From contig JAFLJS010000008.1 in the NCBI GenBank assembly GCA_022712895.1, positions 124,001-188,000 on the forward strand: a stretch of 64,000 bases of DNA, given 5' to 3'. The position numbers were made by a program, and so were the translations under genes. Positions 1 to 64,000 of the stretch are shown here, one piece after another (the first letter of the stretch is position 1; the number at the start of each line of letters is the position of its first letter). Under the pieces are notes generated by a model that saw nothing but the letters and a program-made list of their open reading frames with translations, did no database searches and was not told where the DNA came from. The DNA comes from Desulfocapsa sp. (GTDB taxonomy: Bacteria; Desulfobacterota; Desulfobulbia; Desulfobulbales; Desulfocapsaceae).

Positions 1-1153
<1,153 letters not shown>

Positions 1154-1290
1154 TTATTTCAAAATGAATTAGCAGCCACAAAATAGTAGCACTAACGTAT
1201 GGATATTTCATATAAAAAAGGGAAAGATGAGCGAAACTAAACACAGAAAGTGTTTCATAGTCATTCCGATCTAGCTGCAATCGAAAAAAG

Positions 1291-1382
1291 CTTCATATGC
1301 GAGGCGCGTAGATTTTATATCATTTCGGCGTACTAAAGTACGTTGTAATTATATAAAATATACAGCAACGAAGCAGATGAAG
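1291..1382. repeat. Large imperfect palindrome between TPP riboswitch and thiC
   Basis: About 92 bp in which the left arm (CTTCATATGCGAGG..., then ATTTTATAT and CGTACT) is complementary to the right arm (AGTACG, ATATAAAAT, ...GCAGATGAAG). On the minus strand, the direction of thiC transcription, it ends in GAAGCTTTTTT, so it can form a terminator-like hairpin downstream of the riboswitch. On the plus strand it is followed by a run of nine T. It could be the riboswitch expression platform, a bidirectional terminator, or a copy of a dispersed palindromic repeat. No second copy was found in this window. Confidence 0.6.
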
Positions 1383-1403
1383 ATTTTTTTTTGTTCCAGC
1401 AGC

Positions 1404-1482
1404 AACTTTCCCTACGACTTTATTACAAAAGCATCAGGTTCAAGGGGTTTGTTCTCAGCCAGTTTCCCAGCACCCCCAAGTC
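1404..1482 (-). ncRNA. TPP riboswitch (THI element) upstream of thiC
   Basis: The minus strand carries the conserved THI-box blocks in order: GGGGGTGC, then CTGAGA, then CCCTTGAACCTGAT, then GTAGGGAA. These are the P1, P2/J and P4/P5 signature pieces of the TPP aptamer. It lies between thiD and thiC and should sense thiamin pyrophosphate to control thiC. Confidence 0.93.
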
Positions 1483-1502
1483 AATTATTTCTTACAACAA
1501 AT

Positions 1503-2315
1503 TCAAACAGTCCACCAGTTATGAAAATGGTGCACCGGGCCGTGCCCAGCACCGATCTTCACTTCAGCCCCACCTAGCAATGCTCCATCGATATAGGCCT
1601 TAGCATCACGCACTGCGGCAGATAACTCCATGCCTTTAGCCAGACAAGAAGCAATAGCAGAAGAAATGGTACAACCTGTACCATGACTGTTTCGGGTATC
1701 GATCCGAGGACTTTCCAGTTTCAGGATCTCGTCACACTTGCGATCATAGAGCAGATCGATACTGCTTATCCCGTCAAGGGCGCCTCCTTTGAGGAACACC
1801 CGATCACAACCCAAGTCCGCCAGATCCCGACATGCGCCTTCCATCTGTGAGATTTCTGTTACATCCCTTTCCAGCAGAATCGAAGCCTCTGCAAGATTTG
1901 GAGTAATAACGGTGGCCATGGGAAAGAGATATTCTTTCAAGGCCTGAACCGCATCGTCCTGAAGAAGTTTGTCTCCATTTCTGGTCACCATCACCGGGTC
2001 CAGAACAATGCTTGAACAGTCATACTGCTGCAAACACTCGGCCACAGTTTGTATCACCTCAGGAGAATGGAGCATACCGATCTTTACAGCATCAGCACCG
2101 ATGTCAGTCATAACAGCGTCCATCTGTAGGGCAATAAACTCTGGTGGCACTGCTTGAATCCCTGTCACGCTGACCGTGTTCTGCGCAGTCAAGGCAGTTA
2201 TCACCGTCATCCCATAGCAGCCAAGAGCTGAAAATGTTTTCAGATCCGCTTGAATACCTGCCCCGCCACCACTATCTGACCCGGCAATGGTCAGCGCTCT
2301 ATGATACGTCTTCAT
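1503..2315 (-). CDS. thiD: Hydroxymethylpyrimidine/phosphomethylpyrimidine kinase
   Basis: Phosphorylates HMP and HMP-P to HMP-PP in thiamin synthesis. The 270-residue protein is full length for the ThiD/ribokinase-like family. It opens with ALTIAGSDSGGGAGIQADLK, the substrate/phosphate loop typical of ThiD, and carries the family's anion-hole motif GTGCTISSAIAS near the C terminus. It starts 7 bp after thiY ends, so it is the distal gene of the thiZXYD unit and can use imported pyrimidine directly. The downstream TPP riboswitch lies between it and thiC. Confidence 0.95.
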   Translation of the reverse strand: MKTYHRALTIAGSDSGGGAGIQADLKTFSALGCYGMTVITALTAQNTVSVTGIQAVPPEFIALQMDAVMTDIGADAVKIGMLHSPEVIQTVAECLQQYDCSSIVLDPVMVTRNGDKLLQDDAVQALKEYLFPMATVITPNLAEASILLERDVTEISQMEGACRDLADLGCDRVFLKGGALDGISSIDLLYDRKCDEILKLESPRIDTRNSHGTGCTISSAIASCLAKGMELSAAVRDAKAYIDGALLGGAEVKIGAGHGPVHHFHNWWTV

Positions 2316-2322
2316 TCGCTGA

Positions 2323-3258
2323 CTACCAGGTATGAATCAGATCTGTTGCTTTGACCGGTTTTTCAATCAAACCATGTTCAAGGGAAAAATCAGCAAATCG
2401 CTGCCAAGCCGCCGCATCCGAGCCACCAGGAGTTGCATAATATGGAAGAGTCAGCTTAAACGCATCGGTCTCAATACGAGCATCGGCTTCGGGCAGAGCT
2501 GCAAGATATGTCTTTAATGCATCTTCTGGATGCTCACGCATATAGGCAGTTGCCGATTCAACAGCCTGGATAAAAGATTTGATATCTGCTTCCTTCTCGG
2601 CAAGGTTTTTTGCCCCGCTAACAAAGATCAACTCCTCATAATCAGGGATTCCAAATTTCTCGAGTTCAAAATAGTCAGCCTCAAGATTCTGATGAGCCAT
2701 TGTCACTGTTTCATAGGTTTTAAAAGGCCCCATGACAGCATCCACATGACCGGCAACCAAAGCAGGTACAATGGTAAAGCCAACATTGATCGCCTCATAA
2801 TTCTTCACCCCGTTAATGGACATAAAGGCTTTGAGCATCACATCCATAAGTCCGGGAACTGTATAACCGATCGTCTTTCCTTCCAGATCTTTGGGTGTTT
2901 TGATTGCATCATTTTTTAGAAAAAGAAGGGTGGTCAGGGGATGCTCCACCAGCCGTCCCACCACCTTGATTTCAAGACCAGCAGAAGCTGCAATAATGGT
3001 CTGCGGCTCATATGAAACAGCTATATCCACATTACCGGAAGCAGCAAGTTTTAAACCATCGGCAGTTTCAGAGGGAGAGATAATCTCCACCTCCAGCCCT
3101 TTTTCCTTAAAGAGACCTTTCTCCTGCGCCACGTAGATGGGCAGATGGTCAATGTTTGGGAACCAATCCAGCATCAAGGTCAGCTTCTCTGCCGAAACAG
3201 AACTTGCAGAAAAAAGGAATGTACAGATAAGGCAAATTGCAGATAGTTGTTTTTTCAT
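2323..3258 (-). CDS. thiY: Thiamin pyrimidine precursor ABC transporter, substrate-binding protein (ThiY/NMT1-like)
   Basis: Periplasmic binding protein of the NMT1/THI5-like family that captures thiamin pyrimidine precursors (formylaminopyrimidine or HMP). The 311 residues start with a clear signal peptide (positively charged MKKQ, hydrophobic core, cleavage near SVSA-EK). The mature start LTLMLDWFPNIDHLPIYVAQ is characteristic: ThiY-type proteins have LDWxPNxxH. It sits directly downstream of its permease and ATPase genes, behind a TPP riboswitch, and next to thiD. The exact ligand cannot be read from sequence. Confidence 0.9.
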   Translation of the reverse strand: MKKQLSAICLICTFLFSASSVSAEKLTLMLDWFPNIDHLPIYVAQEKGLFKEKGLEVEIISPSETADGLKLAASGNVDIAVSYEPQTIIAASAGLEIKVVGRLVEHPLTTLLFLKNDAIKTPKDLEGKTIGYTVPGLMDVMLKAFMSINGVKNYEAINVGFTIVPALVAGHVDAVMGPFKTYETVTMAHQNLEADYFELEKFGIPDYEELIFVSGAKNLAEKEADIKSFIQAVESATAYMREHPEDALKTYLAALPEADARIETDAFKLTLPYYATPGGSDAAAWQRFADFSLEHGLIEKPVKATDLIHTW

Positions 3259-3269
3259 AACCTATTATC

Positions 3270-4028
3270 CTACTGTGAAAATTGTTGATCATTTTTCCAA
3301 TGAATACTCTTTTTTTCGAGCCACCCCACTCCAAACCAGAGCAGCAGCCCCATAAGAGACAACCACAGGATGACAGCAAAAACCAGATCGACCTTTAAGC
3401 GGGCATTAGCCTGAATCATAAGATAGCCCAAACCTTTTTGTGCCCCAACCCACTCGCCGATCACTGCTCCGATGGTCGCCACCGTAACTCCCACTCGCAA
3501 TCCTGCAAAAAAATGGGGTAGCGCCCAGGGCCAGTAGAGGTAACGCATGGTCTGCCAGAAGCCAGCCCCCATAAGACGAAACAGAACACGATATTCACGG
3601 TCACATCCCTTAAATCCTTCCAGAAGACTAACAGTGATGGGGAAAAAAATAATAATTGCAGCCATTAAAATTTTACCGGCCATCCCGTATCCAAGCCACA
3701 CAACCAGTAAAGGTGCCAAGGCAAAAACCGGTATCGCCTGGGAAGCCACAAGAAAGGGCGAAAGGGCCTTTTCCAGCCATGGCCAGGCAAACATTCCCAT
3801 GGCCAGAGGAAGAGCGACAGCCAAAGCCAGACCGATACCGCAAATAATTTCCATGCCGGTGATAAACGCATGGGGCAGAATCAGCGGAGCCTGGAATACG
3901 GCCGTCATCACAATAATAGAGGGCGGCGGCAGGATAAAAATCGGAATCGTAAAGATTTGGCAGGCCGCCTCCCACAAGCCAAAAAGCAAAAGCAGGAACG
4001 CTAAAGCCAGAAGATTAGCACGGGACAT
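3270..4028 (-). CDS. thiX: Thiamin precursor ABC transporter permease
   Basis: Inner-membrane permease of 252 residues with about six hydrophobic segments and a BPD-type EAA loop near GAGFWQTMRYLYWPWALPH. It belongs to the nitrate/sulfonate/taurine-like permease family, which includes ThiX. Its start overlaps the upstream ATPase gene by 14 bp and it is followed after 11 bp by the binding-protein gene, so the three are co-translated. The role in pyrimidine import is inferred from the operon and riboswitch. Confidence 0.88.
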   Translation of the reverse strand: MSRANLLALAFLLLLFGLWEAACQIFTIPIFILPPPSIIVMTAVFQAPLILPHAFITGMEIICGIGLALAVALPLAMGMFAWPWLEKALSPFLVASQAIPVFALAPLLVVWLGYGMAGKILMAAIIIFFPITVSLLEGFKGCDREYRVLFRLMGAGFWQTMRYLYWPWALPHFFAGLRVGVTVATIGAVIGEWVGAQKGLGYLMIQANARLKVDLVFAVILWLSLMGLLLWFGVGWLEKKSIHWKNDQQFSQ

Positions 4029-4761
4029 GCTCGATATCTCCTGTTAGCTTCCGCATAATTCTGTCTTTCATAGCCAGCAACTCAGGATTATCAAAACGCC
4101 TGGGTTTATCACCAGTGAGTACAATTTTTTCAACAATTCCCATTGGTTTCGTGCTAAGCAAATAGAGATCGTCAGCCAAAAGCAGAGCCTCATCCACATC
4201 ATGGGTAATCATAAGCATGGTTCTGTCAAATTCGCTCTGCAGCAGAAGCAAAAGTGATTGCAGGCTTTTTCGTGTTATAGCATCCAACGCAGAAAGCGGC
4301 TCATCAAGCAAAATTAAATCCCGCTTAAACATAAGTGTTCGTACCAGCGCACAGCGTTGCCGCATTCCTCCTGATACTTCATGGGGCAAATGGGCTTCGT
4401 AACCGGCAAGCCCTAATCGTGCGAACAGTTGCGTGGCACGTGTGCGGGCTTTTCCCAAATCCTCTCCACCTGTTTTCGCAGGTAGCAGACTATTCTCTAG
4501 CAGAGAAAACCAGGGAAGAAGGAGATCTTTTTGATGCATATAGGCCGCCAGATCTCCCAGGTGAGCCACCTCGTCACCCTGCCAACGGATATGTCCTTCG
4601 TCAGCCGGAATTACTCCTGTAAGCACATCAAAAAAAGTAGACTTGCCACAGCCTGACGGACCGATGAGCACAGCAAAACGATTTCGATTCACCGTGAGAT
4701 CAAACCCGGAAAAAACGGGTTGCTGATCAAAAGCTTTAGTTAAACTGGAAACAGAAAGCAT
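4015..4761 (-). CDS. thiZ: Thiamin precursor ABC transporter ATP-binding protein
   Basis: ATPase of the pyrimidine importer, about 248 residues. Walker A GPSGCGKST, Q-loop YMHQKDLLLPW, signature SGGMRQRCALVR, Walker B LILLDEPLSALD and H-loop ITHDVDEAL are all present. A GTG nine bases upstream (4770) would add three residues. ATG at 4761 is preferred because MLSVSSLTKAF is a usual start for this family, but neither start has a strong ribosome-binding site. It is the first gene after the second TPP riboswitch. Confidence 0.9.
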   Translation of the reverse strand: MLSVSSLTKAFDQQPVFSGFDLTVNRNRFAVLIGPSGCGKSTFFDVLTGVIPADEGHIRWQGDEVAHLGDLAAYMHQKDLLLPWFSLLENSLLPAKTGGEDLGKARTRATQLFARLGLAGYEAHLPHEVSGGMRQRCALVRTLMFKRDLILLDEPLSALDAITRKSLQSLLLLLQSEFDRTMLMITHDVDEALLLADDLYLLSTKPMGIVEKIVLTGDKPRRFDNPELLAMKDRIMRKLTGDIEHVPC

Positions 4762-4842
4762 CAACCACACTCAGGCAGAAAATATACAAGAAGGAAAAGG
4801 TGCACCAGATTTGGCACAAGTGGAATATATCACATTCACCAC

Positions 4843-4917
4843 GACTTTCCCTGCGACTTCATTATAAGCATCAGGTTCCAGGGGTTTATTCTCAGCCATT
4901 GTTCGGCACCCCCAAGT
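4843..4917 (-). ncRNA. TPP riboswitch upstream of thiZXYD
   Basis: The minus strand shows GGGGGTGC, GGCTGAGA, CCCTGGAACCTGAT and GCAGGGAA in the order of the THI box, nearly identical in layout to the copy before thiC. It lies about 80 bp upstream of thiZ and should make pyrimidine uptake and thiD TPP-responsive. Confidence 0.92.
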
Positions 4918-5107
4918 CTTATCATTTGATTTCAAGCTGCAAAAATACTCTACATGGGGAAGATATGCAAGAAGCGTTCTTTAAGCGTTACAGAGAACAG
5001 AGAAACTCCCATTTGACTGTTTAACGCATTGTGCATACAATAACAGGATAAAGAATGACTAAAAATCTAGCTCTGACAGACTCATAAAACTATTCCAAAG
5101 GAAATAT

Positions 5108-5548
5108 ATGGAACTTGCATCCCCTGGACTACTGTGGCTAAGTATTGGCGTTATTCTTTTTGTCATGGAAATGGCTGTACCCGGTTTTATACTGTTTTTC
5201 TTCGGAGTGGCTGCCTGGATAACTGCTCTTGGCAGCTATTTTTTCGACTGGAATATCACAGTTCAACTAAGTGTTTTTCTTGTTGCTTCTCTGGGTTCTC
5301 TTTTTGGCCTGCGTGGCTTCGTGCAGAAAACATTTATCGGTGACTCTAAGGAGGATGGGCAAGACACGATCATGGCTCAGGGCGGAGAAAAATGTACTGT
5401 CAGTGTTGCAATTCAGCCACCCGCCGAGGGCCAAGTCAAATTTAGTGGAACCTTCTGGCGCGCCACAGCAGAAGAAGCTTGTGAAGAAGGTGAAGTCGTC
5501 ATTATTGAAAAACAGGAAGATCTACTGATTACAGTCAAAAAACTCTAG
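5108..5548 (+). CDS. NfeD-like membrane protein
   Basis: A 146-residue protein with N-terminal hydrophobic segments (about residues 8-75) and a soluble C-terminal part (about 85-146) fitting the OB-fold of short NfeD proteins that pair with SPFH-domain partners. The partner SPFH gene follows after 50 bp in the same direction, the usual operon arrangement. The family is thought to organise membrane microdomains or assist protease/SPFH complexes; no enzymatic activity is evident. The serine-protease domain of long NfeD proteins is absent. Confidence 0.8.
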   Translation: MELASPGLLWLSIGVILFVMEMAVPGFILFFFGVAAWITALGSYFFDWNITVQLSVFLVASLGSLFGLRGFVQKTFIGDSKEDGQDTIMAQGGEKCTVSVAIQPPAEGQVKFSGTFWRATAEEACEEGEVVIIEKQEDLLITVKKL

Positions 5549-5598
5549 TTGACTGATCGGCTAAACGTACACACTACACTCAACCAAAGGAGTAAATA

Positions 5599-6561
5599 AT
5601 GGAACCCTTAATTGGTCTTGGCATTCTCATAGCATTTATGGTCGTGATCCTTGTCAAAACAGCTGTCGTTGTCCCCCAGCGTAGCGAATATGTGGTGGAG
5701 CGGCTGGGTAAATACAGAGGGACACTTCAGGCCGGATTCCATATCCTGATTCCCTTTTTTGACCGTGTTGCCTACAAACGGAATCTGAAAGAGGAACCCA
5801 TCGATATTGCGGCTCAGACCTGTATTACCTCCGACAATGTTACCTTGGAAGTGGATGGAGTTTTGTACCTACAGGTGATAGATGCGAAGAAATCCGCCTA
5901 TGGTATCGACAATTATCATTTTGCCGTAGCCCAGCTCGCCCAGACATCTCTGCGTTCTGCCATTGGTAAAATCGAGCTGGATAAATCCTTTGAGGCCCGG
6001 GAAACACTAAACGGTCAGGTCGTCATGGCACTTGATGAAGCCGCCGTGAACTGGGGGGTAAAGGTTTTGCGGTACGAAATAAAGGATATTCAGCCACCCC
6101 GCACAGTCCTTGAAGCCATGGAAAAGCAGATGAAGGCGGAGCGGGAAAAACGTGCAGAAATAGCACGTTCAGAAGCGATCAAACAGGCGACTATAAATCG
6201 TGCAGCGGGTGAGCGGGCAGAGGCAATCGCCTTGTCTGAAGGAGAGAAGATAAAGCGCATTAACGAGGCGGAAGGTAAGGCACAGGAGATCCTTATGGTT
6301 GCAGAAGCTTCGGCAGAAGGCATACGCAAAGTGGCCCAAAGCCTCTCTTTACCCGGAGGCACTGATGCAGCCAATCTGGAAGTAGCAAAAAGTTATATCA
6401 AAGAATTTGGAAATCTGGCAAAAGAGAACAATACCATGATCCTGCCCGGCAACCTGACAGATATTGCTGGCATGGTGACTGCTGCCATGTCAACTCTTCA
6501 ACAGACTAAGGCCGCTGCCAATAAATCTGCTGCGCCACAGCCCAGGAAACCAACAGCTTAA
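5599..6561 (+). CDS. SPFH/band 7 (stomatin-like, QmcA-type) membrane protein
   Basis: 320 residues with one N-terminal membrane anchor (about 4-25), then a SPFH domain starting at VVVPQRSEYVVERLGKYRG. A charged, Ala/Glu/Lys-rich helical coiled coil (about 170-250, with KQMKAEREKRAEIARSEA) follows. The DNVTLEVDGVLYLQV block is typical of bacterial stomatin homologues. AAAGGAG lies ahead of the ATG. The preceding NfeD gene is its expected partner. Role: scaffold of membrane microdomains or regulator of membrane proteolysis, inferred from the family. Confidence 0.88.
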   Translation: MEPLIGLGILIAFMVVILVKTAVVVPQRSEYVVERLGKYRGTLQAGFHILIPFFDRVAYKRNLKEEPIDIAAQTCITSDNVTLEVDGVLYLQVIDAKKSAYGIDNYHFAVAQLAQTSLRSAIGKIELDKSFEARETLNGQVVMALDEAAVNWGVKVLRYEIKDIQPPRTVLEAMEKQMKAEREKRAEIARSEAIKQATINRAAGERAEAIALSEGEKIKRINEAEGKAQEILMVAEASAEGIRKVAQSLSLPGGTDAANLEVAKSYIKEFGNLAKENNTMILPGNLTDIAGMVTAAMSTLQQTKAAANKSAAPQPRKPTA

Positions 6562-6582
6562 GGGCAGCTTGAAAATACGTAA

Positions 6583-6608
6583 GCCAGCCAGGATAACTCC
6601 CGGCTGGC
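6583..6608. terminator. Hairpin between convergent SPFH and response-regulator genes
   Basis: GCCAGCCAGG-ATAACT-CCCGGCTGGC forms a GC-rich stem with one mismatch in the 72-bp gap between two convergent genes. The T-run is weak on both sides (TTACGTATTTTC on the minus strand), so termination is likely but not certain. Confidence 0.55.
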
Positions 6609-6633
6609 CACAGACCTCCCCACATTCAGGAAA

Positions 6634-7986
6634 CTACTCCAAACCCAGTTTCTTAATTTTTCGCCACAAAGACACGCGGTCAATGTTCAGGGCTTTGGCC
6701 GCTGCAGTTTTATTATATGCAGTCTCCTTAAGAATCCACTCAATATACGACTTTTCCACTTCTTCCATGCTGGCATATTTTCCAGCACTTTTTCTAAAAG
6801 TCTGAATGTCCAGGCTCCGGAGATCGTCCGGTATCTGAGCAAGTCTCAGGATATTGCTATTGGCAAGGGCAACTCCCCGTTCAATAATATTTTCAAGTTC
6901 ACGTACGTTACCCGGAAAATCATAATGCTGTAAGGTATCAAGCACTTCCTGGCTGACCTCGGCCACCTCCTTATGCATCGAGGCGTTATATTTATCAAGA
7001 AAAGACTGAATAAGCAGTGGAATGTCATCCTTTCGCTCAGAAAGAGGTGGAATCTTCAGGGATACAACATTGATCCGGTAAAAAAGATCCTGCCTGAAAT
7101 TTCCCGACTTGACCTCCTTCTCAAGATCTCTATTAGTAGCAGCCACAAAACGCACATTCACCTTAACAGGAGTTGTCCCCCCCACCGGTATCACTTCCTG
7201 CTCCTGAAGAATCCTTAAAAATTTTACCTGCATGGACAGAGACATTTCAGTGATTTCATCAAGGAAAAGCGTTCCGCCATTGGCCATTTCCACCAGCCCT
7301 TTTTTGTCCTTGTCAGCACCTGTAAAGGCTCCCTTACTATGCCCAAAAAGTTCATTGGTCAACAGCTCCTCACCAAAGGCTCCACAGTTGATGGAAAGCA
7401 TGATTGCAGCATGGCGTGGACTTTCATTATGAATATACTTTGCCAGAAGCTCTTTTCCAGTACCGGACTCACCGCTGATAACGACACTGGTATCGGTGGC
7501 GGCAATCTGACTCGCCATTTCCAGAAGATCTTTCATGGCGCGGTTATGCGTGACGATTCGCAATTGCTCGTTACTGGTGCCGACCTGTTTTCGTAACTGT
7601 TCGACTTCACGAATCAGCTGATATTTCTGGGTAGCCTCATGCACCACCTTACGAACTTCATCCAGTTTAAAAGGCTTGGTAATGTAATGATAGGCCCCGG
7701 CCTTAAGAGCCGCGACAGCGGAATCAACAGTAGAAAACCCAGTGATCATAATTACTTCTGTTTGCGGACAGACAGATTTAACCCGCTTTAAGAGCTGCAT
7801 CCCATCCACCTGGGGCATCTTCAAATCAGTAAGAACAAGGGCAAACTCCTGCTTGTCCAAATAGGCCAGTGCCTGTTTCCCACTTTTGGCAGCGCTAACC
7901 TTGTACCCCTCTTTTTTAAGAATATGGCACAGGTTTTTAAGAGCTACAGCCTCATCATCAACAACTAAAATTTCGAAATCTGACAT
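6634..7986 (-). CDS. Sigma-54-dependent response regulator (NtrC family)
   Basis: 450 residues: an N-terminal receiver (phospho-acceptor Asp in LVLTDLKMPQVDG), a central AAA+ domain (Walker A GESGTGKE, sigma-54 contact loop GAFTGA, FLDEITEM Walker B region), and a C-terminal Fis-type helix-turn-helix (AAAKALNIDRVSLWRKIKKL). Its ATG overlaps the stop of the kinase gene (TGATG), so the two are translationally coupled. The pair diverges from the carbonic anhydrase/Ehr operon at 9688, which has a sigma-54 promoter. That operon is the obvious candidate target, but this is inferred from position. Confidence 0.95.
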   Translation of the reverse strand: MSDFEILVVDDEAVALKNLCHILKKEGYKVSAAKSGKQALAYLDKQEFALVLTDLKMPQVDGMQLLKRVKSVCPQTEVIMITGFSTVDSAVAALKAGAYHYITKPFKLDEVRKVVHEATQKYQLIREVEQLRKQVGTSNEQLRIVTHNRAMKDLLEMASQIAATDTSVVISGESGTGKELLAKYIHNESPRHAAIMLSINCGAFGEELLTNELFGHSKGAFTGADKDKKGLVEMANGGTLFLDEITEMSLSMQVKFLRILQEQEVIPVGGTTPVKVNVRFVAATNRDLEKEVKSGNFRQDLFYRINVVSLKIPPLSERKDDIPLLIQSFLDKYNASMHKEVAEVSQEVLDTLQHYDFPGNVRELENIIERGVALANSNILRLAQIPDDLRSLDIQTFRKSAGKYASMEEVEKSYIEWILKETAYNKTAAAKALNIDRVSLWRKIKKLGLE

Positions 7987-9383
7987 CAGGAAATCTCCTC
8001 ACCGGGCAATCTGATAATAAAGGCTGTTCCCTCATCCGTACTCTCAACACTGATACTGCCACCATGCTGAATAATAATGTCATGAACGATAAAAAGACCA
8101 AGACCGGAGCCCTGGCCTGTATCTTTTGTAGTAAAAAATGGATCAAAAATTTTCTTTTGCACCTGCCTGGGAATTCCGGGACCAGTATCACTGAGAACTA
8201 TTTTCAACTCAGTTTGATGCTGCCAGGCACGAATTCGGATTATCCCTCCATCAATCAGCACATCGAAACTATTTTTAAAGAGATTGATAAACACCTGCTG
8301 GATTTTTTGTTTATCCGCAAAAATGACAATATTATCAGAAATTATCAGCTGAATATCTAAATTTTCAGCTAGTTGTCCCCGAAGCAATACCAGCACTTCC
8401 TCGCAAAGAGACTTCAGTGAATAAGAGTCTCTATGGAATTTGTCTTCCCGGGCCAAAGGCAATAAAGTGTTAACAATGGCTGAAGCCCGATTGGTTTCAG
8501 AACTTATCTGTAAAGCTAACTCCCTGGCATATTCCTCATCCCTCTCCTCAAGTTCCTCAATGAGAATTTGCGCTGAACTGGATATATTTGACAGAGGATT
8601 ATTAAACTCATGGGCGACACCAGCCAGCATGATGCCAAGCGATGCCAGTTTTTCAGACCTGACCAGTTGCTGCTGACGCTTTTTCAGCTCCCGGCTCATC
8701 CGATTAAATGCATTAATCAGGCTATTGATTTCCCGGTTTGTACTGACAAAGGGTACTTCCACAAAATCACCAGCTGCAATGGTTGCAGCGTGCCGCTCCA
8801 GTTGCTTCAAAGAAGAAACAATTCCCCTGCCCAGTAGCACCGCAACCGAACTGAACACAAGTATAAGAAAAGGTAACAAAAATAAGAGTGTATTCCTGAT
8901 AAGAGCCAAAAGATTATGAATAGTCTGATGCTCCCGAATAATCAGCTCTTCCGTAAGAGTCGTGAGCCTGTTTCCTTGTTCACGAATGTCAACTGCCAGC
9001 AATGTCTCTTCTGCGGGAAAATTCCGGAACCTTGTAAACGTTTCCTGATAGCGTTGCAAGGCCTGTTGAACGGCATTAATTTCGGCAAGAGAACTCAAGC
9101 GCACAAAAACCTCCCTGTTGTCTGTCAATTCCTGAGTAGCCATGCCAAGATAGGAAGTCCACTCCTTCATGGAATTGCTATCTTGATACAGTAAATAGTT
9201 CTTTTCCATACGCCGTACCTCCAGAACAACTTCCAGAAAGATATCGGCTTTTTCGATGGAAAAATGCTTCTCCTCCAAGGTCCGAACAATCCAGAGCATA
9301 AGAACAGAGCTGGTAACCATAAATACAAATACCAAATAAAACCAGAATGTTATCTTACTCCTAATACCCCCTGGCTGCTTCAT
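7986..9383 (-). CDS. Membrane sensor histidine kinase
   Basis: About 465 residues. TM1 near residues 15-37, a periplasmic helical sensor region of about 130 residues rich in Glu/Arg, and TM2 near 165-188 are followed by a HAMP linker. The HisKA domain has [16 protein letters not shown] (phospho-His in HEFNN) and the HATPase domain has the usual N, G1 (DTGPGIP) and G2 (GSGLGLF) boxes. The start at 9383 is preferred over the ATG 15 bases upstream because AAGGAGAGAGT lies just before it. It is the cognate kinase of the overlapping sigma-54 regulator. The sensed signal is unknown; CO2, bicarbonate or pH are guesses from the neighbouring operon. Confidence 0.92.
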
Positions 9384-9459
9384 ACTCTCTCCTTTCATGC
9401 GCTCTCATCATTATCTGTATACCCTATCGGACACCCACCCTACCGCCATACGTTTCATT

Positions 9460-9487
9460 TTGCAACAACATGTTCGATGATGCAACA
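9460..9487. promoter_or_regulatory. Candidate activator site, paired TGCAACA repeats
   Basis: Two direct TGCAACA motifs (9461 and 9481), 20 bp apart, lie about 145 bp upstream of the -24 element at 9618. They share the TGCAAC core with the perfect inverted repeat at 9539-9553 and may form a second enhancer site for the adjacent NtrC-type regulator. Confidence 0.4.
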
Positions 9488-9538
9488 TTGATGTATACCC
9501 CTATTTCTAGGGACTAATTAGGCCTCTCCTCAAACTGC

Positions 9539-9553
9539 GTTGCATTTTGCAAC
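9539..9553. promoter_or_regulatory. Candidate enhancer (UAS), inverted repeat GTTGCA-TTT-TGCAAC
   Basis: A perfect 6+3+6 palindrome centred about 73 bp upstream of the -24 box, at a distance typical of NtrC-family enhancer sites. It lies in the divergent gap next to a sigma-54 regulator gene. Confidence 0.5.
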
Positions 9554-9617
9554 ATTTTCTTCCTACCCTCTCACCAAAGCCGTAACTATCTACCTGTATT
9601 TACTGACTATCCACTTA

Positions 9618-9633
9618 TGGCACAGGATATGCA
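9618..9633 (+). promoter_or_regulatory. Sigma-54 (-24/-12) promoter of the CA/Ehr operon
   Basis: TGGCACAGGATATGCA matches the TGGCAC-N5-TTGCA consensus, with the GG and GC doublets at the required spacing; only the first T of TTGC is replaced by A. It lies 55 bp before the Usp-like gene that opens the operon and downstream of the candidate enhancers. Confidence 0.72.
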
Positions 9634-9687
9634 ATGAATCGAGAAATCCTAGCAACACAACCAAGCTGAACTATTCAGGGAAAATGC

Positions 9688-10104
9688 GTGCAGCAGCAAA
9701 CAATCAGTAACAAGAAGGTGCTCCTGGTGGCCAACTCTTCACTTTTAAGTGCTGAGACACTGCTCCATGGCATCAACTTAAGTAAAAGAATGGACGCTTC
9801 TCTGGAAGTTATGCATCTCTTGAAACAGGAACCGACCGCTAAAGCTACTCAAAAGTTAAAAGAAAAAATAGCTGCACTCCAGCCCGAGGAGCCCGTTGCC
9901 TATATTCAACTGGTGAACGACAGAGGGCTCACCATAGAGACTGTGGACTATGCCAAAAACAGACGAAACATCATCTGCGTGGCACTTTGCCTGAGGGGTG
10001 AGGGAACTCCACACAGGAAAGGGATTCGTCAAAAAAAACTTAACGCAATCACACAATTACTGAATTGCCCCGTTGTGCTCTATACGGACAGTCCAGCGAA
10101 CTAA
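9688..10104 (+). CDS. Usp-like small protein, first gene of CA/Ehr operon
   Basis: 138 residues from a GTG start with CAGGGA upstream; an ATG four bases earlier is out of frame. The pattern KKVLLVANSSLLSAETLLHGINLSKRMDASLEVMHLL, an alpha/beta start followed by NIICVAL and CPVVLYT strands, resembles the universal stress protein fold. The ATP-binding G-x2-G-x9-G(S/T) loop is not recognisable, so it may be a non-nucleotide-binding Usp-like regulator. It is 55 bp downstream of the sigma-54 promoter and is followed at 20 bp by a small unknown gene. Confidence 0.7.
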   Translation: MQQQTISNKKVLLVANSSLLSAETLLHGINLSKRMDASLEVMHLLKQEPTAKATQKLKEKIAALQPEEPVAYIQLVNDRGLTIETVDYAKNRRNIICVALCLRGEGTPHRKGIRQKKLNAITQLLNCPVVLYTDSPAN

Positions 10105-10123
10105 TACAACCGGAGAGGAAAAA

Positions 10124-10366
10124 ATGAAAATTCTCATTGGTATTACCCAAAATATAGACGCAACCAGAAAATCAATCACAGCCCAGCATAAAGACCTGAG
10201 GACATCCACTGAAGCGGGGCCGTTTAAAACCAGGAAAGAAGCCTTAAACTGGCAAAATTTCATGATGAACAGACGGGATAACTACGAAGAGTTCAAGACC
10301 GCTTGCCCAGCAAGCAGTGAAGCATACTGGTTTGGAATTACCATGGAAAGTTCGGAAGTACACTGA
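10124..10366 (+). CDS. Small conserved-looking hypothetical protein
   Basis: 80 residues starting MKILIGITQNIDATRKSITA, with a strong GGAGAGGAA ribosome-binding site. Longer upstream starts would overlap the Usp-like gene and lack such a site. No known domain is recognised. It is soluble, moderately charged and aromatic near the end (EAYWFGITMES). Its position between the Usp-like and LCIB-like genes suggests a role in the same complex or its regulation. No function is proposed. Confidence 0.65.
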   Translation: MKILIGITQNIDATRKSITAQHKDLRTSTEAGPFKTRKEALNWQNFMMNRRDNYEEFKTACPASSEAYWFGITMESSEVH

Positions 10367-10399
10367 AAACCTCATCCACATAACTTGGAATAGAAGACC

Positions 10400-11581
10400 A
10401 TGAACACTCCCTATCATCAAGCTCATATTATTCGTAAACTTGCTCCATTTAAGGTGGACGGCCTGGCCATCCCTTACCCTGAATTTGTACCGAAACTCTA
10501 CAATTTCTGCATTTCGCTCGGCTTTCAAAAAGGTCTGATCATGCCGTCACGAGCCTTTTGTTCTGACGAAAACCAAGGCTGGCCAATTATTCTGTTAACC
10601 AAACACTTTGGAACCTTCCCCTTTAATCATGGCCGGGTTGGCGGCATTGTAGCCACCAGCCGCCATGGCCCTCATTCCCACCATGGGGAAGATTCGGTCC
10701 TCGTACAGGCAAGCCACGTCGGATATGACCCCCATAGTGGTATCTACGGCACCTGTACCCGACCCAAAATGCAAGGGACCTGCATTTCCGCCTCCTGCGG
10801 TAAAATTGCCCATGTTATCACCCCTTATCTTGAGCGCTATAAATCCGCCAGGACTCGGGTCTTCCTGCACCGGGATGATAAGGGCAATCGTCTGATTACC
10901 GTAAAAAATGCCTTTATAGACTTCGATATCCACCCAGTCAAAAATGGCATCGTGTTCAACCTGGAAAACATTGTCAAAATCAATCCTGATGGGAAAATAG
11001 TACCCATGTCCGCCATCAGTACCGGTCAAACCTATGAAGTTTCAGAAAAGTTCCGTAAACGAATAGACGCAACAGGTTACAAATGGAAAACAGGAAATGG
11101 AGAAATGATCGGGGATCACCTCACCGCCGACCTCTTTTATTTTCGGCAGGAATTTCACGAAACCGACGAATCGCTTCTGCTTGAAAAAAACCTTATTGAA
11201 TTTATGCCTACCATTGTCACTTCGCCTAACCCGTCATTACGGGCTGCAAAAATCAATATTCAGCTGGAATTTGTCCGTACCATGAATTCCATTCGCCGGG
11301 GCAAGGAATACGCAGGAAAAAACCTACTCTATATTGCTGGCCTCAATATCGATATATCAGAACAGTCAGACCACCCGGCAACCACCTATTTTGTTCCCTG
11401 GGCCGCCCATATAGAACTGAGAGGTGGTACACCAGCCGAGTACGAGCATCCTGTTGAGCAGGATCGCCTCTTTGAGCTGATCATGGCCCAAGACATTGAG
11501 AATCCCGAGCAGGCAGATCTGAAAGAACAGATCGGAAGAATGCTGGCAGCACCACGCTTTGATATTCGCTCGCCCAAATAA
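10400..11581 (+). CDS. LCIB-like (beta/theta-type) carbonic anhydrase homologue with C-terminal extension
   Basis: A 393-residue soluble protein. The first about 160 residues share the active-site pattern of limiting-CO2-inducible protein B (LCIB/theta-type carbonic anhydrases). C54-x-D56 lies in FCSDENQ, aligning with the CRDE of algal LCIB. H106 is in ASHVGYDP and C133 in SASCGK, giving the Cys-His-Cys zinc triad and the neighbouring Asp. GRVGGI and HSGIYG also fit the family. Residues about 160-393 are an extra region I do not recognise. It lies between small genes and the Ehr membrane subunits and shares their direction. Family assignment rests on motif recall, not a search. Catalytic activity is inferred; the Arg of the usual Asp-Arg dyad is not obvious. 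Confidence 0.62.
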   Translation: MNTPYHQAHIIRKLAPFKVDGLAIPYPEFVPKLYNFCISLGFQKGLIMPSRAFCSDENQGWPIILLTKHFGTFPFNHGRVGGIVATSRHGPHSHHGEDSVLVQASHVGYDPHSGIYGTCTRPKMQGTCISASCGKIAHVITPYLERYKSARTRVFLHRDDKGNRLITVKNAFIDFDIHPVKNGIVFNLENIVKINPDGKIVPMSAISTGQTYEVSEKFRKRIDATGYKWKTGNGEMIGDHLTADLFYFRQEFHETDESLLLEKNLIEFMPTIVTSPNPSLRAAKINIQLEFVRTMNSIRRGKEYAGKNLLYIAGLNIDISEQSDHPATTYFVPWAAHIELRGGTPAEYEHPVEQDRLFELIMAQDIENPEQADLKEQIGRMLAAPRFDIRSPK

Positions 11582-11662
11582 CACATCAGCAAAACATCTT
11601 AAAAAATTGACCAGCAAAATTTGCTGTGTTGAGAGAGTTAATTTTTTTCAGGAGGAGAATGA

Positions 11663-13618
11663 ATGGACACTTTGTTTGTGTCAATAGCCGTAATTCTTGC
11701 CGGAGGGGCAGCAGGACTGCTTTTTTACCGGCAATTCACACTGATGAAGCTGGTGACTATTATCACCACTTCGGCAGGTTGCGGCATTGGCTTGTATTTT
11801 GTTTTACCAAAACTACTACAGGGAACGACAGCGACAGTCAGCTATAATTGGATGCACACCTTGACCCTTTTTTTCCAACTTGACAGCGTATCGCTCTTCT
11901 TTTTGATGCCAATCTTTCTCATCCCTCCTCTGACATTAGTATACAGCTTCCACTATTTGGAAAACAGAGAAAAAAGACTCCGAACCGGCGTCAATTATTT
12001 TTTCTTCAGCATACTCATCGCTTCCATGGCTATGGTGGTTATGTCTGCGAACATGATCACCTTTCTGCTCGCCTGGGAACTGATGAGCATCTCCTCTTTC
12101 TTTCTTGTCATGTATGACTATGAAAGTTCTGAGAATCGTAAGGCGGGCTATCTCTATTTTATATTTGCCCAAGGGGGAGCGATGCTCCTCTTTGCCGCAT
12201 TTGCTCTGGTTCACAGCCATTCTGGCAGCTTTGATTTCAATAGTTTTGCTGCCATCCCGGAACAGGCCAAACTACTAATCTTTATCCTGGCTTTCCTGGG
12301 ATTCGGCTCCAAGGCCGGGATCTTTCCGCTCCATATCTGGCTGCCCAAAGCCCACCCGGCAGCACCAAGCCATGTCTCGGCCATCATGTCCGGTGTCATG
12401 ATTAAAATGGGAATCTACGGAATTTTCCGGATGTACCTACTCCTTGACCCCGCAACCCCCGTCATCGGTCAGATCGTTCTGGTAACCGGTATGGTTACAG
12501 GGATTCTCGGAGTTGTTTATGCCCTTGCCAAACAAGATATTAAACAACTGCTGGCGTATAGCTCAGTGGAGAACATCGGCATTATCCTTATCGGTCTTGG
12601 AATTGGCATGATGGGAGTATCCGGACAGAATCAGGCCATGGCCTTTTTCGGTTTTGCCGGAGCCTTTCTGCATGTCTTTAACCATTCCATCTTCAAATCT
12701 CTCCTCTTTATGGGAGCCGGTTCCGTGCTCCATAAGGCCAAAAGCAAAAATATTGAAGAGCTTGGCGGCTTAATGAAACGGATGCCTGTTACCGGACGTT
12801 CATTTCTTGTTGGCTCAGTAGCCATTTCAGGCCTGCCCCCATTCAGTGGCTTCATTGGTGAGTTCCTTATCTACTACGGAGCCTTTCAGGGGCTGACCGG
12901 AGAAAAGCTGCCCTTTATCCTGACCGTGCTGGCCATTATCTCTCTGGCAGTGATAGGTGGTATGGCTTCGGCCTGTTTTACCAAAGTTGTTGGTCTCGCT
13001 TTTCTTGGTGAACCAAGAACTGAACAGGCTGACAATGCCAGTGAATCCGGCATTGCCATGGGAGCAGTTATGTCAATCATGGCTCTCAGTTGTCTTCTTA
13101 TTGGCGTACTCCCGGAACCCTTTGTCCGCCTTGCCTTTAGTGGCATTCAGGATATTACAGCCGTTAGCAGTTTTAACAGTGACTCCTTTCTGCTCATTGT
13201 CCGACATCTTTCCAAGACAGCGATGCTCTTTATCGCCATCTTTATTGCCGTCAGCCTCTTTCGTAAAATACTCTATCTTAAAAAAGAGATCGGCAGTGGC
13301 AGTACCTGGGGTTGTGGATTCACCCAGCCCACTGTCCGCATGCAATACACCGGGACATCATACGCCTATGAAATGGTAGAATTTTTCAAACCGTTTGTGC
13401 CCATAAAAAATGCATATACCGGTGTCAAAAAGATATTCCCCGGTAAGACCACCTGGCAGAGCGAAGTTACAGACATCGCCGAAACTGGTTACCAGCGCTA
13501 TTTAACCACGCCATTGCTAAGTTTTATCACTAAACTGAAATGGATTCAACATGGCCATATTCAGCTTTATATCGGCTATATCATCGTGGCTATTATTGTC
13601 CTGCTTCTCTTTTTATAA
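11663..13618 (+). CDS. Ehr/Hyf-like complex, HyfB-type proton-translocating membrane subunit
   Basis: 651 residues with about 14-16 membrane segments, of the NuoL/M/N-MrpA/D antiporter family and closest in layout to HyfB/HycC. Diagnostic stretches are FLLAWELMSISSFFLVMYDYE (Glu in TM5), GFGSKAGIFPLHIWLPKAHP (Lys and the broken helix TM7) and ASHVSAIMSGVMIKMGIYGIF-like TM8. DIKQLLAYSSVENIG and the later HxxxKSLLFMGAGS region follow. The C terminus carries an extra soluble/membrane part (about 530-651), as in HyfB. GGAGGAGAA precedes the ATG. It follows the LCIB-like gene by 81 bp and opens the six-subunit membrane-complex block. Confidence 0.9.
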   Translation: MDTLFVSIAVILAGGAAGLLFYRQFTLMKLVTIITTSAGCGIGLYFVLPKLLQGTTATVSYNWMHTLTLFFQLDSVSLFFLMPIFLIPPLTLVYSFHYLENREKRLRTGVNYFFFSILIASMAMVVMSANMITFLLAWELMSISSFFLVMYDYESSENRKAGYLYFIFAQGGAMLLFAAFALVHSHSGSFDFNSFAAIPEQAKLLIFILAFLGFGSKAGIFPLHIWLPKAHPAAPSHVSAIMSGVMIKMGIYGIFRMYLLLDPATPVIGQIVLVTGMVTGILGVVYALAKQDIKQLLAYSSVENIGIILIGLGIGMMGVSGQNQAMAFFGFAGAFLHVFNHSIFKSLLFMGAGSVLHKAKSKNIEELGGLMKRMPVTGRSFLVGSVAISGLPPFSGFIGEFLIYYGAFQGLTGEKLPFILTVLAIISLAVIGGMASACFTKVVGLAFLGEPRTEQADNASESGIAMGAVMSIMALSCLLIGVLPEPFVRLAFSGIQDITAVSSFNSDSFLLIVRHLSKTAMLFIAIFIAVSLFRKILYLKKEIGSGSTWGCGFTQPTVRMQYTGTSYAYEMVEFFKPFVPIKNAYTGVKKIFPGKTTWQSEVTDIAETGYQRYLTTPLLSFITKLKWIQHGHIQLYIGYIIVAIIVLLLFL

Positions 13619-13648
13619 ACAACAGAATAATACGACTAGGAATATACA

Positions 13649-14566
13649 ATGGAATCTGTACTAGCATTTTGCTTTGCTGTTGCAATTGCGCCTCTTCTGC
13701 CAGCTGTAATCCAGAAAACAAAGGCCTATTTTGCCGGTAAGCAGGGGCCGCCTCTGCTTATCAACTACTATACCATGATCAAACTTTTCAAAAAGGGTTC
13801 GGTCTATTCAACCAGTACCAGCTTTGTTTTCAAGCTGGGACCAGTGGTGGGATTTTCCACCAGTCTGATGATGTTGCTCTACTTTCCCATGGCGGAAGTG
13901 GCTCCGATCTTCTCCTTTCACGGCGATGTACTCATCCTTTTTTACCTGATGGGACTGGGACGCTTTTTTACAATCCTGGCAGCACTTGATACGGCCTCAC
14001 CCTTTGAAGGAATGGGTGCTGCCCGTGAGGCCTTCTTTTCCACTCTTGCGGAAATGACGATCTTTGCCATACTCATTCTTTTCTTCAAACTGACAGGCAG
14101 TTTGAGCTTTTACGAATTCTTTTCAGGAGACCAGGCTATTGATCTTATGGGAGAATACAGCGCACTGCTCATTCTGGTGGTTGTGGGTCTTTATGTAGTC
14201 ATGCTCACGGAAAATTCACGGGTTCCGGTGGATGATCCGGCAACTCACCTTGAGCTCACCATGATCCATGAAGCAATGATTCTTGACCATTCCGGACCGG
14301 ATCTGGCACTGATTGAGATGGGAGCCTGGTTTAAACTTCTCTTTTACTCCGGTTTTCTTGCCCGTCTCATCGATCCCTTTCATGCTGAGAATGTCATCGT
14401 CAACGGTCTGCTCTTCTATGCTGTCGTGACCTTTATCTACATCAGCATCGGTGTGGTTGAATCAATTACCGCCAGATACAAGATGCCTCAGGTTCCTAAA
14501 TTTATCCTGACACCATTTATCCTGGTCTTCTTTGTAATCATCTTAAGCATGGGAGTAATGCAATGA
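13649..14566 (+). CDS. Ehr/Hyf-like complex, HyfC/NuoH-type membrane subunit
   Basis: 305 residues with about eight membrane helices, of the NuoH/HyfC/EchB family that anchors the hydrophilic arm and forms the start of the ion path. The family loop is seen in ENSRVPVDDPATHLELTMIHEAM, with acidic residues in the EVPFDxxE position, and LGPVVGFSTS early on. Its last four bases overlap the next gene (ATGA), so it is translationally coupled with the HyfE-like subunit. Confidence 0.9.
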   Translation: MESVLAFCFAVAIAPLLPAVIQKTKAYFAGKQGPPLLINYYTMIKLFKKGSVYSTSTSFVFKLGPVVGFSTSLMMLLYFPMAEVAPIFSFHGDVLILFYLMGLGRFFTILAALDTASPFEGMGAAREAFFSTLAEMTIFAILILFFKLTGSLSFYEFFSGDQAIDLMGEYSALLILVVVGLYVVMLTENSRVPVDDPATHLELTMIHEAMILDHSGPDLALIEMGAWFKLLFYSGFLARLIDPFHAENVIVNGLLFYAVVTFIYISIGVVESITARYKMPQVPKFILTPFILVFFVIILSMGVMQ

Positions 14567-15249
14567 TTGAACTATCCAGTGCTTTTTTCTCTATTAATCA
14601 TTTGTCAGATGCCCTTATGTCTCTAACCATTTTGTCGGTTCTGATGTCGCTGGGTTCAAACAGACTCATGGCTCTTGTGAAAATCATGGCCTTTCAGGGT
14701 ATTGTGGTTTCCCTGACTCCGCTTTTCCTGGAACATCATGAATCCATGAACTTCAGTTCCATAATTCTGCTCCTGATCATGTTGTTCATCAAAGGAATGC
14801 TTATTCCCGGTTTCATGTACGCTGCAGTGAAAAAAATCAAAATTCGGCGGGAAGTTGAGCCAATCATCGGCTATCACGCCTCGCTCTTTGCCGGTTTGCT
14901 TTTTATCCTGCTGGGAGCCTTCATTGCCAATCGCCTGCATATTTCCTTACCAGTTGAAAATGATCTGCTGCTGATCACTGCTATCACCACACTCTCCGCC
15001 GGACTCTTCCTCCTTATGAGCCGCAGAAAGGCCATCACCCAGGTTATCGGATACCTGATGATGGAGAATGGCATTTACCTGATCGGCACGGCCCTTGCCA
15101 AGGAGACCCACACCATGTATGTGGTTGAATTCGGGGTCTTGCTAGATCTCCTGGTGGGAATTATGATTATGGGGATTGTCCTCCATAATATCAACTCTTC
15201 CTATAATGATGTTGATACAGCTCTGCTCGGTCAACTTAAAGATAATTAA
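14563..15249 (+). CDS. Ehr/Hyf-like complex, HyfE-type membrane subunit
   Basis: 228 residues with about six or seven membrane helices. The C-terminal half (YLMMENGIYLIGTALAKE, with the Glu typical of NuoK/HyfE helices) matches the HyfE family, which carries a NuoK-like module. It starts within the stop of the HyfC-like gene and is followed after 16 bp by the HyfF-like gene. Expected role is part of the ion-translocation path of the complex. Confidence 0.88.
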   Translation: MIELSSAFFSINHLSDALMSLTILSVLMSLGSNRLMALVKIMAFQGIVVSLTPLFLEHHESMNFSSIILLLIMLFIKGMLIPGFMYAAVKKIKIRREVEPIIGYHASLFAGLLFILLGAFIANRLHISLPVENDLLLITAITTLSAGLFLLMSRRKAITQVIGYLMMENGIYLIGTALAKETHTMYVVEFGVLLDLLVGIMIMGIVLHNINSSYNDVDTALLGQLKDN

Positions 15250-15265
15250 GGTATAAGGTTATAAC

Positions 15266-16696
15266 ATGTTAGAACTTACAACTATCATCCCTTTCTTTGC
15301 CGGGATTATTGCCATATTCATGCCGGTTCGGGTGGGACGCGGCATTCTGGTGCTGACCGCCCTACTGCATCTGCAGTTAACGGTCATGGGCTGGCTGGGG
15401 AAAATCACCCCCGCTTTTCCCGAATATTTTGCCGTGACTGATGAAGGTATGCTGATCCTGCTGGTCACCTCATTTGTGTTTCTCTTTATCTCCATCTACG
15501 CTGTGTCGTATATGAGTGAAACTGAGATCTCCAGCGAGCCAATCTACACGGGCTGCACACTCTTCTTTTTATCCACCATGACCATGGTTACCATGGCCGA
15601 TCACATCATCATGCTCTGGATTGCAATTGAAGCCACAACGCTTATGAGTGCGCCGCTGATTTTCCTTCACCGCTCCAAAACAGCCCTTGAAGCCACCTGG
15701 AAGTATGTGATGATCTGCTCAGTGGGTATTGCCCTTGCACTGCTTGGCTGCTTTTTTGTGGTTATGTCCATGGATCTTGGTGGCATTCATGTGCCCATCA
15801 CCTTCAGCTCCCTTGGAACTGTTGCAGACAAGCTTGATCCTGTATGGCTCAAGGCCGGATTTATCTTTCTTGTTATCGGCTATGGCACCAAAATGGGCCT
15901 TGCTCCCATGCACACCTGGCTGCCCGATGCCCATAGTGAGGCTCCAAGCCCCGCCTCTGCGCTTCTCTCCGGTGCTCTCTTAAACTGTGCCTTCCTCGGT
16001 GTATACCGCTGTCACCAGTTGCTCTATCAGGCTGGTCTTGGTGATTTTTCAAGTAATATCCTGGTGGGTTTTGGTTTGTTTTCCATGCTGATTGCCGCCA
16101 TCTTCATATTCCACCAGACAGGCTACAAAAGGATGCTTGCCTATTCCAGTATTGAGAATATGGGAATCATCGCCTTTGGTATCGGTATCGGAGGACTTGC
16201 CACCTACGGTGCCATGCTCCATCTTATTCATCACTCACTCATCAAATCTTCACTCTTTCTTTCATCCGGTAATGTTCTACTGGGATATGGTAGTAAGCTT
16301 GTTAATAAAACCGGTAATATGGCCAAACTCTTTCCCAAAACCTTTACCGCATTTTTTGCTGGATTTGCCGGGATATCCGGCTTTCCACCCTTTGGTATTT
16401 TTATCAGCGAGCTGCTTATTATTATGGGTGCCTTCCAGCAGGGCAGAAGCGTCGTTGTCAGTATCTTTATCTTTGCACTGATTCTGGTCTTTGCCGGAGC
16501 ATCCCGTCTGGTGACCAAGATGTGTTTTGCCCCCTGTGAAAATCCTGAGATTCTGGTGAAGGAAAACTGGGCCAGAACCCTACCTTCTTTCGCCCTCCTG
16601 GCGGCATCACTGATCCTCTGTATCTGGCTACCGGACAGTATTTATGAAACAATAATTTCGGCAATTGCCACCATTGGAGGAAGCGTCAATGGCTAA
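15266..16696 (+). CDS. Ehr/Hyf-like complex, HyfF-type antiporter-like membrane subunit
   Basis: 476 residues with about 14 membrane helices; a second NuoM/N-like subunit. Motifs include LWIAIEATTLMSAPLIFLHR (TM5 Glu), GTKMGLAPMHTWLPDAHSE (TM7 Lys and broken helix) and KRMLAYSSIENMGII. Having both this and the HyfB-like subunit gives the complex two candidate proton channels. Its last eight bases overlap the large-subunit start. Confidence 0.9.
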   Translation: MLELTTIIPFFAGIIAIFMPVRVGRGILVLTALLHLQLTVMGWLGKITPAFPEYFAVTDEGMLILLVTSFVFLFISIYAVSYMSETEISSEPIYTGCTLFFLSTMTMVTMADHIIMLWIAIEATTLMSAPLIFLHRSKTALEATWKYVMICSVGIALALLGCFFVVMSMDLGGIHVPITFSSLGTVADKLDPVWLKAGFIFLVIGYGTKMGLAPMHTWLPDAHSEAPSPASALLSGALLNCAFLGVYRCHQLLYQAGLGDFSSNILVGFGLFSMLIAAIFIFHQTGYKRMLAYSSIENMGIIAFGIGIGGLATYGAMLHLIHHSLIKSSLFLSSGNVLLGYGSKLVNKTGNMAKLFPKTFTAFFAGFAGISGFPPFGIFISELLIIMGAFQQGRSVVVSIFIFALILVFAGASRLVTKMCFAPCENPEILVKENWARTLPSFALLAASLILCIWLPDSIYETIISAIATIGGSVNG

Positions 16697-18197
16697 TATA
16701 ATGCATATTCAAAACAACGAACGGTTCAATCGGGCCAATATTCCCCACCTGGGTTTTGACTCTTTTCGTAAGGAGTTACTGGATCTGGCAGCAAAAGGCG
16801 GACAGATTGTCCAGTTTTTTGCATACGAAGACCAGGGCACATACAAACTGCTGGCTGTCATGCGGCAGATCAACAAACTCTTTGTTACCGGCTGCAACGC
16901 CCCGGATAATTTTGAATCACTGACAGCAGATTCTGAAAAATTCCATATGTTCGAAAGGGAAATCGGTGAGCAATACGGACTAAAAGCCGAAGGACATCCC
17001 TGGCTGAAAATGGTGCGTTACCACAAAAACTACACCGGAAAAAAAGATGTTTTCGGTAATGATTACAGTGAAGATATTCCCGGCAAATACCCCTACTTTA
17101 CCGTGGAAGGCGAGACTGTCCACGAAGTAGCCGTTGGACCAGTTCACGCCGGAATCATCGAACCTGGCCATTTCCGCTTTCAGTGCTGCGGCGAGCGTGT
17201 TTTCCATCTGGAAATCCAACTTGGCTATCAGCATCGTGGTGTTGAAAAACTGCTGCAAACGGTACCGTTCAAGCGTCTGCCCATCATTGCTGAAACCATT
17301 GCCGGGGATACCACCATCGGCCACAGTCTCTGTCAGGCACAAGCCATTGAAGCACTGGCTGACCTGAAAGTTGATGAGGGCGCCTCCATTGTGCGGACCA
17401 TCGCCCTTGAAATGGAACGTATTGCCAACCACATTGGTGATCTTGGCGCATTGAGCCTCGATGTAGCCTTCAACCCTCCAGCTGCCTACTTTGGCAGAAT
17501 CAGGGGCGAATACCTGAATCTCAGCCAGATCCTTGGCGGTAACCGTTTCGGCCGTGGGCTGGTAAGACCCGGTGGCGTCACCCATGTGATGGGCGATGAA
17601 CAAAAACAACTGCTGCGGGACAAACTGGCTGAACTCACGCCGGAAGTGGAACATGTTAACGACCTGATATTCTCAGCACCCAGCGTTCGCGGCCGTTTCG
17701 ACGGTACCGGAACGGTAACTTATGCAAATGCCGAAAAAATCGGACTGGTCGGTTATGCCGGCAGAGCATGCGGACTTCCCTATGATGCCAGAGTCACCTT
17801 CCCCACTGAGTGTTACGGTGACCTGCCCGCCAATCAGAATAAAAAAATCGATGGTGATGTCTGTTCACGAGCCACTGTGCGGCGAGAGGAGATCATGCAC
17901 TCCACGGTGCTGATCAATACCCTGCTTGACAGAAGTGAAGAGGCCGCGAGCTATATTCCTCAGGAGGTAGAGCTTGCACCTGATTCCTTTGTCGTATCCA
18001 TCAATGAAGGCTGGCGCGGAGAAGTTTCCCACTGCCTCCTCACCGATGCCAAGGGCGACATTCTCCGTTACAAAGTCAAGGATCCATCCTTCCACAACTG
18101 GACTGGACTAGCTCTTTCTCTGCGTGACACAGGAATTTCAGACTTCCCACTATGCAATAAGAGCTTTAATCTCTCTTACTGCGGATTCGATATATAA
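16689..18197 (+). CDS. Ehr/Hyf-like complex, HyfG-type large subunit (NuoC+NuoD fusion) lacking Ni ligands
   Basis: 502 residues from ATG 16689, placed by GGAGGAAG seven bases upstream. Residues about 20-130 resemble the NuoC-like N-terminal module of HycE/HyfG; about 150-502 are the NiFe-hydrogenase/NuoD-like domain (GYQHRGVEKLL). In active group 4 hydrogenases the N-terminal nickel motif is CGxC. Here the aligned stretch is IAGDTTIGHS, with Ala205 and Thr208 in place of the cysteines. The C-terminal DPCxxC is also replaced (KSFNLSYCGFDI). The subunit therefore should not bind NiFe and fits the 'hydrogenase-related' (Ehr) class. What it reduces or oxidises, or whether it only couples conformations, is unknown. 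Confidence 0.88.
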   Translation: MANIMHIQNNERFNRANIPHLGFDSFRKELLDLAAKGGQIVQFFAYEDQGTYKLLAVMRQINKLFVTGCNAPDNFESLTADSEKFHMFEREIGEQYGLKAEGHPWLKMVRYHKNYTGKKDVFGNDYSEDIPGKYPYFTVEGETVHEVAVGPVHAGIIEPGHFRFQCCGERVFHLEIQLGYQHRGVEKLLQTVPFKRLPIIAETIAGDTTIGHSLCQAQAIEALADLKVDEGASIVRTIALEMERIANHIGDLGALSLDVAFNPPAAYFGRIRGEYLNLSQILGGNRFGRGLVRPGGVTHVMGDEQKQLLRDKLAELTPEVEHVNDLIFSAPSVRGRFDGTGTVTYANAEKIGLVGYAGRACGLPYDARVTFPTECYGDLPANQNKKIDGDVCSRATVRREEIMHSTVLINTLLDRSEEAASYIPQEVELAPDSFVVSINEGWRGEVSHCLLTDAKGDILRYKVKDPSFHNWTGLALSLRDTGISDFPLCNKSFNLSYCGFDI

Positions 18198-18208
18198 TAG
18201 GTGCATCC

Positions 18209-18952
18209 ATGTTAAAAGTTATTAAGAACAGATTAGAACAGGGGTATCGTACCTCCAAGTACCCTAAGGAACCCATTGAACTGTATAAACGGTTTCGAGG
18301 ACTGCCAAAGGTAAACAAAAAATGCGAAACCGAACTGGTTAAACGCTGCGCCGATGCCTGTCCTCAGGACGCCATTAATACCGAGACAAAACAAATTGAT
18401 CTTGGTCGCTGCGTCTTTTGCGGCTTGTGCGAAACCCTCTCCCAAGGAGAGTTTGCACAGTTCAGCAGTAACTTTGAAATGGGAACTTCCAGTCGTGACG
18501 ATCTCTTTACCCACGGCGACTTACCAGCTCTTGCTGAACATTCCAAAAAACATTTCAAAAAACTCTTTGGTCGCTCTCTGCAACTGCGCCAAATATCAGC
18601 CGGTGGTTGTAACGCCTGTGAGGCGGATACCAATGTTCTCAATACGCCGTTTTTTGACTTGCAGCGTTTTGGTATTCAGTTTGTCGCCTCACCACGCCAT
18701 GCCGACGGTATCCATGTCACCGGGCCAATCTCCCTGAATATGCGCCAGGCAACAATCACCACCTGGGAGTCTATTCCAAGTCCAAAGGTTGTTATTGCCA
18801 GCGGAGCATGTGCTATTTCCGGCGGGCCTTTTCATGGGAGTAGTGAAATTGTCGGGGACTTAAACAGCTTGATTCCCGTGGATTTGTATATCCCGGGATG
18901 TCCTCCCCACCCCCTGACCACGCTGCATGCCCTACTGAATTATTTTAAATAA
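18209..18952 (+). CDS. Ehr/Hyf-like complex, HyfI/NuoB-type small subunit fused to ferredoxin-like domain
   Basis: 247 residues. The N-terminal part (about 45-80) has a reduced ferredoxin-like pattern, RCADACPQDAI and GRCVFCGLCE, probably one 4Fe-4S cluster. The C-terminal part (about 130-247) is NuoB-like with GGCNACE, GACAISGG and PGCPPHP, the ligands of the N2-type cluster. This merges the jobs of HyfH and HyfI. It is the last gene of the membrane-complex block and the only iron-sulfur subunit seen, so the electron path is short and no NADH, formate or hydrogen module is encoded nearby. Confidence 0.88.
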   Translation: MLKVIKNRLEQGYRTSKYPKEPIELYKRFRGLPKVNKKCETELVKRCADACPQDAINTETKQIDLGRCVFCGLCETLSQGEFAQFSSNFEMGTSSRDDLFTHGDLPALAEHSKKHFKKLFGRSLQLRQISAGGCNACEADTNVLNTPFFDLQRFGIQFVASPRHADGIHVTGPISLNMRQATITTWESIPSPKVVIASGACAISGGPFHGSSEIVGDLNSLIPVDLYIPGCPPHPLTTLHALLNYFK

Positions 18953-18971
18953 ACAGCTTACCCTCATTCTC

Positions 18972-19030
18972 GAAGTCGACCCCACCACTACCTGTGATGT
19001 TCATAACATCTGCTCCTCCGGGTCGACTTC
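18972..19030. repeat. Long-range inverted repeat after Ehr block
   Basis: GAAGTCGACCC (18972-18982) and GGGTCGACTTC (19020-19030) are perfect 11-bp inverted repeats. They flank a 37-bp loop that contains a second stem, GATGTT/AACATC. It could be a terminator or processing hairpin separating the Ehr genes from the carbonic anhydrase gene. No T-run follows, so the function is open. Confidence 0.5.
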
Positions 19031-19187
19031 CTTGCTCCCTTCACGTACCTGTTTCACTACGGCTCCCTCCCCGTTCTCATTGCATTTTTTCAAAAAAAGA
19101 ACTATGAATGACGATTGTTGCAAACTGAAACGAAGTACAAAATTTTGAACTTTATAATATAACAGATTTATCAGCCGGGAGAACACC

Positions 19188-19778
19188 ATGGGAAAATCAA
19201 TCATGCCTAGCCCTGAGTTGGCATTACAGCAACTTTTGGACGGCAATAAGCGCTTTGTTGACACATCACTCACCCATCCTAATCAGGACAGCGAGCGACG
19301 CATTGCCCTGGGCGATGGGCAGGCCCCCTTCGCCGCAGTCCTGGCCTGCGCTGATTCCCGCGTGCCACCAGAGGTTCTTTTTGACCAGGGGCTGGGCGAT
19401 CTTTTTGTTGTTCGGGTTGCCGGCAATATTCTTAACGATCAACTGCTGGGTAGTCTGGAGTATGCCGCAGCTCACCTGGATACCCCACTCATCGTAGTTT
19501 TGGGACACACCAATTGCGGTGCCATTGGTGCAGTAGCTCAAGGAGCAAAACTGGAAGGTCATATTGCATCACTGATACCAGCCATCCAACCTGCCGTTGA
19601 CAAAGTTCGGGATCAGGAAGGTGATCTTACCGATAATGCAGCACGTGAAGTAGCCAGGATGACAGCGATCCAACTTCAGGAATCCCAACCAATTATAGCG
19701 AATCTCGTCAAGGAAGGTAAACTCAAAGTCGTTCCCGCTTTTTATGAACTTGAGAGCGGTGAAGTAAGTCTTTTGTAA
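19188..19778 (+). CDS. Beta-class carbonic anhydrase
   Basis: 196-residue cytoplasmic beta-carbonic anhydrase interconverting CO2 and bicarbonate. The zinc ligands and catalytic dyad are plain: C54-x-D56-x-R58 in ACADSRV, and H107-x2-C110 in GHTNCGA. The VRVAGN signature lies between. Length is normal for the family. The start is chosen at ATG 19188, after CCGGGAGAACACC. It lies 235 bp after the Ehr block in the same direction, with its own weak -10 (TATAAT near 19156) and a rho-independent terminator after it. It may be separately transcribed, but its position supports a CO2/bicarbonate theme for the region. Confidence 0.96.
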   Translation: MGKSIMPSPELALQQLLDGNKRFVDTSLTHPNQDSERRIALGDGQAPFAAVLACADSRVPPEVLFDQGLGDLFVVRVAGNILNDQLLGSLEYAAAHLDTPLIVVLGHTNCGAIGAVAQGAKLEGHIASLIPAIQPAVDKVRDQEGDLTDNAAREVARMTAIQLQESQPIIANLVKEGKLKVVPAFYELESGEVSLL

Positions 19779-19831
19779 GCCGTTATAAATCTACTTGGCA
19801 TATCCGCTAACATCAGCTACAGTTTAACTAT

Positions 19832-19857
19832 AAGGCACCTGAAAAGGTGCCTTTTTT
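19832..19857 (+). terminator. Rho-independent terminator of carbonic anhydrase gene
   Basis: AAGGCACC-TGAAAA-GGTGCCTTTTTT: an 8-bp stem with a short loop and a T6 run, about 55 bp after the stop codon. Confidence 0.9.
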
Positions 19858-19958
19858 GATTTCGAACCAAACACTCACACGAGGAACCTTCACATCAACT
19901 GAAGCCTCCCCATAAGCGCGCCCCGGCAATTACGAACGGAGCAAGAGAAAGAAACACC

Positions 19959-22034
19959 ATGAAACGTAATCCGTTGGGTGCACTTCTTGACAGAACACGC
20001 CCACCCGAAGGACTCTTTTCGCTTATTCTCGCCGTTTTCGTCGGCGGTGCCACTGGCCTGGCTGCCGTATTCTTTATTCATCTCATCACCGTTATCCAGA
20101 ACTCCTCTTACAACACGATTCAATTCCTCTTTCCACATCTTGGTATATGGAGCTATGTCTTTGTACCCATTGGAGGTGCCCTGCTTGCCGGCCCACTAAT
20201 TTCCTGGTTTGCAAAGGAAGCAAAGGGACATGGTGTACCGGAAGTTATGCAGGCTCTGGTTCAGCGAGGAGGAAAGATCCGTCCCCGTGTTGCCATTACA
20301 AAGATCATAACAGCTGCACTCTGTATTGGTACTGGAGGGTCGGCTGGCCGTGAAGGCCCCATTGTTCAAGTGGGTTCAACCCTTGGTTCTGCCACAGGGC
20401 AACTTCTGCATCTCTCGGATGACCGTATTAAAAACCTCGTCGCCTGCGGTGCTGCTGCTGGAATTGCAGCTACTTTTAATGCACCCATTGCCGGAGTAGC
20501 TTTTGCCATTGAAGTACTCATGTGTGGATTGCAGGTGCGAATGTTTGGCAACGTTGTTATCGCAGCAGTTTCTGCATCCATTGTCAGTCAAATGTACCTC
20601 GGTGATCGGCCGGCTTTCACCGTCCCTTCCTACAGTATGGAATCACCAGTAACTCTCCTCTTCTATCTGCTCCTTGGACTGACTGCGGCAGTCGTCGGTG
20701 TCTTTTTTATTCGCATGCTCTCCTATTTTGAAGATCTTTTTGACAACTGGGCATTTCCCACCGCTCTTAAACCCGCCGTAGGAGCACTACTCCTTGGTCT
20801 GCTTGGGTTCGTGTACCTGTGGCTTCCCGGTCTCAGTTCCAGCAACGCCACCGAGTTTGAGCTCGGAATGCCGCTAATTGAAAACATCCCTCATATGTAT
20901 GGTTCCGGCTTTACCTTTATTGAGGAAGCACTCCATGGCAATATCAATTTTTGGATTCTGACCCTACTGGTTTTCCTCAAACCACTTGCCACCTCTTTTA
21001 CCCTTGGTTCCGGGAATTCAGGTGGTGTCTTTGCTCCTTCCCTGTTCATTGGTGCAATGCTTGGCGGTGCCATGGGAGAACTTTTTTATGCCTGGATGCC
21101 TGAGCTGGCGGGCCCTCCCGGCGCTTATGCTCTGGTGGGAATGGCTGCAGTATTCTCCGCCTGTGCCCGCGCCCCATTGACAGCCATGCTCATCGTCTTT
21201 GAAATGAGTAATGACTATGCCCTCATTTTACCCCTTATGCTCACGGCTGTTACCGCTTCTTACCTTGCCCATTATTTACATCCGGAATCGATCTACACCA
21301 TCAAACTGGTGAAACGGGGGATACGGTTCGAGCAAGGCCGGGATCTGGACATTATGCAGAGCGTACACGTTCATGAGGTGATGAACAGAAAACCCCTCAG
21401 CATCCACAAAAACCAATCGCTGGCCGTGCTATATCAACAGTTTCAGGAAACAAATCTCCTTGGTTTTCCCGTTCTTGATGAACATGATAAACTGTGGGGG
21501 ATTGTCAGCCTCCAGGATTTAGAAAACACACTTGCCGAGCCCACATTGCAGTTACGGAATGCAAAAGTCGAAGACCTGGCAACCGTCGATCCCTTAACAG
21601 TTTATGCAGATGAGCCTATTTGGGCCGCAATCCAGAAAATGGCCCCCAGAGATCTTGCACGACTACCGGTGATTTCACGCTCAACCCAGGGGAAACTGAT
21701 CGGGCTAATCAGTCGCAGTGATATCCTTCGGGCCTATGATGTTGCCATCGTACGGAAACAACGAGGACAGTTACTTGAGGAACATATCGCCCTGCGACGG
21801 GAGCAAAACAACGAATCTAATGAATTTCACCTAAGAAATGGGCAAAATGCTGTGGGGAAACATCTACAAGACTTAAACCTTCCACTGTCAGTGAAAGTTA
21901 TCTCACTGGACAGGGAAGGGAGTGTACATATTCCCCGTGGAGATACACTCTTTACCAGCGGAGACATTATCTCTATTTTTGGTGATAAACACTCAATTGA
22001 GGAGGCGCGCACCGAATTTCAGCGGGAACAATAA
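19959..22034 (+). CDS. CLC-family anion channel/antiporter with CBS pair and RCK_C domain
   Basis: 691 residues. The membrane part (about 18-430) has the CLC filter motifs GHGVPEV, GREGP (gating-type Glu132) and GSGNSGGVFAPSLF. Two CBS domains follow (about 455-580), then a C-terminal TrkA_C/RCK_C-like domain (about 610-690) that may bind a regulatory ligand. It would conduct or exchange chloride or another small anion for protons across the inner membrane. It follows the beta-carbonic anhydrase after its terminator. A link to bicarbonate balance is possible but only inferred from position. Confidence 0.93.
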   Translation: MKRNPLGALLDRTRPPEGLFSLILAVFVGGATGLAAVFFIHLITVIQNSSYNTIQFLFPHLGIWSYVFVPIGGALLAGPLISWFAKEAKGHGVPEVMQALVQRGGKIRPRVAITKIITAALCIGTGGSAGREGPIVQVGSTLGSATGQLLHLSDDRIKNLVACGAAAGIAATFNAPIAGVAFAIEVLMCGLQVRMFGNVVIAAVSASIVSQMYLGDRPAFTVPSYSMESPVTLLFYLLLGLTAAVVGVFFIRMLSYFEDLFDNWAFPTALKPAVGALLLGLLGFVYLWLPGLSSSNATEFELGMPLIENIPHMYGSGFTFIEEALHGNINFWILTLLVFLKPLATSFTLGSGNSGGVFAPSLFIGAMLGGAMGELFYAWMPELAGPPGAYALVGMAAVFSACARAPLTAMLIVFEMSNDYALILPLMLTAVTASYLAHYLHPESIYTIKLVKRGIRFEQGRDLDIMQSVHVHEVMNRKPLSIHKNQSLAVLYQQFQETNLLGFPVLDEHDKLWGIVSLQDLENTLAEPTLQLRNAKVEDLATVDPLTVYADEPIWAAIQKMAPRDLARLPVISRSTQGKLIGLISRSDILRAYDVAIVRKQRGQLLEEHIALRREQNNESNEFHLRNGQNAVGKHLQDLNLPLSVKVISLDREGSVHIPRGDTLFTSGDIISIFGDKHSIEEARTEFQREQ

Positions 22035-22058
22035 AAAGAGTACAGGAAACGCTTCCCA

Positions 22059-22097
22059 CTCACCGCTCTAGCGTAAACTTATTTACCGCTAGCGAGT
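22059..22097. terminator. Hairpin after CLC gene
   Basis: CTAGCGTAAA-CTTA-TTTACCGCTAG with outer ACTC/GAGT pairs forms a stem-loop between the CLC stop and a convergent small gene. It lacks a T-run, so it may act as a weak bidirectional terminator. Confidence 0.4.
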
Positions 22098-22099
22098 AC

Positions 22100-22288
22100 T
22101 TAGTTTCCAGACATAAACATATGGCCGGGAAGTAATGGTGAAATTTCTCCGCCAAGTTTGATGTATTTTTTGTTCTTCTGGCAAATATACGTCTCTACCA
22201 ATCTTCTCATGGGAGGAAAGCCATCCCCTGTAGCTGCAAGTACAAATCCTTTACCTGCTGGTCTTAACTCTTTTTTTGCACCATTCAT
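22100..22288 (-). CDS. Small hypothetical protein (62 aa)
   Basis: Starts MNGAKKELRPAGKGFVLAAT, with GGAGAGAACAA directly before the ATG at 22288, a good ribosome-binding site. The ORF extends 33 bases further upstream but no start there has such a site. It is basic, with GDGFPPMRRLVETYICQ and a Gly/Pro-rich tail. No family is recognised and no function is proposed. It lies downstream of pyrF on the same strand, separated by hairpins, so it may have its own promoter. Confidence 0.5.
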   Translation of the reverse strand: MNGAKKELRPAGKGFVLAATGDGFPPMRRLVETYICQKNKKYIKLGGEISPLLPGHMFMSGN

Positions 22289-22325
22289 TTGTTCTCTCCG
22301 CATTATGGATACTAGCGACACTACA

Positions 22326-22352
22326 GAAAGTCAGGGTTGGTTACTGACTTTC
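22326..22352. terminator. Hairpin between pyrF and the 62-aa gene
   Basis: GAAAGTCAG-N9-CTGACTTTC is a perfect 9-bp inverted repeat in the 155-bp gap downstream of pyrF and upstream of the small gene. A further GGACTC/GAGTCC pair flanks 22395-22440. It could terminate pyrF transcripts or form a leader for the small gene. Confidence 0.4.
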
Positions 22353-22443
22353 ACAATGCGAAGAGATCTGCAACAATAATGCCGATGTTACAGGGGGACT
22401 CGAATTACAAAATTGACAGTTGCGTTTCGACCACGGGAGTCCG

Positions 22444-23160
22444 TTAGGATACACATTTTTGAATATCTGCCTGCATAGTCTCAATGACGCTAATGGGATC
22501 ATCTGCTTTGGTAATTGGCCGTCCCACCACCACATGATTGGCACCTCTTGCAATGGCATTCCCGGCGGTCATGATTCGCTTTTGATCATCAGAACCATCC
22601 CGCACATTGGCACCGGGTCGAATGCCTGGGGTCACAATCAGCAGTTTACCCCCAAGATCATTACGTAAACGCTCAGCTTCAAGCCCGGAGGAAACCACAC
22701 CATCACAACCAAGCTCAAGGGCACGTCTGGCCCGAAACAGTACCAGATCTTCAATGGACTGTGTCATTCCCATGGCTCGCAAATCATCTTCCCCAAAACT
22801 GGTAAGCACGGTAACTGCCAGGAGCTGTAAATCTCCTCGCGCCTCGATGGCTGCACGAATGATAGCATCGTTGCCATGTATGGTAGCCAAAGAGACCCCA
22901 CGACTATTCACCTGCTCTACTGCAAGTTTAACTGTTTCCGGGATATCGAAAAATTTCAGATCTAGCATCACCTTGTGCCCACGAGCAACGATCCAGTCAA
23001 CCACTTCAAAGTAGCTGGCCATAAAGAGCTGTAATCCAACTTTAAAATAGCTGACATGGGACTCACACCGGAGCACCATTTCCTTGGCAAGTTCAGGATT
23101 CGCCACGTCCAAGGCCACAATGATTCTTTCCTGCAATGGTATTTGTTTCTTCTCTGACAT
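22444..23160 (-). CDS. pyrF: Orotidine-5'-phosphate decarboxylase
   Basis: Last step of UMP synthesis. About 238 residues from ATG 23160, preceded by AAGGGA; a start 27 bases upstream has no such site. Motifs are typical: IIVALDVANPE, the catalytic KFFDIPETV (Asp-x-Lys network beginning in VMLDLKFFDIP), TPGIRPG, and VVGRPIT near the end. It is downstream of fabI on the same strand, with a 42-bp gap. Confidence 0.95.
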   Translation of the reverse strand: MSEKKQIPLQERIIVALDVANPELAKEMVLRCESHVSYFKVGLQLFMASYFEVVDWIVARGHKVMLDLKFFDIPETVKLAVEQVNSRGVSLATIHGNDAIIRAAIEARGDLQLLAVTVLTSFGEDDLRAMGMTQSIEDLVLFRARRALELGCDGVVSSGLEAERLRNDLGGKLLIVTPGIRPGANVRDGSDDQKRIMTAGNAIARGANHVVVGRPITKADDPISVIETMQADIQKCVS

Positions 23161-23201
23161 AACTATTTCCCTTTTTGTTTTAGGCATTATTTACTATCCC
23201 C

Positions 23202-24014
23202 TCAACTAACCGCAGCGCTCACAATCTCAGAATCAAAATAATTCACTGACATTCCAGCATCCACCACCACTGTTTGCGCCGTGATACCTGACGATCGGGG
23301 AGAAAGCAAAAATGCGGCAAGATCTGCAGCTTCAGAAGTTTTCAGGGCCTTTTTTCGTAAAATTGCTTTTTCTGCATAAAGATATGAATCCACATAACCG
23401 GGAATACCCGCTGAGGCAGAGGTTTTTAACAGGCTCGGAGCCACCGCATTAAAACGAACATTTGAGAATGAAGAAAACGATTTAGCCAGAAAACAGACCG
23501 AAGAGTTTAGGGCTGCCTTAATCGGTGCCATATAGCCGTAATTTTCCGCCGCCATACTGGTGGTTGAAATGGAGATCGTCACTGCTGAGGCATCGGGGGC
23601 AAAAAGTTTTCTAAAGTGGTTACAGATGGAGATAAAAGAAAAGCATGAGATATCAAAGGCCTGCAGAAAATCTTTTTTCAGTGTCCCGTGAAAGGGAGTG
23701 AGACCTTCTGAATAGTTGGCAAAAGCAATGGAATGCACAAGACCAGCAATACGACCACCTTCTTTTTCTTTTACACACTCTCCGACTTCCTGTCGTACAC
23801 GGATGATATTATTCTCATCCTCCACATCACATAAAAATACCGGTGAATCTGGAAAGAGTTTCCTGGCTGCAACAGCTCGTTCTTCAGAACGCACCACGTG
23901 AATAATTTTTGCCCCTTCTTCAACCAGCACCCTGGCAATGGCCGTTGCCACAGATTTTTTATTGGCCAGACCAAAAATAACGTAGGTTTTTTCTTCCACT
24001 TGTAAAAAACTCAT
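23202..24014 (-). CDS. fabI: Enoyl-[acyl-carrier-protein] reductase (FabI-type SDR)
   Basis: NADH-dependent last step of fatty-acid elongation. 270 residues from ATG 24014 with AAGGATAG upstream; longer starts have no ribosome-binding site. The N terminus [19 protein letters not shown] is the FabI-type variant of the SDR nucleotide loop. Catalytic Tyr-x6-Lys is in [14 protein letters not shown]. The [16 protein letters not shown] stretch resembles the substrate-loop region of FabI. A different enoyl-reductase-like SDR role cannot be ruled out. Confidence 0.85.
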
Positions 24015-24078
24015 GTTTCTATCCTTAAATAAGAATTTGCTTTCCACCTCTACAAGCCACTCACCTTTCCACAAAAGT

Positions 24079-24260
24079 CACCCTATAATACTCCCCCCAA
24101 AACAGCAACATCAAAACACACACCTGGGAAGTACCAAGTACTCCATTAGCTTTGTTATTCCACAGAGTTGTTCCAAGTGTTGCTCACAAAATACAGAGGT
24201 TTCCCCAGTGGGTCACCACCGGTGTCAATCGCTTCCGTAAACCGACTCATAATGTCTCGC
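24079..24260. repeat. Dispersed intergenic repeat, copy A
   Basis: Matches 53622-53805 at about 70-85% by eye in blocks: CTATAATACTC..CCAAAAC.GCAACATCAAAA at the left, then TTATTCCA, ACAAA.AGT-like pieces and CCGTAAAC.G.CTCAT at the right. It contains no ORF with coding character. It occupies the gap upstream of fabI. Confidence 0.55.
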
Positions 24261-24660
24261 CTGTTAAGGAGCAGTCGAGGATGGACTCAAAGCTTCAGGT
24301 GAGTCAGGATTCTACGGACGACCTCCAGCCTAACACTAAGCCTAAGTATGTATCTTCATTTCAGTCTGCTAACAAGGACAGATCGATGCCTCTATTCGGG
24401 GTTGCCTCGCCGTGGCAACTGAATAGTAAAAGAATGCCAACCATTGCATGGATTACCAATCTGGACATGGGTCACTTTGTCGTATGGCACCCATTATCCT
24501 GTGTCATTTTGTCCGTATTCCCTTTTGCCCGTTTACCATGAGACTTGAAGGAATCACCCCCTGCTACTAGCCTTCAAATTGCCGTTTCTGAATTTACGAA
24601 AGACATTTAGTCCCACATTCAATTAAGATTCACGACCTATCCTCCTGGTTTAACGAAAGT
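24261..24660. other. Non-coding gap upstream of rubrerythrin-like gene
   Basis: No convincing gene; a plus-strand ORF here has no ribosome-binding site and no family likeness. The notable content is a pair of direct repeats, GGGTCACTTTGTCGTAT (ending 24485) and GTGTCATTTTGTCCGTAT (ending 24518), 32 bp apart, about 160-190 bp upstream of a sigma-54 promoter. Confidence 0.4.
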
Positions 24661-24667
24661 ATATCTT

Positions 24668-24682
24668 TGGCATACAATTTGC
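24668..24682 (+). promoter_or_regulatory. Sigma-54 promoter of rubrerythrin-like gene
   Basis: TGGCATACAATTTGC fits TGGCAC-N5-TTGC with exact GG-to-GC spacing. It lies about 194 bp before the rubrerythrin-like ATG, leaving a long structured leader. Confidence 0.7.
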
Positions 24683-24750
24683 TTTTACTTTTGGGTATTC
24701 CTTGGCAGATACTGCCGCCCTCTCTACGTGAGTTGTTGGAGAATCCATTT

Positions 24751-24802
24751 ACCAGGTGACTTTCACCTGGTGTTTATTTCTATCGACAACCGTCTGAGAC
24801 GG
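24751..24802 (+). promoter_or_regulatory. Structured 5' leader with two hairpins
   Basis: ACCAGGTGA-CTT-TCACCTGGT (24751-24771) is followed by TGTTTATTTC, terminator-like. CCGTCT-G-AGACGG (24790-24802) lies inside an outer TTATTTC/GAAATAA stem. Both lie between the sigma-54 promoter and the rubrerythrin-like gene, so attenuation or RNA stabilisation is possible. Confidence 0.45.
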
Positions 24803-24875
24803 AAATAAGATGACATGTTTTTGTAGCCTTTAAAATAGACTAATAATTTTATTATTTACCATAAGGAGAATAGAG

Positions 24876-25352
24876 ATGGGATGGGATTTTAACGCAGACG
24901 AAATTTTTGAAATGGCCGAGCAGATTGAGCGAAACGGAGCAAAGTATTACCGGAATGCTGCTGAATTTGTGAGCACTGAAGAAGACAAAAAATTCCTCAT
25001 TGAACTGGCTGAGATGGAAGATGAGCACGAAGTAACCTTTGCAGAATTGAGAAAGGATTTAAGTCTAAACGAGAAAGAGTCCGTAACTTTTGACCCTGAG
25101 GATGAAGCTGCCCAGTACCTTAAAGCACTGGCAGATACTCGAATTTTCTATAAAAAAACCATTGATCTTTCCTCTATGGAAGGTGTTTTGACAGGTGCTA
25201 TCACTGCTGAAAAAGATTCCATCGCCTTCTACCTTGGTATGAAGGAAATGGTTGGTACCAACCATGGCAAAAATCATATTGATGCTATTATCAAAGAAGA
25301 GATGAAACATATCAGTCTTCTCTCGAAACGACTGCTCACCCCCGCAAAATAA
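24876..25352 (+). CDS. Rubrerythrin-like diiron (ferritin-like) protein
   Basis: 158 residues forming a four-helix ferritin-like bundle. Iron-ligand patterns are visible: Glu in AEQIERNG, E-x2-H in MEDEHEV, Glu in ITAEKDS, and E-x2-H in EEMKHIS. The C-terminal rubredoxin domain of full rubrerythrins is missing, so it is the short type found in many anaerobes. Likely role is peroxide or iron handling. ATAAGGAGA precedes the ATG. The upstream sigma-54 promoter and leader hairpins suggest regulated expression. Confidence 0.88.
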   Translation: MGWDFNADEIFEMAEQIERNGAKYYRNAAEFVSTEEDKKFLIELAEMEDEHEVTFAELRKDLSLNEKESVTFDPEDEAAQYLKALADTRIFYKKTIDLSSMEGVLTGAITAEKDSIAFYLGMKEMVGTNHGKNHIDAIIKEEMKHISLLSKRLLTPAK

Positions 25353-25366
25353 GATCTCACCGAGAG

Positions 25367-25404
25367 CTGAATTATTATCGGAAAAAGACCCGGTGATAAT
25401 TCAG
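25367..25404 (+). terminator. Hairpin after rubrerythrin-like gene
   Basis: CTGAATTATTATCGG and CCGGTGATAATTCAG pair across a short loop, 15 bp after the stop, followed by TATCTCTTT. Probably a terminator, possibly serving the convergent gene too. Confidence 0.6.
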
Positions 25405-25447
25405 TATCTCTTTGCTCAATGAATTAGGCAGACGACTTTACGTTCTA

Positions 25448-26068
25448 TCAAATACTGGCGGTATCTTGCTGAATCTTTAGAAAAACTATCTCCGACTTGT
25501 GGAGCATATTTATCACCTCAACAAAATCCATTTTTTTGTTATCACAGCTCATGGGTAAAACATCAGAAAACAATTGAGGCCGATAATTCATAAATCGTCG
25601 CACACTGTTACATTTAATAAGACAACCATCATGAAGAATTGCTCCTCCTCTTTCACTGACAATCATATTAAAAAATTTTAGCAGGATCATAACCTGTTCC
25701 GAACTCTGTACTTCATCGGACGAATCATCGGTAATTGTCGTTCGCAGGGGAGCATGAAAACCATTTTTTCTGAAAATCGCACCGGCAAGTCCTGGCATGG
25801 CCGCAGATATTGCAAGAATCGGAGCAGATCCATTAATGATTGTTTCAAGATCATCCACAGGCAGACCATTAAGGAAAATCGTTTCTATCCGTTCATTCAT
25901 GTATTGGCTGGTAAAACCGGGAAGTGAGCCAAGAAACGCTCTAACCGTTGGTTGAGGCTTGCTCTCCACAAGAATACCAGTTTGTAAAAGAGTTGTATAT
26001 GGGAGAATACTGCCAACAACGGGGATACGAATATCTAATTGCGGAATACAACCGAGCTTGTTTGTCAT
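25448..26068 (-). CDS. Uncharacterised AOR-associated protein with possible beta-grasp segment
   Basis: About 206 residues from ATG 26068 (MTNKLGCIPQLDIRIP); an in-frame TTG at 26101 would add 11 residues, and neither has a clear ribosome-binding site. The central block IETIFLNGLPVDDLETIING, then APILAISAAMPGLAGA, recalls MoaD/ThiS-type beta-grasp folds (n-G-x-V-D-D ... a-x-S-P), but the C-terminal Gly-Gly tail is not in place. It directly follows the AOR gene on the same strand (130 bp), suggesting a role in AOR maturation or cofactor handling. I do not recognise a named family; the function is open. Confidence 0.6.
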   Translation of the reverse strand: MTNKLGCIPQLDIRIPVVGSILPYTTLLQTGILVESKPQPTVRAFLGSLPGFTSQYMNERIETIFLNGLPVDDLETIINGSAPILAISAAMPGLAGAIFRKNGFHAPLRTTITDDSSDEVQSSEQVMILLKFFNMIVSERGGAILHDGCLIKCNSVRRFMNYRPQLFSDVLPMSCDNKKMDFVEVINMLHKSEIVFLKIQQDTASI

Positions 26069-26198
26069 TATACGCTTGTAAAAATAAGTTGAAAGAACCA
26101 AATACCATATTGACGAAACGTCTGTTTTCCACCTGTTGTTAGAGAAAGAAAAGAAGAGGAAACAGGCAGAAAACAGAACGTATTTTATTGGTATTTAG

Positions 26199-27926
26199 TT
26201 AAAAATCCCAAAAAGTATCAATCTCTTCTCCGGTGAAATCCCAAATGGCATCATGGGGAGCGATTGCTTCCAGACTGAAGAATTCAGGTAATCTGTCATC
26301 TGCATTTGTAAAACCAGCCGCCTGATTAAAAGCATGCTCTGTTTTCAGAATGGATTTACCAAGATTTGTGACGTCCTCTCCTGTCAATCCGATACCAAAA
26401 CGGGCATTGAGAAGATCAATAAGAGCTGGCAGACAGGTTTCGTCATCGAGTGCTGCAAAGGCAATAAAGAGGCACATACCTGTTGAATCGATGGCAGCCG
26501 TGGCAATTTGCAGGTTACGAGAAAGCTCAACCTGACCTTCTTTTGACAGAGGATCAATGGAGCCACCGACACCCAGACAATTGGTAGCAATGGTATAACC
26601 CATTGTGTGATCCGCCCCTTGAGTGGATGTGGCATAGGTGATGCCGATTCCCTTAATGGCACGTGGATCATAGGCTGGGATAGCCTGGTTTTTGACTACG
26701 GGAACACGAGTAACGCCAAAGGCACGACCAACATCACCAGCTCCGCCACCAATTATACGGCCAAGACCGGTTCCTTTGGCAACCTCATCAGTCAGCAGAC
26801 GCAAAAGGCCTTCACCGTCGCCAAATTCAAGAACTCCTGCTTCCATGGCAACACCAATGGCAACAGCTGTTTCGATGGAATCAATACCAATATCATCAAG
26901 GATGTGATCTGCTTCAGCAATCAGATCCAGATCATCAATGGCACAGTCTGCCCCAAGAGCCCAGATTGATTCATACTCAAAACCTGATGTTTTATATTTA
27001 TTATTCACATCATTGTAAATCTGGGAACATTGAATAACACATCCTTTATGGCAATTATGTTTAACCTTACCACCACGATCTTTCATCAAATCATGCATTG
27101 TTTCCCCGGAAATCTGCTCATGACCTTCAAACTGACCTGACGTAAAGTTCTTGGTAGGCAATCCACCAGATTCATTTATGATATTCACAAGAACGTTGGT
27201 ACCGTAGGTTCCAAGAGCCTGGCTGACAGGGTGATCCACAAGAGATTTAGCAAACACTTTGTTGGCAGCGCGAAATTTGTCTTTATCAGCAATCTCAACC
27301 TTACCACCTTGAGGATCTATGCTTATAAACTTTACGCCCTTTGATCCCAATACTGCACCAAGGCCACCACGTCCACAGGAACGCAGGTGTCCATCAGGAT
27401 CTTTTACTGAAAGATTGGCAGCTCTCATTTTCATTTCGCCAGCAGGCCCGATGGTGATAATGCCCTGAGTTGAACCAAGACGTTCACTGAGGATTTCAAG
27501 TGCTTCAAAATTACCTTTCCCAATAACTTCTTTTTCCTCATTGATCACAACACCATTAGGAGTAACAGCCAGGTTATACCAGACATTATCCTTAGCCATG
27601 CCTTCAACGATAATGGCTTTACAGCCGCATTTTGCCAGCAACTGCGCTGCAGTGCCGCCGGAGTTTGATTCTTTAATGGTACCAGTTAATGGGCTTTTAG
27701 CTCCACAGGAGAGGCGCCCGGAGTTGGCAGCAGGTGTGCCTGAAAGCAGACCGGGAGCAACAACAAATTTGTTATTTGGCCCCAAGGGGTGACAGGTGGG
27801 TGGGACTTCAGCCGCTACAATTGTGGATGTGAGCCCACGTCCACCGTGACCAGCCCAGTCAGCTGGTATCTCTTCGATGGAAGTTGAAAGATCTGTCATG
27901 TTGACCCGGAAAATCTTATCAGCCAT
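26199..27926 (-). CDS. aor: Aldehyde:ferredoxin oxidoreductase (tungsten/molybdopterin)
   Basis: 575 residues, near normal for the AOR family (about 580-620). It oxidises aldehydes to acids with ferredoxin, using a tungstopterin. Seen: N-terminal MADKIFRVNMTDLS, GGRGLTS and SCGAKSPLTGTIKESNSGG (pterin-binding regions), and RSCGRGGLGAVLGSKGVK. The 4Fe-4S motif is HNCHKGCVIQC, with a later Cys in GMCLF. AAAAGGAGT precedes the ATG. A sigma-54 promoter lies about 115 bp upstream. It fits with the neighbouring alcohol dehydrogenases as an ethanol to acetaldehyde to acetate path. Confidence 0.95.
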   Translation of the reverse strand: MADKIFRVNMTDLSTSIEEIPADWAGHGGRGLTSTIVAAEVPPTCHPLGPNNKFVVAPGLLSGTPAANSGRLSCGAKSPLTGTIKESNSGGTAAQLLAKCGCKAIIVEGMAKDNVWYNLAVTPNGVVINEEKEVIGKGNFEALEILSERLGSTQGIITIGPAGEMKMRAANLSVKDPDGHLRSCGRGGLGAVLGSKGVKFISIDPQGGKVEIADKDKFRAANKVFAKSLVDHPVSQALGTYGTNVLVNIINESGGLPTKNFTSGQFEGHEQISGETMHDLMKDRGGKVKHNCHKGCVIQCSQIYNDVNNKYKTSGFEYESIWALGADCAIDDLDLIAEADHILDDIGIDSIETAVAIGVAMEAGVLEFGDGEGLLRLLTDEVAKGTGLGRIIGGGAGDVGRAFGVTRVPVVKNQAIPAYDPRAIKGIGITYATSTQGADHTMGYTIATNCLGVGGSIDPLSKEGQVELSRNLQIATAAIDSTGMCLFIAFAALDDETCLPALIDLLNARFGIGLTGEDVTNLGKSILKTEHAFNQAAGFTNADDRLPEFFSLEAIAPHDAIWDFTGEEIDTFWDF

Positions 27927-28035
27927 AATGTACTCCTTTTAGAATTGAAACTTTGAGGTGTTTTAGAGTCTCCATTGAGAGACATTTTCAACGACCCTTG
28001 TAGGGTGAATCCAATACTTACTGGGATTACGTATA

Positions 28036-28050
28036 GCAAGAGCCAAGCCA
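28036..28050 (-). promoter_or_regulatory. Sigma-54 promoter of aor
   Basis: Minus-strand TGGCTTGGCTCTTGC followed by T, with exact GG-to-GC spacing and a full TTGCT -12 element. It lies 110 bp upstream of the aor ATG. Confidence 0.78.
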
Positions 28051-28102
28051 GATAAACTAAGGCTACAATATCAGACAGATACACGGCATCTTACCAAGCC
28101 TT

Positions 28103-28121
28103 ACGGGGCAATGTGACCCGT
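28103..28121. promoter_or_regulatory. Candidate enhancer site A1 (ACGGG-N9-CCCGT)
   Basis: ACGGGGCAATGTGACCCGT, a near-perfect palindrome ACGGGnCA-n3-TGnCCCGT, centred 63 bp upstream of the -24 box. The same motif lies at the same distance before adh1-type (weakly) and adh2 promoters. Confidence 0.6.
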
Positions 28122-28235
28122 GTGATTTTTAGATACCATAAAATTATTTGTATATTTTTATGCAAATTCTATCGGTAAGGCTGCTATGGCGTGGATTAAA
28201 GAAACTGGACAAAAGGAAACGGCAAGAAGTGTGGA

Positions 28236-28254
28236 ATGGGTCAAAGTGACATCC
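28236..28254. promoter_or_regulatory. Candidate enhancer site A2 (degenerate)
   Basis: ATGGGTCAAAGTGACATCC keeps GGGtCA-n3-TGAC of the motif and is centred about 196 bp upstream of the aor -24 box. It abuts the palindrome ATCCCCCTAGGGGGAT (28251-28266). Confidence 0.45.
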
Positions 28255-28484
28255 CCCTAGGGGGATAGGAGGGACACAACTGACGTGAAGGATATATTTC
28301 GGGAAAAAAATGGCTAATCATATAGATTTATAATGAAAAGCAACAATCCGCAATACCATATTGTTTTACAACATTTTCACCAAAGGTATACAGGCCGTTG
28401 TTGGACATGCGACTTGCATTGCCTGAAGCAATAAGTATGGAAACCACTTAAACAAAAAGTTTTGTGGTAAATTGAATATGATAA

Positions 28485-28665
28485 TCCTCATGGAATACCA
28501 GTATGGTAGTAAAAAAATGCACGTCTGCTCTCTGCCTGCTAATGGAGGTATAAAAAAGACAAACAGACAGAAAACAGAACGCACCTCTTTGATAAATCCC
28601 AAAACTCCGGAAAGTATCTATTGCTTCTCCAATGAACTCTCATACATGTGGACAAGTAGAGTTAC
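28485..28665 (-). pseudogene. Remnant of a duplicated aor 3' end and downstream spacer
   Basis: The stretch around 28580-28655 on the minus strand reads EFIGEAIDTFRSFG, close to the true AOR C terminus DFTGEEIDTFWDF. The plus-strand text next to it (ACAGACAGAAAACAGAACG, then AAATCCCAAAA and CTTCTCC) matches the spacer just after aor (ACAGGCAGAAAACAGAACG at about 26162, AAATCCCAAAA at 26201). So the 3' end plus spacer of aor was duplicated and has decayed. Confidence 0.6.
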
Positions 28666-28749
28666 ACACTCACGATATCGCAAGACAAGAGTCAAATCAT
28701 GCGGAAAAGGGGGCAGAATCTCTCGCTATAAACCAGGCTATGCTCTTTG

Positions 28750-29205
28750 CTATTCCTCACCCCTAACTTGATCGATATCTATCCCATTTTCCACAAGTAA
28801 CCGCATTGTCACGTCATAGGTATCGGCGATGAGCTGGGCGCAACGTTGCCTCACCTCAACACTTCCCGGCTTACCTTCTGTTATCTGCGTACAAAGATTT
28901 CCGCCATAGACACGAGTCTTTTCGGAAAACCAGTCACTCAAGTCTTCCACCATGGGTAAAAACACATCCAATTCTCGTTCACTTTCATCGCCTTTGGCAG
29001 CATAGAGTGCTAGTACACAGGAGGCTCCGCTCAAAGCACCGCAGGAACCCGAACCATCGCCACATCCATTAGCAAGGCCGGCCATGGCTCGAATAAGCGC
29101 AATATTTTCACAGTCCTGTTCTTCCATGGCCATGATCATCATCATCTGACTACAGGGATATCCCTTTCCCTGTAAAGACATAAGGCGCAGTATGGTATCA
29201 CTCAT
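28750..29205 (-). CDS. C_GCAxxG_C_C family redox protein
   Basis: 151 residues from ATG 29205, placed by GGAGGAAGAA just upstream (a TTG four codons earlier lies inside that site). The conserved cysteines are Cys in GKGYPCSQ, NGCGDGSGSCGALSGA (GxC-x-A/G pattern) and later Cys in YGGNLCTQ and VRQRCAQL, typical of the C_GCAxxG_C_C family common in sulfate reducers. Membrane segments are not evident. Probably a redox-active or electron-carrier protein; the exact reaction is unknown. It lies between aor and the flx-hdr genes. Confidence 0.85.
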   Translation of the reverse strand: MSDTILRLMSLQGKGYPCSQMMMIMAMEEQDCENIALIRAMAGLANGCGDGSGSCGALSGASCVLALYAAKGDESERELDVFLPMVEDLSDWFSEKTRVYGGNLCTQITEGKPGSVEVRQRCAQLIADTYDVTMRLLVENGIDIDQVRGEE

Positions 29206-29219
29206 TTCTTCCTCCAAAA

Positions 29220-29357
29220 TTAATGGTTCATAGAAGTATTTCTAGCCATGATTCTGAAATAACCGGTCCGACTGGCTCGGATTGTTTCACTGGTCTTACA
29301 GGAAACGTCACACCCCTTGCCAAAAACTTCTTCCAGCAGTTTTTCGAGGTAGATTTT
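29220..29357 (-). pseudogene. Possible coding remnant (C-terminal fragment)
   Basis: A 45-codon open stretch without a start, reading KIYLEKLLEEVFGKGC...VSCKTSETIRASRTGYF, has protein-like composition and ends at a TAA just before the C_GCAxxG_C_C ribosome-binding site. It begins after a stop codon and has no ATG near its front, so it may be the tail of a lost gene. Chance is not excluded. Confidence 0.25.
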
Positions 29358-29360
29358 CTA

Positions 29361-29406
29361 TAAAATCAATAAGAGGCTGAACCACATAAATCGGATCAGC
29401 CTCTTA
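29361..29406 (-). terminator. Terminator of the hdr-flx operon
   Basis: On the minus strand, TAAGAGGCTGA and TCAGCCTCTTA form an 11-bp perfect stem followed by TTGATTTTATAG, 50 bp after the flxA stop. Confidence 0.8.
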
Positions 29407-29455
29407 CTAAACGGGGTGGAAATATATGTAAATAACCAGCTAAAACCCTATGGAT

Positions 29456-30289
29456 TTACAGCTCGTTAGGGAGTTTCTTCAATTGAGCCCCTGTATAAAC
29501 CGGCCCATCCTTACACACATAACTTGTGCCAATATTGCAGCGACCACAGATTCCCACGCCACATTTCATCCGTTTTTCCAAGGTGGTCACTATCTGTTCA
29601 TCTTTAAACCCTAGTTTTTCAAGGGCTTGCAGTGTGAATTTAATCATGATGGGTGGCCCGCAGGTTATGGCTACGCTGTTCTCAGAACTTGGTGCAATAT
29701 CAAGAAGAACGTTGGGAATAAGGCCTACCTCGTGTTCCCAGCCATCAAATTCAGCATCAATGGTCAGATGAGTGTCAAGATCGTCACGATCCAGCCAATC
29801 CTCCAATTCGTAATTGAATGCCATATCAAGGGGTGATCTGGCTCCGTAAAGCAGGGTTATTTTGCCGTAATCGTCTCTGTTATCGAGCATAAACAGAAGA
29901 AGAGTGCGCAAAGGAGCCATACCGATACCACCACCTATAAATACAATGTCTTTTCCCTTCATATCTTCATAGGGAAAGTGATTGCCAAGGGGGGCCCGAA
30001 CACCAATCTGATCTCCAGCCTTCAGGGAATGAAGTTTACCGGTCACTTCACCGGAACGCATGATACTGAACTGTAAATAATCCATACGTGTTGGTGGCGA
30101 ATTGATAACAAAGGTTGACTCTCCGATACCAAATGCGGAAAGCTGACCAACATTACCGGGCTCAAACTTGAACTTGGCCATTGCTTCTTCGTTATTCAAT
30201 GTAACCCTGAAGGTTACAATATTATGTGTCTCTTGTATGACTTCCTGAATTGTCGCAATCTCAGGAAGGTAGAGATTTTTTGTGCTCAT
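29456..30289 (-). CDS. flxA: FlxA: NAD(P)H-binding FAD oxidoreductase subunit
   Basis: 277 residues of the ferredoxin-reductase/PyrK-like type. An FAD-binding barrel (about 10-105, with RAPLGNHFP) is followed by a nucleotide-binding domain (GGGIGMAPLRTLL, about 115-240) and a C-terminal 2Fe-2S loop, KCGVGICGRCNIG...C (C-x4-C-x2-C-x7-C). In the flxABCD-hdrABC system it is the NADH-oxidising entry point for flavin-based bifurcation. It is the last gene of the operon, 5 bp after flxB. Confidence 0.92.
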   Translation of the reverse strand: MSTKNLYLPEIATIQEVIQETHNIVTFRVTLNNEEAMAKFKFEPGNVGQLSAFGIGESTFVINSPPTRMDYLQFSIMRSGEVTGKLHSLKAGDQIGVRAPLGNHFPYEDMKGKDIVFIGGGIGMAPLRTLLLFMLDNRDDYGKITLLYGARSPLDMAFNYELEDWLDRDDLDTHLTIDAEFDGWEHEVGLIPNVLLDIAPSSENSVAITCGPPIMIKFTLQALEKLGFKDEQIVTTLEKRMKCGVGICGRCNIGTSYVCKDGPVYTGAQLKKLPNEL

Positions 30290-30294
30290 CTGTT

Positions 30295-31362
30295 CTACTC
30301 CTCAACAACTGTCGGCATAAACTCAATGGCCTTCAGTACTATTTCTCGGATATCCACCCCTGCCGGACAACTCTTGATGCATCTGCCACAGCCGTAGCAG
30401 GATATAATTCCGTCATGGAGATCCGGATAATAACTGAACTTATGCCCCACTCTGTTTTTCAATCTGTGAGCCTTGGTGGGACGAGGATTATGACCGCTTG
30501 CCTCCATGGTGAAAAGGGCAGACATACAGTTATCCCAGGATCTGATTCTTGATCCTTTCAGACCCTGAATTTCATCTGTAATATTGAAGCAGTAGCAGGT
30601 AGGGCAAAGGTAGGTGCAGGTGCCACAACTGATGCATTTTGCAGATACCTTTTCCCAGAACTCCATATTATCAAATACTTCCAAAAGCTTTCCTGGAGAT
30701 TTTGAAAGATCCGGTGCCTTACCCAGATTTTCCATAACCTTGTCAAGTACTTCTTCAGCCTCTTCCACTTTGGGCTTTCCTTCCAAAAGAAGCTTGGAAG
30801 TTAACAAGGTTTCTCCCCTAGCGGAAACGGCTGTCAGAAGGAATCCTCCCTTTACAGGAACAGCAAGAACATCAGAACCGATTGGATCTGATGGACTGCT
30901 GCCCACCCAGTGACAAAAACAGGTACTTTCAGTGAATTCACAAGCGATAGTGATAAATGAGGTATTATCTCTTCGTGCTTTATAATAGATATCCGTTGTT
31001 TCTTTGGTCAGATACACCCGATCAAACATGGAAAATCCACGCACATCACAGGGCCGGCCGCCAAAAACCACGGTGGTTCCCTGGGGGAGAACTTCCTTGC
31101 CATCGATTAAGGTTTTACCAGGATTTTCTGGATCCTTATGGTATGTGAAATCAACCAGTTTTTCGCTCTGAGGAAAAACCGTCTTCTTAGGCGGCACAGT
31201 AGCAGCACTTTTCGTATAAATTTCCTGTTCGGGATCAAATGGAGCAAAAATAACAGAGTCGCCTTCATAACGAGGGGCAAAAACGCTGTTTTTTTCTGCA
31301 AGCTCCGCAAGCCAGGACTTCAGGTCCGTTGATTTAAGATATTTAACAAGCGTCATCACCAA
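30295..31362 (-). CDS. flxB: FlxB: 4Fe-4S dicluster electron-transfer subunit
   Basis: 355 residues, related to anaerobic sulfite reductase subunit A and hydrogenase-linked 4Fe-4S proteins. Two cluster motifs lie in the C-terminal half: CISCGTCTYLCPTCYC and CYGCGRCIKSCPAG. The N-terminal half has extra Cys in RPCDVRG and STCFCHW. It relays electrons between FlxA and FlxC/D. The start overlaps the flxC end by 7 bp, so it is translationally coupled. Confidence 0.9.
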   Translation of the reverse strand: MVMTLVKYLKSTDLKSWLAELAEKNSVFAPRYEGDSVIFAPFDPEQEIYTKSAATVPPKKTVFPQSEKLVDFTYHKDPENPGKTLIDGKEVLPQGTTVVFGGRPCDVRGFSMFDRVYLTKETTDIYYKARRDNTSFITIACEFTESTCFCHWVGSSPSDPIGSDVLAVPVKGGFLLTAVSARGETLLTSKLLLEGKPKVEEAEEVLDKVMENLGKAPDLSKSPGKLLEVFDNMEFWEKVSAKCISCGTCTYLCPTCYCFNITDEIQGLKGSRIRSWDNCMSALFTMEASGHNPRPTKAHRLKNRVGHKFSYYPDLHDGIISCYGCGRCIKSCPAGVDIREIVLKAIEFMPTVVEE

Positions 31363-32315
31363 TCCTTCTCTGTAATATTCTCTTCTTCCATTTTGAAGGA
31401 GAGCAGGGGTGGAGTATCTTTAAGGTTGACTCCAGCCTCATAATTAAAAATATCCAAGACTTCTTTGTTCATTTTCTGCTTAAGCATGAGAATGGGGATA
31501 TCCACAGGACAGGCACGTTGACATTCGCCGCACTCGGTGCATCTACCTGCCATATGGTAGGCATGAATAACTTGAAACATCAGCTTGTCACGCACATTGT
31601 TTTCCTGAGACAACCAATGGGGATCACGGCTTTCTGCTATGCAATGATCACGACAGACACATAATGGACAGGCACTGCGACAGGCGTAGCATCTGATACA
31701 GCGGTCAAGCTCCTTGAGCCAGTACCCAAACCTTTCAGAAACCGCGAGTTTTTCAAATTTCTCCAGTTCTTTGTAGTTTGGTTCAGCAGGATCTTTTTTG
31801 GCTATCCTGTCACCGACAAAATAGTCGGATATAATTGCATCAGGATATCGGCAGGACTTACATTTCTCAGCAAGCACTTCTGATAATTTTAAGGAATGTG
31901 GCTTATCATCAACGACAACCACCAAAGACTCGTCAGACATATCGCAGGATTGAACATTCCCCACATAGCCAATGGCCTTTTTGACCTTTGATTGATCTAT
32001 AACTCCCGTACATGGAAAACCGAATATGGTTATATCATCCCTGCTTATGAGCTTTTCCTGAAGCAGTTCAACCACGGAACGGCTGTCGCAACCCTTGACC
32101 ACAACCCCCACTTTCTTTCCACGCATACCAGGCAGATAGGTTGCCAGGTTGTGAACATTCAGTGGACTGATCTCAAGCTTTTCTATATCTTCTTCCCCGT
32201 AAATAAAATGCGGCGTAGCATGCAGGGGATCAAAACTTCCACACCAGCCAATAACAACATCAAGTTCCGGCAAGGCCTTCCTGATGCTTTCTTTTAATTC
32301 TTCTTGAAATTTCAC
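31356..32315 (-). CDS. flxC: FlxC: FdhB/FrhB-like 4Fe-4S subunit
   Basis: 319 residues with a coenzyme F420 hydrogenase/dehydrogenase beta-like N-terminal part (VVVKGCDSRSVVELLQE, FGFPCTGVID). A Cys-rich C-terminal part follows: CIRCYACRSACPLCVC and CTECGECQRACPVDIP. It is the electron-transfer subunit FlxC of the Flx-Hdr complex. The gap to flxD is 33 bp. Confidence 0.9.
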   Translation of the reverse strand: MKFQEELKESIRKALPELDVVIGWCGSFDPLHATPHFIYGEEDIEKLEISPLNVHNLATYLPGMRGKKVGVVVKGCDSRSVVELLQEKLISRDDITIFGFPCTGVIDQSKVKKAIGYVGNVQSCDMSDESLVVVVDDKPHSLKLSEVLAEKCKSCRYPDAIISDYFVGDRIAKKDPAEPNYKELEKFEKLAVSERFGYWLKELDRCIRCYACRSACPLCVCRDHCIAESRDPHWLSQENNVRDKLMFQVIHAYHMAGRCTECGECQRACPVDIPILMLKQKMNKEVLDIFNYEAGVNLKDTPPLLSFKMEEENITEKDW

Positions 32316-32348
32316 CTGATCTCCTTTATTCAGCTCAAATTGTAGTTT

Positions 32349-32816
32349 TTATTTGAGCGCTGCCTGCATAAGGCTGAGTGTATCCGAAGCTTCCGGCCCT
32401 ACAATCTTAGGGGCCGGGCCGAGTTTGTGAATCTGGTCGGTGAACTCCGTCACCACCTGTTGCCAACGCTGGCCTTCAGAAGCAGAAACCCAGGTATATT
32501 CAAACCGTCCTGGTTCATATCCGAGAATGGGGAGGAATTTCTGCATGATTTCGAGTCTTCTTCGAGCATAGAAATTCCCCTCAGAATAGTGGCAATCTCT
32601 TGGGTGGCACCCGGAAACCAGTACACCGTCCGCTCCGTTCATCAATGCTTTCACAATGAACAGAGGATCGATCCTGCCTGAGCAGGGAACTTTAATAATA
32701 CGGAGATCCGTTGGTTGGTTAAAACGCCCAACTCCGGCAGTGTCGGCACCGCCATAGGAACACCAGTTACAGAGAAAACCGACAATACGAAGTTCTTTAC
32801 CTTCTAGAACTGGCAT
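32349..32816 (-). CDS. flxD: FlxD: MvhD-like 2Fe-2S protein
   Basis: 155 residues matching MvhD, the small subunit that links a partner enzyme to HdrA. Cys ligands are in GFLCNWCSYGGAD, VPCSGRID and GCHPRDCHY. The start overlaps the hdrA end by 13 bp, as expected for subunits that must assemble together. Confidence 0.93.
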   Translation of the reverse strand: MPVLEGKELRIVGFLCNWCSYGGADTAGVGRFNQPTDLRIIKVPCSGRIDPLFIVKALMNGADGVLVSGCHPRDCHYSEGNFYARRRLEIMQKFLPILGYEPGRFEYTWVSASEGQRWQQVVTEFTDQIHKLGPAPKIVGPEASDTLSLMQAALK

Positions 32817-34762
32817 AGTGCATTAACCTCCGAAAGAATCTGATTGTCAGTGGAATGCTGGAGTTGAACGGCTCCCTGAGGACAGGTTGACGTACAGATA
32901 CCGCAGCCTTGACATATTGTTTCAATTACATTTGCTTTTATCATACCGCGAAAATCAATCTCTTTGATGGCACCAAATGGACAGGTCTGGATACACTTTC
33001 CGCATCCTATACAGCGTTTAATATCAACCGTTGAAACCTGGGGATCACTTTCGAGCTGATCTTTGGAAAAGAGGCCAAGTACCTTGGCAGCGGCAGCACT
33101 TCCCTGGGCAACAGAAGATGGAATATCCTTTGGCCCCTGACAGGCTCCGGCAAGGTAGACACCTGCGGTGTTTGTCTCAACAGGTTTGAGTTTAGGATGA
33201 CCTTCCATATAAAAGCCGTAGGAGTCATAAGATATACGCAGCTTCTCAGCAAGTTTACTGGCTCCTTTTGAGGCTTCAGCACCCACTGCAAGCACAACAA
33301 GATCCGCATCCACTTCAACCTGAGTACCCATGAGTGTGTCGGCACCTCGAACAAGGAGCTTGTCACCTTTTGGGTAAATCATAGAGACACGCCCTCTGAT
33401 ATAATTGGTGTCGTACTCTTCCATGGCACGACGGGTAAACTCATCGTAGAGTTTTCCTGCTGCCCGAATATCCATATAAAAAACATAACTCTGCGAACCA
33501 GGCAGGTGATCTTTAGTCAAAATGGCCTGTTTGGCGGTGTACATACAGCAAAAACCGGTACAGTATGGTCTGCCAACGGATTTATCACGAGACCCTACAC
33601 ATTGGATAAAGACGACATCCTTTGGTTCTTTTCCATCAGAGGGGCGTTTAATATGTCCTCCGGTGGGGCCTGATGCTGAAAGCATACGTTCGTACTGCAG
33701 TGAGGTGATAACATCGGGATAACGGCCACCACCGTATTCTTCGTATACAGTCCAGTCAAAAAGATCAAAACCTGTGGCGGTGACAATGGCTCCAACTTTT
33801 TCAGTGATAAATTCATCCTTCATTTCATAATCAATACAGCCTGAAGGACAGACCTTGGCACAGACTCCGCATTTTCCCTTTTTCAACATGGTGCAGAATT
33901 CTGGATCTATTTTGGCTTTCTTGGGAATGGCCTGAGCGAAAGGAATATTGATGGCTTTTGTGAAATCAATCTCTTCGTTAAAGGTATCGGTTGCTTTCTT
34001 GCTGGGGCATTTTTCCATACAGATACCACAACCTGTACAGGCATCCCAGTCAACATACGTTGCCTTCTTCTTGACTTTTATTTCGAAGTTACCGACATAT
34101 CCGTTTATTTCTTCAATTTCTGAAAAGGCATAAAGGGTAATGTTTGGATGCTGGGCCACATCAACCATTCGAGGCCCTAGAATACAGCTGGAACAATCCA
34201 CAGTGGGGAATGTTTTATCAAGCTTGGCCATTTTGCCGCCAATGGTGGATGTTTTTTCCACCATTACCACTTCAAGACCGCCATCGGCGCAGTCGAGAGC
34301 TGCCTGAATACCTGCAACACCACCACCAATAATCAGAACTCGTTTATTAATAGTAAATTTTTTGGGATAGAGCGGCTGATTGTTCATCAGCTTTTCAGAT
34401 GCCATTCGAACAAGATCAACGGCCTTGTTAGTGTTGGCTTCACGATCCTTCCCAATCCAGGAAACATGCTCCCGAATATTTGCCATTTCAAAAAGATATT
34501 TGTTCAGACCTGCTCGCTCCACAGTTCGGCGAAAAGTCTGTTCGTGCATCCGTGGTGAACAGGATGCCACAACAATTCCATCAAGATTATGTTCCTTGAT
34601 GGCATCTACTATTTCATCCTGGCCCGGTTCGGAACAGGTGTACATTGTATCTGTGGCAAAAACGACACCTGGGAATTCCCTGGCAGCAGCAGCCACCGTA
34701 GCGGTATCAACCGTTGCCTCAATATTGCTACCGCAATGGCAGACAAAGACTCCTATTTTCAT
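32804..34762 (-). CDS. hdrA: Heterodisulfide reductase subunit A (HdrA)
   Basis: 652 residues. An N-terminal CHCGSNI-type domain is followed by a flavin-binding core (RVLIIGGGVAGIQAALDCAD, near 140) and several 4Fe-4S motifs: CTGCGICMEKCP, CGVCAKVCPSGC, and C-terminal CIGCGKCIQTCPFGA and CQGCGICTSTCPQGA. HdrA carries the FAD thought to bifurcate electrons between ferredoxin and the HdrBC site. It lies between hdrB and flxD in one co-directional run. Confidence 0.95.
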   Translation of the reverse strand: MKIGVFVCHCGSNIEATVDTATVAAAAREFPGVVFATDTMYTCSEPGQDEIVDAIKEHNLDGIVVASCSPRMHEQTFRRTVERAGLNKYLFEMANIREHVSWIGKDREANTNKAVDLVRMASEKLMNNQPLYPKKFTINKRVLIIGGGVAGIQAALDCADGGLEVVMVEKTSTIGGKMAKLDKTFPTVDCSSCILGPRMVDVAQHPNITLYAFSEIEEINGYVGNFEIKVKKKATYVDWDACTGCGICMEKCPSKKATDTFNEEIDFTKAINIPFAQAIPKKAKIDPEFCTMLKKGKCGVCAKVCPSGCIDYEMKDEFITEKVGAIVTATGFDLFDWTVYEEYGGGRYPDVITSLQYERMLSASGPTGGHIKRPSDGKEPKDVVFIQCVGSRDKSVGRPYCTGFCCMYTAKQAILTKDHLPGSQSYVFYMDIRAAGKLYDEFTRRAMEEYDTNYIRGRVSMIYPKGDKLLVRGADTLMGTQVEVDADLVVLAVGAEASKGASKLAEKLRISYDSYGFYMEGHPKLKPVETNTAGVYLAGACQGPKDIPSSVAQGSAAAAKVLGLFSKDQLESDPQVSTVDIKRCIGCGKCIQTCPFGAIKEIDFRGMIKANVIETICQGCGICTSTCPQGAVQLQHSTDNQILSEVNALCQF

Positions 34763-35664
34763 GCTGCCTTCTCCTTGATTTGTTCCTCTTTTGCTATGCT
34801 GTTGAGCAGAGTACGGGGACTGACACAGAGTTTATCCATGCCCAGTTCCTTTTCTGTAAGGCCTAAAGCCAGTCCCAGGAGTTGGGTGAAATAGAAAATC
34901 GGTATGTTATGCTTCGTCCCATTGGCCCTGTTTATCTGGCTCTGACGCATATCAAGATTCATCTGACAGAGCGGACAGGCTGTAACAAGTGCCAATGCTC
35001 CTATCTCCTGGGCTGTATCCAGTAATTTCCCGGACAGGCGCATTACCACATCTTTACGTGGGATGCCAAAAGAGGCACCACAGCACTCAACTTTTAATGG
35101 AAAGGGAACAACTGTTGCGCCCAGTGCTTCCATTATGTTGTCCATTGCCATGGGATGTTCACGGCTATCAAATTGCATCAGCTCTGCTGGTCGGTTTAGG
35201 ATGCAGCCATAATAGGCTCCAACCACCAACCCGGTCAGTGGCTTGACAACTTTTTTCTTTATATTTTCAATACCGTAATCTTCCACGAGTATCTGCAGAA
35301 CAGACTTGGTTTCAACCTGGGTATTCGCCGGTTTCTCGAGAAGTTTGTTTACCTTGTCCCTGAAATTCTCATCTTGCATTTTGTGTTTTGCCGTTTTGAG
35401 ATTGGCAAGACAGCTTGGACAGGGGGTAATACAAGAATCGAGTCCCATCGATGCAACCTGATCAAGATTTCGTGCGGAAAGGGCTGATGACAGGGAATGA
35501 TCAACGGTGTGAGCCGGGGTAGAACCACAACAGCTCCAATCGGGAACATCTTGTAATTGTATTCCTAAAGCTGCGCAGATGGCGCGACTTGACATGTCAT
35601 ATTCAACGGATGTTCCAGTGCTTGAACATCCTGGATAATAGGCGTAGTTCAAAGACGTATTCAT
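34759..35664 (-). CDS. hdrB: Heterodisulfide reductase subunit B (HdrB)
   Basis: 301 residues with two CCG domains. The first has YYPGCSSTG ... WSCCGSTPAH ... CITPCPSC, the second YYGCILNRP ... VECCGASFGIP ... TACPLCQ. These hold the noncubane 4Fe-4S clusters that cleave disulfides. In bacteria the disulfide substrate is not CoM-S-S-CoB but is thought to be a cysteine-containing redox protein such as DsrC; this is known only for the family. Its ATG overlaps the hdrC stop. Confidence 0.95.
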   Translation of the reverse strand: MNTSLNYAYYPGCSSTGTSVEYDMSSRAICAALGIQLQDVPDWSCCGSTPAHTVDHSLSSALSARNLDQVASMGLDSCITPCPSCLANLKTAKHKMQDENFRDKVNKLLEKPANTQVETKSVLQILVEDYGIENIKKKVVKPLTGLVVGAYYGCILNRPAELMQFDSREHPMAMDNIMEALGATVVPFPLKVECCGASFGIPRKDVVMRLSGKLLDTAQEIGALALVTACPLCQMNLDMRQSQINRANGTKHNIPIFYFTQLLGLALGLTEKELGMDKLCVSPRTLLNSIAKEEQIKEKAA

Positions 35665-36221
35665 TTTGCAGACTCCTCGTTGAAACGCATGAAAATTTTT
35701 GCAACCTCTTTCTTACCCTGCATTTCAGTAGGCTTGAAATGAATTTTACCCTTAGGAAGAACCTTTGGCCCAAGATCAACATCAGTCCAAAATCTTCCCG
35801 TGTGAGATATGTAATTGACAAGCAGGCCCACTTCAAAAACCCTGCCGTTCTTTTCTACGGAACTGAGAAAAGAGTCCCAGAAGGTTTTAACTCTTCCTGT
35901 TCCTGTATATCCTTCTCTTCTCGCCATATGTCGAAGCACATCCATAATCAGGGCAACGTCAATCTCATTTGGACAACGACTAGTGCAGGATTCACATGTG
36001 GCACAAAGCCATAGAGAATTAGATTGTAGAACCTTTTCTTTCTGACCAGCCTGGGTGAGTCGCATGATCTGGCTAACAGAAATGTCATACTCATCGGTAT
36101 AAGGACAGCCAGCGGTACATTTACCGCACTGGTAACAGAGGTTGAGTTTTTGACCGCTTTCCTCTTCGACTTCCCTTACAAAATCAGAATCATAAGACGA
36201 ATTAATATTGATAACTTTCAT
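35661..36221 (-). CDS. hdrC: Heterodisulfide reductase subunit C (HdrC)
   Basis: 186 residues with two 4Fe-4S motifs, CYQCGKCTAGCP (about 30-41) and CATCESCTSRCP (about 73-84), typical of HdrC. It passes electrons from HdrA to HdrB. First gene of the hdrCBA-flxDCBA run; the upstream gap to adh1 holds two hairpins. Confidence 0.95.
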   Translation of the reverse strand: MKVININSSYDSDFVREVEEESGQKLNLCYQCGKCTAGCPYTDEYDISVSQIMRLTQAGQKEKVLQSNSLWLCATCESCTSRCPNEIDVALIMDVLRHMARREGYTGTGRVKTFWDSFLSSVEKNGRVFEVGLLVNYISHTGRFWTDVDLGPKVLPKGKIHFKPTEMQGKKEVAKIFMRFNEESAK

Positions 36222-36309
36222 AGTACTATGAGCCGCCTTTTTGCTGTTGGTGCAGCATTTCTAGTGTAAATGAATATCTTTGCCTGGAGACATGTCCTCC
36301 AAACAAAGC

Positions 36310-36337
36310 CAGTAACTCTCATTTGAGAGTGTTACTG
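36310..36337. promoter_or_regulatory. Hairpin between adh1 and hdrC
   Basis: CAGTAACTCTCA-TT-TGAGAGTGTTACTG: a long, nearly perfect stem. It lies 53 bp after the adh1 terminator-like hairpin and about 90 bp before hdrC, so it may be a processing or stabilising element. Confidence 0.45.
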
Positions 36338-36362
36338 ACTGGTGGTCACAAAAAATAAAAAT

Positions 36363-36395
36363 AGGAGGGAGGTCAATAAAGACGACCTTCCTCCT
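36363..36395 (-). terminator. Terminator-like hairpin after adh1
   Basis: On the minus strand AGGAGGAAGGTC and GACCTCCCTCCT pair with a small loop, then TATTTTTATTTTTT follows. It may cut most transcripts after adh1 and so give it higher expression than hdr-flx. Confidence 0.7.
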
Positions 36396-36415
36396 GATAG
36401 AGCACTGTTGCTTAA

Positions 36416-37597
36416 TTACATTGCAGCTTTATAAATCGCAGCAACATCCATATCTGTAGGTAACCTTGGATTGGTAAATCCACAAGCATCTTTTTGTGCA
36501 TTACCGGTCATCACTTCAATATCTTTTTCCTGAACATCTTTACCGTAGCGTTTTCCAAGCTCAACGAGTCCCGAAGGAATGCCAACATCTTTGGACAGCT
36601 TTTTGATTGCAGTGAGAGCAAGTTCCGCAGCATCGCGAGTGGAGAGACCTTCAACATTTTCTCCCATAAGCTCAGCAATTTTCACGAACCGATCCAACTT
36701 GGCGATGAGGTTAAATTTCGAAACGTGAGGAAGGAGGATTGCATTGCATTCTCCATGGGGCAAGTCATAGAATCCACCAAGCTGATGAGCCATAGCATGT
36801 ACATGGCCAAGGCTTGCATTGTTAAATGCCATACCAGCAAGATACTGCGCAAAGCACATACCTTCACGGGCATCAATATCGGAACCATTTGCCACTGCAG
36901 GGCGCAGGTGCTTGGCAACAAGCTCAATGGCTTTTTCAGCAGCAGAGTCTGTCATTGGAGTAGCGATTGTTGAAACATATGCTTCAACTGCGTGGGTTAA
37001 AGCGTCCATACCAGTTGCTGCGGTAAGTGCTGGAGGCATACCCACCATAAGAAGTGGATCATCAAGTGCGATACCTGGAGTTACTCGCCAATCTACGATG
37101 GCCATCTTCACTTTACGTTTGGTGTCTGTGATGATACAAAAACGTGTCATTTCAGAAGCGGTACCTGCTGTGGTGTTTACCGCAACATATGGAGGCATGG
37201 GCTTCTTGGACATATCAACGCCTTCGTAGTCGTGGATTGTACCGCCATTGGCTATAACCAGTCCAATACCTTTGCCGCAATCGTGAGAACTTCCACCACC
37301 AAGGGTAATCAGACTGTCACAACTATTGTCCCGATAAACTTTAACGCCTTCATGAACATTCTCGTCTGTTGGGTTTGGAATTGTGTCATCATAGACAACA
37401 TACTTCATACCAGCCTCATCCAGGAGATCAGTAATTTGTTTGGTGATCCCTGCACCAGTGATCCCTTTATCCGTTACCACGAGAGGTTTGCTTCCACCAA
37501 GGGACTTGATTTTAGCAGGAATTTCCTTACGAGCACCAATACCGATAAGAGTTACACTTGGGATAAAAAATCCATAAACTTGTTCTTGAACTGCCAT
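36416..37597 (-). CDS. adh: Iron-containing alcohol dehydrogenase 1
   Basis: 393 residues from ATG 37597 (MAVQEQVYGFFIPS), preferred over an ATG three codons upstream because AAGAGG is then well spaced. It oxidises primary alcohols such as ethanol with NAD. Nucleotide loop GGGSSHDCGKGIG and the metal-binding His/Asp block HAMAHQLGG...PHGECNAILLPHV are those of the Fe-ADH family. It stands just before hdrC-flxA, as in Desulfovibrio, where Flx-Hdr recycles NADH. A sigma-54 promoter lies about 85 bp upstream. Confidence 0.93.
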   Translation of the reverse strand: MAVQEQVYGFFIPSVTLIGIGARKEIPAKIKSLGGSKPLVVTDKGITGAGITKQITDLLDEAGMKYVVYDDTIPNPTDENVHEGVKVYRDNSCDSLITLGGGSSHDCGKGIGLVIANGGTIHDYEGVDMSKKPMPPYVAVNTTAGTASEMTRFCIITDTKRKVKMAIVDWRVTPGIALDDPLLMVGMPPALTAATGMDALTHAVEAYVSTIATPMTDSAAEKAIELVAKHLRPAVANGSDIDAREGMCFAQYLAGMAFNNASLGHVHAMAHQLGGFYDLPHGECNAILLPHVSKFNLIAKLDRFVKIAELMGENVEGLSTRDAAELALTAIKKLSKDVGIPSGLVELGKRYGKDVQEKDIEVMTGNAQKDACGFTNPRLPTDMDVAAIYKAAM

Positions 37598-37680
37598 TTT
37601 GACCATCCTCTTTTAAGATAATAAGTAAAACAACTTTGCCAGATTTTAGTTTGGATCCAAAAACTATTACTCCACTTATA

Positions 37681-37695
37681 GCAAGCTGCATGCCA
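37681..37695 (-). promoter_or_regulatory. Sigma-54 promoter of adh1-hdr-flx
   Basis: Minus-strand TGGCATGCAGCTTGC followed by T matches TGGCAC-N5-TTGCT with exact spacing, about 84 bp upstream of the adh1 start. Confidence 0.82.
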
Positions 37696-37747
37696 GAATT
37701 GTATAGTGTGTTATTCCAGTACCTTAGCGTGCTACACGGGCGTTTCA

Positions 37748-37766
37748 AAAGGACAACATGACCCAC
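37748..37766. promoter_or_regulatory. Candidate enhancer site B1
   Basis: AAAGGACAACATGACCCAC, a degenerate match with the right half TGACCC intact, centred about 63 bp upstream of the -24 box, the same distance as at aor and adh2. Confidence 0.45.
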
Positions 37767-37882
37767 AAACAGCAAAGGGCATTAGAGAGTCTCTGGTTTC
37801 GGTAACAGGAAATGCGTGGAGATACCTTATTGATACGGTTTTAGGGGGTAAGTGGACAAAAAGAAACAGTTGGCAATGCAAA

Positions 37883-37901
37883 CGGGGCAATATGACCTGT
37901 C
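37883..37901. promoter_or_regulatory. Candidate enhancer site B2
   Basis: ACGGGGCAATATGACCTGT differs from aor site A1 at two positions and is centred 198 bp upstream of the -24 box (aor site A2: 196 bp). Confidence 0.55.
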
Positions 37902-38291
37902 ATTTAAAGCATGAGAAAAAGGATTAGTTTTCGAGAATAGTATCTGAAAAGAATGGGGCTATATTCTTAGTTGCGAAGAGCTACAGCATTCGAAGGATGG
38001 TGACAAAAACCGTATGACAATACTTGGGCGAAAGAAATCCGACAATGACCACAGACAGATTTCCATCTACCCCCTTCATGGGGGTGAATCTGTTCATCAT
38101 TCACTGGCGTTATTCGCATGGGAACGTGTTTTCATAACTTATTGACACCAGACGTCCCTCGTTATGGACAAGGGCATGATGCGCCAGCCCTGCTGCCTGA
38201 GGACGACCATGTATTGTGACGATAAGGCTTATCTTTATATTTTCATTAATCTGTTTCGGCAGGGCAATTCCTGATTAGAAAAGATATTAAT
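37902..38291. other. Remaining gap upstream of adh1
   Basis: No gene seen. It holds a hairpin ACCCCC-TTCAT-GGGGGT (38069-38085) nested in CAGAT/ATCTG pairs, and AT-rich sequence next to the end of the second response-regulator gene. Confidence 0.4.
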
Positions 38292-39620
38292 CTAGTAACT
38301 TTTCATTTTCCGATAGAGAGTCTTGCGACTGATTCCGAGAACCTCTGCAGCTTTACTCCTGTTCCCGTCATAAAAATCGAGGATTTTTAGAATATGCTGC
38401 TTTTCCACGGACTCAAGAGTAATGCGTGGTTCGGCATTTCCGGATGCTTCCACAAGTTCAAGGGGCAGGCATCTTTCTGTGATCATCTTGTTTTCGGAAA
38501 GGATAATGGAACGTTCAATGACATTTCGAAGTTCTCGTACATTTCCTGGCCAGTCATAACTAAGAATACAATCCATGGCATTTTGTACGATGCGATAGGT
38601 TGCACCATCAGGGCTGAGGATTGTGAGAAAATGATCGACCAGCAGAGGCAGGTCTTCCCTTCTTTCATTCAGTGTTGGAATATGAATATTGAAGGCATTA
38701 ATTCTATGAAAAAGGGCTTCGTTAAATCGTCCCTCCTTAACTTCCTGAACAAGGTTACGATTTGTTGCAAACAGAAAACGGATATCCACCTGACGTTCTT
38801 CTTTCTCCCCCATCCTTCTGTATCTTTGAGTTTCCAGAACTCTGAGCAGTGATGCCTGAACACCAAGGGATAATTCTCCTATCTCATCCAGAAAAAGGGT
38901 ACTTTCATGAGCATAGGCCATCAATCCTTCCTGGGACTGGCTTGCTCCGGTAAAAGAACCTTTCACATGACCAAAAAGTTCACTGCGGGCCAGTTCCTTT
39001 TGCAATGATGCACAATTTTTGATGATAATCTGGTTATTTGAGCGCGAGGATCGATCATGGATAGCATGGGCAATCACATCTTTTCCGGCTCCTGACTCTC
39101 CGGTTATCAGTATTGGGATATTTGCATCCGCCACCTTATCAACAAGATACTGAATATTGTGCACCGCCTTGGAGTTACCGATAAATTTTTTCGGTCCCTG
39201 ATCAAAATCGGCATGGTGCTTCAGTCGCTTATTTTCCATGGATAGCCTGGCTCGTTGATGTGCTTTTTCAACTATGAGATCAAGCCTATCCAGGTTAAAA
39301 GGTTTTGGTATAAAATCGCAGGCACCGAGCTTCATTGCCTCAACGGCACTGTCAATGTCTCCATGTCCCGTAATCATAACAACTTCTGTGTAGGGGCATG
39401 CATCCCTTACTTTTATGAGCAGATTAAGGTCAGAGCTATCCGGCAGGAGTAGATCCATAATAATGACATCAAACCAATGCTGGCGTACCATGTCCATGGC
39501 CTGAGATGCGCTATCGGCAGTAAAAATCTTACGGGAAGGACTTGCCAGTTCCTTTTGTAGCAATCTTCTAATTGATTCTTCGTCGTCAATGACAAGAATT
39601 GGATATGTTTGGTTCTTCAC
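38292..39620 (-). CDS. Sigma-54-dependent response regulator 2 (NtrC family)
   Basis: 442 residues: receiver (phospho-Asp in VIIMDLLLPDSS), AAA+ domain (GESGAGKD, FLDEIGELS) and a C-terminal Fis-type HTH (AAEVLGISRKTLYRKMK). The sigma-54 contact loop reads GSFTGA instead of GAFTGA, a variant seen in some family members. It is coupled to its kinase (ATG/stop junction at 39620) and to adh2. Three nearby sigma-54 promoters (aor, adh1, adh2) share a palindromic upstream motif, so it is the best candidate for their activator. Confidence 0.94.
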   Translation of the reverse strand: MKNQTYPILVIDDEESIRRLLQKELASPSRKIFTADSASQAMDMVRQHWFDVIIMDLLLPDSSDLNLLIKVRDACPYTEVVMITGHGDIDSAVEAMKLGACDFIPKPFNLDRLDLIVEKAHQRARLSMENKRLKHHADFDQGPKKFIGNSKAVHNIQYLVDKVADANIPILITGESGAGKDVIAHAIHDRSSRSNNQIIIKNCASLQKELARSELFGHVKGSFTGASQSQEGLMAYAHESTLFLDEIGELSLGVQASLLRVLETQRYRRMGEKEERQVDIRFLFATNRNLVQEVKEGRFNEALFHRINAFNIHIPTLNERREDLPLLVDHFLTILSPDGATYRIVQNAMDCILSYDWPGNVRELRNVIERSIILSENKMITERCLPLELVEASGNAEPRITLESVEKQHILKILDFYDGNRSKAAEVLGISRKTLYRKMKSY

Positions 39621-40813
39621 TATTTATCTATACCAGGAATACGGACACAGAAAGAGGAGCCTTTTCCCTCTTCACTGCTCACACTGATTTCTCCATTATG
39701 GTTTTTTACTATCGAATAGCAGGTTGAAAGCCCAATGCCTACACCTTTACCAGCAGGCTTGGTGGTAAAGAATGGCTCAAACAGTTTGTTTTGGATCTCC
39801 TGCGGAATTCCGCAACCGGTATCCTTAACAATGAGCCCGGCGCCATTATCCTCCAGAGGATACGTTTTAACCAGAAGGGTTCCGCCTCCATCCATTGCAT
39901 CAAGGGCGTTGGTGAAAAGATTGATGATAACCTGTTTAAGTTGAGACTCATCACCTTGAATCATTGGTAATTTTTTATACAATTCAGTTTTTACGGTTAC
40001 TTTATGCTGTTCCTTAAAGTGATGTTTTAAAATAAAAAGCGTGTCTTCAATGCACTGGTTCAAATCAACGGGCCGCAAAGTGGATGCCACCGGGCGGCTG
40101 AAGGTAAGAAGACTTCGTACAATATCACGACAGCGGAGACACTCCTTGAGTATGGTGTCTGTATATTCCTCAAAATCATCATAAAGATCATCTTCAACTT
40201 TGCCTTGTATACGGCTTAAACGACGACGCAAGCCTTCGGCAAACCCACTTATGGCTGTCAGGGGATTATTTATTTCATGGGCAACTCCGGCGGCAAGGGT
40301 GCCGACAGTTGCCATTTTTTCGGCTTGATAAAATTGTGCCTGGAACTCTTTTTCTCTGGTTACATCTCTTTTAAAAAGTAACACAGTACGTTCACCAGTG
40401 GTGCTTATCTTCAGTGGGGAAGCTATCAGTTCATAATGACGGAGCTTACCACCCTCCTCGTAAATACGTAGATCCTTGGTGGTCTCATCACAATCAAGAG
40501 CTTTAAGAACCGGACATTCTTCACATGGAGAGTCTCCCTCGTTAAAAATTTCATAGCACTTTTTGCCGATAGGATCGGCCTCCGGATACCATTCTCCAAA
40601 CACATGGTTCACAGATTGAATTTTCAAGTCCTCGGAAAGCACCACCATTAAATCCGTTATCCCGTCAAGAAGCGCCTGAACTTCTTTGCGTTTCTCTTCC
40701 AGTTCGTTGTTCGATGTCTTTAACTCCTCCACTTTTCGTTGCAGTTCCTGATAAAAACCGAGTTTGCTGTGCTCGATTCCTACAAGGTCTTCTAGAGTTG
40801 TATGGGGAGCCAT
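39620..40813 (-). CDS. Cytoplasmic PAS sensor histidine kinase
   Basis: 397 residues from ATG 40813, which overlaps the adh2 stop as TGATG and has GAAAAGG upstream. No membrane segment. A coiled-coil start (about 20-50) leads into a PAS domain (about 48-150) with clustered cysteines: C86 in KKCYEIF, C97 and C100 in SPCEECP, and C108. HisKA follows with GVAHEINNPLTAISG, then HATPase boxes DTGCGIP and GVGIGLS. The Cys cluster suggests redox or metal sensing, but this is inference. It is co-transcribed with adh2 and regulator 2. Confidence 0.92.
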   Translation of the reverse strand: MAPHTTLEDLVGIEHSKLGFYQELQRKVEELKTSNNELEEKRKEVQALLDGITDLMVVLSEDLKIQSVNHVFGEWYPEADPIGKKCYEIFNEGDSPCEECPVLKALDCDETTKDLRIYEEGGKLRHYELIASPLKISTTGERTVLLFKRDVTREKEFQAQFYQAEKMATVGTLAAGVAHEINNPLTAISGFAEGLRRRLSRIQGKVEDDLYDDFEEYTDTILKECLRCRDIVRSLLTFSRPVASTLRPVDLNQCIEDTLFILKHHFKEQHKVTVKTELYKKLPMIQGDESQLKQVIINLFTNALDAMDGGGTLLVKTYPLEDNGAGLIVKDTGCGIPQEIQNKLFEPFFTTKPAGKGVGIGLSTCYSIVKNHNGEISVSSEEGKGSSFCVRIPGIDK

Positions 40814-41961
40814 CACCATACCTTTTCACAAATGGTTAACAATTCTTGCCATGAAGCCGACCGTGGATTCGTCAGGTTACAGACATCATTTACCGCCATT
40901 TTACAGATTGGCTCCAAATGTTTTTGATCATCTTTGTTTACCACTTGACGCAGCTTAAGAGGGACATCAAAAGAGGCAAAGAATTCGTCGAGTTTATTGA
41001 TACCTTCCATGGCTGTTTCTTTGTCTGAGCCAAGATTTTTATTTAAAATAACCCGTCCAATATCAGCCATTTTGGAAACACAGGAATCCAGGTTAAAACG
41101 CATGACTGATGTGAGCAGGATCGGGTGAATCACCCCATGGGACATATCGAACTGCCCACCAAGAGAATGCGCTAGGGCATGTTCCGCACCAAGGCTTGCA
41201 TTGCTAAAAGCCATTGATGCTGCAATGGAGGCAATGCTGAGTTGTTCCAGTGAATCAAGCGATCGTGTCTGCACAGCAGACTGGAGGTTTCGCATGATAA
41301 GATCAATGGCTTTTAGTGATTGTGGCTCAGTAAAGGGGGATGCAATGCGGGAAACGTAGGCCTCGATTGCATGGGCTAGAGCATCCACGGCAGACTGAAT
41401 AATCAACGTTTCTGTTTTGGTACGCAGAATAAGCGGATCAACTATGGCAATATTAGGAACAAGGGTTCGCGTGATAATGGACATCTTCACCGCCCGTTCC
41501 ACATCTGTGATGATACAAAACTGTGATATGTCCGATCCGCTGCCTGCGGTGGTCGTGATAAAGACCATGGGGGGCAGCGGGCGTTCAACCCTGTTGGCGC
41601 CCTCATAGTCACGGATTTTTCCTCCGTTACTGGCTATAATGGCAATTCCTTTTGCCGTATCAAGTGAACTTCCACCACCAATGGCCATAATTACATCGCA
41701 GTCATTTTTCAGATAAAACTTGGCTCCCTGCTCAACTTCATAATCACGAGGATTTGAGGTAACTCCAGGATAATAGATCCAATTAATCCCAGCCTCCGCC
41801 AGAACATCCATAAGACGTTGTACCCAGCCCGCTTCCTCGATACCGGAATCACTGACAAGGAAAACTTTTTTTGCACCATGCCTCAGTGCACATTGACCAG
41901 CATACTTAAGACTTCCTCGTCCAAAAATAATTTCAGGGATGGCAAATTTTGTTGTTTCCAT
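40813..41961 (-). CDS. Iron-containing alcohol dehydrogenase 2
   Basis: 382 residues from ATG 41961 (METTKFAIPEIIFGRGS); a GTG four codons earlier is possible. Fe-ADH motifs: GGGSSLDTAKGIA, and ALAHSLGG with HGVIHPILL in the metal-binding part. It is clearly distinct from adh1. First gene of a three-gene unit with a kinase and sigma-54 regulator, which suggests its expression is tied to alcohol sensing. Substrate is not determined. Confidence 0.92.
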   Translation of the reverse strand: METTKFAIPEIIFGRGSLKYAGQCALRHGAKKVFLVSDSGIEEAGWVQRLMDVLAEAGINWIYYPGVTSNPRDYEVEQGAKFYLKNDCDVIMAIGGGSSLDTAKGIAIIASNGGKIRDYEGANRVERPLPPMVFITTTAGSGSDISQFCIITDVERAVKMSIITRTLVPNIAIVDPLILRTKTETLIIQSAVDALAHAIEAYVSRIASPFTEPQSLKAIDLIMRNLQSAVQTRSLDSLEQLSIASIAASMAFSNASLGAEHALAHSLGGQFDMSHGVIHPILLTSVMRFNLDSCVSKMADIGRVILNKNLGSDKETAMEGINKLDEFFASFDVPLKLRQVVNKDDQKHLEPICKMAVNDVCNLTNPRSASWQELLTICEKVW

Positions 41962-42071
41962 ATTCGTTTCCACTTTTTTCTTACAATGCGTCAGGGGGCA
42001 CTAAAATACAAGATACCAATTCTCCAAAATCAGAATGTGCATTTTTTGTGAACGTTGTCACAAGCTCCCAT

Positions 42072-42086
42072 GCAAATATCAGGCCA
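42072..42086 (-). promoter_or_regulatory. Sigma-54 promoter of adh2-kinase-regulator
   Basis: Minus-strand TGGCCTGATATTTGC keeps GG and GC at the correct spacing with a full TTTGC -12 box, about 110 bp upstream of adh2. Confidence 0.7.
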
Positions 42087-42139
42087 ATGCAAACTTTACC
42101 GCTAAACCAACCAATTAGCAAAATAGAGCGAACTGAAAA

Positions 42140-42158
42140 ACGGGTCAAAACTGCCCGT
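42140..42158. promoter_or_regulatory. Candidate enhancer site C1
   Basis: ACGGGTCAAAACTGCCCGT: both 5-bp arms ACGGG and CCCGT are perfect, and it is centred 64 bp upstream of the -24 box. Confidence 0.55.
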
Positions 42159-42239
42159 TTGCGTAGACCAACTCCAGCTGCTGTCTACTTTGAACACTTT
42201 AACCATCAGAAAATCCGTTAGTTAGAGGCACCGAAGGGG

Positions 42240-42258
42240 CCGGGTCATAACGACCCGT
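42240..42258. promoter_or_regulatory. Candidate enhancer site C2
   Basis: CCGGGTCATAACGACCCGT, 9-bp spacer as in the other sites, centred about 164 bp upstream of the -24 box, which is about three helical turns nearer than A2 and B2. Confidence 0.5.
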
Positions 42259-42648
42259 GCGGAACCACAGGAACGGGCCATACTTACCCATGCGAAGACG
42301 GGGAAACACTTTAGGTACCTTAAAAGCTCTCCGCTAGCAATCAGATTAACTTGGCCGTTACTCGGGCAACCGAACAACAAACACAGGAATTTTTGCAGTT
42401 CGGTTACCCTACAAACCATACTTCGACACACAGCCTCATGCATTTTACCATGGCACGACAACCAACCACGACCAGGTCACAAGCCGCAAGAGCGTCGTAT
42501 TTATGCCCGGAGTCTCTGTAAATACACATTTGCCAAGCCTGCACCCGCCGCCCTCTCAATGCGCCATTGCTTCAAAAGCAGCTTTGCGGTATATCTGACA
42601 CTACATCACCTAACCATTGACCCAACATTACACACTGATAAAATCGAC
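42259..42648. other. Non-coding gap before HyuA-like gene
   Basis: No gene or promoter is convincing. AGCTCTCCGCTAGCAATCAG (about 42330-42349) resembles the GTTCACCGCTGGCTATCAG part of repeat copy B, so this may be a decayed copy of the dispersed repeat. Confidence 0.3.
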
Positions 42649-44280
42649 ATGCCTTCATATATCATAGGAATAGACACCGGCGGTACTTACACTGACGCCG
42701 TACTACTCGACCTTGCCAACAGCACTGTTCTGGCAACTGCCAAAGTACCCACCAAGCATCATCAGCTTGCCCTCTCCACCGCAAATGCCCTGGAAAGTCT
42801 GCTTCAGAAAACTGATATTGACACAAAACAGGTCTCACGCCTGGCACTCTCTACCACCCTTGCCACCAATGCCGTTATTGAAAACAAGGGTGCCCGGGTC
42901 GCTGCTTTTATCATTGGTTATGTGAAACATTTCAAACTGCCCATCACATCCACTATTTTTATAAAAGGTGGGCACAATATCATGGGCAAAGAAGAGGAAC
43001 CACTGGATCTCAACAATATAGTTGATACTATTCAGGGGCTGAAAAATGAAGTGGATGCCTATGCGGTCTGCTCAGCCATGTCCATGAAAGATGCCAGCCA
43101 TGAAATGGTAACTGAAAAAGCGATAGCCATGATGGACCCTAAACCCGTTTTCTGTTCCCATACCATCAGTCACAATGCCGGCATGCAGGAACGAACTGCC
43201 ACCGCCGCACTACACGCGAAGCTGATGCCGCTCATGCAGGACTATGTCGCCGGTGTCCAGCAAGCAGCCCATAAAAACAAGCTTGAATGCCCCATTGTAC
43301 TCATCGCTGGCAATGGTGATCAGATCTCCATAAACAGCGCCGCTGAACAGGCTGGAATAACAGTTGCGAGCGGCCCTGCCTGCACAGCTGGTTTTGGCGC
43401 GACCCAAGGCATAGAAAATGCTCTGGTGATTGATGTTGGCGGAACCACCACTGATATTGCTATGATTCGGGACGGGAAAACTGTTTTATCACCCGACGGC
43501 TGTAAAGTCGGCCGCTGGCAGACCCATGTGGAAGCAGTGGACATGTTTACTGGTGGCATAGGAGGGGACTCTCATGTACTGCTGGATGCTAACGGCCAGG
43601 TCAGCCTGGGCCCAAATCGGGTAATCCCTCTTTCCATGAGCGGAGACTTCCCTCCCCCTGAGCAGTGGTTGGGAACAGAACAGAACAGTAAATGTATTGC
43701 TCTGATCCCTGAGACAGATAACAGAGGGAGCAATGATGCAATCCTCAAACATCTTACTGAAAATGGCCCGTCCACGGCCTCCGCAATCAGCCAAGCCACA
43801 AGACTCTCCGGGGTTCCTCTTGAAAAATATCTGGAGCAACTGGCAAGGGAACAACTCACTCTGGAAACCGGATTCACCCCCACTGACGCCCTGCATGTAC
43901 TTGGCAGAATCTCCATAGGAAACGTGGCACAAGCTGAAGCGGGGGCAAGCATCCTCGCAAACCTTGCCAACATGGAAGTGGATGCCTTCTGCCAAAAAAT
44001 CATTCGCATGACAGAGGAAAATATTGAAAACCTGCTCATCGATTATGTTATCCACCACTACTGGGGAAAATCACTGACCAGTTTCATCAACTCACGGAAT
44101 GACCACCCAGTACTCGGGGTGCAATTTCGTCTGAAACTGCCACTGATTGGTATTGGTGCTGCTGCGAAATATTTTCTGCCAAATGTTGCAAAAAAGCTGG
44201 GAACGAACGTTGAATTTCCAGAACATTGCGAGGTGGGTAACGGTGTCGGAGCAGCGCTACTCGCCATTACGAACAACTGA
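42649..44280 (+). CDS. HyuA-like protein (hydantoinase/oxoprolinase family)
   Basis: 543 residues from ATG 42649 (MPSYIIGIDTGGTYTDAVLL); the longer ORF start is less likely because the ASKHA phosphate-1 motif should begin near residue 7. A second nucleotide motif, IDVGGTTTDIAMIRDG, lies near residue 265. Related enzymes hydrolyse cyclic amides with ATP, but the partner HyuB subunit is missing here, so the substrate is unknown. The gene faces the amino-acid importer region. Confidence 0.85.
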   Translation: MPSYIIGIDTGGTYTDAVLLDLANSTVLATAKVPTKHHQLALSTANALESLLQKTDIDTKQVSRLALSTTLATNAVIENKGARVAAFIIGYVKHFKLPITSTIFIKGGHNIMGKEEEPLDLNNIVDTIQGLKNEVDAYAVCSAMSMKDASHEMVTEKAIAMMDPKPVFCSHTISHNAGMQERTATAALHAKLMPLMQDYVAGVQQAAHKNKLECPIVLIAGNGDQISINSAAEQAGITVASGPACTAGFGATQGIENALVIDVGGTTTDIAMIRDGKTVLSPDGCKVGRWQTHVEAVDMFTGGIGGDSHVLLDANGQVSLGPNRVIPLSMSGDFPPPEQWLGTEQNSKCIALIPETDNRGSNDAILKHLTENGPSTASAISQATRLSGVPLEKYLEQLAREQLTLETGFTPTDALHVLGRISIGNVAQAEAGASILANLANMEVDAFCQKIIRMTEENIENLLIDYVIHHYWGKSLTSFINSRNDHPVLGVQFRLKLPLIGIGAAAKYFLPNVAKKLGTNVEFPEHCEVGNGVGAALLAITNN

Positions 44281-44481
44281 TATTCCCATTTCAGGAAGGG
44301 GTACCTGAGACAAAATCCAGCTGGACCTACAAGTTACAATAGCACAAGCAAGGCTAATCAATTCGTTCAAAGCTTAGGTGCAGTTGAATAGTTCTCATAT
44401 TTGTAATTATCGTGCAGTAATATTTTAATTGGCAGTTTTAAGCTGATAAAAATTTTCTTTCCGTCGAGAAAAACCAAGAAG
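44281..44481. other. Non-coding stretch after HyuA-like gene
   Basis: AT-rich, no ORF with support and no clear terminator. Confidence 0.3.
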
Positions 44482-44560
44482 AAAAATACGATTCCATCCA
44501 CCAACGTGACACCCAAACGAACAAAACCAGAGAAAATACCTGCCCTCTCCCCAAAAAAAC
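44482..44560. repeat. Dispersed intergenic repeat, partial copy D
   Basis: AAAAATACGATTCCATCCAC then ACCCAAACGAACAAAACC and AGAGAAAATACC matches the start of copy B at 53562 (AAAATACGATTGCAGCCACC, ACCCAAGTAAG, CCAGAGAAAACACC). The rest of the gap to 44933 shows nothing recognised except the aapJ ribosome-binding site. Confidence 0.5.
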
Positions 44561-44933
44561 AAGGGGCCACCGTAGCGCCGCTTCTCCCGAACACCCACCA
44601 CACAATAACTACTGCATTTTCACCCTACTACCCACATACACCAATCGCACAAAAATGGGTCCCCGGTTTCAGGACTGGATGGATTGCTAGTACCTCTTTC
44701 CATGGAACACGAGACACCCCGCTTAGTGCTCATGTCGAACATAAAACCGTAGCTATTTTACGAAATAAAATGAAAAAAGCCCATCTGATAAAAGTATTAT
44801 TCTTAATAAACACTATCGCTTTCATTCCCAGCAAGTATAGTGCCTCACAGCGATTTACTATTCAGCCTAATCACCATTAAAAAAATGCTGTTTAGCATAT
44901 TAATCTTTTTTCAATTTTACTAGGAGAAATCAC

Positions 44934-45977
44934 ATGAAAAAAACGCCAAAATCCTTATTAATTGCAGCTGTAGCCGGTTGCGCAATGCTGTTCTCTCAAG
45001 TCCAGGCTCAAGCTGCCGAATCGACTTTTGAAACCGTGCAGAAACGTGGCTACCTCAACTGTATCATAGGAAACTCATTTGTCGGTTTTTATACAGTAGA
45101 TGATAAAGGTACATGGTCAGGTATGGATATCGATATCTGCCGTAGTGTTGCTGCTGCAGTTTTTGGAGATAAAGAGAAAGTAAAATTTAATTCAGTGCAA
45201 TGGGCTCAGAGTTTTACTTCCATTAAAAGTGGTGCCGGGGATCTCCTCTCCAAAGGCATGACCTGGACTCTGTCGCGGGACAGCAGCCAGGGTCTCGACT
45301 TTCTGGATACCTATTTTTACGATGGACAGGGTTTTATGGTTCGTACAGATAGTGGAATTAAATCTGCGCTTGACCTTAAAGGTGCAACCGTTTGTGTTTT
45401 AACCGGAACATCTTCCGAGCTCAATCTTACCGATTTCAATCGTTCCAATAACTTGAAGATGAAAACAGTTGTATTTGATGATGCATCCGTGCGAACCGCT
45501 GCTTTTTTTAATAAAAACTGTGATGCAATGACCAATGATAGATCTGGCCTGGCTGCAGCTCGTTCAACAGCTCTCAACCCTGCTGACTATGCAGTTCTCC
45601 CTGAGACAATTTCAAAAGAAGCGCTCTCTTTTGCTGTCCGCCAGAATGACAGTACCTGGGCAAATGTTGTTAAATGGACATTTGCTGCTCTTGTTGAAGC
45701 TGAAGAGCTGGGGATTACTTCTCAAAACATTGACGAAATCCGTAAAACCACTATAGATCCAGTAGTAAAACGTTTTCTCGGTCTGGAAGGAGACCTCCAC
45801 AAAGGACTTGGCTTACCACAAGACTGGGCGTATCAGGTCATTAAACAAGTTGGTAACTATGGTGAAGTGTATGAACGCAACCTTGGACCAGATACTGCCT
45901 TAGCCCTTGACCGTGAAGGAACATTGAATGCCTTATGGAAAAACGGTGGTTTGCTGTATTCCAAATCTTTCCGATAG
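44934..45977 (+). CDS. aapJ: Polar amino-acid ABC transporter, substrate-binding protein (AapJ-like)
   Basis: 347 residues with a signal peptide (KKTPKS, hydrophobic core, cleavage near AQA-AES). Family 3 binding-protein features are YLNCIIGNSFVGFYTVDDKG, the ligand loop WSGMDIDICRS, and NDRSGLAA. The Trp-rich C-terminal section (GLGLPQDWAYQVIKQVGNYGE) is typical of AapJ/BztA. TAGGAGAAATCAC precedes the ATG. A strong terminator follows, allowing high expression relative to the permeases. Ligand (general L-amino acids) is inferred from the family. Confidence 0.92.
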   Translation: MKKTPKSLLIAAVAGCAMLFSQVQAQAAESTFETVQKRGYLNCIIGNSFVGFYTVDDKGTWSGMDIDICRSVAAAVFGDKEKVKFNSVQWAQSFTSIKSGAGDLLSKGMTWTLSRDSSQGLDFLDTYFYDGQGFMVRTDSGIKSALDLKGATVCVLTGTSSELNLTDFNRSNNLKMKTVVFDDASVRTAAFFNKNCDAMTNDRSGLAAARSTALNPADYAVLPETISKEALSFAVRQNDSTWANVVKWTFAALVEAEELGITSQNIDEIRKTTIDPVVKRFLGLEGDLHKGLGLPQDWAYQVIKQVGNYGEVYERNLGPDTALALDREGTLNALWKNGGLLYSKSFR

Positions 45978-46007
45978 AATCTTCCTCTCAAAAAGCTGAC
46001 GATTAAT

Positions 46008-46056
46008 ACCTGGGGATACGCAATTTATGCGTATCCCCAGGTTTCTCCTTTTTTTT
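46008..46056 (+). terminator. Strong hairpin terminator between aapJ and aapQ
   Basis: ACCTGGGGATACGCA-ATTTA-TGCGTATCCCCAGGT has a perfect 15-bp stem and then TTTCTCCTTTTTTTT. Partial readthrough would set a binding-protein-rich stoichiometry. Confidence 0.92.
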
Positions 46057-46114
46057 ACATTACTCTGTCTCGAAAATCCCATTTGATGGCATCAAGGCGT
46101 TACCTATCTAAAAA

Positions 46115-47293
46115 TTGAGGCTTCACAAAATCATCACATTCAAAAAAATACTCTATGATTCGTCGTACCGATCCACACTCATCCAGAGTTTTACGCTGAT
46201 CTCCGTCGTTGCGATTGGGTATTATTTCTTCTCCAATGTTGTAAATAATCTACAGCGCATGGAGCTTCCATTTGGTTTTGACTTCATCAGTTCCACGGCA
46301 GGATTTGACATTGGCTGGTCAATCATCCCCTATGAACCGACCATGTCCTATGGACGTGTCTATCTGGTAGGAATTTTTAACACCCTCATTTTATCAGCGC
46401 TTATTATTCTTTTTGCAACCATCTCTGGCTTTGTCGTCGGAATCATTCGACTGTCACGAAACTTTCTCTTATCCCAATGTGCCAGATGGTATGTGGAGTT
46501 TATTCGTAATATACCACTGCTTATTCAAATTATATTCTGGTTTATTGTTGTATTTTCCACCCTTCCTCCTCCAAAGGAAAGCTATCATCTCCTTGACATC
46601 TTCTTTTTAAACAATCGGGGTTTTTATTTCCCGTCACCAGTATTTGAGTCAAATGCCAGCTGGACATTGATTACCACATTAATCGCGGGCATCGGCTCAT
46701 TCATTTTAATAAAAAAATCGAGAGCTTATCGCAAACTCAGCGGAAATCGTTTAGCAGCCTTATACCCCACCCTTTTGGCACTGCTAAGTGTTATAATCAT
46801 AGTATTTATTGCCACCGGCACCCCATTACACTGGAAAATTCCGACGCTACAGGGATTTAACTTTCAAGATGGTTATTTCTTCCCAACTGCCTTTGCAGCC
46901 GCCTTTGTTTCCATGACCATATATCGATCTGCAACCATAGGAGAGATGGTTCGGGCTGGCATCCAGTCAATTGATCGAGGCCAGCTTGAAGCAGCTGCTG
47001 CCATTGGCTTTTCCCCCTTTAAGACTTTACGACTAATCATTGTACCCCAGGCAGCTCGAGCTATTTTACCACCACTTATTAATATTTGGCTGACCATACT
47101 TAAAGAATCTTCATTGGCAGTTGCCATCGGGTTCCCGGAATTAGTCTCTGTTTTCATACAAACTTCTCTTAATCAAACCGGGCGAGCTATTGAAATAGTT
47201 ATGATGGTAATGTTTTTTTATATGTGTACCAGTTTATTGATCTCCTTTGTCATGAATCGCTACAATAAACGCATTCAAATGCAGGAGGGATAA
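46115..47293 (+). CDS. aapQ: Amino-acid ABC transporter permease (AapQ-like)
   Basis: 392 residues with about eight membrane segments and an EAA loop (AAAIGFSPFKTLRLIIVPQAAR). The first codon in the open frame is TTG at 46115, with no clear ribosome-binding site. No in-frame ATG occurs until about 48 residues later, so the start is uncertain. Typical of AapQ/BztB, which is about 395 residues. Its stop is one base from the aapM ATG. Confidence 0.9.
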   Translation: MRLHKIITFKKILYDSSYRSTLIQSFTLISVVAIGYYFFSNVVNNLQRMELPFGFDFISSTAGFDIGWSIIPYEPTMSYGRVYLVGIFNTLILSALIILFATISGFVVGIIRLSRNFLLSQCARWYVEFIRNIPLLIQIIFWFIVVFSTLPPPKESYHLLDIFFLNNRGFYFPSPVFESNASWTLITTLIAGIGSFILIKKSRAYRKLSGNRLAALYPTLLALLSVIIIVFIATGTPLHWKIPTLQGFNFQDGYFFPTAFAAAFVSMTIYRSATIGEMVRAGIQSIDRGQLEAAAAIGFSPFKTLRLIIVPQAARAILPPLINIWLTILKESSLAVAIGFPELVSVFIQTSLNQTGRAIEIVMMVMFFYMCTSLLISFVMNRYNKRIQMQEG

Positions 47294-47294
47294 A

Positions 47295-48638
47295 ATGGAC
47301 AATCAACAGAAAAAACACGGTGCTTTGCTCAAATTTGTTCCCCGGCCAGACCGCCCGCCAATAACAATCACTTATGGTCCTGTCGGATGGTTGAAAAAAA
47401 ACCTGTTTGGTAATCTCTGGAACAGCTTATTAACAATTACGGTCTTTTTTCTATTATTTTTATTGCTGAAGCCTTTTCTGGAATGGACGCTTTTCAAAGC
47501 CGTCTGGTCAGCATCAACCCGCCGTGAATGTTTATCAATTAGTCCGGACGGTGCCTGTTGGGCAGGAATTTTCCCATGGGTGAACAACCTTTTATACGGC
47601 CTTTATCCTGATGCGCTCCAATGGAGAGTAAACCTTGCTTTTGCTATTGGCCTGCTCTGGTTTGTGCCTTTGGCACTCAAAAAAGTACAACAAAAAATAC
47701 TGTTTGCACTTATGGGTGTAATGTTGTTTCCCTTTCTGGCAAATTATTTGTTTCTGGGAGGAGACCGAAGCAGTGTACATTATATCGTTGCCTGCTCAGC
47801 ACTTGCTTACTTACTGACCTTATACATCAACATTATTTTAACATACCTGAACGGCAAGCGACTCGAGCAACACCTCGAAACATTTATGGAGCGTTTTTCC
47901 AAAAAACGGGCAGCTCTTTTAGGGCATTCAACTATCTGGTTTTTCCTTACTGTTGTAATTGCATACGTATTCAAGGATCAAGCTCTTGAACATGTAGGTG
48001 TTGATGCATGGGGCGGTCTTTTCCTGACCTTGATCATTTCCGGTGTTTCAATTGTCATGGCGTTACCAATTGGCATTATTTTAGCACTTGGCCGACGCTC
48101 AGAGATGCCAATAATTAAATGGTTTTCAATTTCCACAATTGAAGTTGTCCGCTCTGTTCCGATGATCACAGTCTTATTCATGTCTGTTACCATGCTGCCT
48201 CTCTTCTTCCCCAACACCATGGAGCTAAACAAACTGGTACAAGTACTTGTCGCAGTATGCCTGTTTGCCGGTGCATATATGGCAGAAACTGTGAGAGGTG
48301 GTTTACAGGCAATTTCACGTGGTCAATATGATGCTGCGAAATCACTTGGCCTCGGGTACTGGCGTACAATGATCTTCATTATTCTCCCCCAGGCATTAAG
48401 AATCATGATTCCCAATATTGTCACTTCCTTTATCAGCTTGTTTAAAGACACAACTCTTGTATCAATCATCGGACTTTTTGATATTATGCTGATGGCTCGA
48501 AATATTTCAATTGATAAAAACTGGCTTGGTCTCCATACCGAGCCACTTGTTGCCATTTCAGTATTGTTTTTTGTTTTCTGTTACAGCATGTCAGAATACA
48601 GCCAACGACTGGAAAAAAAATTGAACACCAATAGATAA
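47295..48638 (+). CDS. aapM: Amino-acid ABC transporter permease (AapM-like)
   Basis: 447 residues with about nine hydrophobic segments; permease EAA loop in AAKSLGLGYWRTMIFIILPQALR. Pairs with AapQ in the AapJQMP/Bzt importers. GCAGGAGGGATAAA gives a good ribosome-binding site that overlaps the end of aapQ. Confidence 0.92.
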   Translation: MDNQQKKHGALLKFVPRPDRPPITITYGPVGWLKKNLFGNLWNSLLTITVFFLLFLLLKPFLEWTLFKAVWSASTRRECLSISPDGACWAGIFPWVNNLLYGLYPDALQWRVNLAFAIGLLWFVPLALKKVQQKILFALMGVMLFPFLANYLFLGGDRSSVHYIVACSALAYLLTLYINIILTYLNGKRLEQHLETFMERFSKKRAALLGHSTIWFFLTVVIAYVFKDQALEHVGVDAWGGLFLTLIISGVSIVMALPIGIILALGRRSEMPIIKWFSISTIEVVRSVPMITVLFMSVTMLPLFFPNTMELNKLVQVLVAVCLFAGAYMAETVRGGLQAISRGQYDAAKSLGLGYWRTMIFIILPQALRIMIPNIVTSFISLFKDTTLVSIIGLFDIMLMARNISIDKNWLGLHTEPLVAISVLFFVFCYSMSEYSQRLEKKLNTNR

Positions 48639-48641
48639 CAA

Positions 48642-49415
48642 ATGGAAAGCACATCTACAAATCCCCGGACAAAGCCTGAAAGAACTGCTATTGAAATCAC
48701 TGGAATGAACAAATGGTATGACAAATTTCACGTTCTGAAGGATATTTCGCTTTCAGTTACAGAAAAAGAAATTATTGTTGTTTGCGGACCGTCAGGATCT
48801 GGAAAATCAACTCTCATCCGTTGCATCAATCAGCTTGAACAGTATCAGGAAGGTACTATCTCCTTATTCGGAGAGAAGCTTGAAAAAAACAAAAAAGGGG
48901 CAAACCTTGTCCGTGATAATGTGGGAATGTTATTTCAGAATTTCAACCTGTTCCCCCATTTGACCATACTGGAAAACTGTACACTTGGCCCAATATGGCT
49001 TCATAAGATACCTGAACATCTGGCAATTGAACAATCAACCGCATTGCTGAATAGAGTAGGAATTGCTGAGCTTGCATCAAAATACCCAGGCCAGGTATCA
49101 GGAGGGCAACAACAGCGCGTCGCAATCGCCCGCTCTCTTGCCATGAAACCCAAAATCATGCTATTTGACGAACCAACATCCGCTCTTGATCCTGAAATGA
49201 TTAAAGAGGTTCTCGATGTTATGATTGATCTGGCCCATTCCGGAATGACCATGATCTGTGTCACGCATGAAATGCAATTTGCCCAGCAGGTCGCTGATCG
49301 GGTCGTATTTATGGCAGATGGCGAAATTGTCGAAGAAGGCCCTCCTGAACAAGTACTAAAAGATCCTAAATGGGACAGGACAAGTCTCTTTCTTCAGCAT
49401 ATTTTGAGTCATTAA
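48642..49415 (+). CDS. aapP: Amino-acid ABC transporter ATP-binding protein (AapP-like)
   Basis: 257 residues with Walker [14 protein letters not shown]-loop [14 protein letters not shown], signature [14 protein letters not shown], Walker [15 protein letters not shown] and H-loop VTHEM. GlnQ-type polar amino-acid ATPase. Last gene of the importer unit; the next gene starts 54 bp later. Confidence 0.95.
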
Positions 49416-49469
49416 CAATTTAATCATCAAACATGGTCACACGACCTATATACAATTACAGGCATCCAC

Positions 49470-50882
49470 ATGTTACAGAACCTTTCAATTACATTCCAGA
49501 ATATTGCCCTGGTCAAAGAGATAGAATCGCTCGAAAACCCAGGTGGACTCGAAAAACGCGTTGCGTTAATCCCACATGATGTGGGGACATTGACCGCTCT
49601 TGGTGTAAACGTATTTGTTGAATCCAGTGCAGGTGAGGGAGTTGGTTTCTCCGATGAAGAGTATCTTGAAAACGGTGCCGTAATACAAAATGCAGATCAG
49701 ATATATAACGATAAAGATTTAATTATCAAATTTAAAGGTCCTGCTTTAGAGTCCATTCCCCAAATGAAAAAGAACTGTACGCTACTCTGTATGGCTCATT
49801 TCAATTCTTTTCCCCAAAGAGCTCAATTGCTTAAGGATCACCGCATTAACGTAATTGCCATGGAGGAGATACTCGAATCGCCAAAAGTCCAGACAGATGA
49901 ACAGATACTTGCACGTGTGGCAATGGCAGAAGCATTACAAGAGTTTATCGATAACAAGACAATTAACAATTTAAAAATATTTGTTATGGGACACAATGAT
50001 CGACTGGCAGGATCAATACGGCGAGCAGGAAACCGTAACCCTCAGTCACTTGCTGTTTTGTATTCAGATGTGAAGTTTGAGGAATTGCAGGCAACCGGAA
50101 ACGAGACACTCTATTTTTATGATGGGCAGGATTTTAATGACCCGAATACCATCCTTCCCCAATTAAAAGAATGTGATTCTCATATTTTTGACCTTCATGC
50201 ATTTGAATTGGAGACGGGTAAAGAAGCCATTGCTGAATACAGAAAATCACATCCTCCTGTTGATTTTGGTTTGCGGCGTATCCAATGTCTCCACGAGACA
50301 GGACAGGCAGGTGCCCGCTACGGGCTAAAAGTCCTCAAAGAAAATAAACCACAAATAGATATTGCAGATGCCAAAGTAGTTGTTCTTGGATATGGAAATG
50401 TGGCGCGTGGGGCAATGCATGAAATATATGCCCATGGTGTTAAAACCATCCATGTTTTAGGTCGCACCCAAACGACTGAAGAACGGATTAAACATTGGCT
50501 GAAAGACGTTGACTTAGTGGTAAATGGCGCTGATCTTCCAATTGATTTACGAGGTGTAACGTACCTTATAACGAATGATCATATCAAAACCATTATTCCT
50601 GCCGGTTCGGTGGTCATAGACCTGGTCAGCGGCAGTGAAACAAATCGCAGCGGAGTCGAAGCGGTAATCAGCGCTACTTTTTTGACTGATCCATGTTTCA
50701 CACAAGATAAGGTTACAATTTCATCTTTATGGGGCTGGCCTATGATGGGTATGAACAGAGAGAGTACAGAGAGGTATTCAAAACAAATTGTAGATGTTTT
50801 AATGGGCCGAGAGAAACTGCTTGAAGGACTGGGTTCGCTGGCTCCTGGTGTGCAGCGGGCTTTGGTCTGTGGTCCTTTTTGA
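49470..50882 (+). CDS. Alanine dehydrogenase/PNT-family oxidoreductase
   Basis: 470 residues. The N-terminal part, VKEIESLENPGGLEKRVALIP with FVESSAGEGVGFSDEEY, is the AlaDH/PNT N-terminal domain. A Rossmann loop ADAKVVVLGYGNVARGAMHE lies near residue 305. It is longer than alanine dehydrogenase (about 370) and has an insertion around 170-270. Relatives also include N5-(carboxyethyl)ornithine synthase and lysine-ketoglutarate reductase, so an opine or amino-acid dehydrogenase role is likely. It follows the amino-acid importer in the same direction and converges on the saccharopine genes. Confidence 0.75.
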   Translation: MLQNLSITFQNIALVKEIESLENPGGLEKRVALIPHDVGTLTALGVNVFVESSAGEGVGFSDEEYLENGAVIQNADQIYNDKDLIIKFKGPALESIPQMKKNCTLLCMAHFNSFPQRAQLLKDHRINVIAMEEILESPKVQTDEQILARVAMAEALQEFIDNKTINNLKIFVMGHNDRLAGSIRRAGNRNPQSLAVLYSDVKFEELQATGNETLYFYDGQDFNDPNTILPQLKECDSHIFDLHAFELETGKEAIAEYRKSHPPVDFGLRRIQCLHETGQAGARYGLKVLKENKPQIDIADAKVVVLGYGNVARGAMHEIYAHGVKTIHVLGRTQTTEERIKHWLKDVDLVVNGADLPIDLRGVTYLITNDHIKTIIPAGSVVIDLVSGSETNRSGVEAVISATFLTDPCFTQDKVTISSLWGWPMMGMNRESTERYSKQIVDVLMGREKLLEGLGSLAPGVQRALVCGPF

Positions 50883-50965
50883 AATCACTGGATAAGCACC
50901 TTGGCCCGCATTTCTAATGCACATTTTACAAACAGAAAACCTTTGGCAAAAAATACACCAAGAGG

Positions 50966-52270
50966 CTAAACAAATTCACTCAGATATTCATATTGATCAG
51001 TCAAGCAACCATTATATAAAATGGATGCCTTTCTTATTTCAGAGGGAAGCTCGACAACATTAAAGTCTGCTTTAAAATCCGCCGAAACAACACCATCCAC
51101 AAAAACCATTAATTCCTTGGAAAACTCACTAGATGCTTCACGCGGGAATTCGCAGGGAAGGTTATCAATTGCCATCACGGTTATCCCACTATCCTGTATC
51201 CCATCCACAAAACTATCGCTTTCGGCGTAATACGTATAGCAGGCCTTATCCGGCATCGTTGATTCTCTGGTAATTTCAACAGAGCCATTAATATCACAGG
51301 TAATATCACCTATTGTTTTTAGGCCTGATTTTTCGATCACAGACAAATTCTTTTTGAGATCATTTTTAGTAACAAATCTTGGATATTTTTCCGTCCAGTA
51401 GACACCATTTATTAGTATTTTCAGATACGGAAGATACTTATGGAAAATAGATTCAAATCGTTGAGGATGGTCAAAATATTCCTGTAGATCAAACGATCCA
51501 CTGAGTGCTTTTACAATATCTTTTTCTTTAAATACAGTTTTATACAGACAATGATTATCCGAAAGACTTCCCTTCTTCTGCAATTCTTCCAATTGATTTG
51601 GCTCGATGGTTTCAAAAGGCAGCAGGTCGAATATTTCCTGTGCTCCTTTTGACACATTACCATATCCTAAGAATCCGACCGTTAAAGGAAGCAACTCTTT
51701 GGGAAGACCATCTTTTGAAATCATTTCTCCAATTTTCTGAAAATGTTTTTTGGCTTCTACCAGGGATTCGTATTGATACGCCTGTCGCACTTCTGCAAAC
51801 GGTGTCTCATATCCGTTCAACTGCATTTTTTTACCAAAGGCATGCAGGGTTTCGATCAATCCTGCAAGTCCGGCATAACGGCTGAATGTTATTAAACGGT
51901 TATTTTCTTTGCCGGTAATACGTTCATAGTCGATCAGGTTACATTCAAGATCCATCAATTTTTTCAGCAGACCCATATTATACGACTGCCCTTTGACAGT
52001 GTGGGAGAAAAACAGGTATGTTTTTCCCTGCTCAAGAAGATGGAGTGGGATTTCTTTCACTGCAAAGATGATATCTGCCGCTTGCAAATCTTCATTGACT
52101 TCAGCACCGGCCTGCCGATATTCATCGTCACTGAAAATACGGATTTCTGAAGGCTGAATAATGGTTTTAATCCCATACTTTTCCCCTAACTCCAAAACAT
52201 CATTTGGAACAAGAGGAACTCTTCTTTCCCATTTATTCTTATCTTCTCTTCGAATACCAATAATCTTCAT
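50966..52270 (-). CDS. Lysine-ketoglutarate reductase-like protein (saccharopine-forming)
   Basis: 434 residues resembling the N-terminal half of plant/animal bifunctional LKR/SDH. It starts IGIRREDKNKWERRVPLVPND, with RIFSDDEYRQAGAEV, TYLFFSHTVKGQ, LITFSRYAGLAGLIETLHAF and the dinucleotide region VGFLGYGNVSKGAQEIF. It condenses lysine and 2-oxoglutarate to saccharopine. It lies 61 bp downstream of saccharopine dehydrogenase in one unit, so the enzyme that is fused in eukaryotes is split here. Lysine as substrate is inferred. Confidence 0.82.
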   Translation of the reverse strand: MKIIGIRREDKNKWERRVPLVPNDVLELGEKYGIKTIIQPSEIRIFSDDEYRQAGAEVNEDLQAADIIFAVKEIPLHLLEQGKTYLFFSHTVKGQSYNMGLLKKLMDLECNLIDYERITGKENNRLITFSRYAGLAGLIETLHAFGKKMQLNGYETPFAEVRQAYQYESLVEAKKHFQKIGEMISKDGLPKELLPLTVGFLGYGNVSKGAQEIFDLLPFETIEPNQLEELQKKGSLSDNHCLYKTVFKEKDIVKALSGSFDLQEYFDHPQRFESIFHKYLPYLKILINGVYWTEKYPRFVTKNDLKKNLSVIEKSGLKTIGDITCDINGSVEITRESTMPDKACYTYYAESDSFVDGIQDSGITVMAIDNLPCEFPREASSEFSKELMVFVDGVVSADFKADFNVVELPSEIRKASILYNGCLTDQYEYLSEFV

Positions 52271-52331
52271 TATATTGTCCCACTCATTATTTTACAGTTT
52301 TGTAATTGTATAAATAATATTCATTTTGACT

Positions 52332-53543
52332 TCAAAGCATCTCTTCTATTTTAGATTCGACACGCATCCCCCGAGCTTCCACCTCTTTAATAAATTCATG
52401 GGGTGGCACATGGCGCACAGGTGACAAAAGACCCGTTTCAGTAATCTTCCCGGAAAGAATCATCAAAGCACCAATGCTAGCTGTAAAGCCTACGGTACGG
52501 TTCATGGCAAAAAGCCCGGTTGTAAGATCCCGATAATCGATCAGATCATAAGTGACTTTCACCTTTTTAGTATCTTTCAAGCCCCATGCTTCAACTCGCA
52601 ATAGAGCGATGTCTTTCTCATCATTTTTATATTGAAGTTTAGGAGGTAAACATTTTGCGAGAAAAGAGCGAGGAGAAATTTCGGTATTATTTACACTGAT
52701 CGGAGTATCATCAAGCAGGCCAAGTTCCACCATTGTCCGCCAGAATTTTGAATGTCCGGGCCATCTCAGTGCGTAACGACCCATTTCCAGCAGCTCATTA
52801 TCAAGCCCGAATATTTCCACATATCGTTCGGCATTTCCGTTAAGATACGCTTCCACTGTGCCAATACCTGGAAATTCAATTTCATGAACATTTTCTTCTT
52901 TGAAGATCTCATTTCCGGGCACAATACGAAGTTTGCCGTCTTGAACAAACCGGGCTTCACGAACATACACATCAAGAACCCGGTCAAAAATCCAGGTTAT
53001 TTTGTATTTGATCGGGCTGTCATCTGCACATTCAGGTGCAGGCATTCCCCCACCATAAGAATTAATGCCATACACCACGTCCAACTCATCCATGGCTAGA
53101 CGACCCAGAACCAGGTCAATCCCCGGATCCAATCCCATTTCAGGGAGAATAATAATATTTTTTTCCTTTGCAATATCAGCAAGTACACTTAAATCATATG
53201 TGTAATTTGAACTGACAAAAGGAATTCCCGCGTCAAGAGCAGCCTTGGCGGCTGTTAGTGCCAACTGGATAGGCAGCATGCAGATGACGATGTCAACGGC
53301 CATTTCGGAGAATTTTGCTGCCAATTCATCTGCTACTGAGACATCAAGCCTGACAGCTGTAGTCTTTGTATACCCTCTTATCGTCAGATAGCTATCCGCC
53401 TCAGCCAGACTTTTTTCTGTTGGAAAAAGATCAGCAGCAAAGATCCCGGTAATGAGGTTGCTCGATTCCAAGTCATGAATAACCGCCTTTCCCTGTAGGC
53501 CCATGCCCAGAACAATTGCTTTCATTTCCTTATGATTATCCAT
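52332..53543 (-). CDS. Saccharopine dehydrogenase (Sacchrp_dh_NADP type)
   Basis: 403 residues. Rossmann start MKAIVLGMGLQGKAVIHDL, then family motifs ILPEMGLDPGIDLVLGRLAM and YGINSYGGGMPAPECADDSP. It would split saccharopine to glutamate and 2-aminoadipate semialdehyde. First gene of the pair with the LKR-like protein; GGAAT precedes the chosen ATG, and a second ATG six codons later is possible. A dispersed repeat begins right at its promoter side. Confidence 0.88.
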   Translation of the reverse strand: MDNHKEMKAIVLGMGLQGKAVIHDLESSNLITGIFAADLFPTEKSLAEADSYLTIRGYTKTTAVRLDVSVADELAAKFSEMAVDIVICMLPIQLALTAAKAALDAGIPFVSSNYTYDLSVLADIAKEKNIIILPEMGLDPGIDLVLGRLAMDELDVVYGINSYGGGMPAPECADDSPIKYKITWIFDRVLDVYVREARFVQDGKLRIVPGNEIFKEENVHEIEFPGIGTVEAYLNGNAERYVEIFGLDNELLEMGRYALRWPGHSKFWRTMVELGLLDDTPISVNNTEISPRSFLAKCLPPKLQYKNDEKDIALLRVEAWGLKDTKKVKVTYDLIDYRDLTTGLFAMNRTVGFTASIGALMILSGKITETGLLSPVRHVPPHEFIKEVEARGMRVESKIEEML

Positions 53544-53556
53544 TTTTTATTCCGAT

Positions 53557-53810
53557 GCAAAATACGATTGCAGCCACCAATATGGCACCCAAGTAAGTTA
53601 AACCCAAAAACCAGAGAAAACACCTTATAATACTCACTCCAAAACGGCAACATCAAAATCCCGTATTTGTTGAGCACTCACGGCCACAATATATGTTATC
53701 ATTCCAGCCGGTTACCAGGGAACCCCGACAAAACACAAAGATAGTCCCTGAGTTCACCGCTGGCTATCAGTCTCCGCCGTAAACGGGCTCATTATTGCCC
53801 GACCAGCTGT
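53557..53810. repeat. Dispersed intergenic repeat, copy B
   Basis: The longest copy. Its left part (AAAATACGATTGCAGCCACC...) matches copy D at 44484; its middle and right parts (CTTATAATACTCACTCCAAA to CCGTAAACGGGCTCATTATT) match copy A at 24082-24252. The right end holds a small palindrome ACGGGC...GCCCG. The gap to 53897 is otherwise empty. Confidence 0.6.
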
Positions 53811-53897
53811 CGTCGACGGAATCAGAATATCTCTTAGCTTGGGGGGGATCAGGTCTAATACCTCGATGCCGAAAGATTAGAAGACGATAATTCAGGG

Positions 53898-54956
53898 CTA
53901 TTGAAACAACTCCAGAAATTCTTTATACCCTTCCTCGCTCAGCTTTTCCTTAGGAACAAAACGTAAAGCGGCGGAGTTTATACAGTATCGTTGCCCGGTA
54001 GGTTCCGGGCCGTCATCAAATACATGGCCAAGATGAGAATCCCCACGACTGCTCCGCACTTCTGTACGAACGGAAAACAGACCACGATCTTCTTTTTCAA
54101 GCACATTTTTGGCTTCCAGAGGTCTTGTAAAACTTGGCCAGCCAGTGCCTGATTTATATTTATCTTTTGAGCTGAACAAGGGTTCACCGGATACGATATC
54201 CACATAGATTCCTTCTGTCTTATTATCCCAGAATTCGTTGTCAAAAGAAGGTTCTGTCCCTTCTTTCTGAGTCACTTTGTATTGCAGAGGAGTGAGAGCG
54301 GAACGCAACTCTTTATCTGATGGTTTGCTGTATTCAGCTTTCTGTTGCGCCAGTTTCTGGGGCCAGACCGTTTCCACAAAAACTTTCCGCCCTGATCCCG
54401 CCTTATAGGCGGAATAATGGGCATAATTTTTTTTATAATAGTCTTGATGGTACTCTTCTGCCTGATAAAAAGGTTCTTCTTTCACCACAGCTGTTTTGAT
54501 TGATTTATCGAAAATTGCCGAGTCCTGCAAACGCTGTTTTGACTCTTCAGCAATACGCTTTTCCTCTGCATTTCCGTAAAAAATAGCAGTTTTATAGTGG
54601 GAGCCCCGATCAGCAAATTGCCCTCCATCATCGGTGGGATCTATCTGACGCCAAAAGGTTTCTAAAAGCTCACTATAACTTATTTTTTCAGGATCATAAC
54701 GTACCTCTACTGACTCGATGTGATCTGTACGACCACTACTGACCAGATCATAGCGCGCGTCTTCTTCTGTTCCACCGCTGTATCCAGCCGTTACATCGAT
54801 CACTCCCGTAAGCTCTTCAAAGGGGGATTCCATGCACCAGAAGCAGCCACCACCGAATACTGCCCTTCGTTCTTCTGCCATTACGTTGCTCCCATAAGTC
54901 AAGAGTATTGAAAGTATAACAATTACAAGCTTTACAGCTCTCTGATTTTGTATCAT
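53898..54956 (-). CDS. msrAB: Secreted peptide methionine sulfoxide reductase MsrA-MsrB fusion
   Basis: 352 residues from ATG 54956, placed by GGAGACTAGG; a TTG four codons earlier lies inside that site. An N-terminal signal/anchor (about 6-27, ending VMAEERR) sends it to the periplasm. MsrA follows, with catalytic [14 protein letters not shown]. MsrB (about 215-350) has [22 protein letters not shown] and catalytic Cys in [11 protein letters not shown]. The zinc CxxC pairs of some MsrB proteins are absent. It repairs oxidised methionine, notable in a probable anaerobe. Confidence 0.95.
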
Positions 54957-55069
54957 CCTAGTCTCCAATTTGCGGGAATCATTCCTACAGGAAAGAAGTA
55001 TACACTGTCACCCCAAAGAACAAGAAAAAAGACACCAGACTTCTCGCTTTTTTACTTTTTTAATCTGAT

Positions 55070-56743
55070 ATGAAGAGCTATAGTAGCCCCATGAAAAATT
55101 CAAACACAACCAAACGGACCAAATTTATTTTTGTAACTGGCGGCGTACTTTCCTCTCTTGGCAAAGGACTTGCTGCGGCAGCCATTGGTGCACTCCTCGA
55201 GGCACGTGGGCTCACCGTCACCTTCCAGAAGCTCGATCCATATATCAATGTCGATCCGGGCACCATGAACCCCTTCCAGCATGGTGAAGTTTTTGTCACT
55301 GATGACGGCGCAGAAGCGGATTTGGATATGGGGCATTACGAGCGCTATACCAACGCAGTGATGGCGCAGAAAAACAATTACACCTCTGGACGGATTTACT
55401 ACTCAGTTATCCAGAAAGAACGACGTGGCGAGTATCTTGGCGGTACCGTTCAAGTTATCCCCCATATAACTGATGAAATAAAAGCGGCAGTTATGCAACT
55501 TGATGGCACTGTGGATGTGGCTATCATTGAAATTGGCGGAACCATAGGTGATATTGAGGGCCTACCTTTTGTTGAAGCCATTCGTCAGTTACGTATTGAT
55601 CTTGGCCGGGATTACTCTCTTTTTATCCACCTGACTTTAGTGCCTTACATAAAAGCTGCTGGAGAACTGAAAACCAAACCTACCCAGCATTCAGTTCGAG
55701 AACTGCGGGCAGATGGTATTCAACCTGATATCCTGCTTTGCCGCACAGAGGTTCCGATCAATGACAGCCTCAAGAGAAAGATAAGCATGTTCTGTAACGT
55801 GCCCGTTGATGCGGTAATTACAGCGATTGATGTGGACACCATCTATGAAGTCCCCTTACGCTTCCATGCTGAGGGCTTGGACAACAAGATCCTTGAACTT
55901 TTGAATATGTGGACAGGCAAACCCAATATCAAACCTTGGGAAGATCTTGTTTACAAAATCCAGAATCCAAAAGATACTATTCAGATTGCCATCACCGGAA
56001 AGTACGTCGATCTCACCGAATCCTACAAAAGTCTTCATGAATCACTGGTTCACGGAGGGCTTGCCAACGATGTGAAGGTCGAGCTCACTTATATCAGCGC
56101 CGAAGATCTTGAATCAAAAAATGCAACGGAACTCCTGAAAGGCTGTCATGGAGTGCTTGTTCCAGGTGGCTTTGGTCAACGTGGTGTTGAAGGCAAGATC
56201 AACGCCATCACCTATGCCCGCGAAAATAAGATTCCTTTCTTTGGTATTTGTCTTGGTATGCAACTGGCCGTTGTGGAATATGCCAGAAATGTTCTGGGAC
56301 TTACAGATGCGCACTCCACAGAACTTGAGGACAAAACGGATAATCCCGTTATCTATCTGATCAAGGAGTGGTTCGATTATCGCACCCAGAAAATACAGAC
56401 TCGTGATGAAAGCTCTGATATGGGAGGAACTCTGCGCCTTGGTGCCTACCCTTGCATACTTAGCGATAATACGTTTGCCAAAGCCGCATATGGTGAAGAG
56501 GAGATTTTTGAGAGACATCGCCATCGCTATGAATTTAACAATGACTACCGGGCGCAACTGGAAGAAAAGGGTATGGTAATCTCCGGAACCTCTCCAGACA
56601 ATAATCTTGTTGAAATTGTAGAAATTGCTGACCACCCATGGTTCCTCGGCTGTCAGTTTCATCCTGAATTTAAATCCAAGCCCATGAAGCCGCACCCACT
56701 TTTCCGTGACTTTATTGCGGCAGCCATCAAACACAAGGGATAA
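55070..56743 (+). CDS. pyrG: CTP synthase
   Basis: 557 residues. The synthetase domain starts [20 protein letters not shown] with the P-loop [10 protein letters not shown]. The glutaminase domain has [14 protein letters not shown] (catalytic Cys) and C-terminal [11 protein letters not shown] (His, Glu). It amidates UTP to CTP. Start codon uncertain: ATG 55070 or ATG 55091, neither with a strong ribosome-binding site. It heads a run with kdsA, kdsC and lptC, with a 6-bp gap to kdsA. Confidence 0.96.
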
Positions 56744-56749
56744 CGACAA

Positions 56750-57580
56750 ATGACTGTTTCGGTTGCCACTCCGCAAGGCGAAAATATTCTTGTAGGACCT
56801 GGAAATCCCCTGCTGCTTATTGCCGGTCCCTGCGCCCTTGAATCGGAAGAACTTGCCAGAAAAGTGGCCGCCGAAATGCAGGAAATCTGTGCTCGACTTG
56901 GCATATCTTACGTTTTCAAGGCCTCTTTTGATAAGGCCAACCGTACCTCCCTTGAATCATACCGTGGGCCAGGACTTGAAAAAGGGATTGAAACTCTGGC
57001 CCGGATTCGTGAAGAGCTACAGGTTCCTGTAATCTCCGACATACATGAGGTCAGCCAGGTAGCACCTGCTGCGGAAGTATTGGATATCATCCAGATTCCT
57101 GCATTCTTATGCCGCCAGACCGACCTTCTGGTTGCTGCTGCCAAAACAAACAAACCGATAAATCTCAAAAAAGGCCAGTTTGTATCCCCCTGGGACATGG
57201 AAAATGGGGTCAACAAACTAAGAGGTGCAGGCGGCACTAAAACCATGCTTGTAGAACGTGGAGCATGTTTTGGCTATAATAATCTAGTCGTTGATATGCG
57301 ATCTCTTCCCGTTATGCGTGGATTTGGCTGCCCTGTAATTTTTGATGCCACCCATTCTGTACAGCTGCCAGGTGGCAGCGGCGGATCGTCTGATGGCCAG
57401 CGTGAATTTATTGCGCCTCTTTCCCGTGCTGCCGTTGCTGCAGGTATCGATGGCCTCTTTATGGAAGTACACCCCGATCCTGATACGGCACTCTGCGATG
57501 GCCCCAACTCCATGCCCCTTGATTCCATTGAAACACTCCTCAAGCAACTCCTCCGCGTTCACGAAGCGGTTAATCCATGA
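56750..57580 (+). CDS. kdsA: 3-deoxy-8-phosphooctulonate (KDO8P) synthase
   Basis: 276 residues of the DAHP/KDO8P synthase barrel: LLLIAGPCALESEEL, YVFKASFDKANRTSLESYRG, VPVISDIHEVSQV, IPAFLCRQTDLL, VIFDATHSVQLPGG. It makes KDO-8-phosphate from arabinose-5-P and PEP, the first KDO step for lipopolysaccharide. The Asn after the Lys-Ala-Ser block indicates the metal-independent group, though Cys in FLCRQ is not decisive. Its stop overlaps the kdsC start (ATGA). Confidence 0.96.
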   Translation: MTVSVATPQGENILVGPGNPLLLIAGPCALESEELARKVAAEMQEICARLGISYVFKASFDKANRTSLESYRGPGLEKGIETLARIREELQVPVISDIHEVSQVAPAAEVLDIIQIPAFLCRQTDLLVAAAKTNKPINLKKGQFVSPWDMENGVNKLRGAGGTKTMLVERGACFGYNNLVVDMRSLPVMRGFGCPVIFDATHSVQLPGGSGGSSDGQREFIAPLSRAAVAAGIDGLFMEVHPDPDTALCDGPNSMPLDSIETLLKQLLRVHEAVNP

Positions 57581-58224
57581 ACAACGATGGTTGCGCTCCT
57601 TCCAAAGCTGGAGATTACCCATCTGATTGCGAAGTACGCGAAGGCTACCGGAGACTGGTACGTGAAAAAGCCGGGCAGGAAACCCGCTGCAAGTCCTGGC
57701 AGCAAGCACTGCCAAAAGCCAAAGAAATAAAACTCCTGCTTCTCGATGTGGACGGTGTGCTGACTGATGGCAACCTCATCTATTCACACGAAGGAAAAGA
57801 GTCCAAAAGCTTTAATACTCAAGATGGTTTTGGCCTGCGTATATTACAGGATAGCGGTGTAGAAGTTGGCATAATCACAGCCAGAAGCTCAGATGCTCTC
57901 ACTCGCCGTGGTGAAGATCTGAAGATCAGCCATCTTTATCAAGGCTCTTCCAATAAACTTGATGCCTACAAAGACATCTGTAAAAAAACCGGCCTCAAAC
58001 CCTTCGAAATTGCCTATATGGGAGACGACTGGCTGGACATGGTTCTGTTAAAACGGGTAGGACTCTCCCTGGCTCCCGCCAATGCAGTGATTGAAATTCA
58101 GGAGATGGTTCATTATCTAACCATCCAGAGTGGCGGACACGGCGCTGTACGGGAAGTCTGTGATCTTATCCTCACAGCAAAAGGGGAGCACAAAAAACTT
58201 TTACAACAGTATATGAACCGATGA
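57577..58224 (+). CDS. kdsC: KDO8P phosphatase (HAD family)
   Basis: 215 residues. HAD motif I is LLLLDVDGVLTDGNL (Asp-x-Asp), motif II IITARSSDA, and motif III/IV MGDDWLDMVLL. It removes phosphate from KDO-8-P. About 45 residues lie before motif I, whereas most KdsC proteins have 10-20, so the N terminus (NNDGCAPSKAGDYPSDCEVR) is unusual. No better start was seen, and the ATGA overlap with kdsA supports translational coupling. Confidence 0.92.
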   Translation: MNNDGCAPSKAGDYPSDCEVREGYRRLVREKAGQETRCKSWQQALPKAKEIKLLLLDVDGVLTDGNLIYSHEGKESKSFNTQDGFGLRILQDSGVEVGIITARSSDALTRRGEDLKISHLYQGSSNKLDAYKDICKKTGLKPFEIAYMGDDWLDMVLLKRVGLSLAPANAVIEIQEMVHYLTIQSGGHGAVREVCDLILTAKGEHKKLLQQYMNR

Positions 58225-58823
58225 TCACCCGCAGAAATATTGTCTGGCTCATTCCCCTTGCACTTTTTGTCAGCTATCCGCTATGGCGTATTCCTGCCAC
58301 TACATTCCTTACTCCTCGCGGTGGATATGACGCCTCTCTTGCTGACCGGAAACTGGATGCCCACAATTTTGACTTGGAGGGAGTGCACATTTCCCAGAGT
58401 GACGGCGGACAAGTAACCCTTGAAATCGTGGCCGAACGCGCATACACCGGAAAGAAGAAAGATGAATTCCTACTTGATGAGGTGGATGCTGTTATCATAG
58501 GCCAAAATGGTGAACAGACCTTTATCACCGCCAGACATGGTATCTTAGATAAACCACAATCCATTCTTACCCTTATTGATGAAGTAGTGGTGATGAAGCC
58601 ACTGGATAAATTCGAACTCTATACCGACAAGCTTATTTACAACGAGACTACCAAAATAGCCATTTCACCCGGTAGAACCCAGGTTCTTGGAGAAAAAATT
58701 GATATAACAGGCAACAGACTCGTCTTTAATACCCTCACGAAAGCCTACGACCTTGGTGGTCGAGTACGCTGTAAACTCTCCAACTTTTCCAAACCTGCAC
58801 CAACTCCCCCCACCACGCAATAA
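58221..58823 (+). CDS. lptC: LPS export protein LptC
   Basis: 200 residues with an N-terminal single membrane anchor (about 7-24) and a beta-jellyroll periplasmic domain characteristic of the LptC family (VHISQSDGGQVTLEIVAERA, ARHGILDKPQSILTLIDEVVV). It passes LPS from LptB2FG to LptA. Its ATG overlaps the kdsC stop, so the four-gene pyrG-kdsA-kdsC-lptC run is one unit. Confidence 0.88.
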   Translation: MITRRNIVWLIPLALFVSYPLWRIPATTFLTPRGGYDASLADRKLDAHNFDLEGVHISQSDGGQVTLEIVAERAYTGKKKDEFLLDEVDAVIIGQNGEQTFITARHGILDKPQSILTLIDEVVVMKPLDKFELYTDKLIYNETTKIAISPGRTQVLGEKIDITGNRLVFNTLTKAYDLGGRVRCKLSNFSKPAPTPPTTQ

Positions 58824-58833
58824 CCTCTTTCTC

Positions 58834-58887
58834 TTGACAGGCGACTTGTCCTTCGCTAGTGTAACACCTTTACTTATTTAGTGTTAC
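58834..58887 (+). promoter_or_regulatory. Promoter with overlapping inverted-repeat operator before DUF4198 gene
   Basis: TTGACA (58834-58839), 17 bp, TAGTGT (58857-58862) is a sigma-70-type promoter. GTAACAC (58861-58867) and GTGTTAC (58881-58887), a perfect 7-bp inverted repeat with a 13-bp spacer, overlap the -10 and start, a typical repressor site. Similar half-sites are known for NikR-type nickel repressors, but the arrangement here was not verified. Confidence 0.55.
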
Positions 58888-58913
58888 TAACAGCACACGA
58901 TTTGGAGATTATT

Positions 58914-59693
58914 ATGCAAAAACCTACCCCTGTTCTCGCTATGCTCATGCTGCTCTGCCTTCTTCCCTGTTCTGCAACTGCACACTTTGGAATGGTAATT
59001 CCAGCAAAAAATACCGTCACTCCCCAAATAAAATCCGTCTCCATGAAGCTCTCCTTCTCTCATCCTTTTGAAGGAATCGGCATGCCTCTCGTAAAACCGG
59101 CTGCTTTTTACGTGGTGAAAAATAACAAAAAAACAGATCTCATGGATCTATTACAAAAAAGCAGCCTCATGAATCATCTCGCATGGCAGGCTGAATATCC
59201 TGTGAAGCGCCCTGGTGTCTACCATTTTGTCATGGAACCGACCCCATACTGGGAGCCGACAGAAGATAGCTTTATCATTCATTATACCAAAGTGATTATT
59301 CCTGCATTTGGCGCAGATGATGGGTGGGACAATACAGTTGGCACTCCCCTCGAAATCATTCCTCTGCTCCGCCCCTTTGGTAACTACGCAGGAAATAGTT
59401 TTGTGGGCCAGGTACTGCAGCAGGGAAAGCCCATGGCTAACAGTGATGTCGAGATAGAGTTCTATAACCAAAACCAGCAATACAGCGCCACCAGTGATTA
59501 TCATATCACCCAGGTTGTGCGGACTGACAGCAATGGAGTCTTTACTTTCACTTGTACCCAACCGGGATGGTGGGGTTTTGCAGCGCTATCCACCGCAGAC
59601 TATCTCTTGAAGAATCCGCAAGGACAGGAAAAACCGGTGGAACTTGGTGCTGTACTCTGGGTATATATGGATCCCTTGCCACAGAGCAAATAA
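58914..59693 (+). CDS. DUF4198-like periplasmic protein (metal-uptake associated)
   Basis: 259 residues from ATG 58914 with TTTGGAG upstream. Signal peptide (PTPVLAMLMLLCLLPCSATA) and then AHFGMVIPAKNTV, where a His follows the cleavage site as in the DUF4198/NikK-CbiK family that binds nickel or cobalt. Typical sequence HPFEGIGMPLVKP and TPYWEPTEDSFI occurs. No CbiM/NikM transporter is nearby. An operator-like inverted repeat overlaps its promoter, so metal-responsive control is plausible. Confidence 0.82.
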   Translation: MQKPTPVLAMLMLLCLLPCSATAHFGMVIPAKNTVTPQIKSVSMKLSFSHPFEGIGMPLVKPAAFYVVKNNKKTDLMDLLQKSSLMNHLAWQAEYPVKRPGVYHFVMEPTPYWEPTEDSFIIHYTKVIIPAFGADDGWDNTVGTPLEIIPLLRPFGNYAGNSFVGQVLQQGKPMANSDVEIEFYNQNQQYSATSDYHITQVVRTDSNGVFTFTCTQPGWWGFAALSTADYLLKNPQGQEKPVELGAVLWVYMDPLPQSK

Positions 59694-59906
59694 CACCTCC
59701 ACTCAGTTAAAAATAGTTCGGAACAGATTAAAATCACAGTAAACACATTTGTGATTAAGAATAACAGAATTTACAGTCTGAAAGTCGGTGTTGAAGAATC
59801 TTTTAAAGTTTTTTTCACTGAGCAAGATTTCTTTGACGAGGAAGAAGAGGTTGCCAAGATATCCAGCTGCAGTCCCCTCGATTTTGAACAAAAAGAACTG
59901 GATTAA
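59694..59906 (+). pseudogene. In-frame open stretch after DUF4198 gene (possible remnant or small ORF)
   Basis: After the DUF4198 stop the same frame stays open for 70 codons to TAA at 59904. From GTG 59751 it reads MIKNNRIYSLKVGVEESFKV then an acidic segment (EQDFFDEEEEVAKISSC). No ribosome-binding site and no family match by eye. It may be a degraded gene or chance. The rest of the gap to 60061 shows nothing recognised. Confidence 0.2.
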
Positions 59907-60061
59907 ATGGTCGACAGCCTTATGGATGACTAAAACGCTAGCTAAGCCAACACTCAGTGTTGTAAATACTTGGGGTGCAAGAATACAATTCTCCTTTTCT
60001 TTCCATGGTGTTGTGATATGCTCAATTTATGGGAGAAACAATCAGGCTACACGTAAACCTA

Positions 60062-60844
60062 ATGCGACACTTTTTATCCATTGTTCTCTGCACAGCATTG
60101 TTGCTGTGCAGTACTGCACTCTGCCTTGCCAAACCTCCTGAATTAATTACGGCCTATCAGGAAAGTTACCCCAAATATTACCAAACGAAAAATGGTGTTA
60201 ATCCTGAGATTCAGGGACTATGCATTGATATCCTGCATGCCATAGAAGAAACAACAGGACTGCACATTCGAGCACCATACGGATTTATTCCTTTCAAGCG
60301 ACTACAATCTCAGCTTGCGGATGGCCAAATTGACCTCTTTATTGGGATGGCCAAGAATAAGGCCCGCCTCAAAAAATACATTTTTATAGACACTCCACTC
60401 TACGAAGTAAACCATATCATTGCTACCCGCCGAGACGACAATGTGAATGTTCGAAACTTTGATGACATTCGCAAACTTGCTCCTGACAACATCATTCTCA
60501 CCAACTACAGCACAGCCACAGAACGATTATTGAAGGCTCAAGAGGGGCTTAACGTTGACTCCGAAGCGACAAGCATTGCCGCCAACCTGAAAAAACTGTT
60601 GTACGGTAGAGGCCGTTTTATCTGTTTCCATGACCTTGGCCTCTTAGGGGCCATTGAACGCCATGACTATGTTGAAAAAGTCCGGGTGCTGCCCCTGATT
60701 CTGAAAACATACTACCACTACATTGCCTTTGCCCCCAACACCCCAGAAAGTGTGATTAGACAGATTGGCCTAGCTGTACAGAAACTAAAGGCCAGTGGAG
60801 AACTTGCAAAAATCCGAGCAAAATATATTCACTCAGTTTTTTAA
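60062..60844 (+). CDS. Family-3 periplasmic solute-binding protein
   Basis: 260 residues from ATG 60062 (MRHFLSIVLCTALLLCSTAL), chosen because a normal signal peptide then starts at residue 1; an ATG 33 bases upstream also exists. Binding-protein features are IQGLCIDILHAIEETTGL, PFKRLQSQLADGQIDLFIGM and the C-terminal LAVQKLKASGELAKI. No membrane partner is adjacent, so it may be an orphan sensor-type or transporter binding protein. Ligand unknown. Confidence 0.8.
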   Translation: MRHFLSIVLCTALLLCSTALCLAKPPELITAYQESYPKYYQTKNGVNPEIQGLCIDILHAIEETTGLHIRAPYGFIPFKRLQSQLADGQIDLFIGMAKNKARLKKYIFIDTPLYEVNHIIATRRDDNVNVRNFDDIRKLAPDNIILTNYSTATERLLKAQEGLNVDSEATSIAANLKKLLYGRGRFICFHDLGLLGAIERHDYVEKVRVLPLILKTYYHYIAFAPNTPESVIRQIGLAVQKLKASGELAKIRAKYIHSVF

Positions 60845-60881
60845 TTAAAACGACATCTCTTCCTGATCTGCTGTAATCCTT

Positions 60882-63533
60882 TTACTTTAAGGCAGAAATC
60901 AAAGCCTCCGGTCCATCTGGAAAATCTTTTTCATGAAAACAGTATCGCATATCAAGGAACCGACTTCTAAAAGAACTTATCTTCTCCTTAATATTGGAAT
61001 CATTCTTTATTACATCAGCCATTAAAGTGGCTAATTCCTGAAAATCTTGCCGCTCCATGCCAAATCGTGTCATCTCCGAAACGCCCAATCGCAATGCCCC
61101 AGAAGCGGTAAAGCCTTCTTCAACTGGTGTCGCCTGGTAGTTGACTATTATATTGTTTTCCTCCATTGTTCTAGCGACTTTCGCACCTTTACCGTAGCCC
61201 ACATGGACAAGAACCTGATGGGTTTCCGTAAAACGGATTTCAGGATCTCCTGCCACATCAAGACCTTCTTCATGCAGGGCAAGAGCAAATACTTTTGCAT
61301 TTTCAATAACAGCTTTCTGGTAGTCGTCTTTGAAATGATTCATCTCATAGGCTGCAAAGAGAAGTCCCGTCATGGTGCCCAGGTGATGATTGCTGACACT
61401 CCCGGGGAATGTTCTTCTCTCTATTGCCTCCCAGAGTTCATAGTTCAATTCATTTTCGGCAAAGTCAGAGGCAATGACACCTCGTTGGGTTCCAAAAAAT
61501 GTTTTGTGAGTTGAACCGGTAACAATATGCGCCCCCTCTTGCAACGGCATCTGGAAATGCTCACCATGCAGCCCTAACACGTGGGCCATGTCGTACATAA
61601 TGATGCAGGACGGCGCATATGCATCCACAAAGGCCCTGATTTCCCGTACAGGTTCTTTATGAATGACCATGCTTTTACCAAGGATGATCAGCTCAGGTTG
61701 CTGCTCTTTAATAATGGCCTCACAAGCATGAACATCAATTTTATAGGGATTTTCCCGTAACACCGGAAGATTGACAACAGCAGCCTTTTCCGTTTTTGGA
61801 TCACGGGCCACAAAGTCACGTAAGGCACCCATGGGCTGGGCGCTGAGATGTCCACCCTTAATAATGTGATTATTGAGGATCTTGGCAATGCGGCGCTGTT
61901 TACCTTTCCTATCTGCTCTGTTGAGAAAATCAACAAGAGCACTAAAACAGGCCGTGTTGGCCATCTGCCCGGAAATCACCCGTGACTCAATATTTTTACA
62001 CCCGAAATAGTTCTGGAATTCCTTGTTTAATAACTCTTCAACTTCTTCAATGAATGCCGTTCCCTGATAGTAATAAATATCCTCGGAGGAAAATGCCTTG
62101 AGCTCCCTGTGCTCTGCATACCTGTTTACCGGATCTGCAATGGACAACACTCTTGCAAGATACGACTGGGACATTTCAGAAGGAATCAGGTTGATACATT
62201 CTTTCTGACGCCAGTTACTATTTGCAACCGTCTGTGCCAGAAGGGTGCCGGCCTGTTTTTTTGTATCTGCTGCTTTTTTAGAGGGTTTTCGTAGTTTCAG
62301 TTGATCGTAGAGGATAGCCCTCACATATGGCGGTGCCTGAGAACTCATGTGATAAGGAACGACTATGGCATCGATATGTTTCTTGCGGATCTCAATTTCG
62401 AGAATGGTCTCTGTTTTTATATCAGAATCCAGTAGGGCCAGAGCAATGGATCTTCTTTTAACCGTACTCTCAAATTCACCATCAAGTCCTCTGCCGGAAG
62501 AAAGCCTGTAAGGGACGCTTGTCCCACTGGTGATATATCCGACATGCTTTTCCCTGCAAAATACTTTGTGTCCTTCCCTAGCAATACCTTTACCTGTGAT
62601 GGCAATGGGCATAACTATTCGGGGCAAACAACTTACAGCAGAATAATTGTGCTCTGTAATCTTTTTAACCACCGCTTGCTGTTTTAAAAGGGCCTGTCTG
62701 CCGATAAAATCCCCTTTGAGGGCAGAAAAACTTACAGCAAATTTGGCAAGCCGGGAGGCGAATATCGGTATTTCATTGCCGTCATGATCAACGCCAAATT
62801 CATGGCCATACAAGGGTAGACAGGATTCGAGGCGCAGGGTATCCCTTGCACCGAGACCAACGGGAGCAGCACCTTTTTCCAGAAGTAGATCCCATATTTT
62901 TTTTGCGTTTTCATTTTCAATGAATAGTTCAAAACCTATGGGTTCACCAGTATAACCGGTTCTTGCCAGCAACACTTCACTGCCCCCGATTTTGAGAATA
63001 CTGAGATGATTCCGTACCGGTTCCGGTAAGTAGCCCTCGCTAATAAGCTGCTCCATAATGGATTTTGAGAGGGGCCCCTGTAGTGAAATCATGGCCACCT
63101 CAAAGGTTCTGTCACGCATTGAAACATCAGGGAAATTTCTTATAATCTCTTGCAGATAGATTACATCTTTTTCCCTGTTGGATGCATTGACAACCAGCAG
63201 ATATTCTTCTTCTCTAAATCTATACAGATAAGCATCATCGAATGCCCCCCCATTTTCATTCTGGATCAGGGTGTACTGACTCTCCCCTACTCCGAGGGCC
63301 TGGGCATTATTCGCTAATACATGCTGTAGAAAAGGGATAGTGTCTTTGCCCTTAAAAACCAGCCTGCCCATATGAGACACATCAAAGAGGCCAGCCCCTT
63401 CTCTGGTTGCCATATGTTCTTTCAGGATTCCATCAGGATATTGAATGGGCATCTCCCATCCGCCAAATTCAACTATGGTAGCGCCAAGTTTTCTATGTTG
63501 TTCAAAAAATATTGTGTGATGGACAGTTGTCAT
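60882..63533 (-). CDS. GcvT-GlyA fusion (aminomethyltransferase + serine hydroxymethyltransferase)
   Basis: 883 residues. About 1-400 is glycine-cleavage T protein: GGWEMPIQYPDGI, LFDVSHMGRL, catalytic-type Asp100 in GGAFDDAYLYR, RTGYTGEPIGFELF. About 430-883 is SHMT: KECINLIPSEM, RYAEHREL, YYQGTAFIEEVE, YDMAHVLGLHG and the PLP lysine K677 in TGSTHKTFFG. It would hand one-carbon units from glycine cleavage (methylene-THF) directly to serine synthesis, or the reverse. The next gene upstream encodes lipoamide dehydrogenase (L protein), so other gcv genes may lie just beyond the window. Confidence 0.93.
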   Translation of the reverse strand: MTTVHHTIFFEQHRKLGATIVEFGGWEMPIQYPDGILKEHMATREGAGLFDVSHMGRLVFKGKDTIPFLQHVLANNAQALGVGESQYTLIQNENGGAFDDAYLYRFREEEYLLVVNASNREKDVIYLQEIIRNFPDVSMRDRTFEVAMISLQGPLSKSIMEQLISEGYLPEPVRNHLSILKIGGSEVLLARTGYTGEPIGFELFIENENAKKIWDLLLEKGAAPVGLGARDTLRLESCLPLYGHEFGVDHDGNEIPIFASRLAKFAVSFSALKGDFIGRQALLKQQAVVKKITEHNYSAVSCLPRIVMPIAITGKGIAREGHKVFCREKHVGYITSGTSVPYRLSSGRGLDGEFESTVKRRSIALALLDSDIKTETILEIEIRKKHIDAIVVPYHMSSQAPPYVRAILYDQLKLRKPSKKAADTKKQAGTLLAQTVANSNWRQKECINLIPSEMSQSYLARVLSIADPVNRYAEHRELKAFSSEDIYYYQGTAFIEEVEELLNKEFQNYFGCKNIESRVISGQMANTACFSALVDFLNRADRKGKQRRIAKILNNHIIKGGHLSAQPMGALRDFVARDPKTEKAAVVNLPVLRENPYKIDVHACEAIIKEQQPELIILGKSMVIHKEPVREIRAFVDAYAPSCIIMYDMAHVLGLHGEHFQMPLQEGAHIVTGSTHKTFFGTQRGVIASDFAENELNYELWEAIERRTFPGSVSNHHLGTMTGLLFAAYEMNHFKDDYQKAVIENAKVFALALHEEGLDVAGDPEIRFTETHQVLVHVGYGKGAKVARTMEENNIIVNYQATPVEEGFTASGALRLGVSEMTRFGMERQDFQELATLMADVIKNDSNIKEKISSFRSRFLDMRYCFHEKDFPDGPEALISALK

Positions 63534-63560
63534 AAAATTATCCCCTTAGGTAGTAAATCG

Positions 63561-64000
63561 TTACCTTTTTTTAGGTGGTAGAGCATCTGTTATTGTTCCG
63601 TTGACAATCTCAGCTGCAAAAGCAAAAGTTTCAGCAAGGGTTGGGTGCGCATGGACGGTTTTACTTATCTCCTCTGCTGTAGCACCCTGCTCAAGGGCCA
63701 GTACAGCCTCATGGATCAATTCTCCGGCATGTGCTCCGCAGATTCCCGCACCAATGATTTTCCCACTTTTTTTGTCAAAAAGCAGCTTAGTGACACCAGT
63801 TGAAGCGCCAACACTTAAAGCCCGGCCACTGGCCCCCCACGGGAACTTACCCTTGGTGAATTCAATCTTCTTTTCTTTGGCCTCTTTTTCAGTGACCCCC
63901 ATCCATGCAATTTCAGGACTGGTATAAGCAACTGATGGAATGGTCTCTGGGTTGAATGTGCTGTGCTGCCCGGAGATGTTTTCCGCAGCAACTTTGGCTT
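63561..64000 (-). CDS. lpdA: Dihydrolipoamide dehydrogenase (5' part outside window)
   Basis: The frame is open to the window edge and gives the C-terminal 145 residues or so. It has IPSVAYTSPEIAWMGVTEKEA and the active-site His-Pro-Thr of the dimerisation domain in KTVHAHPTLAETF, with GAGICGAHAGELIHE before it. This is the FAD-linked L protein of the glycine cleavage system or other 2-oxoacid complexes. It ends 27 bp before the GcvT-GlyA fusion on the same strand. Confidence 0.95.
   Translation of the reverse strand, partial: AKVAAENISGQHSTFNPETIPSVAYTSPEIAWMGVTEKEAKEKKIEFTKGKFPWGASGRALSVGASTGVTKLLFDKKSGKIIGAGICGAHAGELIHEAVLALEQGATAEEISKTVHAHPTLAETFAFAAEIVNGTITDALPPKKR

Follow-up and report, generated by a model that had tools for sequence, protein, structure and literature searches.

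Why should a gene for a relative of carbonic anhydrases stand directly in front of the genes for a proton-pumping membrane complex in an anaerobic bacterium? The question is raised by a locus in the window, the 64,000-nucleotide stretch of a Desulfocapsa sp. contig (JAFLJS010000008.1) analysed here. A sequence-only reading had placed an LCIB-like carbonic anhydrase inside an energy-converting hydrogenase-related (Ehr) complex, with a β-carbonic anhydrase alongside, as a third, independently assembled CO2/bicarbonate system. The genes, order and residues that it described are confirmed, every gene being present on the shared strand as claimed, and its interpretation is partly supported. The LCIB-like gene often lies directly before Ehr genes in sulfur-metabolising anaerobic bacteria, which hints at a third way of joining CO2 chemistry to a proton pump. 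A conserved partner enzyme also offers a handle on Ehr complexes, which are found in many bacteria and archaea.

The operon and its membrane complex

The features of the locus, in window coordinates, are:

6634..7986 (-) NtrC-type response regulator, divergent (receiver, sigma-54 activator AAA+, Fis HTH; Pfam Sigma54_activat 1.6e-68, Response_reg 1.7e-31, HTH_8 5.1e-12)
7986..9398 (-) sensor histidine kinase (HAMP, HisKA, HATPase; Pfam)
9618..9633 (+) candidate sigma-54 type -24/-12 promoter, TGGCACAGGATATGCA (10/12 to the consensus)
9688..10104 (+) Usp-like gene that begins with GTG (Pfam Usp 0.016, short of the cut-off)
10124..10366 (+) small unknown protein, about 80 aa (DUF4170 at just 0.048)
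10400..11581 (+) LCIB-like β-class carbonic anhydrase homologue, 393 aa (LCIB fold, profile-profile match, conserved site)
11663..13618 (+) HyfB-like antiporter subunit of Ehr (Pfam Proton_antipo_M 2.9e-60)
13649..14566 (+) HyfC/NuoH-like subunit (Pfam NADHdh 9.8e-29)
14563..15249 (+) HyfE/NuoK-like subunit (NCBIfam hydrogenase 4 membrane subunit 6.6e-23 and Pfam Oxidored_q2 3.5e-4, each below its cut-off)
15266..16696 (+) HyfF-like antiporter subunit (Pfam Proton_antipo_M 1.7e-47)
16689..18197 (+) HyfG/NuoCD-like large subunit without N-terminal Ni-binding cysteines (Pfam Complex1_49kDa 2.4e-29)
18209..18952 (+) fused HyfH (ferredoxin-like)/HyfI (NuoB-like) subunit (Pfam Oxidored_q6 1.3e-25)
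19188..19778 (+) ordinary β-carbonic anhydrase (Pfam Pro_CA 3.9e-39)
19832..19853 (+) terminator-like stem and T tail downstream of the β-carbonic anhydrase gene (terminator scan, overall at shuffle level)

The nine genes from Usp-like to HyfHI form a tight forward-strand run (9688-18952). Its intergenic gaps are 16 bp (Usp to small gene), 33 (small gene to LCIB), 81 (LCIB to HyfB), 30 (HyfB to HyfC), -4 (HyfC to HyfE), 16 (HyfE to HyfF), -8 (HyfF to HyfG) and 11 bp (HyfG to HyfHI), and 235 bp then precede the β-carbonic anhydrase gene. The sigma-54 promoter and the divergent two-component system probably activate the operon, as suggested by a sigma-54-like site scoring 10-11/12 against the -24/-12 consensus before the Usp gene in all six orthologous loci scanned (L029-L033, L097). 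Nine matches of such score occur across the whole window on both strands, and only one of seven other loci scanned (L100) has such a site ahead of its LCIB-like gene or operon. Relatives of the response regulator adjoin some LCIB-less Ehr operons too. The Usp-like gene occurs within 1 kb upstream in five of 51 other loci, and the small gene was dropped as a candidate LCIB partner because some LCIB-less Ehr operons retain it. The promoter and terminator scan as a whole yielded matches no more numerous than in shuffles, Rfam at gathering scores gave no match in 6000-24000, and a plasmid search gave none.

The Hyf gene set encodes an Ehr complex without nickel cysteines, as it combines Hyf/Ech-like membrane and peripheral subunits with a large subunit that lacks the Ni-binding CxxC. 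Alignment of HyfG with formate hydrogenlyase subunit 5 and Mbh alpha places formate hydrogenlyase ERVCGICGFAHS opposite ETIAGDTTIGHS at HyfG 202-213, which bears out the reported loss of Ni ligands; a single lone cysteine lies close to the HyfG C-terminus. The reference proteins go by the names HycE, HycC and Mbh, and the motif is DPCxxC. For the two antiporter subunits the best NCBIfam names are hydrogenase 4 subunit B (HyfB, 6.1e-170) and subunit F (HyfF, 6.1e-98), each scoring under its curated cut-off, and the closest solved chain to HyfB is formate hydrogenlyase subunit 3 (1.1e-69). The proton-channel residues that had been described are found in their usual motifs (HyfB E139 and K217, HyfF E122 and K209). 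HyfHI carries the cysteine motifs GGCNAC, GAC and PGCPP, and its N-terminal ferredoxin/HyfH part is an addition to the earlier description.

A divergent LCIB homologue with a complete zinc site

The 393-residue protein is a divergent LCIB-family (β-class) carbonic anhydrase homologue with its zinc site complete. Its structure model (pLDDT 90, wider alignment) matches six LCIB-family entries at Z 16.7-21.6, against 9.7 for the best other β-carbonic anhydrase, and the match to the family has a Foldseek E of 2.7e-9 and a profile-profile E of 4.2e-7 against canonical LCIB. A first model from a 21-row alignment fell below pLDDT 50 at residues 46-95, a stretch repaired by the wider alignment, yet it already reached Z 13.8-16.1. 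The carbonic-anhydrase-like fold, whose absence would have counted against the sequence-only reading, is present, and so is a β-type zinc site. Pfam LCIB_C_CA (PF18599) gives the window copy 17.5 bits, short of its cut-off of 25, so the protein is treated as a divergent relative and is not called a member of PF18599. With E relaxed to 1, this family matches 19 of the 21 rows of alignment A1 (best 9e-6); at E 0.01 the LCIB-like gene is matched in its own genome (0.0029), and at E 0.001, a threshold that proved uninformative, there are zero matches in that genome or any of 14 control genomes. Neither the protein nor profile A1 drew more than chance matches from the sequences of solved structures.

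The zinc site comprises C54, H106 and C133, with D56, H89 and R121. C54, D56, H106 and C133 are invariant across alignment A3, whose 33 rows include five canonical LCIBs and leave out two degenerate copies. Among 58 distinct rows, C54, D56, E57 and H106 are kept in 55 (the other three being one cut by a contig end and the two degenerate copies), C133 and R121 in 56, and H89 in 49. The window motif C54-S-D56-E57 is the C-S-D-E of PtLCIB4, which is reportedly active, and LCIB, LCIC and the S47R mutant have C-R-D-E. In the alignment, 159 residues face gaps in every one of the five canonical rows, most of them at 193-259, at 278-307 and in the C-terminal tail (351 onwards). No membrane-like stretch was found in the protein, the maximum 19-residue Kyte-Doolittle mean being 0.94.

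An optional association across genomes

The link between LCIB-like genes and Ehr is real but optional. After near-identical reading frames were joined (shared 12-mers above 85%), 106 genes reduced to 58 distinct ones, the window's included, of which 40 share the strand of HyfB and lie directly upstream of it, 12 lie elsewhere and six run into a contig edge. Here, directly upstream means a HyfB reading frame opening within 0.8 kb, with one gene between in L041 and L091; the distance is 100 to about 1000 bp in most loci measured. Conservation next to Ehr genes had been named beforehand as a point on which the proposal could fail, and it was found. The further claim that the protein belongs inside the complex is weakened: eight of 46 placed close relatives do not adjoin HyfB (one being the first of two tandem copies), and 13 of 43 Ehr operons in the tree have no LCIB-like gene and two have a copy missing the zinc site, which makes the gene at most an optional module. 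These tree counts come from a set in which LCIB-positive loci are over-represented and LCIB-less members were drawn solely from one relatives search; it leaves out L104, L105 and L092 (same genomes as L033, L049 and L041, respectively), L067, L068, L073 and L077 (truncated upstream), L094 (lacks HyfHI) and the later-fetched L122-L132. The loci were located by exact peptides of the window protein, a search that recovers close relatives.

The hosts, Desulfocapsa and cable bacteria among them, are mostly related Desulfobulbales or unplaced deltaproteobacterial bins. Pairing is maintained where the LCIB-like protein has diverged to about 60% identity and recurs in a second, distantly related Ehr lineage (L041), where HyfG is 44% and the LCIB-like protein 73-74% identical to the window's. 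In a table tallied by hand, close HyfHI (at least 64% identity) occurs in 23 of the 26 genomes that carry an LCIB-like gene and in 15 of the 70 that do not; as the genomes are related, the Fisher p of 2.4e-9 (own genome included) is indicative only.

The ordinary β-carbonic anhydrase, which had been read as part of the same system, is a lineage-local neighbour outside the conserved system and is rejected as a component: it lies within 1.5 kb downstream of HyfHI in two of the 40 other loci whose sequence extends far enough, a set that includes LCIB-less and second-lineage operons. It is also seen in the truncated locus L067. SulP genes stand next after HyfHI in L034, L035, L037, L039 and L042 and upstream of HyfB in L072 and L076, and in L053 and L056 they diverge from the LCIB-like gene. 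Ehr-free LCIB-like genes stand beside a Na/H exchanger (L122, L123), a Na:sulfate-symporter-family carrier (L095 and the distant relatives L087 and L088) or SulP (L090), and in three of the seven tandem-free relatives away from HyfB no carrier gene is seen alongside by eye (L043, L048, L098). The SulP and Na:sulfate-symporter-family neighbours may be sulfate carriers in these organisms.

Possible functions and known systems

The best explanation, at somewhat less than even odds, is that an LCIB-family β-carbonic anhydrase with a complete site serves as an optional cytoplasmic partner of a proton-pumping Ehr complex in inorganic-carbon and pH handling. Ehr, a Ni-less relative of hydrogenase-4, would act as an electron-driven proton pump, its electrons probably coming from ferredoxin. 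CO2 hydration beside the membrane would release bicarbonate to the cytoplasm and protons to the pump's inside entry, so that pumping would pull hydration forward and keep cytoplasmic pH up, a mechanism already suggested for cyanobacterial NDH-1MS; SulP or other anion carriers may afterwards move or balance the bicarbonate. The LCIB fold, the near-invariant site, the PtLCIB4-like motif, the placement before HyfB, the second Ehr lineage, the kept HyfB/HyfF channel residues, the lost Ni cysteines and the SulP neighbours argue for this partnership. Against it stand the operons without the gene or with a degenerate one, the 100 to about 1000 bp before HyfB in most loci measured, the close relatives elsewhere (some of them carrier-free by eye), the possible sulfate role of the carriers, the missing DAB2 gating hallmarks, the backward leak of bicarbonate that a freely reversible enzyme would allow, and the lack of carbonic anhydrase activity that a review (PMC5876011) states for the three recombinant LCIB homologues it treats. 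The stronger version, a third, independently assembled redox-driven machine in which LCIB would dock on the Ni-less complex and pumping would make hydration one-way and supply bicarbonate, is unlikely, though far from negligible; if true, it would give one class of Ehr complexes its first function, in anaerobic sulfur-metabolising bacteria including cable bacteria.

An ordinary, freely reversible cytoplasmic carbonic anhydrase, expressed along with Ehr only to balance pH and CO2/bicarbonate and coupled to it neither physically nor energetically, is possible if doubtful. Each partner is found without the other, Ehr-free copies adjoin ion carriers, and the site appears, from its residues, to resemble that of an active, ungated enzyme; the strong preference for the spot before HyfB and the pairing with a second Ehr lineage count against it, and the two operons that retain a copy without a zinc site are hard to reconcile with a plain carbonic anhydrase. 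Those two copies, still open in L082 and L083 and 36% identical to each other, bear on a structural or regulatory Ehr subunit, such as a bicarbonate sensor, with catalysis secondary. Their pN of 0.45 against a pS of 0.71 and the recombinant homologues reported to lack activity fit such a role, but the zinc site varies hardly at all in the other copies, the pN of the degenerate pair exceeds the 0.117-0.173 of its Hyf subunits by a factor of 2.6 to 3.9, and a third genome looked at in the genus (G055) has no LCIB-like gene, a pattern that looks like decay and leaves this role improbable. Hydrolysis of a sulfur gas (COS or CS2) by a β-carbonic-anhydrase-fold enzyme, with Ehr in sulfur metabolism, would suit hosts such as Desulfocapsa and cable bacteria, and CS2 hydrolase 3ten shares the wider fold at Z 6.9; it is quite improbable given the far closer LCIB match (Z up to 21.6), to a family linked to CO2, and the LCIB His/Arg pair kept as H89/R121. 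Operon drift by common descent, with no functional tie, accords with the relatedness of most loci and is very improbable, as the pairing outlasts divergence to about 60% identity and recurs with the second lineage.

The window protein shares with the LCIB/LCIC/PtLCIB family (PF18599) the fold, the C/H/C zinc ligands, the Asp and the His/Arg pair, and is longer (393 aa versus about 236 in canonical bacterial LCIBs). Ehr complexes are hosted by Geobacter, comammox Nitrospira, ammonia-oxidising archaea and Margulisbacteria, with Hyf/Ech-like subunits lacking Ni cysteines as here; the gene for an LCIB-type carbonic anhydrase in front is the difference. Ehr function (PMC10284858) and benefit (PMC10432482) are called unknown in excerpts of those papers, and PMC6349859 and PMC7894505, two papers that discuss Ehr, do not use the term carbonic anhydrase in their main text. 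Among the matches listed in the open-licence PMC literature, no paper links LCIB-like proteins with Ehr.

The works-like model is NDH-1MS (CupA/CupS), in which a redox proton pump resembling complex I bears a CO2-hydrating zinc protein specific to the isoform. It is set apart by CupA, which in the excerpted text of PMC6981117 is alpha-helical, unlike known carbonic anhydrases in fold and with zinc ligands His130/Arg135, and by NdhF3, with non-polar residues in its lateral channel; the window system has instead a β-carbonic anhydrase fold and antiporter Glu/Lys motifs. The DAB/DAC systems (DabA-DabB, MpsAB) share a β-carbonic-anhydrase-like zinc protein and a NuoL-like subunit, whereas here there is a whole redox complex, the site His is kept and a membrane finger is not seen. 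DabA (PF10070) has no match in the Desulfocapsa genome, which keeps the two systems apart, and has matches in two of 14 control genomes. The DAB2 hallmarks of gated hydration, given in an excerpt of PMC13144422 as Leu for the site Gln/His, Ile for the ion-pair Glu and a membrane finger, are not mirrored in the window proteins, which keep H89 and HyfB E139 and show nothing membrane-like in the LCIB-like protein. If the coupling is real, complex I-type pumps have acquired CO2-hydrating zinc proteins of different descent on at least three occasions, in NDH-1MS, in DAB and, in anaerobes, in LCIB-Ehr, whose carbonic anhydrase family is one known from algal CO2-concentrating mechanisms.

A nine-gene run with an LCIB-like gene ahead of an Ehr set

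The gene block described in the sequence-only reading, with a beta-carbonic anhydrase (beta-CA) gene at its end, is present in the window and is set among the following features.

2323-4761: ABC transporter of the nitrate/thiamine-precursor type (by reading), upstream
6634-9398: divergent pair, histidine kinase and NtrC-type activator
9460 and 9547: TTGCAAC repeats, candidate activator sites
9618-9633: candidate sigma-54-type site TGGCACAGGATATGCA, 54 bp upstream of the Usp start
9688-18952 (+): nine closely spaced genes
10124-10366: small protein of about 80 residues, upstream of the LCIB-like gene
10400-11581 (+): LCIB-like protein, 393 residues
235 bp past the nine-gene run: start of the beta-CA gene
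19959-22034: ClC-type channel with CBS domains (by reading) after the beta-CA gene, which puts an anion channel in the vicinity of both genes of CA type

Domain searches identify the Hyf/Ehr set as HyfB, HyfC, HyfE, HyfF, HyfG and a HyfH/HyfI fusion, the last Ehr gene joining a ferredoxin-like HyfH part to a NuoB-like HyfI part. HyfG is alignable with formate hydrogenlyase subunit 5 (HycE) and with Mbh alpha, and reads ETIAGDTTIGHS where the N-terminal nickel cysteines stand; NLS, followed by a single cysteine, lies opposite the DPC-type end of HycE. The complex is thus of the Ehr type and not a hydrogenase. The loss of nickel ligands noticed earlier is thus borne out, as are the proton-channel residues, both HyfB and HyfF retaining the Glu and Lys motifs known from antiporter subunits that pump protons.

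A similar sigma-54-type site precedes the Usp gene in 6/6 nearest orthologous loci scanned and in one of seven further loci (L100), and the whole window holds nine matches of equal quality on both strands (10-11/12 to the -24/-12 consensus). Because relatives of the divergent two-component pair accompany some Ehr operons that lack the LCIB-like gene, the regulator probably goes with Ehr. The small protein, for which no Pfam family exceeds the cut-off, is doubled in three relatives (L013, L070, L080) and also occurs in some LCIB-less operons. In another locus, an ABC transporter of the type seen upstream in the window (L054:108-2686, by reading) and the LCIB-like gene are some 0.5 kb apart.

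Fold and zinc site of the LCIB-like protein

The window protein matches Pfam LCIB_C_CA weakly (17.5 bits vs a cut-off of 25), and 19 of the 21 rows of its alignment A1 match at E up to 1 (best 9e-6). When profiles were compared, seven canonical LCIBs from bacteria of the same phylum were matched at E 4.2e-7, and C54-x-D56, H106 and C133 fell on their counterparts. A first structure model was poor in part; the second, from 33 rows, reached a mean pLDDT of 90 and a pTM of 0.88 and took an LCIB-type fold, in keeping with the carbonic-anhydrase-like fold that the earlier proposal called for. The LCIB identity is upheld by the profile score and by LCIB-family Z scores of 16.7-21.6 vs 9.7 for the next beta-CA. 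Canonical LCIBs are shorter: 159 residues of the window protein (mainly 193-259, 278-307 and a tail from 351) have no partner in any of the five canonical sequences in the 33-row alignment A3.

Second model of the LCIB-like protein against known structures
PtLCIB4, 5b5y: Z 21.6, rmsd 3.1 over 226
6kfs: Z 21.5
PtLCIB4 mutants: Z 21.4, 19.8
LCIB: Z 16.9
LCIC: Z 16.7
Next-best beta-CAs: Z 9.7, 9.0
CS2 hydrolase: Z 6.9

Relatives were drawn from 96 genomes close to the window's, 26 of which had a match, from a GTDB-based collection that gave 28 loci, and from 395 genomes of the whole phylum, 11 of them matching. The window's own genome is included in both genome counts; joining near-identical copies left 58 LCIB-like genes, the window's included. 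C54, D56, E57 and H106 are found in 55 of these 58 rows, C133 and R121 in 56, and H89 in 49. H89 and R121 match His162 and Arg194 of LCIB both in the alignment and in their 32-residue spacing (a hand count); a passage of the review PMC5876011 names these LCIB residues as important. The position between Cys and Asp holds Ser, as in PtLCIB4, whereas LCIB, LCIC, the S47R mutant and canonical LCIBs of the same phylum have Arg; PtLCIB4 appears constitutively active according to an excerpt of the review PMC9614477. Judged by these residues the protein is probably an active CA, although three recombinant LCIB homologues without CA activity, mentioned in a passage of PMC5876011, count against it.

A recurrent and optional pairing with Ehr

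The LCIB-like gene lies directly upstream of HyfB on the same strand in 40/58 cases, two degenerate copies counted in, and is therefore conserved next to Ehr as had been predicted. Six of the 58 end with the contig; the 12 lying elsewhere comprise four distant relatives (L084, L087, L088, L089), the first tandem copy in L040 and seven close relatives (L043, L048, L090, L095, L098, L122, L123). The nearest named relatives are Desulfocapsa and Desulfobulbaceae bins, and two Electrothrix loci carry the gene (L046, with the whole pair, and L048). Over the intact operons measured, the distance from the LCIB-like gene to HyfB's first Met varies between 64 and 1045 bp; at 81 bp the two genes of the window are likely co-transcribed, whereas those elsewhere may or may not be.

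Among 43 Ehr operons in a HyfG+HyfHI tree, the LCIB-like gene is intact in 28, degenerate in 2 and absent in 13; the link is optional. All are intact in a clade of 24 (SH-aLRT 86), and its sister clade of 13 (SH-aLRT 81) has 9 without the gene, 2 degenerate and 2 intact. Two LCIB-less rows fall outside both main clades, and a second Ehr lineage has two operons with and two without the gene. A SulP gene, a possible functional replacement, occupies the slot before HyfB in two LCIB-less operons (L072:9501-11660, L076:3082-5244). The degenerate copies beside HyfB (L082:4208-5323, L083:9453-10610) have lost C54, D56, H106 and C133 and remain open reading frames; pN is 0.45 and pS 0.71 between them, vs a pN of 0.117-0.173 for four Hyf subunits of the same pair. 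Selection on them is relaxed, perhaps not absent, and they cut both ways, fitting a remaining structural role or decay.

The strongest argument that the link is functional, in our view, is the pairing with the second lineage. This Ehr complex, which has two HyfB genes, follows the LCIB-like gene in L041 (contig shared with L092) and L091, with one gene in between, in L041 a helix-turn-helix/PTS-EIIA protein. Relative to the window, L041 is 37 and 40% identical in HyfB and 44% in HyfG vs 73-74% in the LCIB-like protein. The LCIB tree places L041 together with L044 (SH-aLRT 95), whose Ehr is of the first type, and two changes are required on it to account for the second type; the gene or its neighbouring complex was thus exchanged at least once with the pairing kept.

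Carrier genes adjoin several of the seven close relatives that have no Ehr beside them: SulP in L090, Na:sulfate-symporter-family and CitMHS-family genes flanking that of L095, and a Na/H exchanger in L122 (tested in Pfam) and L123; by eye, none adjoins in L043, L048 and L098. Two distant relatives, L087 and L088, likewise have a neighbour of the same Na:sulfate-symporter family, as do, by eye with L109 tested, 6/9 canonical LCIB loci. These canonical genes (L107-L111, L115) are of the C-R-D-E type and may form a separate CO2/bicarbonate system with their carriers. SulP of one type directly follows HyfHI in L034 (Pfam-checked), L035, L037, L039 and L042; in L053 (Pfam-checked) and L056 it points away from the LCIB-like gene in a divergent arrangement. 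Both bicarbonate and sulfate are possible substrates of such carriers, and the pattern suits inorganic carbon without proving it.

Coupling, co-expression and known systems

For NDH-1MS, part of PMC6981117 proposes that CO2 hydration is driven by pumping off the released protons. The present anatomy would permit a similar drive, here with a beta-CA fold: electrons would probably enter Ehr via the ferredoxin-like domain, HyfB and HyfF would pump protons, and the LCIB-like protein would feed them protons from CO2, leaving bicarbonate behind. Unlike what a DAB-like gate leads one to expect, no membrane-like segment was found in the LCIB-like protein, and the site His and antiporter-motif Glu are kept (compare DAB in the relevant part of PMC13144422). 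As the signs of such a gate are absent, the strongest rival to the coupled reading is a plain CA that is merely co-expressed with Ehr and helps to balance pH and CO2, which these same features favour and which we consider plausible rather than probable.

Ehr function and Ehr benefit are called unknown in passages of PMC10284858 and PMC10432482, respectively, and excerpts of PMC6349859 and PMC7894505 suggest links to formate. No paper joining LCIB with Ehr was among the open-licence literature matches listed, and the main text of the cable-bacterium gene paper PMC13047784 has no word starting carbonic anhydrase, bicarbonate or hydrogenase. The proposal of a third, independently assembled energy-coupled system stands in part, with the pairing of an LCIB-type CA and Ehr confirmed as real, recurrent and optional. 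If the coupling is true, the pairing would be a variant of 'CA plus complex I-like pump'.
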